Source: a virus. From it: DNA of 25,489 nucleotides. Numbering within the stretch: position 1 is the first letter of the stretch; every line of letters starts with the position of its first letter. Below the pieces are notes generated by a model. The model saw only the letters and a program-made list of their open reading frames with translations, did no database searches and was not told where the DNA came from. Below are positions 1-25,489 of the stretch, piece after piece. The DNA lies in the IMG/VR virus record IMGVR_UViG_3300024518_002651, positions 1 to 25,489 of that record; one strand, written 5' to 3'. A program made the translations under genes and the position numbers.

Positions 1-865
1 GGCTGTCGAGGGTGTTGTCGTGGCCGAGGTCGACGGGCGCCGGGTCGGCGTCGGCGGAGACGGTGACGGCGTCGAGGGTCGAGCCGTGGGCGACGTCGAC
101 GGGCGCCGGGTCGGCGTCGGCGGAGACGGTGACGGCGTCGAGGGTCGAGCCGTGGGCGACGTCGACGGGCGCCGGGTCGGCGTCGGCGGAGACGGTGACG
201 GCGTCGAGGGTGTGGGCGTGGGCGACGTCGACGGGGGCGGCCTCGGGGACGCCGGCGGCCGGGTTGAGCACCCATGTCGAGCACCCATGCGCGGCAGACG
301 TTGACCATGTCCAAGCGGGTGTCGTGTCGCCGTCGACGTCCCAGGCGCCGCCGAGGCGGCGCATGCCGTCGCCCTCGCCGAAGTCGTCGAGCTCGACCCA
401 ACCGGCGTCTTGGCCGAGCGCCTCGTTTTCTTCCATGCCGAGCGCGGAGGCGGTGGCGTCGCCGGCGTCGACGCCGGAGATGGTCGGGCTGCATGAGGTC
501 CCAGAGCCGGACGTGAACGCAAAATTGTCGTCGGGGGTCGTGGCGTCGAGGCCGGCGACGCGCCAGACGGACCAGCCGATGCCCTGGTTGACGTCGGTGT
601 CGAACGTGATGGCGCCCGAGCCGGTCCAGTCTTTGCAGCGGTAGACCTCGTGGTAGCGGCGGGTGCCGTAGGCGCCGCCGCCTAGCTTGGTCCAGGTGCC
701 TGACAGTCCGGTGACCGACTCCACTGCGCGGCCGACGCCGGTGTCGTGGCTGTTGAGGATGAGGTAGATGACGTCGCCGGCGGTCGGCGCGACTGACGCG
801 GTGCTGACGTCGCCGAAATCGGCGGCGGCGTGGTCACTCGTGAGGACGGCGGTGGCGATTGCCAT
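1..865 (-). CDS. Adhesin-like tail or fibre protein with 22-residue tandem repeats, C-terminus outside the window
   Basis: The reading frame opens at an ATG at 865 (MAIATAVLTSDHAAADFG) and stays open to the left edge, giving about 288 residues, so the C-terminus is missing. Residues 1 to about 205 look like a beta-rich virion domain with many Trp, Gly and Asp residues and isolated Cys. From about residue 212 the protein becomes a tandem repeat of 22 residues with the core HGSTLDAVTVSADADPAP, encoded by a 66-bp DNA repeat. Repeats of the type His-x-x-Thr-Leu-Asp-x-Val are familiar from phage tail and receptor-binding proteins, so a host-contact role is likely but inferred. It starts 3 bp after the stop of the preceding gene, consistent with an operon. 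No enzyme motif is visible. Confidence 0.75.
   Translation of the reverse strand, partial: MAIATAVLTSDHAAADFGDVSTASVAPTAGDVIYLILNSHDTGVGRAVESVTGLSGTWTKLGGGAYGTRRYHEVYRCKDWTGSGAITFDTDVNQGIGWSVWRVAGLDATTPDDNFAFTSGSGTSCSPTISGVDAGDATASALGMEENEALGQDAGWVELDDFGEGDGMRRLGGAWDVDGDTTPAWTWSTSAAHGCSTWVLNPAAGVPEAAPVDVAHAHTLDAVTVSADADPAPVDVAHGSTLDAVTVSADADPAPVDVAHGSTLDAVTVSADADPAPVDLGHDNTLDS
29..232 (-). repeat. 66-bp tandem repeat inside the fibre-like gene
   Basis: The core GTCGAC with identical flanks recurs at 29, 95, 161 and 227 on the plus strand, a period of exactly 66 bp, or 22 codons. Copies starting at 29 and 95 are nearly identical over the whole unit. The copy at 161 diverges where the downstream unit begins (histidine-rich AHAHTLDAV instead of AHGSTLDAV), and the copy at 227 is only a short edge. 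The near identity at DNA level suggests recent expansion, and the in-frame period means copy number can change without breaking the protein. Confidence 0.9.
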
Positions 866-868
866 GAC

Positions 869-1396
869 CTAGTGGCCTCGATGGTCGACGGGAGGCGGGT
901 CGGCGTCGCATGGTGTCGGGGCGCCGGCGTAGATCGTGGCCGTGTTGACGCGGTGACTGTGGCGGCCGGTGTAGGGGACCTTGGGACAATTCCAGCCGTC
1001 GAAATGTGCGCGCATCGCGCCGGCTCGAGCGGGGGTGATGACGCGGCCTTGTGGGCCGTCGACGAGGATGCGGTCGACGACGGCGGCCTTGTTGCCGCCG
1101 GAGGCGACGCCGAGCTCGTTGGCGCATTGGCGGAGCTCGCCGATGGTGAGGGCGTTGAGGTCGGCGCGGTGGATTGCGCCGGCCTCCATGCGGGCGGTCA
1201 GACAGTAGGGGCAGAGGTTGGGCTCGGCGATGTCGATGACGCGGCGGCGGCCGGCGGCGGTGTCGAACCATGCCCAATAGCAACGCGTCCAGCGGGTCGC
1301 AGGGATGGTGAAATTGACGGCCTTACCTTGTCGGTGAGGGTTGACACATGTGGCCTCACCGGTGCCGTCGACTCCTAGACAGTCGGGTCCGCGCAT
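869..1396 (-). CDS. Cysteine-rich tail-module protein with a SAP-like helix-turn-helix segment
   Basis: A 175-residue protein starting at an ATG at 1396 (MRGPDCLGVDG), 7 bp after the upstream stop. It contains C6, C17, C39 and a CPYC pair at 62-65, which could coordinate a metal. Residues of about 79-113, including LTIGELRQCANELGVASG, resemble a SAP or LEM-type helix-extension-helix pattern (hydrophobic, x2, Leu, x3, Leu-Gly, Gly-x-Lys). SAP motifs usually bind DNA but are also seen in phage structural and terminase-linked proteins, so the role here is open. Its place between two virion-like genes argues for a tail-tip or assembly role. The ribosome site is weak (TAGGCCC), so coupling to the upstream gene is likely. 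Confidence 0.7.
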   Translation of the reverse strand: MRGPDCLGVDGTGEATCVNPHRQGKAVNFTIPATRWTRCYWAWFDTAAGRRRVIDIAEPNLCPYCLTARMEAGAIHRADLNALTIGELRQCANELGVASGGNKAAVVDRILVDGPQGRVITPARAGAMRAHFDGWNCPKVPYTGRHSHRVNTATIYAGAPTPCDADPPPVDHRGH

Positions 1397-1403
1397 GGCG
1401 GGC

Positions 1404-1835
1404 CTATGCGGTGACGTCGAGGAATTCGATGTCCCATGCCGACCAATCGACCTGGGAGCCGCTGTTCGTCGAGACGTTGGCGTTGGTCGTGCAATGCAAT
1501 AGGACGGTCGCGTCGTCGAGGTTGGTGTGGTTGCCGGTGCCGGTGGCGTTGGCCGAGGCGTCGGTCTGCGCGGCGAGGGTCGTCTTGCGGCCGGAGGCGT
1601 CGCCGTTCACGGCGGCGCCGAAGTCGCCGCCGCCGAGGCCGGCGGTGATGGTGGCCTCGGCGAGGAGGACGGCGGCGATGCCAGCGAAATTCGCTGGCTG
1701 TGCCGAGGTGAGGGTCTGACGGGTCGCGGTGGCGGTCTCAGCGAGGGCGGCGTCGAGGACGCTGTCGTCGGTGAATTTTGCCATGGCTCCGACGAGGCCG
1801 AGGATGACGAGGGTGACGAGGTGACGGGTACGCAT
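1404..1835 (-). CDS. Virion-associated protein, probable tail-tip or fibre-base component
   Basis: The ORF can start at 1835 (MRTRHLVTLVILGLVGA) or at 1784 (MAKFTDDSVLDAALAET). The 126-residue shorter form has the look of a common small phage structural family that begins MAKxTDxVLDAALN and ends with a motif like SAWDIEFLDVTA, which is present here. The longer form (143 aa) adds a positively charged hydrophobic stretch resembling a signal peptide or membrane helix. Only the 1835 start has a reasonably spaced ribosome site (GTGAGG); at 1784 a GGAG lies too close. The gene begins 8 bp after its neighbour's stop. The body is Thr, Ala and Asn rich and likely beta-structured. The family assignment is from pattern memory, not a search. 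Confidence 0.7.
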   Translation of the reverse strand: MRTRHLVTLVILGLVGAMAKFTDDSVLDAALAETATATRQTLTSAQPANFAGIAAVLLAEATITAGLGGGDFGAAVNGDASGRKTTLAAQTDASANATGTGNHTNLDDATVLLHCTTNANVSTNSGSQVDWSAWDIEFLDVTA

Positions 1836-1843
1836 GGCGGGCC

Positions 1844-2299
1844 TCACTTCTTGGCCTTGGCCGCGGGGTGGAACGCCGGCGTGAGCTCGTTGGTGTCGGG
1901 AACGTCGACGAGCGAGCGGCGCCATGCTCGCCGCTCGGCGGCGAGGCGGGCCTCGTCGGCGGCGTTGCCGTGGGCGGCCGGCGCGAGGACGGTGAACTCG
2001 TAGACGGTCTCGGTGCCGTCCTGGTCGATCTCGAACCGGTGAACGCCGACCTGCTTGTAGCCGCGCCGGGTGCGGATGCCGAGGCGGGCGACGATGGCGG
2101 GTTGACCGGGTCGAGCGGCCGAGGCGGGGATCGGGGCGCATGGCTCGCAGGTGACCTCGAGGAGCTCGCGGGTGCCGTCGGGGCGGACGTGATGCACGAC
2201 GGCGCCGGGGGTGCCGGTGTCGGGTACGGCGAATTGGGTCTCGTCGCCGAGGTAGCAGAGAAACCGGTTGCTCCTCGGGATCGTGGCGGCGGTGGGCAT
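1844..2299 (-). CDS. Unknown tail-module protein preceded by the duplicated 58-bp leader
   Basis: This 151-residue protein starts at an ATG at 2299 (MPTAATIPRSNRFLCYLG) behind a strong AAGGAG site 7 nt upstream. It holds two Cys in CEPC, a basic Arg-rich C-terminal third and a Lys/Ala tail (PAAKAKK). I recognise no family. Its leader is almost the same as that of the major tail protein gene, which suggests it is translated strongly and is a structural component. It sits among distal-tail genes, so a baseplate or tail-tip role is the simplest reading. Confidence 0.7.
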   Translation of the reverse strand: MPTAATIPRSNRFLCYLGDETQFAVPDTGTPGAVVHHVRPDGTRELLEVTCEPCAPIPASAARPGQPAIVARLGIRTRRGYKQVGVHRFEIDQDGTETVYEFTVLAPAAHGNAADEARLAAERRAWRRSLVDVPDTNELTPAFHPAAKAKK

Positions 2300-2351
2300 G
2301 GTGGCGCTCCTTGCTCGGGGGTCTCGGCCATGGCGGCGGCCGGGTTGGTCG
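2294..2351 (-). repeat. Duplicated 58-bp leader with ribosome site, copy 1
   Basis: These 58 bases match 6998-7055 exactly. They cover the start codon, the AAGGAG ribosome site and upstream sequence with a short overlapping ATG (frame MAETPEQGAPP on the minus strand). The identity stops abruptly at 2352. The proteins that follow differ after the first two residues (MP), so the conserved part is the leader, not a gene duplication. It occupies part of the 162-bp gap between the flanking genes; nothing else recognisable is in that gap. Confidence 0.85.
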
Positions 2352-2461
2352 CCATCATGGCACGCGTAGCGCCCAGAACCGATGGATAGGCCGCTGTGTC
2401 GCCGTCTACGCCGCGAACCGGTGCGGGCGGCCTCCTCGTGCCGGCGGTGAGGTCGCCGGTG

Positions 2462-3115
2462 TTAGAGCGTGAACCCGAACGCGGCGGCGGCGGCGTCGGT
2501 GTTGCCGGAGCCGAACGCGGGGGCGGTGACGACGATGGCGGTGTTGGCGGCCGAGGCCGGGATGGGCGCCGGGAACGTGAGCTCGAGCGGGGTGATGGCG
2601 GTGGTGACGCCGGCGGGGATGACGACGGGGAGGGTGATGGTGCCGTCGATGACGCCGGCGATGGTGACGTCGACGACGCTGGCGGCGGTCGCGCCGGCGC
2701 CGGTGATGATGAGGCCGGTGATGTAGGTGGTGACGCCGGCGCCGCCGGCGGCGAGGGTGGCGACGGCGGCCGCGTCCGAGACGACGCCGGACGCGTCGGT
2801 CGTCGGTGTCGCGCCGGATGGGTAGCCGGCGACGCTGTCGTCGAGGACGCGGAGCCGGCCGACCGAGTCAACCGAGAGTGATGCGTAGTCGCCGTCGGTG
2901 CCGGGGCCGGCGGCGGTGTCGCGGCGAACGGCGAGCGCCATGATGCCGCGGTCGGTGGCGCCGGCGACGGCGTCGACGGTGCGGGCGAGGAGCTCGAGGA
3001 CGGCGTTGCGCGCCCAGAGGAGCCAGCGGGTCGTGCCGTCGCCGTCGTCGGCCCAGACGGCGGAGGTGCGTTTGCCGGCGTTGTCGGTGTGTAGTGCTTG
3101 GCTCTGTTCGGCCAT
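2462..3115 (-). CDS. Virion protein of the tail-tip region
   Basis: A 217-residue protein starting at 3115 (MAEQSQALHTDNAGKR) behind a perfect AAGGAGG site. The N-terminal half includes IMALAVRRDTAAG and GDYASLSVDSVGRLRV, a pattern common in phage structural proteins that decorate capsids or tail tips. The C-terminal half is Ala, Val, Thr and Gly rich with regular alternation of hydrophobic residues, consistent with a beta-sandwich. No catalytic motif is seen. It lies 11 bp after the distal tail gene, in the same transcription unit. The exact role is not known. Confidence 0.8.
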   Translation of the reverse strand: MAEQSQALHTDNAGKRTSAVWADDGDGTTRWLLWARNAVLELLARTVDAVAGATDRGIMALAVRRDTAAGPGTDGDYASLSVDSVGRLRVLDDSVAGYPSGATPTTDASGVVSDAAAVATLAAGGAGVTTYITGLIITGAGATAASVVDVTIAGVIDGTITLPVVIPAGVTTAITPLELTFPAPIPASAANTAIVVTAPAFGSGNTDAAAAAFGFTL

Positions 3116-3126
3116 CGGTGGCCTCC

Positions 3127-3933
3127 TTATCGGTACTTGCGGCGCCAGACGATGTCGATGTCGACGCTAGTGGCGGTGCCGGTCCATGAGAGCTCCCAGG
3201 TGTTCGCGCCGGCGACGAGGAGCGGGAACGTGCCAGACACGTCGGCCATGTCGACGTCGGCCTCGTCGAACGCGCCGACGAGGTTGACGTCCTCGTTTTC
3301 GCTTTGGAGGACGACGTCGCCGATGGCGTTGACGGTGAGCGGGTCGCCGTCGTTGAGGACGGTGCCGGCCGCCCAGGTGAGCGCGTCGCCGTTCATGGTG
3401 AACGTAAACCCGGTGACGGTGCCGCCTCGAGCGGTGACGGTGACGACGGGCTCGGCGGTGACCTCGTCGGCGGCGACGAACGAATCGCTGTCGGGGTTGC
3501 TGGTCGCGGTGATGGCCTCGGAGGTCGCCGACACCGCGCACGCGTACGGGCCGACCAGGAACGGGACGATGATGTCGCCGGCTTGGCGTATCCATTCGTT
3601 CGTGGCGGCGGCGTCGTCGAGGATGGCGTCGTGGTAGCGGTCGGCCTCGTCGTCGACGATGAGCTGCGAGGTGGTGCCGGCCTCGGCCCAGGCGGCGAGG
3701 TCGCGGACGGCGCTACGGCGGGCGGTGATGCTCGCCGATGCGATGTGGATGACGAGCTCGAGGCGGCGGTCGCCGGGCTCCTCGTCGAACGTCCAACCGC
3801 CGGCGCGGCCGGGGACTCGGACGCGTTGGTGGCGGGGCCGGCCGACGAGCTGACGGTTGACGTCGAGGATGGCGGCGTCGGGGACGGCGGTGGTGAGGCT
3901 GGTGCCGTTGAGGGTGGCGTCGGTGAGGGTCAT
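3127..3933 (-). CDS. Distal tail protein (Dit-like, siphovirus tail component)
   Basis: The 268-residue frame starts at 3933 (MTLTDATLNGTSL), where the ATGA overlaps the tape measure stop. Gene order directly after the tape measure is where the distal tail protein is found in siphoviruses. The N-terminal part carries an Arg-rich stretch followed by GGWTFDEEPGDRRLEL, then a helix with AVRDLAAWAEAG, resembling the N-terminal ring domain of Dit proteins. The C-terminal half is a beta-rich domain ending in WELSWTGTATSVDIDIVWRR, like the galectin-fold tail component family. The protein joins the tail tube to the tip. Assignment rests on position plus fold-like pattern. Confidence 0.75.
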   Translation of the reverse strand: MTLTDATLNGTSLTTAVPDAAILDVNRQLVGRPRHQRVRVPGRAGGWTFDEEPGDRRLELVIHIASASITARRSAVRDLAAWAEAGTTSQLIVDDEADRYHDAILDDAAATNEWIRQAGDIIVPFLVGPYACAVSATSEAITATSNPDSDSFVAADEVTAEPVVTVTARGGTVTGFTFTMNGDALTWAAGTVLNDGDPLTVNAIGDVVLQSENEDVNLVGAFDEADVDMADVSGTFPLLVAGANTWELSWTGTATSVDIDIVWRRKYR

Positions 3934-5741
3934 GGCGTGAACGCGCCTCGGTCGTAGCCGGCGCCGCGCCGGTCGCGGTCGAGCTCGCGGTTGACGACCT
4001 TGACGAGCTCGTGAGCGTGACGCTCGAATAGGCCGGGGTCGTCGAGGTTGCCCTCGACAACCATGAGCGGGCCGTTGACGGTGAGGCCGCCGCCGGCGGC
4101 GACCGGAGCGAACGGGGTGGCCTCGCCGGCGTTGACCTTGTGCGTCGGGAGGATGGTCTCGCCGCCATGCACGACGGCGAGCTGCGGGGCGCCTCGAGGG
4201 CCGGGGACTCGGCCGCCGGCGTCGTAACCGAGGACGCCGCCGACGGCGCCGAAGATGCCTCCGCCGAGCTTGGCGCCGGCGCCGATGAGCTCGTCGATCG
4301 GGCCGAGCGCCTTGTCCGCCGCGGCGCCGATGGCGTCGAGCTTGTCGACGATCCATTGCGCGACGGCCTCGATAGCAGACTTGACGCCGTTCCATGCGGT
4401 GCGGGCGAGCTCGGGGATGGACGTGAATAGGTCGATGACGGTGGTGATGGGGGTGATGATGAACGTGTCGAACAGTCCCGAAATTGTGGAGAACACGCCG
4501 CCGAGAAACCCGGTGATGTTGTTCCAAATCTCTGTCGTTTTCGCCCAGATGGCGTCCCAATTCTGGATGATGAGACCGATGACGAGGCCGATGCCGCCGG
4601 TGAAGATGCCGAGGATGTACGGCCACCATTGCACAAAGAAATTCGAGATCGCGTTCCACACGTCGGAGGTGATGCGCTTGACGTCCTCCCATCGGGCGGC
4701 GAACCATGCGGCGAGCTCGCCGGCGGCCATCTTGACCCAGTCCCAGGCGGCGGCGAGCTTCTCGACGATGAGGTCCCAATTCTTCCAGATGAGAATTCCG
4801 GCGGCGACGATGGCGAGAGCGACGAGGACCCAAGGATTGGCGGCGAGGAGCTTGAGGGCGCCGCCGAGCGCTTTGACGGCGAAGGCAACCTTGGTGAACA
4901 TGAACGCCATTGCGACGCCGATCACGACGTATTTCATGCCCTCGGGGCCGAGCTGGCGGGTGATGCCGAGGAGCGCGGAGAGAACGGGGAGGAGGCCGGT
5001 GCCGAGCTGGGCTTGCATGTCGCGCCATTGGGCGCCAACGATCTTCGATGAGTTTGCGACGCCGTCGGAGGTGGCGGCGAAATCGCCGGCGACGTTGGCG
5101 GTTTGCTCCATGATGAGCTCGTAGGTGGCGAGCTGCTTGGCGTTGGCGGAGAGCTCCTCGCCCTCGGTCGCGAGACCCATCTCGAGCGCTTTGGTCTTGA
5201 CGGTCGCCATGTCGAGAATCACGCCGTATTTTCGGAGCGGCTCAAACGAACCGATGAGACCCGAATTGATGGACTCGGTGACCTCTTGGGTTGAGGCGTT
5301 CCAGGCGGAACCCATATCGGTCGCGCGGCCGATGAGCTCGTTGGTGAACCGGGCGGCGTCGCGTTCGGCGGCGCCGGAGCCGACGAATATGTTGCCGATC
5401 TGCGCGCCCATCTGGCGGAACTCTGACTCGGCGAGGCCGAAGGTCTCATTTGCTGAGGCGGCGAGGGCGTCGACCTCGCCGCGGGCCTCACCGAACGCGA
5501 GGCCGGTGACGTTGGTGGCCTCCTCGAGGTCGGAGGCCTGGTCGATCATTTGGCGGCCGAATTGGGTGGCGATGGCGGCCGCGCCGAGGTTCGCCATTTT
5601 CGAGCCGAAACCGTCCTTGAACGACGAGCCGAACTTGCCGCCGGCGGCGGTGCCGCGCTGCTTGAGGCCTCGCTCGAATTTCGAGTATTCGCCAACGACG
5701 TCAACCTCGACGGTGCCGGCGTTACCGGCTTCTAGGCCCAT
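3930..5741 (-). CDS. Tape measure protein
   Basis: A 603-residue protein starting at 5741 (MGLEAGNAGTVEVDVVG) with a GAGGAGG ribosome site. It fixes tail length and lines the tail tube before DNA ejection. The N-terminal 250 residues are helical, with blocks such as QASDLEEATNVTGLAFGEA and IGSFEPLRKYGVILD that are typical of the tape measure family. Hydrophobic segments lie at about 268-290, 303-320 and 373-393, followed by Trp-rich amphipathic helices (NWDAIWA, EIWNNI) and a Gly-rich C-terminus with a YDAGGRVPGPRG motif. At roughly 1.5 Å per residue a tail near 90 nm is expected, which is short. It overlaps the frameshifted chaperone by 20 bp and the Dit gene by ATGA. Confidence 0.95.
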   Translation of the reverse strand: MGLEAGNAGTVEVDVVGEYSKFERGLKQRGTAAGGKFGSSFKDGFGSKMANLGAAAIATQFGRQMIDQASDLEEATNVTGLAFGEARGEVDALAASANETFGLAESEFRQMGAQIGNIFVGSGAAERDAARFTNELIGRATDMGSAWNASTQEVTESINSGLIGSFEPLRKYGVILDMATVKTKALEMGLATEGEELSANAKQLATYELIMEQTANVAGDFAATSDGVANSSKIVGAQWRDMQAQLGTGLLPVLSALLGITRQLGPEGMKYVVIGVAMAFMFTKVAFAVKALGGALKLLAANPWVLVALAIVAAGILIWKNWDLIVEKLAAAWDWVKMAAGELAAWFAARWEDVKRITSDVWNAISNFFVQWWPYILGIFTGGIGLVIGLIIQNWDAIWAKTTEIWNNITGFLGGVFSTISGLFDTFIITPITTVIDLFTSIPELARTAWNGVKSAIEAVAQWIVDKLDAIGAAADKALGPIDELIGAGAKLGGGIFGAVGGVLGYDAGGRVPGPRGAPQLAVVHGGETILPTHKVNAGEATPFAPVAAGGGLTVNGPLMVVEGNLDDPGLFERHAHELVKVVNRELDRDRRGAGYDRGAFTP

Positions 5742-6428
5742 CGCTCGCCTCCTCTCGTCGTGGTGTCTTGATCGGGATATGTCGGGCTATGTCGGCCCTC
5801 GACGCGGCCGGCGGTCGCCGGCGTTCGTCGTTGGGTCGACGGTACTTGATGGGCTTGGGCGCGCCGGACTCCTTGCCGCCGGCGGCCATGTAGGCGGTCC
5901 GGTTGTTCTGGCCGAGCTGCTCGAGGATGAGCGCGAGGAGCTCCTCGACGTGTGACCATCGGTCGAGGGTGGTGCGACGCTCGGCGGTGACGGCGTCGGC
6001 GAGGAGCTCGAGGTCGACGGTGTCGAGCTGCTCGAGCTCGCTGATTGGCTGGCCGGTGGCGACCGCGAGCGCGGTTAGGGCTTGGGCGGCCGCCGGCGTC
6101 CCAAAGGGACTTCGCGCTCGTCGATGTCGTCGACCCAGTCGGCGAGCCAGTCGCCGAACGTCGCCTCGAGGCCGCGCTCGTGGCAGAGGTGGTGATGTAC
6201 GGCCCACATGGTGCCCTCTGCCGGCGGGACGGTGCCCTTGAAATGGCGTTCGGCGGCGACCATGGAAACCGGGCGGAGCGGGACCTCGAGGTCGTCGGCG
6301 CGGTCGATGCCGTCGACGTAGTAGACGTCGACGACGTGGCGGGTGCGGTCGGCCGGGACCTCGGCGGCGTCGGCGGTGTCGCGGGCGCGGCCGCCGTCGA
6401 GGTCGGGCTTGGCGTCCTTGCCACTCAC
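5722..6428 (-). CDS. Tail assembly chaperone, long form made by -1 frameshift (G-T type)
   Basis: This is the predicted fusion product. Translation starts with the short chaperone, slips back one base at 6102-6108 and continues in the frame GTPAAAQALTALAVATG to a TAA at 5722. The product would be about 235 residues. The distal part holds a helical stretch (GQPISELEQLDTVDLEL, EELLALILEQLGQNN) and a basic tail. Its last 20 bp overlap the tape measure gene. In lambda-like phages the G and GT proteins bind the tape measure and recruit tail tube subunits, and the same gene order and frame geometry are seen here. Frameshift efficiency cannot be judged from sequence. Confidence 0.8.
6075..6428 (-). 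CDS. Tail assembly chaperone, short form (G type)
   Basis: A 117-residue frame beginning with GTG at 6428 (reads MSGKDAKPDLDGGRA); the GTGA overlaps the stop of the major tail gene, and no ribosome site is seen, so it is probably translated by coupling. The central part has the pattern FKGTVPPAEGTMWAVHHHL and a Trp-rich acidic helix (FGDWLADWVDDIDE), as in actinophage tail chaperones. The zero frame ends in RRRPPKP shortly after the slippery site. Position between the major tail protein and the tape measure is the classic location. Confidence 0.85.
   Translation of the reverse strand: MSGKDAKPDLDGGRARDTADAAEVPADRTRHVVDVYYVDGIDRADDLEVPLRPVSMVAAERHFKGTVPPAEGTMWAVHHHLCHERGLEATFGDWLADWVDDIDEREVPLGRRRPPKP
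6102..6108 (-). other. Slippery heptamer CCCTTTG for -1 ribosomal frameshift
   Basis: On the minus strand the short chaperone frame reads GAA GTC CCT TTG GGA. The heptamer C CCT TTG fits the X XXY YYZ rule exactly, and slipping by -1 gives CCC TTT GGG ACG, the frame of the downstream helical domain. It lies about 25 bases before the zero-frame stop at 6075. It is the pyrimidine counterpart of the lambda GGGAAAG site. GC-rich sequence follows and could supply a stimulatory structure. Confidence 0.85.
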
Positions 6429-7003
6429 GAGTCCGCCGCGAACGCGGTGGTATCGGACGTGAACAGGAACCAGGGGTCGACGCCGTCCTCACCGAGGGCC
6501 TCGAGCTCGACGGGGAGCTCGGCGAGGTCGGTGCGGGTGAGGTTGGTTTCGAGCGAGCTGGTGGTGATGCACTTGGGGATGACGTAGCGGTCGGTGATGG
6601 TGCCGTCGGTGATGTCGATGACGAGCGACCATTCGGTCACGGTGCCGGCGGCGTGCGGCGTGAACTTGCGGCCGGTGCCGGCGGCGGCGACGGCGCCGCC
6701 TCCTCCGGCGGTGCGGAGGGCCTTGGTGTTCCACTGCTCGAGCGCAAACGCGGCCTTCGCCATGCGGGCGGTCTCGAGGATGCGGATGGGATAGAACGCC
6801 TGCCAGGCTTGCTTGCGTTCGATGGTGGGCTCGTCGGTGAACGTGACGCCGTCCTCGGTCGTGTAGCCGAGCTCGATGTAGTCGGTGTCGAGGGTCGAGT
6901 CGTGAGCCGACGGGAGGTTCGACGACACATCTGAGTATGCGGCGATGTAGACGGAACCGGTGCCGGCGACGCGGGTCTCGGCGGTGTCTTTGGCGTTGGG
7001 CAT
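6425..7003 (-). CDS. Major tail protein (tail tube subunit)
   Basis: A 192-residue protein starting at 7003 (MPNAKDTAETRVAGTGSV) behind an AAGGAG site in the duplicated leader. Features such as GSVYIAAYSDVSSNLPS near the N-terminus, LGYTTEDGVTFTDEPTIE and a central helix (TARMAKAAFALEQWN) match the tail tube fold used by siphovirus major tail proteins. Position directly before the frameshifting chaperones supports this. A long 334-bp gap with hairpin array A and the leader precedes it, so its transcription or message stability may be set separately from the upstream joining genes. Confidence 0.85.
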   Translation of the reverse strand: MPNAKDTAETRVAGTGSVYIAAYSDVSSNLPSAHDSTLDTDYIELGYTTEDGVTFTDEPTIERKQAWQAFYPIRILETARMAKAAFALEQWNTKALRTAGGGGAVAAAGTGRKFTPHAAGTVTEWSLVIDITDGTITDRYVIPKCITTSSLETNLTRTDLAELPVELEALGEDGVDPWFLFTSDTTAFAADS

Positions 7004-7055
7004 GGTGGCGCTCCTTGCTCGGGGGTCTCGGCCATGGCGGCGGCCGGGTTGGTCG
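6998..7055 (-). repeat. Duplicated 58-bp leader with ribosome site, copy 2
   Basis: These bases are identical to 2294-2351 and carry the AAGGAG site of the major tail protein gene. The rest of the 334-bp gap at 7004-7337 holds array A (7182-7328) and about 126 bp of unassigned sequence in between, where I see no clear promoter or ORF. Confidence 0.85.
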
Positions 7056-7181
7056 ACATCGTAGGCACGAGGCCGGCCACGATGGGCGGATCGGCCGCTC
7101 TGTGGCGCTCTCCGCTGCGAACGGTCGCCGGCGGTCGTGTCATGGCGGACGAGCTGCTCGAGGCTGTAGCCGGCCGACGGG

Positions 7182-7328
7182 GCGCCGCGAATCGCGATCG
7201 CGAAACCCGTTTTCGCGAACACGATTTCGGGCGCCGCGAATCGCGATCGCGAAACCCGTTTTCGCGAACACGATTTCGGGCGCCGCGAATCGCGATCGCG
7301 AAACCCGTTTTCGCGAACACGATTTCGG
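7182..7328 (-). repeat. Hairpin repeat array A: three 49-bp units
   Basis: Units lie at 7182-7230, 7231-7279 and 7280-7328 and are identical to one another. Each has two palindromes on the plus strand, TCGCGATCGCGA and TTCGCGAA, that belong to a larger 37-nt imperfect hairpin with a 16-bp stem, one T·T mismatch and loop ACGGG on the coding strand. The array begins 9 bp after the tail terminator stop and ends 178 bp before the major tail start. All three copies carry the GAACACG variant. No U-tract follows, so a simple intrinsic terminator is not indicated. Confidence 0.95.
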
Positions 7329-7337
7329 CGGGCGGTG

Positions 7338-7784
7338 TTAGGTGCGGGCGGCTCGGATGGTGAGGTCGACGGTGGCGATGTAGCGCTCGCGGGCGGCGTT
7401 GCGGGCCGTCATGAGGTCGGAGTCGGGGAGATACCGGAACGAGGACGAGCTCGAGCCGGAGACCGAGCCGTCGGCGTGGGAGCCGTCCTCGATGTCGTCG
7501 AGCGCGGCGGAGCACTCGGCCGCGAGCTCGCGGGCTTGGGCCTTGGTGCCGCCGTAGGCCTCGACCTGTATGACGGCGGTGTCGATGCCGCGGCGAGCTC
7601 GAGGCGGGCCGCCGAGGCGGAACAGACGAACGAACCGGCCGGTGGGCGCCGGCTTGGGGGTGACGGTGTAGATCGGCTCGTTGCCTTGGGCGTCGACGTC
7701 GAGGAGGCCGGTGACGGCGGCGACGCCGTCGAGGTAGGTGCGGACGAGGAGCTCGGCGTCGGGGAGGGTCGGCGAGGTGGGCAT
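7338..7784 (-). CDS. Tail terminator protein
   Basis: A 148-residue protein starting at 7784 (MPTSPTLPDAELLVRTYL) with an AAGGAG site 5 nt upstream. The pattern of an N-terminal helix DAELLVRTYLDGVAAV, a central RFVRLFRLGG strand and an IQVEAYGGTKAQARELAA helix followed by a final strand is that of the tail terminator family, which caps the tail tube and joins it to the head. It is the last gene before the major tail protein, the usual place. The start 8 bp after the neighbour's stop fits an operon. Confidence 0.8.
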   Translation of the reverse strand: MPTSPTLPDAELLVRTYLDGVAAVTGLLDVDAQGNEPIYTVTPKPAPTGRFVRLFRLGGPPRARRGIDTAVIQVEAYGGTKAQARELAAECSAALDDIEDGSHADGSVSGSSSSSFRYLPDSDLMTARNAARERYIATVDLTIRAART

Positions 7785-7792
7785 GGTGCTCC

Positions 7793-8113
7793 TTAGTTCT
7801 CGATGAACCGGGTGCCGAACTCGCGCGCCGCCAGTCTCATCGGGGCGTCGGGCTGGCGGTCGACGGTGCCCCATTCGACGAAATGGGCGCGGCTCGCGGT
7901 GGTGCCGACGCGGGCGCCGGTGCGGGTCGGTTCGTGGAATAGCTCGCGTTTGTATTCGCGCGCCGGCGGGTCGTCGGCGAGGCCGGTCTCGGCGAGCTTG
8001 GTGGCGACGCGCCGCTCGAGGCGGCCGGCGGTGGCGGTGAACATACGGCGGCCGCCGCGGGTGCGCGGGAACCGGCGCTCCCATGCTTTGCGGTAGCGGA
8101 CGCGGACACCCAT
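7793..8113 (-). CDS. Neck or tail completion protein (HK97 gp10-like)
   Basis: A 106-residue basic protein starting at 8113 (MGVRVRYRKAWERRF), 3 bp after the upstream stop. It includes RVGTTASRAHFVEWGT followed by APMRLAAREF, the conserved C-terminal signature of HK97 gp10-type proteins (alanine-His-x-Val-Glu-x-Gly-Thr, then Pro-x-x-Arg-x-Ala). These sit in the head-tail joining ring. Order between the stopper and terminator genes agrees. Confidence 0.8.
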   Translation of the reverse strand: MGVRVRYRKAWERRFPRTRGGRRMFTATAGRLERRVATKLAETGLADDPPAREYKRELFHEPTRTGARVGTTASRAHFVEWGTVDRQPDAPMRLAAREFGTRFIEN

Positions 8114-8116
8114 GGG

Positions 8117-8443
8117 TCAGACGGTCCGCCGGGCGCGGATGCGGACGTAGTCGAGGACGGAGCCGCCGGAGCGTTCGTCGGGCGGGCCGATGGTCTCGTA
8201 GGTGCGGCCGTCGACGGTGAGGCGGTCCGAGCTCGTGACGGTGGTGCCGGCGGGGAAGTAGAACCGGACCTCGTCGGAGTCGGCCGAGCCGAGGCCGTCG
8301 CGGGTCTCGTCGGTCGTGACGGGCTGATAGTCGCCGATGGCGGTGGCGCCGGCGAACGATGACGGGGTCGGGTTGCCGTATTCGTCGGCGACGACGGTGG
8401 CGGTGTAGATGGTGACGTTGTACGGGAACCGGTGCCAGCTCAT
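8117..8443 (-). CDS. Head-tail stopper or adaptor protein
   Basis: A 108-residue beta-rich protein starting at 8443 (MSWHRFPYNVTIYTATV). Its ATG follows the upstream TAG without a gap, and a GAGG site lies in the end of the previous gene. A pattern of NVTIYTA near the N-terminus, DEVRFYFPAGTTVTSSDRLTVDGRTYE in the middle and DYVRIRAR at the end fits the small head closure proteins that plug the connector (SPP1 gp16 or HK97 gp7-like). Assignment rests on size, strand pattern and gene order. Confidence 0.75.
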   Translation of the reverse strand: MSWHRFPYNVTIYTATVVADEYGNPTPSSFAGATAIGDYQPVTTDETRDGLGSADSDEVRFYFPAGTTVTSSDRLTVDGRTYETIGPPDERSGGSVLDYVRIRARRTV

Positions 8444-9055
8444 CTAGGACCTCACGCGCATGGAGCCGACGCGGTTGCGGCGCCAGTGTCGGAGCCGGCG
8501 GAGCTGGTCCTTGCTGAGGCCGTCCTTGCTCGAGCCGCCGGCGCCGAACGAGACCGACCGGTCGCCGAGGGACTCTTGTGCGACGGCGTTGGGGTTGGCG
8601 ATGCGGACGGCGGCGACCTCGGCGACTACGGCGGTGAGCTCGGCGGGGATGTCGGCGGAGGCGTAGCCGTAGCTGTAGGTGACGACGATGTCGATGCCGC
8701 GGTCGGGCCATCTGATCGTGGAGCCGTCCCAGAGGTGCGGGTTGTCGAGGCCGGTGTAGCGGCGGCGGAGCTGGCCGAGGACGGTGAACGTGTAGTCGGC
8801 GGCGGTGAGCGCGACGCCGTCGACGGTGATGGCGTCGACGGAGCGGACGGGATAGTTGGGGAGCTCGAGGAGGACCTCGCCGGTGCCCTCGAGGGTGACG
8901 TCCTCGTCGTCGGTCTCGCCGAGGGTGAACCCGACGAGGTCGCCGAGGACGATGCCCTCGGCTCGGGTGATGAGGCGGTCGACGCGGTCGGAGCTGCTCG
9001 AGAGGTCGACGCCGAGGAGGTCCTCGAGGTCGGTTCGGGTTGCGGCGGTCGGCAT
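8444..9055 (-). CDS. Head-tail connector (adaptor) protein
   Basis: A 203-residue protein starting at 9055 (MPTAATRTDLEDLLGVDL). It has an N-terminal helical part (SDRVDRLITRAEGIVLGDL), a beta segment with LLELPNYPVRSVDAITVDG, and a C-terminal helical part with AVVAEVAAVRIANPNAVAQE. This matches the gp6/gp15-type adaptor that extends the portal. No good ribosome site precedes the ATG, and it lies only 47 bp beyond hairpin array B, so its initiation may be influenced by those structures. Confidence 0.8.
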   Translation of the reverse strand: MPTAATRTDLEDLLGVDLSSSSDRVDRLITRAEGIVLGDLVGFTLGETDDEDVTLEGTGEVLLELPNYPVRSVDAITVDGVALTAADYTFTVLGQLRRRYTGLDNPHLWDGSTIRWPDRGIDIVVTYSYGYASADIPAELTAVVAEVAAVRIANPNAVAQESLGDRSVSFGAGGSSKDGLSKDQLRRLRHWRRNRVGSMRVRS

Positions 9056-9102
9056 GGTCGCGAGCGTAACCGACCGGGGAGAGCTCGAACGCGGAACCAG
9101 GG

Positions 9103-9200
9103 CGCCCGCGAATCGTGATCGCGAAACCCGTTTTCGCGAACACGATTTCGGGGGCCGCGAATCGCGATCGCGAAACCCGTTTTCGCGAACACGATGTCGG
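9103..9200 (-). repeat. Hairpin repeat array B: two 49-bp units
   Basis: Units lie at 9103-9151 and 9152-9200. The first reads AATCGTGATCGCG where most copies read AATCGCGATCGCG; this change creates a U-A pair opposite the U of the GAACACG arm, so the stem is kept. The second has GATGTCGG instead of GATTTCGG at its edge. It directly adjoins the 56-bp hairpin pair at 9201-9304, and both together fill most of the 285-bp gap between capsid and connector genes. Confidence 0.95.
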
Positions 9201-9304
9201 GGCGGACGCGGAGCGGCCGCCGGCGATGCAGACGCCCGGCGGCCGCTCGATTTCGGGGCGGACGCGGAGCGGCCGCCGGCGATGCAGACGCCCGGCGGCC
9301 GCTC
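9201..9304 (-). repeat. Two 56-bp repeats, each with a perfect 13-bp-stem hairpin
   Basis: Each copy contains GAGCGGCCGCCGG, a 12-nt loop CGATGCAGACGC and the exact reverse complement CCGGCGGCCGCTC. Hairpins lie at 9211-9248 and 9267-9304, spaced by 56 bp. They begin 36 bp after the major capsid stop. The linker between them ends in GATTTCGG, the same tail as the 49-bp unit, which suggests one element inserted next to or within the other. The stems are very stable but no U-tract follows, so transcript protection or Rho-type effects are more likely than classic termination. Confidence 0.9.
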
Positions 9305-9340
9305 GCTCCCGAGGGCGGCGGGCCGCTCAGGAGGTCGGGG

Positions 9341-10267
9341 TCACGTCTTGGCGTGCGCGAACGCGACGCCGCACTCGTCGCGCATTTCGGTGTAGCCGTA
9401 GAGCGCGTCGATGGTGACCTTGATGCCGAGGAGGTCGGTGTCGTAGGACGCGGTGACGCGAACGGCGAGACCGGAGGCGGGGTCGGTCACGACGGTCTGG
9501 CGGACGCCGGGCGCTCGGTTCTGCGGGAGCGACCGCATTGCCATCAAGCCGAATTGTGGGTTGCCGGCGATGGACGTGGCGCCGACGCCGGAGGCCGGCA
9601 CGAGCTGGCTCATGTAGACGTCGAAACCGTAGGCGCGGCCGAGCTCGCCCTCGCGGACGGCGTCGGGCTGGCTGTTCGCGAAATAGGACTCGAGGTTGGA
9701 GTCGCCGAGGAGGTCGACCTCGCCGGCCGAGCCGACGATGAAGAACCGGCCGGCGGTGGGGCAACGGGCCTCGTTCAGCGTCTGGCGGGCGGTGAGGAGC
9801 GACGTGCGTGACGCGGCGACGCCGGGCGTGCCGACGATGGACGAGAAACCGGAGTAGAGGCCGAGGACGTCGGACTCGATCTGCTCGGCCATCGCGGTAA
9901 TCGCCTCGGCCGTGTGGACGTCGACGGTGCCCTGCTGGAGCTGGGACTGTGCGACGGCGGGGTCCTCGACGACGAACGAAACCTCCTTGTGCTTGGTGAG
10001 CTCGACGTTGATGGAGCTCGAGCTCGGGTTCTGGAGGGTGACGGCGGTGCCGACGGCCTTGTCGTTCACCGAGAACGAACCGGGGACGGCGATGTTGAGG
10101 ATGTCGCCGTGGTTGAACGTGGCGTCGACGTCGTTGTCCTTGGTGATGAGCCGCGTGATGACGTGGTTGGCTCGGAGCGAGGCGAGGGCCTCGTTGGCCC
10201 AAATCTCGGGGATGAAGCTGTCGAGGGAGCCGGCGCCGGAGGCGGCGGCGGAGAGGGTGGCAACCAT
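9341..10267 (-). CDS. Major capsid protein (HK97 fold, P22-coat-like subgroup)
   Basis: A 308-residue protein starting at 10267 (MVATLSAAASGAGSLDSF) with a strong AAAGGA site. The N-terminus contains FIPEIWANEALASLRANHV and the pattern GDILNIAVPGSFSVNDKAV, typical of coat proteins that begin with an Ile-Pro-Glu-x-Trp segment. The P-domain helix (TAEAITAMAEQIESDVLGLY) and the A-domain region with RFFIVGSAGEVDLLGD and FDVYMSQLVP follow in the expected order. It follows the scaffold gene by 33 bp. No protease cleavage region or delta domain is visible at the N-terminus, in line with a separate scaffold. Two repeat families sit just downstream. Confidence 0.93.
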   Translation of the reverse strand: MVATLSAAASGAGSLDSFIPEIWANEALASLRANHVITRLITKDNDVDATFNHGDILNIAVPGSFSVNDKAVGTAVTLQNPSSSSINVELTKHKEVSFVVEDPAVAQSQLQQGTVDVHTAEAITAMAEQIESDVLGLYSGFSSIVGTPGVAASRTSLLTARQTLNEARCPTAGRFFIVGSAGEVDLLGDSNLESYFANSQPDAVREGELGRAYGFDVYMSQLVPASGVGATSIAGNPQFGLMAMRSLPQNRAPGVRQTVVTDPASGLAVRVTASYDTDLLGIKVTIDALYGYTEMRDECGVAFAHAKT

Positions 10268-10300
10268 GGTGGTTGAGGTCCTTTCGGAGGATGGTGGTGG

Positions 10301-10984
10301 CTAGTCGTCCTCGATGAGACCGGCCGCGGCCGCCGCGAGAATCGCCGGCTTGTTCGCCTCGTAGAACGCCTGATCGCGTAGCTGCGAGCGCTTGAACTTG
10401 ACCGGGTCGTCGCCTCGCGGGCCGGGCGGGACTCGTCCGGCCGGCGCCGGCGGGGCCGGCGGGTCGGTCGAGGGCGCCGTTGCTGCGAGGTACGGCTTGG
10501 CTGTGACGAGCTCGTCGAGAGCGGCGACCATCGCGTCGCCGTCAATGTTGCCCGCTGCGTCGAGAAACCGGTCGAGGTTGCCGAGCATCGCGGGAGCATC
10601 GCTCGGGTCGCGGAGCTTGCCGGCGGCCTTGGCTGTCGCCTCGGCTCGGAGGAGGACCTCGTTGGCCTCTCCTCGAGCTTCGGCTCGGCCGGCTTGCCGG
10701 GCCTCCTCGACCGCTCGCTCTTGCTCTCCGAGCTGCGCGGTGCGTGCCTTCTCGAGCTCGCTGTCGAGGCGTGTGGCTCGGGCCTCGGCTTCGCGCCGTG
10801 CCTTTCGCTCGGCCTCGAGGGCTTTCTTGCCGCCCTCGCCGAGCTCGACGTCGCCGGCCGCGCTGGTGGCGGGCGGTTCGGCCGGTGCCGGCGGCGGTGT
10901 TGCGGCCGGCGGCGGTGTGCTCGGTGGGGGTGTGGCGCTCGGGTCTGGCTCTCGCGGTGTCTTGTCGGGTTGCGGGTCGGCCAT
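10301..10984 (-). CDS. Capsid scaffold protein
   Basis: A 227-residue protein starting at 10984 (MADPQPDKTPREPDPSA) after a GGAGGAGG site. Residues 1-55 are Pro and Ala rich and disordered. Residues of about 60-130 form a charged coiled coil with Ala/Glu/Arg heptads (GKKALEAERKARREAEARA, EEARQAGRAEARGEANEVL). A second Pro-rich linker leads to a basic C-terminus (VKFKRSQLRDQAF), where scaffolds bind coat protein. This layout and the place directly before the capsid gene identify it. The 318-bp gap before it holds array C (11111-11306); the remaining 126 bp show no clear promoter. Confidence 0.85.
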   Translation of the reverse strand: MADPQPDKTPREPDPSATPPPSTPPPAATPPPAPAEPPATSAAGDVELGEGGKKALEAERKARREAEARATRLDSELEKARTAQLGEQERAVEEARQAGRAEARGEANEVLLRAEATAKAAGKLRDPSDAPAMLGNLDRFLDAAGNIDGDAMVAALDELVTAKPYLAATAPSTDPPAPPAPAGRVPPGPRGDDPVKFKRSQLRDQAFYEANKPAILAAAAAGLIEDD

Positions 10985-11110
10985 CGCGGCCCTCCTCCTC
11001 GTAGCTCGGCCGGCGTCGCGCCGGCGGGCCTGTTGTGCCTGGCGGTCGCCGGCGTCGAGCTGGCGGCCGCTGCGAGGGAGCATAGGCCGACGCGGTGCCG
11101 GCGGCGGGGG

Positions 11111-11306
11111 ACCTCGCGAATCGCGATCGCGAAACCCGTTTTCGCGAACACGATTTCAGGGGCCGCGAATCGCGATCGCGAAACCCGTTTTCGCGAACGC
11201 GATTTCGGGGGCCGCGAATCGCGATCGCGAAACCCGTTTTCGCGAACACGATTTCGGGCGCCGCGAATCGCGATCGCGAAACCCGTTTTCGCGAACGCGA
11301 TTTCAG
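11111..11306 (-). repeat. Hairpin repeat array C: four 49-bp units
   Basis: Units lie at 11111-11159, 11160-11208, 11209-11257 and 11258-11306. The arm variants alternate GAACACG, GAACGCG, GAACACG, GAACGCG, which points to growth by duplication of a 98-bp pair. The last three bases of the upstream gene, its TGA stop at 11303-11305, lie inside the edge of the fourth unit. The array ends 126 bp before the scaffold start. Confidence 0.95.
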
Positions 11307-11515
11307 AGGAGGCCGTCGGCGCGGAGGGCGGCGAGGTGGGCGCGTGCGGCGTCGCGGTCTGCGAGGGGGTCGTCGGCGACCTCGTCGTCGAGGGTGAGCT
11401 CGGCCGGCGGCGGGACGGCGAGCGAGACCGAGCTCGCGAACGAGCGGGCCGTCCAGTCGCCGAGCTCGCGCCGTGACTGCGGTCGGGTCGGTCGGGTGCC
11501 GTGCGGGTCGGTCAT
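11303..11515 (-). CDS. Small unknown protein between MuF and scaffold
   Basis: A 70-residue protein starting at 11515 (MTDPHGTRPTRPQSRR), whose ATGA overlaps the MuF-like gene stop. The N-terminus is basic, the middle carries a short hydrophobic stretch (SFASSVSLAVPPPAEL), and the C-terminus is acidic then Ala/Arg helical (DRDAARAHLAALRADGLL). No family is recognised. Its stop codon is supplied by repeat array C. The reading of the ATGA coupling and codon use support it as real, and its position suggests a minor head or accessory role. Confidence 0.7.
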   Translation of the reverse strand: MTDPHGTRPTRPQSRRELGDWTARSFASSVSLAVPPPAELTLDDEVADDPLADRDAARAHLAALRADGLL

Positions 11516-13776
11516 TGTGTGAATCCTTCGGGGAGGAGGAGCTCGGGGGCGACGTCGTCGTCCCATGGGATGCGCGACGAGGCGGGGACGTCGACGCCGG
11601 CGCGGTGGGCGGTGGCGACGATGCGGCTGTAGAGCTCCTCGTAGCTGGTGCCGGGGTCGTCGAGGTATTCGGGGACGAGCTCGGCGAGGCGGTCGCCGGC
11701 GTCGAGGCGGAGCTCGGTGGGGTGATTGCGGAGGCCGTACTCGAGGCCGCGGAGCTCCTCCTCGAACGATTGAAACGAGAGGCGCCAGGGCGGCGGGTCG
11801 CCGGTGCGGGCGGCGAGGGCGTCGCGGAGGTAGAGCTCGGCCTCGTCGACGTCGACCTCGCGGCCGAGCTGGGCGAGGCGGCCGGCGACGTCGAGGTCGT
11901 CTTTGCCGATGACGTCGGACGGTAGGAACCGGGCCTCGGCGGGGAGGTGGCCCTCGAGGAGGCCGTCGATGTCGAGGCGGCCGGAGTAGGCGCGTTCGCT
12001 CGGGAGCTTGCCGCGGCGGATGGCGCCGGCGGCCTCGTAGCGGCGGGTCTGATCGAGCCATTGCCTCATGGCGTCGTCGACGGAGAGGCCGGCGGCGGCG
12101 CCGTTGGATTCCATGAGCTGCGCGGCGACGTCGGGGGCGCTCGTGCCGTCGAACCATCGGCGGCGGAGCCGCTTGAGCTCGTCCTCGTTGAGCTCGTTGA
12201 GCCAGTCCCATTCGGCGGTTCGGGTGCGTGGTGGCCTCGAGAGGGCGGGTACATCCCATGTGTCGAGCTGCTCGAACGCCTCGAGCTGGGCGCGGGTGGC
12301 GGCGTCGCCGACGACGCGGCGGACTTCGGCGACCTGGGCGCGGGCGGCGACAATCTCGTCGGGGGCGACGCCGTAGTCGTCGGCGGCTTTGCGGACGATG
12401 GCGCTATCGGGGTCGTCGAGGGAACGGAGATAGGCGCGCTCTGCTCGCTGCTCGGCGATGCGGTCGGCGCGCTTGAGCTCGAGCTCGTCGATGATGACGG
12501 CGGGGTCGACGTTGCGGCGCTGCGCTGCTCGGATCACTGACGGCGTGTCGGGTGTCCAGCGGCCGGAACGGGCGGCCGGGGTTGGGGTGGCGACGTCGAC
12601 GGCGGCCGGTGTGACCTTCGGGGCGAGGTCGTCGGCGTCGACGGTGGGCGCTCGGCGGGCGAGGTCGCCGGCGTCGTCGACGGTGCCTGCGGTGGTGCGG
12701 GCGGCGGTGAAGGTGTGGCGCTCGTTGACGAGGACGGGGCCGAGCTCGCCGTGTGTGCGGACGGTGGGCGCCTCGAGCGGTGGGAGCTCGAGGGCGACGC
12801 CGGGCCGGTCTACGGCGAAACGGCGGCCGGTGCCGGCGCCGGGGGCGTCCTCGGCGAACCGGGCGAGGGCGGCGACGGCGGCCGAGTCGGGTGTCTGGCG
12901 GAGGACCTCGTCGGCGGCGGTGATGTTGCCGCGCTCGCGGCGGAGCCGGTCGCCGAGGCGGCGAGCTCGTGCCGGGTCGGCCTCGACGCCGAGCTCGAGC
13001 TCGAGCTCCTCGGCGCGCAGGAGCGAGCGTTGCCGGCGGCGGTTGGCGGCGGCGCGCTGGGCGGCCGGCGCTCGACGAGCTCGAGCTCTCGAGGCGCCGA
13101 GCTTGTTGATGGTGCCGTCGCGCTTGAGCTCGCGGTAGAGCTCGCGGTTGACGATGCGGCCGCCGTCGTAGTCGCCGACGATGGGCGCGATGCGACAGTC
13201 GCAGCGGGTGTGGATGGGCATGAGCTCGGCGGTGTGATAGCGCTGCGTCGACGCAACGCGGCAGAGGTCGCACGAGGCGCCGGTGAGGACGCGGCGGTAG
13301 CCGTTGACGTCGGGGTGTCGGTCCATCGCCTCGGCGGCGGCCTGGCGGTGAGCGAGGGCGATGTCGGCCTCGGTCTGGGCGCCGGCGCGGGTGGCGGCCT
13401 CGACCATGGCGGCGTCGTACGGTTTGCCGGCGGCGAGCGCTTTGCGGACGGCGATGCCGGGCCGCCGGTAGACGTCGAGGCCGAAGGTGCCGCGGAGCCG
13501 GTCGACGGTGAGCTCGGCGACGTCGAGGGGGTCGATGCCGGGCGGCGGCGTCCTCGAGACTGTCGCGACGTAGCCGTCGACGAACTGCTCGGTGATGACG
13601 CCGATGTCGGCGTTGGCGCCGTCGACGACCTCGAGGGCGGCGGCGGCGAACGTGTCGAGGCGGTCGGTGTCGGGGCCGCCGAGCTCGAGCCATAGTTGCT
13701 CGACGAACGTGCCGGTGCCGAGCCGGATGGCGTCGTAGCTGTCGCCGTAGACGCCGATGAGGTCCTCGGCGCTCAT
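11512..13776 (-). CDS. MuF-like minor head protein with long C-terminal extension
   Basis: A 754-residue protein starting at 13776 (MSAEDLIGVYGDSYD). The first 200 residues fit the minor head family that follows the portal in actinophages: helical, then a Cys/His metal site with C169-x2-C172 (GASCDLCR) and H189-x2-C192-x-C194 (HTRCDC). The family usually ends soon after. Here about 550 further residues follow: an Arg/Glu-rich helical segment at about 225-300, a Pro/Thr-rich linker at about 320-410, then helical blocks up to the end (FTQ). In some phages MuF proteins are fused to effector domains carried in the virion. No known toxin or enzyme motif is apparent in this tail, so its function is open. 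Confidence 0.8.
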   Translation of the reverse strand: MSAEDLIGVYGDSYDAIRLGTGTFVEQLWLELGGPDTDRLDTFAAAALEVVDGANADIGVITEQFVDGYVATVSRTPPPGIDPLDVAELTVDRLRGTFGLDVYRRPGIAVRKALAAGKPYDAAMVEAATRAGAQTEADIALAHRQAAAEAMDRHPDVNGYRRVLTGASCDLCRVASTQRYHTAELMPIHTRCDCRIAPIVGDYDGGRIVNRELYRELKRDGTINKLGASRARARRAPAAQRAAANRRRQRSLLRAEELELELGVEADPARARRLGDRLRRERGNITAADEVLRQTPDSAAVAALARFAEDAPGAGTGRRFAVDRPGVALELPPLEAPTVRTHGELGPVLVNERHTFTAARTTAGTVDDAGDLARRAPTVDADDLAPKVTPAAVDVATPTPAARSGRWTPDTPSVIRAAQRRNVDPAVIIDELELKRADRIAEQRAERAYLRSLDDPDSAIVRKAADDYGVAPDEIVAARAQVAEVRRVVGDAATRAQLEAFEQLDTWDVPALSRPPRTRTAEWDWLNELNEDELKRLRRRWFDGTSAPDVAAQLMESNGAAAGLSVDDAMRQWLDQTRRYEAAGAIRRGKLPSERAYSGRLDIDGLLEGHLPAEARFLPSDVIGKDDLDVAGRLAQLGREVDVDEAELYLRDALAARTGDPPPWRLSFQSFEEELRGLEYGLRNHPTELRLDAGDRLAELVPEYLDDPGTSYEELYSRIVATAHRAGVDVPASSRIPWDDDVAPELLLPEGFTQ

Positions 13777-14024
13777 GACGCCGGCGCCGCGAATCGTGTT
13801 CGCGAAACCCGTTTTCGCGAACGCGATTTCGGGGGCCGCGAATCGCGATCGCGAAACCCGTTTTCGCGAACGCGATTTCGGGGGCCGCGAATCGCGATCG
13901 CGAAACCCGTTTTCGCGAACGCGATTTCGAGGAGCTCGCCGGCCGCTCTAGACCGGGTCAGGGTCGTCGGGGTCGCCGGTGTCGCTAGTGGCGAGTGTCC
14001 GGCGGCCGGCGAGCTCGAGGTCAT
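13773..14024 (-). CDS. Possible 83-residue protein encoded mostly by hairpin repeats
   Basis: The ORF starts at 14024 with an ATGA overlapping the portal stop and ends at 13773 with a TGA inside the ATGA that starts the MuF-like gene. About 30 ordinary residues (MTSSSPAAGHSPLATPAT) are followed by three repeat units read in three successive frames, giving FAKTGFAIAIRG, NRVRENGFRDRDSR and KSRSRKRVSRTRFA. The product would be strongly basic at its C-terminus. Double coupling suggests ribosomes may cross the array, but this geometry can arise by chance because the repeat is open in all frames. Whether the peptide is functional is unknown. Confidence 0.4.
   Translation of the reverse strand: MTSSSPAAGHSPLATPATPTTLTRSRAAGELLEIAFAKTGFAIAIRGPRNRVRENGFRDRDSRPPKSRSRKRVSRTRFAAPAS
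13784..13930 (-). repeat. Hairpin repeat array D: three 49-bp units
   Basis: Units lie at 13784-13832, 13833-13881 and 13882-13930, all with the GAACGCG variant. The first has GTGTTCGCG where others have GCGATCGCG, which repairs the usual T·T mismatch in the stem and puts a C·A (or G·U on the other strand) at the neighbouring variable pair. The array ends 7 bp before the MuF-like start codon and begins 90 bp after the portal stop. Confidence 0.95.
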
Positions 14025-15472
14025 GGCGCGGCGGCGACGGGCTCGGCCGGCTCGGCCGGTGGTGTCTCGGCGAGCTCGGCGGCGGCCGGCGGTAGCGCCG
14101 GGCGGCGCGGTGCGGCCGCTGCGGCGGAGAGGGTGGCGCGGGCGGCCTGGGCGCGCCAGCGGGCGACCTCTTGGGGGCTCGCGCCGTAGAGGGTCCAGAG
14201 GGCCTCGTTGGGCACGCCGAGGGTGCCGAGCTTGACGAGGGCGTCGACGAGCTCGCCGGTGCCTTTACTCTCGGGGTCTTTCCAGATGACCTCGAGGGAA
14301 TCGTCGGCGGCGCGGGCGTCGCCCATCGCGGCGAGGCCGAGGCGGGTGACCTCCTCCCATGACTCGCCGAACGAGAGGGCGCGCTTGGAGACCTTCGCGA
14401 CGAGGCCGGTCTCGGTGCTCTTGAGCGACTCGCCGGAGGGGAACGCGCCGGACTGGCCGAGGAGGTAGTGAGGCGGGGTTCTCGAGATGGCGGCGAGGTG
14501 TTGGACGTCGGCCTCGACGGCTTTGATGTACGGGCCGAGGTCGGTGGCGCCGAACTCGCCGAACTTTGTGCCGGCGTCCTCGGCGAGCCAGAGCTTGTCG
14601 ACGGCGGCGTTGAACGGCTCGACGGCCTTGTTGGTCTCAGGGTCGACGGGGATGTCCATGCCGGTCGCCCATCGCTGGCGGAACGCGGCGAACCGGGCGG
14701 CGGTGGCGCGCCCAAAGATGGTCTCGTTGATGCGGTCGTTGATGTCGGTGATGCCTCCGGCGAGCTCGCTGCGGCCGCGCCTCGACATCCTCGAACGATT
14801 CATGAACGGGACAATGCTGACGACCTCGAGGGGATGCTCGAACGAGGAGCCGGGGTCGCCGGGGTCGGCGTGGGGTTCCCATTGGCCGCCGGGCTCGCGG
14901 CGCCACTTGTGAACCATGGCCGGCGCGCCGACGACGCCGGAGTCGGCCTCGACCTCGCGGCGGTCCAACATGACGACGGCGTAGTCGACGCCGTCCTCGC
15001 TGTAGGCCTTGATCGCGGCGCGGCGGCGGCGGGCGTGGCCGCCGGCGAGCTCGACGAAACATTGGCCGGGGTCCTCGACGGAGATGACCGGGCGGTCGTC
15101 GGCGGTCTCGCCGGGCCACACCATGACGGCGGCCTCGCCTCCGACGAGGGCCTCGGTGTGAACTTCGCCGTGCTCGGCGTCGAGGGCGTTGGGTTGCCAG
15201 AGGGTGCGCCAGACGTCGAGGTCGGCGCCGGCCTCCTCGCCGAACCGGATGCCGACGACGGTGAGGCGCTCGGCAACCGCGTCGACGATGAGCTCGCACC
15301 AATTCGACCGGGCGAGCTTCATGAGCCGGAGAAACTCGGCGCGGGCGCCGGCGGGTGCGTCGGCGAGCGGATGGTCGCCGGTGTAGTACCGGTCGAAATG
15401 CTGGTGTCGGCGGGCTTGGTCGGCGAGCTTCTCGAGGAGGTGCTTGCGCCATTCGTCGGGGGTGCGAGCCAT
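14021..15472 (-). CDS. Portal protein (SPP1 gp6-like)
   Basis: A protein of about 483 residues forming the DNA entry ring at one capsid vertex. It contains YYTGDHPLA near the N-terminus, ARSNWCELIVDAVAERLTV, a central beta region, and the helical stem and crown region with GGITDINDRINETIFGR and AAISRTPPHYLLGQSGAFPS, all typical of the family. The C-terminus is Ala/Pro rich. I prefer the ATG at 15472 (MARTPDEWRKHLLEKL), because AGGA lies 8 nt upstream. An ATG three codons earlier at 15481 (MAPMART) is possible but has no ribosome site. The gene ends in ATGA. Confidence 0.92.
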   Translation of the reverse strand: MARTPDEWRKHLLEKLADQARRHQHFDRYYTGDHPLADAPAGARAEFLRLMKLARSNWCELIVDAVAERLTVVGIRFGEEAGADLDVWRTLWQPNALDAEHGEVHTEALVGGEAAVMVWPGETADDRPVISVEDPGQCFVELAGGHARRRRAAIKAYSEDGVDYAVVMLDRREVEADSGVVGAPAMVHKWRREPGGQWEPHADPGDPGSSFEHPLEVVSIVPFMNRSRMSRRGRSELAGGITDINDRINETIFGRATAARFAAFRQRWATGMDIPVDPETNKAVEPFNAAVDKLWLAEDAGTKFGEFGATDLGPYIKAVEADVQHLAAISRTPPHYLLGQSGAFPSGESLKSTETGLVAKVSKRALSFGESWEEVTRLGLAAMGDARAADDSLEVIWKDPESKGTGELVDALVKLGTLGVPNEALWTLYGASPQEVARWRAQAARATLSAAAAAPRRPALPPAAAELAETPPAEPAEPVAAAP

Positions 15473-15493
15473 GGGCGCCATCCTAGACGCCGC

Positions 15494-16144
15494 TCATTGT
15501 GGGCGGTTGCGGATGCCGTCGGCGAGGTCCTCGCCGGCGTTGTCGATCGGGCGGTGTTCGATCGTGGCCGGTAGGCCGGAGGTGTTGCGGCCGTGATGGT
15601 GCCAGAGCCAGGTGACCTCGTCGTCGTTGGCGGTGCCGCCGATGCGCGCCATGGCGTGGAACATCGGGAAGTCTTGAACGTCGAACGCGCCGGTGCCGCT
15701 GGCGTCGGCCTGGTAGCCGCCGGTCTCGCGCATGGCGGCGAGGACGACGTCGGTGCGGACCAGGAACGTGATCGGGACGGTGTGCGGCGCCTCGAGGTCG
15801 TAGGGGCGGCCTCGGAATTGTGGGATGGGGTCGGTGCCGCCGATGACGTCGAACCATGCCCAGACGAGACCGGCGCCGCTCTCGCCGGCGACGTCGAGGA
15901 GGTGCTCGAGGTGGTGGGGGAGGAGCTCGTCGTCGTCGTCGAGAAACGCGAGCCAGTCGGGCGAGGTGGCGGCGGCGGCGTAGATGCCGCGGTTGCGGGT
16001 CGCCCATGCGCCGGCGCCGGCGTGATCGTTGACGATGGTGATGCCGTCGGCGGGGTGTGTCTGCTCGGCGACCGAGGCGACCGCGCGGCCGAGCATGCGC
16101 GAGCGGCGCGGGATGGTCGGGATGACGACGTTGACGGAGCTCAT
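15494..16144 (-). CDS. GT-A fold (GT2-like) glycosyltransferase
   Basis: A 216-residue protein starting at 16144 (MSSVNVVIPTIPRRS), where ATGA overlaps the epimerase stop. The N-terminal VVIPTIPRR strand, SVAEQTHPADGITIVND and the AFLDDDDELLPHHLEHLL segment (DxD-type metal and nucleotide-sugar site at about 69-72) define a GT2 family enzyme. The later FDVQDFPMFHAMARIGG contains an Asp that may be the catalytic base. It would transfer a sugar from a nucleotide donor. An internal-looking upstream ATG at 16159 is less likely given the ATGA link. Acceptor unknown; the neighbouring epimerase may make the donor sugar. Confidence 0.88.
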   Translation of the reverse strand: MSSVNVVIPTIPRRSRMLGRAVASVAEQTHPADGITIVNDHAGAGAWATRNRGIYAAAATSPDWLAFLDDDDELLPHHLEHLLDVAGESGAGLVWAWFDVIGGTDPIPQFRGRPYDLEAPHTVPITFLVRTDVVLAAMRETGGYQADASGTGAFDVQDFPMFHAMARIGGTANDDEVTWLWHHHGRNTSGLPATIEHRPIDNAGEDLADGIRNRPQ

Positions 16145-17139
16145 GCCATCGCCTCCCATCGGGCGCGCTCGGAGAGGATGGCGCGGGCGATGCCGTCCTC
16201 GAGGGGGACGGTGAGCTCGTAGAGGCGGCGGAGCTCGTCGGTCGAGCCGACGCGCCAGCGGGCGCCGACGGGCTTGTCGAGGTCGTGCTCGAGGACGGGG
16301 GTGTAGCCGGCGGCGGAGCACACCATGGCGGCGAGCTCGTTGAAGGTGACCGGGCGGCCGGTGCAGATGTTGAGCGGGCCGTCGAGGCCGACCTCGGCGG
16401 CGGCGAGGGTGGCGCCGACGATGTCGTCGACGTGGACGAAGTCGCGCGCCTGGTCGCCGTCGCCCCATACGGCGAACGGTGCGACGCCGGGCTCGCCGTT
16501 GCCGGCGCCGAGGAGGGCGCGCTCGACGAACGCGCCGAACGGGTAGTCGGTGCTCTGATCGGAGCCGTAGCCGGAGAACGGGCGGAGGACGGTGACGGGA
16601 ACGCCGTCGGCGCGGACCTCGCCGGCCATGCGCTCGCCGACGAGCTTGGTGTAGCCGTAGGTGGCGTCGGGGGCGAACACGATGTCGGCGGCGGGGTCGA
16701 GGTGGCGCTCCTCGAGGCGGAGCTCGGTGCGGCCGTCCTGCCAGGCGAGCGGGTAGGCGGCGGACGAGCTGTAGTAGATGACGCGGCCGGGCCGGGTGCG
16801 GAGCGCCCATCGCCAGAGGGCGGCGTCGAGCTCGAGGTTGTAGGCGCCGACGTGCGCTGGTGTGCGCTCGATGCCGAGGCGGCCGCCGATACGGGCGGCG
16901 CAATGGACGGCGAGGTCGACGCGGCCGAGGTCGATGCGGTCGTCGGCGAGGACCAGGGCGTCGAGCTCGTGCCAGCTCGAGCCGTCGGCCGGCGTGCCCT
17001 CGTGCTCGATCATGTGAGGACCTCGTCGTCGCGCGATGTCGATGGCGGTGACCTCGTAGCTACGGCGGCGGAGGGCGGCGGTGATGTGGCGGCCGATGAA
17101 ACCGGCGGCGCCGGTGACGAGGGCGGTGCGGTAGGTCAT
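16141..17139 (-). CDS. NAD-dependent nucleotide-sugar epimerase or dehydratase (extended SDR)
   Basis: A 332-residue protein starting at 17139 (MTYRTALVTGAAGFIG). It has the GxxGxxG cofactor motif at 10-16 (GAAGFIG), an LAVHCAA strand, the catalytic YxxxK at Y161-K165 (YGYTK) with nearby Ser at 124-126 (YYSSS), and the substrate-side motifs VLRPFSGYG and DFVHVDDIVGA. These define the extended short-chain dehydrogenase family that converts UDP-, GDP- or dTDP-sugars. Substrate cannot be told. Start is fused to the methyltransferase stop by ATGA. Residues 43-48 (MIEHEG) are encoded inside a 37-bp repeat that also occurs 787 bp upstream in the reading direction. Confidence 0.92.
   Translation of the reverse strand: MTYRTALVTGAAGFIGRHITAALRRRSYEVTAIDIARRRGPHMIEHEGTPADGSSWHELDALVLADDRIDLGRVDLAVHCAARIGGRLGIERTPAHVGAYNLELDAALWRWALRTRPGRVIYYSSSAAYPLAWQDGRTELRLEERHLDPAADIVFAPDATYGYTKLVGERMAGEVRADGVPVTVLRPFSGYGSDQSTDYPFGAFVERALLGAGNGEPGVAPFAVWGDGDQARDFVHVDDIVGATLAAAEVGLDGPLNICTGRPVTFNELAAMVCSAAGYTPVLEHDLDKPVGARWRVGSTDELRRLYELTVPLEDGIARAILSERARWEAMA
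16995..17031. repeat. 37-bp direct repeat, copy 1
   Basis: Exact match to 17782-17818 at an offset of 787 bp. This copy is inside the epimerase gene, in the frame RRRGPHMIEHEG. The two copies bracket the methyltransferase gene at 17136-17771 plus the first part of the epimerase gene. Both contain ATGATCGAGCACGAGGGC on the minus strand. Confidence 0.9.
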
Positions 17140-17771
17140 GGTGTGTGCTCCTTGATGGCGGTGACGATGACGGTGTTGTCGAGCTCGTCGACGGTGATGG
17201 TGAGCCAGCCGGCGCCGCGGACGGCGGCGGCGAACGAGCCGTCGGGCCATGCCCAGAGGTGGCCCTCAGAATGGCCGACGGCGGTCTCGCCTCGAGGTAC
17301 GGACGCGACGAGGCCGATGACGGCCGGGTCGCCGGCGAGCTCGGCGAGGACCTCGACGGGGTCGATGAGGTGCTCGAGGACCTCGAGGAGGGTGACGACG
17401 TAGCGGTCGCCGGCGCCGGCGGCGGGCGGTCGGGCGCCGTCGACGCCGGTGACGAGGACGTCGATGAGGTCGCGGTTGAACACGGCGACGCCGCGGTCGC
17501 CGGCGCCGGCGACGTTGGCCGGCGTGAAGTCGTAGCCGTAGAGGACGACGCCGGCGGTGACGGTGGGCTCGACGAGCTCAAGGAAACCGCCGTCGCCGGC
17601 GCCGATGTCGACGAGGGTGTCGGCGCCGGTGTACTCGAGGAGGGTGGTGGCGCGGTCGGCGGCGAGTTCGAGGCGGGGCCGGTGGACGGGGTCCTCGAGG
17701 TGGCGGGCTCGAGCTCGGCCGGCGTGCCATTCGCGGGTCGACCATTCGGCGGGGCCGGTGGTGCGGGTCAT
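17136..17771 (-). CDS. Class I SAM-dependent methyltransferase, second of two
   Basis: A 211-residue protein starting at 17771 (MTRTTGPAEWSTREWHA). Motif I is LVDIGAGDGGFLE at about 53-65; motif II-like YGYDFTPANV follows at 79-88; TLLEVLEHLIDPVEVLAE at about 128-144 is the post-III segment common in small-molecule and sugar methyltransferases. The ASVPRG and HLWAWPDGSF segments fit this group. Both ends have ATGA overlaps. Substrate likely a sugar or metabolite given the glycosyltransferases next to it, but this is inferred. It is bracketed by the 37-bp repeat, which suggests it was gained or moved as a unit. Confidence 0.85.
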   Translation of the reverse strand: MTRTTGPAEWSTREWHAGRARARHLEDPVHRPRLELAADRATTLLEYTGADTLVDIGAGDGGFLELVEPTVTAGVVLYGYDFTPANVAGAGDRGVAVFNRDLIDVLVTGVDGARPPAAGAGDRYVVTLLEVLEHLIDPVEVLAELAGDPAVIGLVASVPRGETAVGHSEGHLWAWPDGSFAAAVRGAGWLTITVDELDNTVIVTAIKEHTP

Positions 17772-17800
17772 GCCGCGACCATGCCCTCGTGCTCGATCAT
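17768..17800 (-). CDS. Ten-residue coupled mini-ORF between two methyltransferases
   Basis: Reads MIEHEGMVAA. Its ATGA at 17797-17800 overlaps the stop of the first methyltransferase, and its TGA at 17768 lies in the ATGA start of the second. The first part is encoded by the 37-bp repeat shared with the epimerase. It could be a relay that carries ribosomes from one gene to the next, a remnant left by recombination, or chance. No function can be given to the peptide. Confidence 0.35.
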   Translation of the reverse strand: MIEHEGMVAA

Positions 17801-17818
17801 GTGAGGACCTCGTCGTCG
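17782..17818. repeat. 37-bp direct repeat, copy 2
   Basis: Exact match to 16995-17031. This copy forms the last codons of the first methyltransferase (DDEVLT then stop) and the start of the mini-ORF, a different reading frame from copy 1. Confidence 0.9.
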
Positions 17819-18483
17819 TTGGGGCCGCCGACGAGGAGCTCGAGGATGCGGGCGGCGAGGGGCTCGAGGATGCGGTCGACCATGGGCTCGGGGCCGACGG
17901 TGGCGGTGTGAATCTGGCATCGGAACGGGTGCGGCCAGTCGGCGACGTCGTAGTCGAGCTCGATGTAGTCGCGGGGCGCCCAGCCGGCGAGGTCGAGCAT
18001 GCCGCGCACGGCGTCGGCGTCCCATCGCCAGACGTGCTCGGGGTTGATGCCGGCGGGCTCGGCGAGGGGTGTTGAGAGGACGAGGCCGGTGCCGGCGCGG
18101 CGGGCGGCGCGGAGGAGCTCGAGGGGGTCGTCGACGTGCTCGAGTATCTCGCCGAGGATGACGACGTCGGCGTCCTGGCCGTCGAGCTCGGCGAGGAGCT
18201 CGAGGGCCGGCGTGCCGGGATGTGTGACCGGGGCGTCGGGTGCGAGGTCGCCGGTGACGAGGCCGCCGGCGGCGACGTTCGTGGCGATCTGAAACGCGGC
18301 GACGCGGTTGCCGGCGGCGGGGTCGACGACGAGACCGGGGTTGGGGAACCGGGAGCGGGCGAGGTCGACGGTGAGGCGGACGCGGAGCCGGTGCTCGGCC
18401 CATCGGTCGGCGTCGTTGTGGTGGGCGTAGAGCTCGGCGAGCTCGTCGGCGGTCGGGTTGGGTCGGAGGCGTTCGATGAGCAT
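17797..18483 (-). CDS. Class I SAM-dependent methyltransferase, first of two
   Basis: A 228-residue protein starting at 18483 (MLIERLRPNPTADELAEL), 4 bp after the previous TAA. Motif I is VVDPAAGNRVAAFQIA at about 52-67, and VILGEILEHVDDPLELLRA at about 108-126 is the post-III helix entry. Then LVLSTPLAEPAGINPEHV resembles the methyltransferase-23 group, where the Asn-Pro-Glu-His segment lines the active site. The role is probably methylation of a sugar or small molecule in the glycan block. It shares general class but little visible sequence with the second enzyme, so the two do not look like a recent duplication. Confidence 0.82.
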   Translation of the reverse strand: MLIERLRPNPTADELAELYAHHNDADRWAEHRLRVRLTVDLARSRFPNPGLVVDPAAGNRVAAFQIATNVAAGGLVTGDLAPDAPVTHPGTPALELLAELDGQDADVVILGEILEHVDDPLELLRAARRAGTGLVLSTPLAEPAGINPEHVWRWDADAVRGMLDLAGWAPRDYIELDYDVADWPHPFRCQIHTATVGPEPMVDRILEPLAARILELLVGGPNDDEVLT

Positions 18484-18487
18484 GGGC

Positions 18488-19030
18488 TTAGACCTCGCCG
18501 TCGCCGGGGTCGTCGCCGATGAGCTGCTCGGCGCCGGCGATGACGTCGTCGATGGCTAGCGCGAGCTGCTCGGCCGCCGCGCCGCCGGCGTTCTGGGCGG
18601 CGGTCGTCCAGAGGCCATGGCGGCGGAGGATGGCGGCGAACTCCTCGAAATCGTGCGGCCTGATCTTGAGGACGTGCTCGCCGGTGTCCTCGTCGCGGGT
18701 CGCTCGGCAATGCATGAGCTCGTGGTCGACGAGGGCGCGGCGTTTGTCGTCGTCGAGGACCTGCCAGATGGTCTCGGGGACCTCGATGACGAACAGGGGC
18801 CGCGGGGACTCGGTGACGTTGCCGGCGTGGCGCTTGAGGTCGCCGAGGACGGCGCCCATGCCTCCGACGCGGCGAGCGGAGCCGAGGACGATGCGGCCGC
18901 CATGGGTCGCCGGCTTGTCGCGGAACAGGTACTCGATACGGACGCCGCGGAGGTGGGCGTGGTCGGGTTCGTTGGCGACGAGGTCGTCGCCGATCTTGGC
19001 GACGTCGGCGGCTTTGCGGTAGGCGGTCAT
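18488..19030 (-). CDS. Putative zinc metallopeptidase of the phage metallopeptidase type
   Basis: A 180-residue protein starting at 19030 (MTAYRKAADVAKIGDD) by ATGA overlap. It carries a HEXXH zinc motif at 103-107 (HELMH), preceded by a helix (DDDKRRALVD) and followed by RPHDFEEFAAILRRHG, where His126 and Glu129 or Glu130 could complete the site. An N-terminal strand IEYLFRDKP and FVIEVPETIW fit a small protein family seen in phages and mobile elements with the motif order strand, HEXXH, HDFEEF. Enzymatic activity is inferred only. Its place inside a glycosylation block is curious. Confidence 0.75.
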   Translation of the reverse strand: MTAYRKAADVAKIGDDLVANEPDHAHLRGVRIEYLFRDKPATHGGRIVLGSARRVGGMGAVLGDLKRHAGNVTESPRPLFVIEVPETIWQVLDDDKRRALVDHELMHCRATRDEDTGEHVLKIRPHDFEEFAAILRRHGLWTTAAQNAGGAAAEQLALAIDDVIAGAEQLIGDDPGDGEV

Positions 19031-19857
19031 GACGGGCCTCCTTGGCCTGGCTGGGTGACGAGCTGCTCGAGGCGGCGGAGCTCGGCCAACATGACCGGCT
19101 CGAGGGCTTGCATGGCGGCGGGGTGGAGCTCGGCGAGGTAGGTACGGAACCGGGCCTCGTCGGCGGCGTAGAGCTCGGGGTCGTTGACCTCGACGTAGCC
19201 GGCGTCGAGCTTGGCGGTGCCGGCGGTCGGGTGTAGGTGCTCGATGACGACGTCGTCGAGATAGGTGAGGGTGCCGAGCTCTCGGCCGAGGCGGAGCCAG
19301 TAGTCGTCGAGATAGAGGTGAACCATGCCGGGCGGGACGTAGTAGCCGAGGGCGTCGATGATGCGGGCGTCGATGCTGACGGCGGTGGGGAGCTGGGCGC
19401 CGCGGACGAGGTCGTTGCCGTAGACGACGGCGAACGGTCGCCGGCGGTGAGCGTTGGCGACGCGCTCATCCCATGCGCTCGAGCGGGGCCGGTGGTCGTC
19501 GCCCATGAACCCGACGCCGATGCGGCCGTCGGTGGCGAACAACGGGGCGACCTCGTTGAGGGTGCCGCCGAGGCGGAGGCGGGGGCCGACGAGGAGCGAG
19601 GCGTATTCGGGGAGGGCGTCGCCGGAGGGGCCGACGACGTCAACGTAGCCGTCGAGGGCGGGGTCGTCGTCGTCGACGATGATGACGAGCTCGGCCGCCG
19701 GCGCGAGCTCGGACGGGTAGGCGGTCTGCGTCCAGGCGGCGAGGAGCTCGACGATGTTGCCGGGCCGGCCGCGGGTCGGGACGAGGTAGACGAGCGGCGC
19801 CTCGAGCTCGGCGGCGAGCTCGGCGGCGTCGAGGCGGAACCGGTCGAGGGTCGTCAT
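19027..19857 (-). CDS. GT-A fold glycosyltransferase
   Basis: A 276-residue protein starting at 19857 (MTTLDRFRLDAAELAAEL) by ATGA overlap. The core contains PLVYLVPTRGRPGNIVELL (donor-binding entry), LVIIVDDDDPAL at about 58-68 (metal-binding acidic cluster), FMGDDHRP at about 118-124 and YLDDYWLRLG at about 182-191. This pattern is of phage-type GT-A enzymes that use nucleotide sugars. The acceptor is not known. The C-terminal 70 residues are helical and could bind a partner. Confidence 0.8.
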   Translation of the reverse strand: MTTLDRFRLDAAELAAELEAPLVYLVPTRGRPGNIVELLAAWTQTAYPSELAPAAELVIIVDDDDPALDGYVDVVGPSGDALPEYASLLVGPRLRLGGTLNEVAPLFATDGRIGVGFMGDDHRPRSSAWDERVANAHRRRPFAVVYGNDLVRGAQLPTAVSIDARIIDALGYYVPPGMVHLYLDDYWLRLGRELGTLTYLDDVVIEHLHPTAGTAKLDAGYVEVNDPELYAADEARFRTYLAELHPAAMQALEPVMLAELRRLEQLVTQPGQGGPS

Positions 19858-20255
19858 GAGCTCGCGACCTCCTCGCCGGGCGACGGCGTCGAGGCGGGCG
19901 GGAGCTCGTCGAGGCGGTGCAGGACGCCGGAGCCGGAACACTCCTCGCAGGTGACGAGGGTGCCGGGCTGGCCGCCGTCGACGACGCGGCGGCCGGGCTG
20001 GTTCGCGATGACGAGCTCGAGGTCGGCGAGGAGCTTGCCGACGACGCCGGTGATGAGCTCGTCGTAGTCATCCCATCGAACCGGGACCGAGCGAACGAGG
20101 TCGGGCGGTCGCTGGGCGGTGGCGAGCTCGAGGAGCTTGACGACCTGCTCGTCGAGCGGCCGGTCGATGCGCGGGTCGCGGGCGAGGTGGACGAAACCGC
20201 CGGCGGCGGCGACGGCGCGCTCGAGCTCACCGATGTCGGTGCGGGTGCGGGTCAT
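19854..20255 (-). CDS. Small protein with a DnaJ-like CxxCxGxG element
   Basis: A 133-residue protein starting at 20255 (MTRTRTDIGELERAVAAA) by ATGA overlap, with AAGGAG just upstream inside the previous gene. The body is helical (DELITGVVGKLLADLELV). Near the C-terminus is VTCEECSGSGVLHRL, one copy of the CxxCxGxG knuckle known from DnaJ zinc fingers, where several copies normally occur. A single copy would need a partner to bind zinc. No family is recognised. It sits between two glycosyltransferases. Confidence 0.7.
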   Translation of the reverse strand: MTRTRTDIGELERAVAAAGGFVHLARDPRIDRPLDEQVVKLLELATAQRPPDLVRSVPVRWDDYDELITGVVGKLLADLELVIANQPGRRVVDGGQPGTLVTCEECSGSGVLHRLDELPPASTPSPGEEVASS

Positions 20256-21418
20256 TGGTCTGTTCTCCTTGTGCTGTTGTCGAGGGCTTGGCGGTAGGCG
20301 GCGAGGTGCTCGTCGACGTGGTCCTCGACGAGGAGGCCGCGGGCGGTCTCGCGGCCGGCGGCGGCGAGGGTGGCGCGGTGGTCGTCGTCGCCGACGAGGC
20401 GGTCGAGGTGGCGGAGCCAGTCGCGGGGCTTGGCGGCGATGACGCCGGCGCCGCGCCGCTCGAGCTCGCAATATTCGCCGGTCGGTGACGCGATGAACGG
20501 AACGCCGAGCGCGGCCCATTCGAGGCCTTTGAGCCAGCTCTTGGCCTCGTTGAAGGTGGAGAGCTCGAGCGGGACGATGCCGACGTCGAGGAGGGCCATG
20601 CCGCGCGGGTACTGCGTGAGGAGCTCGAGCCAGCCGCGGGTGTGGGCGAGCGGGACGTCGCGGAGGTCGAGGCCGGCGGCGACGCGGGTGTCGTGCTCAC
20701 CAATGACGTGCATGGGGAGCCGGTGCTTGCGGAGGACGTTGCCGACGGCGCCGCGGGTGACCTGTAGGTCGGCGGGGTGCGTGTTGACCGAACCGGACCA
20801 GCCGACCTTGACGGCGGCGTCGATCGAGCCGGGCTCGAGGCGGGGGCGGACGTACAGGTATCGGCGCGGGACGTAGTTGCGGACGACGGCGACGCGGCCA
20901 TGGCGGCCGTATCGGGCGGCGAGCGCCGGCGTTGACACGATGACGAGGTCGGCGAGCTCGGCGGCGGCGGCGAGGTGTTCCCAGGAGCGGCCGCCGTTGC
21001 GGAACTCGTAGGCCGGGTGAACGGTGCGGTGCGCGATGTTGCGGCGGTGAATGGTCTCGAAATCGTCGTCGGTCTCGACGGCGACGGCGAGGCCTCGAGC
21101 CTGTAGGAGCCGGATGACCTCGACGAGCTGGCGGGTGAGCGGCCGTTGCATGATGACGAGGTCGGCGTCGGGGACGGCGTTGAGGCCGACGATGGCGGCG
21201 GTGCCGTCGGCGAGGTAGCGGGCGAGCATGTTGTCATTGGCCGGCGGCGGGACATCGGCGCGACATCGGAGCTGTGTGTCGAACTCGGAGCCGGCGCGCT
21301 CGGGGAGGACGAGGTTGACCTCGAGGTCGGCGCTCTGCATGTCGAGCGCCTCGAGGGGCCAGATGAGCCGGTAGTGACCGCAACCGCCGGCGTCGGCCGC
21401 GATCGCGTGAACCTTCAT
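20252..21418 (-). CDS. GT-B fold (GT4-like) glycosyltransferase
   Basis: A 388-residue protein starting at 21418 (MKVHAIAADAGGCGHYR) by ATGA overlap. It has an N-terminal Rossmann-type entry with GGCGHYRLIWPLEAL, an AVETDDDFETIH segment at about 113-124, VGWSGSVNTHPADL at about 205-218, and the GT4-type donor region VPLELSTFNEAKSWLKGLEW then ALGVPFIASPTGEY at about 282-316, with the conserved Glu in FNEAK. This pattern matches retaining GT-B enzymes. Such genes are seen in actinophages and can glycosylate virion proteins. Substrate inferred, not shown. Confidence 0.87.
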   Translation of the reverse strand: MKVHAIAADAGGCGHYRLIWPLEALDMQSADLEVNLVLPERAGSEFDTQLRCRADVPPPANDNMLARYLADGTAAIVGLNAVPDADLVIMQRPLTRQLVEVIRLLQARGLAVAVETDDDFETIHRRNIAHRTVHPAYEFRNGGRSWEHLAAAAELADLVIVSTPALAARYGRHGRVAVVRNYVPRRYLYVRPRLEPGSIDAAVKVGWSGSVNTHPADLQVTRGAVGNVLRKHRLPMHVIGEHDTRVAAGLDLRDVPLAHTRGWLELLTQYPRGMALLDVGIVPLELSTFNEAKSWLKGLEWAALGVPFIASPTGEYCELERRGAGVIAAKPRDWLRHLDRLVGDDDHRATLAAAGRETARGLLVEDHVDEHLAAYRQALDNSTRRTDQ

Positions 21419-21837
21419 TCGGCGAGCTCGGCGGCGGTGCGCGGGGTCCGCTCGGCCCTCGTCGGCCGGCGGGCGTGGTCGTCGGCGACGTGGCCGACGA
21501 GGTCGGTGAGGAGGTCGTAGGTGGCCTCGCACGAGTCGCAGCGGAGGACGGAGGCGGAGGGCTCCTCGGCGGCCGGCGACGGCGGCGGGCCGTTCTTGTG
21601 CGCTCGGGTCTTGTGCATCGTTCGGCCTTGCTTGGTGTCGAAACCGCGCGGGCAGAGGTCGCAGTAGAACCGGCCGTCGGTCGGGACGGGGCCGAGGTCG
21701 TCGGCCGGCGGCGGGTCGGGGTCGAGCCGCTCGAGGTCGATGAGCTCGGCGCGTGCTCGGCGGAGCCGGCCGAGCTGCTCCTCGAGGTCGTCGAGGGCGT
21801 CGTCGATGGCCTCGACGATGTCGGTGATATCTGGCAT
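21415..21837 (-). CDS. Two-C2H2 zinc-finger protein with N-terminal coiled coil
   Basis: A 140-residue protein starting at 21837 (MPDITDIVEAIDDALDD) with a GGAGGA site. Residues 1-38 form an acidic coiled coil. Finger 1 is C59-x2-C62-x12-H75-x4-H80, and finger 2 is C100-x2-C103-x12-H116-x4-H121. Both fit the classic C2H2 pattern, including the aromatic and Leu positions of the core in part (FYCDLC, GFDTKQGRTMHK). C2H2 fingers are rare in bacteria and phages, where they may bind DNA or mediate protein contacts. It lies 33 bp after the large terminase and could aid packaging or act on the host; this is speculation. Confidence 0.8.
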   Translation of the reverse strand: MPDITDIVEAIDDALDDLEEQLGRLRRARAELIDLERLDPDPPPADDLGPVPTDGRFYCDLCPRGFDTKQGRTMHKTRAHKNGPPPSPAAEEPSASVLRCDSCEATYDLLTDLVGHVADDHARRPTRAERTPRTAAELAE

Positions 21838-21870
21838 TGGTGTCCTCCTCGGTGGACGTGGGCGATGGTA

Positions 21871-23748
21871 CTAGAACGCGGCGACGCGCTTGGCCTTTTT
21901 CGGGGCGGGCCGGAGCATCGCTCTCGAGAGGGCGTTGACGGTGGCGGCGATGCCGTCGATGCGTTTGGCGGACTTGTGGCGGTCGGGCTTGGCCGGCTTG
22001 AGGTTGCCGCCGGGGTCGGAGAGGACGGCGACGTTGTCGGCCTCCCATCGGAGGATGGGGTTGCCGCCGTGGACGAGGAGCGGCCGGCGTTTCGTCGATC
22101 CCATCACGAGGCGCTCGAGCTCTTTGCATGGCGCCGAGAGCGAGGCGTAGCCCTGGCGGAGCGGGACCATGGTCACGCCGGCGTTCTGCATTTGTTGGAC
22201 GGTCTCGGAGGCGTTCCATGGGTCGAACGCGACCTCGGAGGCGGTGAGGTCGACGCCGAGGAGCTCGGCCTCGGCCTCGATGTCGGAGCGGACGGTCTCG
22301 TAGTCGACGACGTTGCCCTCGGTGGCGCGGAGCCAGCCGTCGGCGACCCATTCGGCGAGCGGGGCGTTGAGCTTGAGCTCGAGCTCGTCGAGGCGCTCCT
22401 CGGGGAGCCAGTGCATGACGTGGAGGTAGTAGCCGGCGGAGCGGCGGACGAGCTCGAGGCCGTCGGCGTGCTCGAGGGCGTCGAGGGCGCGTTCGGCCTC
22501 GTCGTCGGCGAGGGCCTCGTCGTCGGCGAGGGTGAGGCCGGGCCGGTCGGCGGCGGGGACGGGCGTCATGAACGCATAGGCGGTGAAGTCTGTGGAGCTC
22601 GAGAGGTCGAGGCCGCCGGCGGTGGTACGGCCTCGGAACGCGACCTCGAGGTCGAGGAGGGCGTCGCCGTGGTCCCATCGGTCGAGGGGGAGCCATCGGT
22701 CGAGCTGCTTGGTGCGACGGTTGAGATGAAACCGGAGGTAGTTGTTGAGCTCCGACGGTGACTGGCGGGCTTTGCGGGCCTCGCCGACGAGGTAGTCCTC
22801 GTGAACGGTGTGGCCGATGCCGGGGTTGGCGCGGCGGATGGTGTCGAGCGCGAACGGTTCGGCGCCTTTCGGTGCGCCGAACACGACGCCGCGGAACGTC
22901 GGGTCGATGACGGTGCCCTTGACGATGCCCTCGAGGTAGGCGCGCTTGGTGGCGTAGGGGGTGCCGTCGTCGCCGGCGTCGGCGGTGGTGATGAACAACA
23001 CGAGCGGTTGCTCGCGGGCGCCGGTGCCCTTCTCGAGGGCGTCGATGAGGTCGATGGTCTTGTGGACGTGGACCTCGTCGATGATGGCGGCGTGCAGATT
23101 GAGGCCTTGCTGGCGGGCGCCGTCGGCGGAGATGGCCTTGAACCAGCCGGCGCCGCCGGCGGTCTCGATGATGTTGGTGCGGATGTCGTCGCCGAACCGG
23201 CGCGCCCAGTACGGCGACGCCGCGGCCATCGCCCTCGAGGGGCGGAACACGAGGCCGGCTTGCGTGCGGTCGGCGGCGGCGGCGGCGACCTGCGGGCCGG
23301 CCTCGCCGTCGTCGCCGAACATGTAGAGCGCGACGCCGGACGCGAGCGTCGACTTGCCGTTCTTGCGGGGGACGTCGTCCCAGAGGGTGCGGATGATGCG
23401 GCGGCCGTTGGCATGGGTCCAACCGAACGCCGGCGCGATGACGTAGCGGACCTGTGTGTCGAGGAGCTTGAGCGGCTTGTCGGCCCATTCTCCGGTGATC
23501 TGGCGGAGCCGGCCGAGCGAGGCGAGGACGCGGTCGACGCGATGCCAGCGGAACTCGAGCGGCGCCGGCGGCGGGGTCTCGAGGAGCGGCTCGTAGGGCC
23601 ATTCGGTGTCGATGATGACGCCGAGGGCGATGCGCGAGGCGACGTAGCGCTCGAGCTCGGCGATGGCGGCGCCGGCGGACGCTAGCCGCGCCGTGTAGGG
23701 GTCCTCGGTGCCGGTCGGCGACCATGCCGGCGTGCGACGTCTACCCAT
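21871..23748 (-). CDS. terL: Terminase large subunit
   Basis: A 625-residue packaging motor and headful or cos nuclease. The start at 23748 (MGRRRTPAWSPTGTEDP) has GGAG 5 nt upstream and overlaps the methyltransferase stop by 8 bp. The ATPase carries a Walker A motif at about 127-134 (PRKNGKST), Walker B at 221-226 (AIIDEV) and coupling motif C at 252-256 (FITTA). The nuclease domain has Asp381 (GGLDLSSSTDF), Asp509 (VAFDPWNA) and Asp598 (RIDGIAA). This is the Terminase_1-type found in many actinophages. A longer frame upstream of 23748 is antisense to or out of frame with its neighbour and is not the start. Confidence 0.96.
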   Translation of the reverse strand: MGRRRTPAWSPTGTEDPYTARLASAGAAIAELERYVASRIALGVIIDTEWPYEPLLETPPPAPLEFRWHRVDRVLASLGRLRQITGEWADKPLKLLDTQVRYVIAPAFGWTHANGRRIIRTLWDDVPRKNGKSTLASGVALYMFGDDGEAGPQVAAAAADRTQAGLVFRPSRAMAAASPYWARRFGDDIRTNIIETAGGAGWFKAISADGARQQGLNLHAAIIDEVHVHKTIDLIDALEKGTGAREQPLVLFITTADAGDDGTPYATKRAYLEGIVKGTVIDPTFRGVVFGAPKGAEPFALDTIRRANPGIGHTVHEDYLVGEARKARQSPSELNNYLRFHLNRRTKQLDRWLPLDRWDHGDALLDLEVAFRGRTTAGGLDLSSSTDFTAYAFMTPVPAADRPGLTLADDEALADDEAERALDALEHADGLELVRRSAGYYLHVMHWLPEERLDELELKLNAPLAEWVADGWLRATEGNVVDYETVRSDIEAEAELLGVDLTASEVAFDPWNASETVQQMQNAGVTMVPLRQGYASLSAPCKELERLVMGSTKRRPLLVHGGNPILRWEADNVAVLSDPGGNLKPAKPDRHKSAKRIDGIAATVNALSRAMLRPAPKKAKRVAAF

Positions 23749-24397
23749 TGAGCTCCAACTCGGCGAGGAGCTGCTCACCGATGAATTCTGTGTACGCGGG
23801 CGGGATTGACTCCGAGAGCTCGCGGAGTGTGAGCGGCCAGTCGATGCCCATGGCGGCCTTTTGCTCCTTGAGCGGGATGCGATAGACGCCGATCTCGCAA
23901 GTAAATCGGCGGTTTGAGCGGTTGCTTGCCGGCGGCCATCGGCGGACATTCCAGACGGCGTGATGGCACGGCGGGGCAAGAAAAGCGACATTGGACTCGA
24001 ATAGACGATGACGGCGGACGTCGAGGCCGAACGAGGAGCCGCATAGCTGGATTGGGGCGAGGAGTGGCGCGCCGGCGACGTTCTCGATGACGTAGGGCCG
24101 GTCGAGAGCACCGAGGAGGTTGCGGGTGGGCTCGAGGAGGTCCTCGTAGCGGTCCTCGAGGCCGTCGACGGCGCGGCCGTAGGCGGTGAAATGTTGGCAG
24201 GGTGGCGAGGCGTGGACGGCGGCGACGCGTTGCCAGTCGAGCGGCGGGTCGAGGGCGTCGGCCTGGACAAACGCGTAGGGATAATTGGGTTGCGGTTCGA
24301 TGTCGACGCCGATGATGTCGAAACCGGCGCGGTAGTAGCCGGCGGCGGCGCCGCCGGCGCCACAGAACAAATCGACGAGGAGCGGGCGCTTGTCCAT
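23741..24397 (-). CDS. C5-cytosine DNA methyltransferase
   Basis: A 218-residue enzyme starting at 24397 (MDKRPLLVDLFCGAGG). Motif I is DLFCGAGG at 9-16; the catalytic Pro-Cys is in SPPCQHF at 64-70 (Cys67); motif VI is ENV at 105-107; a short motif VIII-like RRHR lies at 128-131; and motif X is IPPAYTEFIGEQLL near the end. It lacks a large target-recognition domain, so it belongs to the compact phage type. It may protect phage DNA from restriction. Parts at about 23860-24050 have visibly lower GC than the neighbours, which suggests a separate origin. It lies between the two terminase genes. Confidence 0.92.
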   Translation of the reverse strand: MDKRPLLVDLFCGAGGAAAGYYRAGFDIIGVDIEPQPNYPYAFVQADALDPPLDWQRVAAVHASPPCQHFTAYGRAVDGLEDRYEDLLEPTRNLLGALDRPYVIENVAGAPLLAPIQLCGSSFGLDVRRHRLFESNVAFLAPPCHHAVWNVRRWPPASNRSNRRFTCEIGVYRIPLKEQKAAMGIDWPLTLRELSESIPPAYTEFIGEQLLAELELNG

Positions 24398-24401
24398 CGC
24401 T

Positions 24402-24500
24402 CTAGCGCCTCTTGAGCCATTGCCAGGCGGCGTCGACGATGACGATGCCGGCGAGGACGGTGAGCACGAGCTCGGCGAAACCGGGGTCGGCGAGGGTCAT
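24402..24500 (-). CDS. 32-residue single-helix membrane peptide
   Basis: The frame starts at 24500 with an ATGA overlap on the small terminase stop and ends with TAG at 24402. The sequence has an N-terminal acidic part, a hydrophobic stretch of about 14 residues (LVLTVLAGIVIVDA) and a basic end (WQWLKRR), a topology of small inner membrane proteins. It ends 4 bp before the DNA methyltransferase start. Function unknown; small membrane peptides in phages can be holin-like or superinfection factors, but this is not shown. Confidence 0.55.
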   Translation of the reverse strand: MTLADPGFAELVLTVLAGIVIVDAAWQWLKRR

Positions 24501-24931
24501 GCGAACGGGTCTACTCCGCCGGTTTCGTCGCCGGGCTCGACGGCGCCGAGGGCGAGGCGGGCGCGGTCGGCCGGGGTGAGAGCGAACCGGGCGGCGTAGA
24601 CGGCGATGACGGCGGCCTGATCGCGGACGACCTGTAGCGCGGGGTTCTTGACCCAGCTCGAGCGCTGCTTGATCATGACGCCGCGCTCGTCGACGTGGCG
24701 GACGGCGCGCCGGTGGTGGACGAGCGCGGTGACGAGGATGGCGAACGTGTCGACATCCCAGGCGGTCAGGACGCCGGCGGCGGATAGCGACGGCGCGAGC
24801 CGGTGCCAGATGGCTACGGCGTCGAGGTCGGTGAGGTGCTCGGGCGGCTCGAGGTTCTCGAGCGCCGGGGCGACGTCGTTGCCGTGGTCGTCGCGACCAG
24901 TGCGGGCCGGCTTGGGGCCTCGTTTACCCAT
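24497..24931 (-). CDS. terS: Terminase small subunit, P27 family
   Basis: A 144-residue DNA-recognition subunit of the packaging motor. The start at 24931 (MGKRGPKPARTGRDDHG) has a GAGGAGG site and overlaps the previous TAA by 8 bp. The family pattern is clear: basic N-terminus MGKRGPKP, PPEHLTDLDAVAIWHRLAP, a central helix with WDVDTFAILVTALVHHRRA, and the closing KNPALQVVRDQA followed by FALTPADRARL. It works with TerL encoded about 0.75 kb downstream, separated by the membrane peptide and the methyltransferase. Confidence 0.92.
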   Translation of the reverse strand: MGKRGPKPARTGRDDHGNDVAPALENLEPPEHLTDLDAVAIWHRLAPSLSAAGVLTAWDVDTFAILVTALVHHRRAVRHVDERGVMIKQRSSWVKNPALQVVRDQAAVIAVYAARFALTPADRARLALGAVEPGDETGGVDPFA

Positions 24932-25313
24932 CGGCGGCCTCCTCGGCGACTTGGGCGGCGGCGGCGGCCATGTCGGCGGCGTCGGGCCATTGCCGGCCGT
25001 CAAAGTCTGGCCGACTCTCGACGAGCTCCCATGCTCGGCGACGGACGGCGCGCCGGCGGAGGCGGATGGCGGACTCGGTGCGCGGGGCCGAGGGCGGCGA
25101 GGCCGGTGGCGTCGTCGGTGGGAGGACGAGCGCGCGCTCGGTCTCGAGGGCGGCGAGGCCGGGGATGTAGCGGTTGCGTGCGAGGCCGGTGCCGGGGTCG
25201 CTCGGTGGCCGCGCCCATTCGGGCCGGCGAGCTCGGTGAATGGTGGTCAGTGCCGAGCGGTAGGCGAGCTCGAGGTCGAGCTCGTCGAGCTCGTCGCGGT
25301 AGTGGTCGGGCAT
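24924..25313 (-). CDS. Unknown small protein before the small terminase
   Basis: A 129-residue protein starting at 25313 (MPDHYRDELDELDLEL) with AAGGAG 7 nt upstream; an upstream in-frame ATG at 25349 has no such site. It contains an acidic N-terminal helix, a middle part with GTGLARNRYIPGLAALE, and an Arg-rich helical region (AIRLRRRAVRRRAWELV) ending in an Ala/Glu helix. It could be a DNA-binding accessory to packaging. No family recognised. Confidence 0.75.
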   Translation of the reverse strand: MPDHYRDELDELDLELAYRSALTTIHRARRPEWARPPSDPGTGLARNRYIPGLAALETERALVLPPTTPPASPPSAPRTESAIRLRRRAVRRRAWELVESRPDFDGRQWPDAADMAAAAAQVAEEAADG

Positions 25314-25489
25314 GGTGGGGCTCCTTCTCGCGTCGCGCGAGCCGGCCATCGCGGCCGGTTTGGGGTGCTCGCGCGCTGCTCAAGCTGCGGTTTCGCGCGG
25401 CTCGAGCTCATGCGGCGAGGTCTGGCGAGGCCTGTGACCTGGGCCTCTTGCACATTTTTCGTAGGGGGTCTCGGTTTCGTGCGCGCGCA
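25314..25489 (-). promoter_or_regulatory. Leader upstream of the packaging genes
   Basis: The 176 bp from the start of the first gene to the window edge hold no convincing gene. A relatively A-rich patch (ACGAAAAATGTGCAAGAGG on the minus strand, near 25445-25465) is unusual for this GC-rich DNA and could belong to a promoter or a genome end. The last ten bases are the palindrome TGCGCGCGCA. A short ATG frame at 25453 runs through this leader but has no ribosome site or family signal. Confidence 0.35.

What the first reader, a model, noticed from the sequence alone, without database searches (positions are those of the whole stretch)
7182..13930. Twelve-copy 49-bp hairpin repeat colonising four gaps of the virion module
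Arrays of 3, 2, 4 and 3 units lie at 7182-7328, 9103-9200, 11111-11306 and 13784-13930. All units have the same orientation and exactly the same 49-bp length. Each holds a 37-nt inverted repeat with a 16-bp stem and 5-nt loop. None is seen in the packaging, glycan or distal tail regions. They flank portal/MuF, scaffold, capsid and major tail genes, where protein ratios matter most. This looks like a REP-like element adapted to, or parasitic in, a phage genome. Possible roles are setting mRNA levels, marking module joints for recombination, or binding a phage or host protein.
Basis: partly seen in the sequence, partly recalled or inferred. Interest (0 to 1): 0.88.

Follow-up and report, generated by a model that had tools for sequence, protein, structure and literature searches.

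The report
Reused hairpin arrays between virion genes
This uncultured phage has tandem copies of one 49-letter hairpin behind four of its head and tail genes, probably acting as leaky stop-or-protect signals in the messenger RNA; the sister phages examined lack it.

Summary
Twelve copies of one 49-bp unit, all in one orientation, form arrays of 3, 2, 4 and 3 at the stated places and nowhere else in this 25,489-base IMG/VR record. The virion genes run on the minus strand. The arrays lie behind the tail terminator, major capsid, g15 and portal genes, splitting the operon into portal | MuF-g15 | scaffold-capsid | neck-tail terminator | major tail. Three sister lineages with the same gene order lack the unit. 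They have gaps at the same junctions, except portal-MuF (7-15 nt). So the arrays are a derived gain. Searches of viral contigs, species genomes, phages, plasmids and Rfam gave only chance-like matches. In 13 of 25 relatives tested a strong, mostly unrelated hairpin stands directly behind the capsid gene. The anatomy (15-pair stems, 12-nt spacing, no U-tract, mostly near stop codons) resembles clustered U-less terminators. MuF starts 15 nt after the last stem, so that array at least must be leaky. Best reading: a spreading palindromic element working as leaky attenuators and 3'-end protectors. Function is inferred, not shown. A mainly selfish repeat or a protein-binding site remain open.

The parts
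7182..7328 (-). Array 1: three identical 49-bp units; first stem 13 nt after the stop of the tail terminator gene, last stem 186 nt before the major tail gene start
9103..9200 (-). Array 2: two 49-bp units between capsid and head-tail adaptor genes; first stem 144 nt after the capsid stop, last stem 55 nt before the adaptor start
9192..9305 (-). Two copies of a different 56-bp hairpin unit (probably the native post-capsid hairpin) whose repeat unit includes the edge of the 49-bp unit
11111..11306 (-). Array 3: four 49-bp units, beginning at the TGA stop of g15; last stem 134 nt before the scaffold start
13784..13930 (-). Array 4: three 49-bp units between portal and MuF; last stem 15 nt before the MuF start codon
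6425..7003 (-). Major tail protein gene, downstream of array 1
   Evidence: PHROG 117, E 1.7e-23
7338..7784 (-). Tail terminator gene, upstream of array 1
   Evidence: PHROG 123, E 7.8e-17
8444..9055 (-). Head-tail adaptor gene, downstream of array 2
   Evidence: PHROG 442, E 3.6e-25
9341..10267 (-). Major capsid gene, upstream of array 2
   Evidence: PHROG 283, E 3.2e-39
10301..10984 (-). Scaffold gene, downstream of array 3
   Evidence: PHROG 4708, E 8.8e-26
11303..11515 (-). g15 (my label), small conserved gene of unknown function whose stop codon touches array 3
   Evidence: 63% identical over query residues 3-70 in L014
11512..13776 (-).
   Evidence: PHROG 1522, E 1.1e-48
14021..15481 (-). 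Portal gene; another reading frame overlapping its 3' end stops at 13948, 17 bases before array 4
   Evidence: PHROG 104, E 2.4e-115; frames

Best explanation
A short palindromic element, private to this phage lineage as far as searched, entered the late operon and was multiplied as head-to-tail copies behind four genes. In the transcript each unit can fold into a hairpin of 14-15 pairs without a U-tract, and 2-4 hairpins stand 12 nt apart. I propose that the clusters work like U-less actinophage terminators in series: leaky attenuators that end some transcripts and protect the 3' ends of those that stop. They would thus step the mRNA level between portal, MuF-g15, scaffold-capsid, neck-tail terminator and major tail segments. 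Shown: units, positions, orientation, absence from three sister lineages, hairpins behind the capsid gene in many relatives. Inferred: hairpin formation in the cell, partial termination, 3'-end protection, effect on protein ratios.
For: Twelve co-directional copies in 4 of the 5 gaps longer than 40 nt among the 17 junctions of my gene list for 869-15481. First stem 13, 0 and 21 nt after the upstream stop for arrays 1, 3 and 4, the last counted from the frame ending at 13948. Three single units folded as mRNA do better than shuffles (z -2.9, -3.0, -3.7), and the mRNA strand folds better than the other strand in 11 of 12 units. Sisters L014/L015/L016, L017 and L116/L117 have the same gene order without the unit. 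Without array 3 the g15-scaffold gap is 126 nt, against 118, 121 and 189 in L015, L117 and L017. In 13 of 25 capsid loci tested the 80 nt after the capsid stop are strongly structured (z < -3), against 16 of 500 random windows; best 60-nt windows in L117, L017 and L015 reach z -9.9, -7.1 and -7.2 with unrelated sequences, and L117 has z -5.2 in the g15-scaffold gap. Hairpin clusters less than 15 bases apart and close behind stop codons are reported as intrinsic terminators, with a section headed as saying poly A/U trails are not necessary (PMC8355165: abstract, outline and passages; its reference list names phiC31 terminators without poly-U tails, title only). In mycobacteriophage Kampy scaffold, capsid and major tail are the most expressed genes at 60 minutes (PMC4626039 passages).
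Against: No expression data. No compensatory base changes: 0 pairs with a change on both sides among 7 distinct units, and covariation no better than shuffles. The first 80 nt after the stops at arrays 1 and 4 do not fold better than shuffles (z -1.4, -0.9). The two single units folded on the other strand also beat shuffles (z -2.9, -4.2), so folding does not separate RNA from DNA function, and the better fold of the mRNA strand rests on few independent changes. U-rich tails are absent (0 or 1 U in 8 nt, 12 of 12 units), and a classical terminator scan lists none at the arrays. Stems are longer than those in the cluster definition of PMC8355165. Array 4 leaves 15 nt before MuF, so strong termination there would silence MuF. 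Sisters do without the arrays, 12 of 25 capsid loci do not reach z -3, and the tail terminator-major tail gaps of three sisters have no strong hairpin (best z -1.1 to -2.3).
Confidence: 0.5

Rival explanations
1. A mainly selfish palindromic repeat: a REP-like or miniature element that spreads through non-coding gaps because insertions elsewhere are lost. Tandem growth comes from replication slippage at hairpins, and any effect on mRNA is incidental.
For: Absent from three sister lineages, near-identical copies, the same 6-base G+C linker (two variants) in all four arrays, base composition 61% G+C against 71% in the rest. The neighbouring 56-bp hairpin was also tandemly duplicated, including the edge of the 49-bp unit, so tandem duplication at hairpins occurs here.
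Against: No Y1 transposase in the record. No convincing copy in what was searched. All four arrays point the same way along the transcript, though chance gives that once in 8. Three of four arrays sit close behind stop codons, and the post-capsid place holds hairpins in many relatives too.
Confidence: 0.27
2. A double-stranded DNA binding site for a phage or host protein, like the stoperators of cluster A or the 17-bp palindromes of cluster O mycobacteriophages, for example silencing late genes in a lysogen.
For: Nearly invariant palindrome including the loop; 38 of 43 core columns are identical in 12 copies. The octamer TTTCGCGA occurs 12 times inside and 0 times outside the arrays on the same strand. 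Corndog of cluster O carries 34 palindromes for which a dimeric binder was suggested (PMC4351075 passages).
Against: The near identity may only reflect recent copying. Copies are strictly tandem at 49 bp and none lies outside the four virion gaps in this record. A repressor was not looked for, and the record seems to lack the early region.
Confidence: 0.12
3. Processing or stabilising hairpins only: long rods formed by paired neighbouring units are cut by a double-strand RNase or block 3' exonucleases, with no effect on transcription.
For: Arrays of 3 and 4 units fold globally into single long rods, 14 to 21 kcal/mol better than with pairs limited to 45 nt. MuF and the adaptor start 15 and 55 nt after the last stem, leaving little room for a promoter, so they are probably read through from upstream.
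Against: Local hairpins would form first during transcription (inference). The two-unit array alone folds as two local hairpins, though as a rod when the 56-bp repeats are included. No processing data.
Confidence: 0.08
4. Assembly artefact: the arrays or their copy numbers were made by the assembler.
For: The record comes from a virus contig collection without reads here; array 1 has three identical units that short reads could hardly resolve.
Against: Four arrays with different unique flanks and several unit variants, each between genes in the order found in three sister lineages. Only the exact copy numbers are in real doubt.
Confidence: 0.03

Closest known systems
U-less hairpin-cluster intrinsic terminators (clustered hairpins of PMC8355165; phiC31 early-region terminators without poly-U, known here by title only)
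   Same: Hairpins without U-tract, 12 nt apart, first stem 0-21 nt after the stop codon for three of four arrays, G+C-rich phage
   Different: One hairpin reused 12 times at four internal operon junctions; at least one array must be leaky; stems of 14-15 pairs are longer than the 2-10 pairs of that cluster definition; termination not tested
REP / BIME elements and REPINs of bacterial chromosomes
   Same: Short palindromic repeats behind genes, near-identical copies, clusters
   Different: No GTAG or CGTC tag in the units, no Y1 transposase in the record, all head-to-tail, in a phage, no convincing chromosomal copies found
PeSL promoter-stem-loop cassettes of T4-like phages
   Same: Small intergenic stem-loop modules repeated within phage genomes
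   Different: No promoter-like site found by a sigma-70 scan, late rather than early genes, tandem copies. The PeSL papers were not held; known from a passage citing them (PMC4503421) and recall
17-bp palindromes of cluster O, SAS/ESAS of cluster K and stoperators of cluster A mycobacteriophages
   Same: Short repeats at many places of a phage genome, function mostly unknown
   Different: By the passages read, those are 13-17 bp sites dispersed over the genome; here tandem 49-bp hairpins confined to four virion junctions of a partial genome
TIGR stem-loop arrays
   Same: Tandem hairpin units, found also in phages
   Different: No variable spacers here, and no Nop-domain protein in the record

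Membership tests
REP elements (GTAG / CGTC super-families) | Unpaired GTAG or CGTC tag at one end | tested here: not met
   No GTAG in or within 6 bases of any array; one CGTC, at the outer edge of the array 1 flank and not in a unit
REP elements (GTAG / CGTC super-families) | Palindrome of about 20-40 bp, extragenic, mostly behind genes | tested here: met
   37-bp palindrome in four gaps, three arrays close behind stop codons
REP elements (GTAG / CGTC super-families) | High copy number in a chromosome; RAYT (Y1-type) transposase proposed for the GTAG kind | tested here: inconclusive
   18 single matches in genome contigs without further similarity; no PF01797 in the record. The host and the rest of the phage genome were not available
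Classical intrinsic terminator | G+C-rich stem followed by a U-tract | tested here: not met
   0-1 U in the first 8 nt behind each of 12 stems; the scan lists no site at the arrays
U-less clustered hairpin terminator (PMC8355165) | Hairpins less than 15 nt apart, within 80 nt of the stop codon | tested here: met
   12 nt apart; 13, 0 and 21 nt from the stop for arrays 1, 3 and 4. Array 2 lies 144 nt from the capsid stop, behind the 56-bp hairpins
U-less clustered hairpin terminator (PMC8355165) | Short stems of 2-10 base pairs in the cluster definition | tested here: not met
   14-15 pairs per unit, interrupted by a mismatch; so 'works like', not 'is a'
U-less clustered hairpin terminator (PMC8355165) | RNA 3' ends or loss of reads at the hairpins | not testable with these tools
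   no expression data for this phage
PeSL cassettes | Early promoter combined with a stem-loop | tested here: inconclusive
   No sigma-70-like promoter in 6400-15500, with 0.3 expected in shuffles; the scan does not cover other promoter types
TIGR arrays | Variable spacers and a Nop-domain protein | tested here: not met
   Units invariant in 38 of 43 columns; no PF01798 in the record
Known Rfam family | Score above the gathering threshold | tested here: not met
   Four matches to microRNA models, all below their gathering scores, E 0.09-0.75

The most novel reading that the evidence does not exclude
A phage-private, self-copying hairpin is used as a standard regulatory part: tandem unit number (2 to 4) sets the strength of a leaky attenuator at each stoichiometry step of the virion operon. 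Slippage would make virion protein ratios tunable over short evolutionary times.
Probability: 0.17. Interest if true: 0.75.

Novelty: new variant of a known kind. Interest (0 to 1): 0.52.

Why it matters
How phages make hundreds of capsid and tail subunits but few portals and connectors from one late operon is only partly understood. If one reusable hairpin in counted tandem copies sets the steps, the question becomes testable by changing unit number. The frequent post-capsid hairpin, with mostly unrelated sequences across relatives, points to a control position that is easy to overlook because a U-tract is usually missing.

Tried and rejected
Host repeat: an exact 18-mer in genome contigs gave 18 single matches; all 18 were compared and share at most 30 of 49 bases with the unit. 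2 of 396 genomes of one phylum had a single match with 2 mismatches. Rejected as far as sampled; the host is unknown.

Other phages and plasmids: exact core 0 in viral contigs; the core with any loop, 4 loci with unrelated flanks; the left arm, 7 single matches, not examined further except in the hairpin scan. No blastn match in phages. 3 weak ones in plasmids, E 0.1-0.4; the best, in a Rhizobium gallicum plasmid, shares a run of about 20 bases and 28 of 43 core bases ungapped, was listed as one place, and lies in a stretch open over 270 and 316 codons in two reverse frames: taken as chance. Own and very near records are left out of these scans, so a close relative with the unit could be hidden. 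The DNA search of five sister records found nothing, but had no positive control; the pattern search of 11 records and genomes matched only in the 3 bacterial genomes, once each.

Known RNA family, Y1 transposase, Nop protein, peptidase S78: none in the record.

Covariation as proof of RNA function: uninformative.

An ORF through array 4 (13773-14024) with 4-base overlaps at both ends: kept as a curiosity. It passes through a different frame of each unit; shuffled units lack stop codons just as the real one does (1000 of 1000), so openness says nothing.

Recurring hairpins in relatives: 0 of the 72 other loci scanned (some overlap or lie in the same record) had a recurring hairpin by the criteria used; the window had 66 pairs, the number 12 like units give. 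Exact repeats of 22 bases or more occur in 13 of 60 loci; only those of L028, L037 and part of L053 were read, and they look like coding or low-complexity repeats.

The post-capsid test used 25 of the 55 capsid loci; near-duplicates and partial or weakly matching loci were left out beforehand. Its random controls are mostly coding windows, and its seeds are not exactly reproducible. One search shows the sequences behind the capsid stop for 29 loci.

A MuF protein scan of viral contigs confirmed no relative, though L014-L017 and L116/L117 encode one.

Literature: eight searches showed me no report of tandem reused hairpins in a virion operon; only their listings and the passages named in the report were read, apart from passages of PMC2988022, which added nothing used here.
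Full report
What is there. The window is the whole held virus record, 25,489 bases, 71% G+C. The 20-base core of the unit occurs 12 times and in none of 100 shuffles. The copies form four arrays with a strict 49-bp step: 3 at 7182-7328, 2 at 9103-9200, 4 at 11111-11306 and 3 at 13784-13930. All have one orientation. The virion genes lie on the minus strand, so the transcript reads the complement. In that sense each unit is a 43-base core plus a 6-base G+C linker. 38 of 43 core columns are invariant. The stem has 16 positions; 11 of 12 units form 15 pairs and one forms 14, around the loop ACGGG. The arrays are 61% G+C.

Where it is. Protein families place the arrays between tail terminator and major tail, capsid and head-tail adaptor, g15 and scaffold, and portal and MuF (g15 is my label, and MuF is named from recall). 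Of the 17 junctions in my gene list for 869-15481, five have gaps over 40 nt; the arrays fill four of them, and the fifth (2300-2461) has none. Junctions from 15481 to the end were not measured. The first stem begins 13 nt (array 1), 0 nt (array 3) and 21 nt (array 4, counted from the frame that stops at 13948; 94 nt from the portal ORF's own stop) behind the upstream stop codon. Array 2 stands 144 nt behind the capsid stop, after two copies of another hairpin.

It is a derived gain. Capsid and major tail searches gave relatives. L014/L015/L016, L017 and L116/L117 keep the same gene order as far as each record reaches, with capsid proteins 61-65% identical. I found the unit in none of them (pattern with up to 3 mismatches for L014-L017; hairpin and repeat scans; DNA search without positive control). 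Without array 3 the g15-scaffold gap is 126 nt, against 118, 121 and 189 in L015, L117 and L017; without array 1 the tail terminator-major tail gap is 187 nt, against 146, 87 and 84. In L014, L017 and L117 the portal stop lies 9, 7 and 15 nt before MuF; here the gap is 24 nt without array 4, counted from 13948. Alignments of the empty sites show the flanking genes in register.

Kin. The core is absent from other viral contigs, with four chance-like palindromes when the loop is left free and seven single matches to the left arm, not examined further. Genome contigs gave 18 single matches of an 18-mer without further similarity. Phages gave none. Plasmids gave three weak matches; the best was read and taken as chance. 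Rfam gave nothing at threshold. Own and very near records are left out of such scans, and this record is partial, so kin may be hidden.

How the copies grew. The linker, in two variants, is shared by the arrays, which suggests that units moved as multimers or 49-mers rather than as bare cores (inference). The 56-bp hairpin unit behind the capsid gene is duplicated in tandem, and its repeat unit carries the edge of the 49-bp unit. So that duplication probably followed the arrival of the 49-bp unit, and tandem duplication at hairpins is not special to it (inference).

A frequent place for a hairpin. In relatives of the capsid gene, 13 of 25 loci tested have strong structure (z below -3) in the first 80 nt after the capsid stop, against 16 of 500 random windows from the same loci; the other 12 range from z -2.9 to +1.6. 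The hairpins read are mostly unrelated in sequence (L031 and L040 share an outer stem) and mostly without a U-tract (L033 has a T-run). L117 also has one in the g15-scaffold gap (z -5.2), while the tail terminator-major tail gaps of three sisters have none that is strong (best z -1.1 to -2.3). The annotated Gordonia phage Aleemily has a like gene order, with gaps of 137 nt before scaffold and 84 nt before major tail.

Mechanism. The units lack U-tracts, and a standard terminator scan finds none at the arrays. A study of 13 bacterial genomes reports that clusters of hairpins less than 15 bases apart, near the stop codon, act as intrinsic terminators, and has a section headed that poly A/U trails are not necessary (PMC8355165, abstract, outline and passages). 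Its reference list names terminators without poly-U tails in actinophage phiC31 (title only). Its clusters are of short stems of 2-10 pairs, so the likeness is in arrangement, not in stem length. MuF starts 15 nt after the last stem of array 4 and the adaptor 55 nt after array 2, so array 4, and probably array 2, must let polymerase through. I therefore propose leaky attenuators that also protect 3' ends. The segments they mark include scaffold-capsid and major tail, the most expressed genes at 60 minutes in mycobacteriophage Kampy (PMC4626039 passages). All functional steps are inferred.

Evidence that does not help or goes against. Covariation is uninformative. The 80 nt behind the stops at arrays 1 and 4 fold no better than shuffles (z -1.4 and -0.9), those at array 3 and behind the capsid stop do (z -3.3 each). 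Three single units beat shuffles on the mRNA strand (z -2.9 to -3.7), but so do the two folded on the other strand (z -2.9, -4.2), so folding alone does not separate RNA from DNA function. The 56-bp hairpin gives z -2.0 alone and -3.9 in a 60-nt window. Uniform orientation over four arrays has a 1 in 8 chance.

Comparison. The unit is not a REP of the GTAG or CGTC kind: no tag in the units, no Y1 transposase in the record, only head-to-tail copies (PMC3733652, abstract and one section). The 17-bp palindromes of cluster O (PMC4351075), SAS of cluster K (PMC3203893) and stoperators (PMC5712189), each read in passages, are precedents for repeated short sites in phages, but differ in size and arrangement. 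TIGR stem-loop arrays have variable spacers and Nop proteins (PMC12045711 passages), which are absent here. Among 72 other loci scanned, some overlapping, none reuses a hairpin by my criteria; the window does. I rate this a new variant of a known kind.

Noticed in passing
2297-2351 and 7001-7055: An identical leader of 55 bases, with weaker similarity further upstream, stands before the major tail gene and before the gene at 1844-2299: a duplicated 5' leader or promoter region.
   Followed up: partly
L014 8036-8115, L117 8127-8221 and further capsid loci: A strong hairpin, usually without U-tract, directly behind the capsid stop in 13 of 25 relatives tested, although its sequence is mostly unrelated between lineages.
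   Followed up: partly
13773-14024: An 83-aa ORF starts in the portal stop (ATGA) and ends in the MuF start (ATGA), reading through array 4 in three frames; another frame ends at 13948 with an acidic tail that could belong to the portal.
   Followed up: partly
L015, L017 and L117, tail terminator to major tail gap: A shared GCGATACT motif before the major tail gene in three sisters looks like a promoter -10 region (seen); it is not evident in the window.
   Followed up: no
5-235: Tandem array of a 66-bp unit, 3.5 copies, near the end of the record.
   Followed up: no
16141-21337: Epimerase and methyltransferase genes and a weak glycosyltransferase match lie between packaging and portal genes, with a phage metallopeptidase gene at 18488-19030.
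   Followed up: no
23741-24397: C5-cytosine methylase-like gene (Pfam match below the curated cut-off) near the small terminase gene; three of the five variable core columns of the unit are C/T or G/A at CpG.
   Followed up: no
16995-17031 and 17782-17818: A 37-bp exact repeat among the sugar-modification genes.
   Followed up: no

Follow-up and report, generated by a model that had tools for sequence, protein, structure and literature searches.

A mobile glycan-enzyme cassette between the terminase and portal genes of an uncultured phage, with a possible role in virion glycosylation

Glycosylation of virion proteins is known in few phages. It has been reported that the capsid and tail-tube C-termini of mycobacteriophages bear glycans (Freeman 2023, as cited in PMC12619734). 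In the mycobacteriophage Corndog, an O-methyltransferase and three glycosyltransferases are encoded among the head genes, and the authors proposed that the capsid is modified with methyl groups and glycans (PMC4351075). The cassette analysed here resembles these genes of the cluster O phages (Corndog gp35-38, Firecracker gp33-36) in combining methyltransferase and three glycosyltransferase-like genes within the head block. However, the cluster O genes sit between portal and protease and have no epimerase annotated among them, whereas our cassette lies between the large terminase subunit (TerL) gene and the portal gene and includes an epimerase. Profile comparison using hhalign, made with Firecracker as a close relative of Corndog, did not establish homology to the enzymes of this group. 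Our second GT-A glycosyltransferase (GTA2) matched gp35 with a probability of 80 and the other five comparisons stayed below 2, so that one glycosyltransferase is weakly alike and the methyltransferase is not. Therefore, the likeness to Corndog is one of layout, and common descent is not demonstrated.

Among cultured phages, relatives of the glycosyltransferases are present in the Arthrobacter Atuin group (Atuin, Mimi and Racecar), in the Streptomyces phages Zuko and KimJongPhill and in larger Streptomyces phages. Atuin has homologs of all three glycosyltransferases of the cassette (GTB, GTA1 and GTA2; 37-43%) within 5 kb, while in Zuko a homolog of GTB lies close upstream of the terminase and a glycosyltransferase-methyltransferase-glycosyltransferase trio is located elsewhere. 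In contrast to the cassette, the Atuin group and Zuko carry no member of the family of the second methyltransferase (MT2) and no close epimerase, and the companion genes are different ones, namely UDP-glucose dehydrogenase and nucleotidyltransferase. Three different queries found no MT2 relative in the cultured-phage collection, the epimerases found there were remote, and the full cassette set was not found in this collection. A limited search of the open-access literature did not return any description of the cassette. As far as we found, the combination of enzymes is thus new, while its function is probably of a known kind.

The window analysed is a viral contig of 25,489 bases from IMG/VR (IMGVR_UViG_3300024518_002651). 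The phage is of soil origin, and its hosts are probably actinomycetes. G+C content varies from 65 to 74% in sliding windows, and the clear genes are all on the minus strand. From high to low coordinates these are the small terminase (24931-24497), a C5-cytosine methyltransferase (24397-23741) placed between the small and large terminase genes, TerL (23748-21871; phrog_9, E 2.7e-126), the block of interest, the portal protein (15481-14021; PF05133, E 7e-27; phrog_104, E 2e-115), a large protein matching a head-maturation protease (13776-11512), a scaffold gene and the major capsid protein (10267-9341). Neck and tail genes, including those for the tape measure and a distal tail protein, follow the capsid gene towards low coordinates. 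The location between terminase and portal that had been claimed for the block is thus borne out. Between TerL and the block lies a gene (21837-21415) for a protein of 140 aa with a C2H2-like double zinc finger (zf-C2H2_4, E 2.3e-5, below cut-off), which shares a 4-base ATGA overlap with the first gene of the block.

The block extends exactly from the GTB start at 21418 to the GTA2 stop at 15494 and contains, in this order, GTB, a CxxCxGxG protein, GTA1, a HEXXH protein, MT1, MT2, the epimerase and GTA2. Family searches agree with the gene content given in the original prediction (one GT-B and two GT-A glycosyltransferases, a sugar epimerase, two methyltransferases, a HEXXH and a CxxCxGxG protein), and ATGA overlaps of 4 bases, described there as prevalent, are present at five of the seven internal junctions. 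GTB (21418-20252, 388 aa) is a GT-B glycosyltransferase matching phrog_7162 (E 3.7e-34) and, weakly, Glyco_trans_1. It is 54-55% identical to its syntenic relatives, and NxxKSxxKxxE is invariant in the alignment. The CxxCxGxG protein (20255-19854, 133 aa), an accessory member with the motif CEECSGSG in its translation, has no family match in Pfam, PHROGs or NCBIfam.

GTA1 (19857-19027, 276 aa), a GT-A glycosyltransferase belonging to the core of the cassette, matches phrog_14945 (E 1.8e-49) and nothing in Pfam. The AlphaFold model (pLDDT 92.5) shows a GT-A fold, for which Foldseek returns GT-A enzymes with probability 1.0, including the fucosyltransferase WrtF and SpsA. Alignment reveals a conserved D and the conserved motifs GDDH, YGND and EHxHP. 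On its predicted structure, GTA1 is a GT-A fold protein with an acidic metal/nucleotide motif. GTA2 (16144-15494, 216 aa) is a GT-A glycosyltransferase of GT2 type (PF00535, E 3.5e-12; phrog_14775, E 7e-30) and carries a DDDD motif in the alignment. Between the two lies the HEXXH protein (19030-18488, 180 aa), with the motif HELMH, which belongs to the PhageMetallopep family PF18894 (E 9e-31; 107 bits against a cut-off of 23.7). Two PHROG labels, 'transposase' for the metallopeptidase (phrog_513) and 'DNA methyltransferase' for GTA1 (phrog_2675), were not accepted as functions.

Both methyltransferases are class I SAM enzymes. MT1 (18483-17797, 228 aa) matches Methyltransf_23 below cut-off (E 1e-4), and its subfamily is kept at 38 loci. 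MT2 (17771-17136, 211 aa), also of the core, is above the cut-off for the same family (PF13489); the fold matches of its model (pLDDT 90.8) are SAM enzymes, among them dTDP-sugar C-methyltransferases. The third core protein (17139-16141, 332 aa) is an NAD-dependent epimerase/reductase of the extended SDR type (PF01370, E 8e-36) retaining TGxxGxxG and YxxxK. Thus, it has the family, the NAD motif and the catalytic Tyr/Lys of GDP-L-fucose synthase and related SDR epimerases (Fcl, MoeE5), and MoeE5 and GDP-fucose synthase are its likenesses in the PDB. GDP-L-fucose synthase is the best NCBIfam match as well, but was rejected as an identification at 72.5 bits against an equivalog cut-off of 500. 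The score is far under any equivalog cut-off, and a substrate can therefore not be assigned.

The core of GTA1, methyltransferase and epimerase recurs in about 100 viral contigs, plus prophages of Streptomyces and Actinomadura. Scanning viral contigs with GTA1 yielded 85 confirmed loci, of which 80 were kept and 73 were non-redundant. Among the 43 non-redundant loci with 4 kb on each side, the strand of GTA1 carried, within 5 kb of it, an epimerase in 30, a methyltransferase in 32, GTA2 in 25 and GTB in 12. An independent scan, made with the MT2 alignment and restricted to contigs not seen before, added 62 loci; GTA1 and the epimerase were each found within 3 kb in 49 of these. MT1 was counted in all 62, which we discounted as cross-matching between the two methyltransferase families. 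A scan of bacterial genomes gave seven loci, all in Actinomycetota (four Streptomyces, two Actinomadura and one Micromonospora), with portal-like genes nearby in five. A scan of viral contigs with GTB, whose peptide patterns were too specific, found no relative, and searching phage records with the DNA of the block gave no match.

Distances between phages, correlated over unequal sample sizes and with kinship not removed, agree among GTA1, epimerase, MT1 and GTA2 at r 0.64-0.77 (GTA1-epimerase 0.68; epimerase-GTA2 0.77). Agreement with GTA1 is weaker for GTB (r 0.42) and MT2 (r 0.27). With the capsid protein it is r 0.35 for GTA1 and r 0.16 for the epimerase, against r 0.85 between capsid and portal. 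The core genes therefore co-vary more with each other than with the capsid, which fits a module moving between phage lineages. Taken together, this is a real, conserved and mobile phage glycan cassette, and the claim of a coupled glycan operon linked to virion genes is upheld by many relatives.

Seven related contigs (L045-L051) have the cassette between TerL and portal in the same order, with roughly 32-69% protein identity. L047 begins inside the block, L047 and L048 are near-duplicates, as are L049-L051, and some of the seven have one methyltransferase instead of two. Two annotated phages whose portals rank among the nearest, Thermobifida phage P318 and Streptomyces phage Samy, have TerL and portal separated by 13 bp and no intervening gene. 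The cassette therefore gives the impression of having been inserted into a standard gene order. Such a site is tolerant and might simply have gathered unrelated morons, and the metallopeptidase, CxxCxGxG and zinc-finger genes do come and go. However, this explanation is already disfavoured and we regard it as very improbable, because the same genes travel together at different sites and co-vary; other phages keep them in the same order, which rules out chance association.

The metallopeptidase lies at the TerL-portal site in L046 alone among the seven contigs, whereas the CxxCxGxG and zinc-finger genes have no homolog in any of them. PF18894 is absent from 50 other cassette-bearing contigs, and in the unrelated Erwinia phage Gungnir39 a gene of this family directly precedes the terminase genes. 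We therefore treat all three as passengers. The PF18894 protein is a general phage metallopeptidase and not core, which leaves unsupported the suggestion in the original prediction that the protease-like gene makes for a richer decoration system, and the zinc-finger gene is probably outside the set.

An HK97 capsid gene (PF05065) is detectable in 20 of 50 contigs. The cassette is on its strand in 18 of them and within 4.2 kb of it in 11, where 5.0 would be expected at random (p 0.002, kinship not removed); in three contigs the distance is 39-81 kb. Three arrangements are seen. In many contigs the order is terminase-portal-protease-capsid-cassette, in a second group (L104, L116, L123 and the Streptomyces/Actinomadura prophages, among them L126 of Streptomyces sparsogenes and L128 and L129 of Actinomadura) the cassette is followed by TerL and portal, and in a third it comes after the tail genes. 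In the lineage to which the Streptomyces phage-plasmid pS1D4-14.2 belongs, terminase, portal, capsid and tape-measure genes are present, but the GTA1-methyltransferase-epimerase trio is tens of kilobases from the capsid gene. On pS1D4-14.2 itself, a plasmid of Streptomyces sp. S1D4-14, the cassette occupies positions 1259-3518 of the record. Thus, the glycosyltransferases are encoded with virion genes in the window, in L045-L051 and in those 11 of 20 contigs, and not in the pS1D4-14.2 lineage.

The C5-cytosine methyltransferase between the terminase genes of the window raises the main alternative, DNA hypermodification, in which the glycosyltransferases would glycosylate hydroxymethylated bases of the phage DNA and the methyltransferases would modify the resulting glycan, giving protection from restriction. 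Virus-encoded glycosyltransferases that hypermodify DNA provide a precedent (Pyle 2024, as cited in PMC12619734), and 5 of 50 contigs with the cassette also encode a TET/JBP dioxygenase. Like TET/JBP-type systems, the cassette has phage glycosyltransferases acting on a polymer with a C5-cytosine methyltransferase near by. It differs from them in that no dioxygenase is present in the 25 kb window or linked to the cassette: the distance between GTA1 and the TET genes is about 30 kb or greater, and four of these five seem to belong to a single lineage. Moreover, a C5-methyltransferase is missing from all four TET contigs that were tested, that of the window is without counterpart in close relatives, and among 23 larger records this enzyme is present in 7 and thymidylate synthase in 2. 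Such absences weigh little because the contigs, like the window of 25 kb, are fragments. On balance, DNA modification appears unlikely.

Modification of the host surface, by which the phage would alter a cell-wall or extracellular glycan and block superinfection, appears unlikely as well, marginally more so than the DNA reading. The glycosyltransferases and the epimerase resemble envelope-glycan enzymes, and Streptomyces, Actinomadura and Micromonospora harbour relatives as prophages or phage-plasmids, for which lysogenic conversion would pay. However, the GtrABC type of host glycan conversion employs a membrane flippase and a lipid-carrier glycosyltransferase, and neither was found here: no protein of the block has a strongly hydrophobic segment, and there is no membrane protein in the block or the cassette families. 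The position among virion genes in most lineages examined also speaks against it.

These same features, namely enzymes that look soluble, without a membrane partner and usually encoded with virion genes, lead us to favour glycosylation of a virion protein. It is somewhat probable that this mobile phage cassette provides cytosolic enzymes that build a methylated glycan on a virion protein and so decorate the particle. The epimerase/reductase would act on a nucleotide sugar made by the host, which may be a 4-keto-6-deoxy sugar, and turn it into a special donor. The earlier view was that the set is adequate for making a nucleotide sugar, attaching sugars and methylating them, but with a single epimerase the nucleotide sugar also needs a host precursor. 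Only some relatives have an RmlB-like dehydratase (NCBIfam, below cut-off; this replaced a Pfam assignment of one such gene as GDP-mannose dehydratase), which would fit a 6-deoxy sugar, an identity suggested by remote homology. GTA1 and GTA2, and also GTB, may then add two or three sugars in turn in the cytosol, presumably on the side chain of some head or tail protein, and MT1 and MT2 may methylate the sugar or sugars so that the glycan is capped or disguised. Co-expression with packaging and head genes would put the enzymes where new virion subunits fold. The identity of the sugar, the order of these steps and, above all, the acceptor are what we infer. A comparison of capsid and tail-tube C-termini showed no Ser/Thr-rich tail specific to cassette phages. 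We count four things against the virion reading: no acceptor was found, the pS1D4-14.2 lineage and three contigs have the cassette far from the capsid gene, the window encodes a C5-cytosine methyltransferase, and the sugar is identified through remote homology.

More tentatively, and at somewhat less than even confidence, we propose that actinomycete phages possess a virion-glycosylation system which is mobile, self-contained and widespread. At its core would be a GT-A family and a methyltransferase family, each of them distinct, together with a nucleotide-sugar epimerase dedicated to the system, and it may furnish capsid or tail proteins with an unusual, methylated sugar. Such a system would supply a context for many glycosyltransferases and methyltransferases whose specificity is unknown. 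The presence of the cassette in about a hundred uncultured phages as well as in prophages and phage-plasmids of culturable Streptomyces would make its role, be it protection, adsorption or evasion of defence, testable.

Four intergenic gaps of the window, situated amid the head, neck and tail genes, are occupied by tandem arrays of TTCGCGAAAACGGGTTTCGCGA, which is present in 12 exact copies arranged as 49-base units. The arrays are located at positions 7180-7328, 9106-9202, 11115-11306 and 13786-13929. Folding of a single array (13785-13935) reveals strong hairpins (z -4.7), and an IMG/VR search with a 21-base core of the repeat yielded no exact match. Two gene calls are affected by the arrays: the ORF at 14024-13773 is only apparent, being the repeats read through, and the start of the ORF at 9340-8444 is likewise a read-through. 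Another tandem repeat, with a 66-base unit, is present at the contig end (5-282) and encodes the repeated peptide VDVAHGSTLDAVTVSADADPAP; it is possible that this repeat sits within a virion protein.

A C5-cytosine DNA methyltransferase gene (23741-24397) is located between the small and large terminase genes, and none was seen in the close relatives. Directly past the large terminase gene, a small protein (21415-21837) contains two C2H2-like zinc fingers, which is unusual for a phage.

Four related contigs with the glycan-modification cassette (L132-L135) also possess TET/JBP dioxygenase genes. In L132 this gene is followed by one for a papain-like protease and, further on, by a lysin-like gene. 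The handles L221 and L225 refer to the linear Streptomyces plasmid pS1D4-14.2 (NZ_CP041606, 98.8 kb record), which bears the trio of glycosyltransferase, methyltransferase and epimerase. With its terminase, portal, capsid and tape measure genes, pS1D4-14.2 looks like a phage-plasmid.
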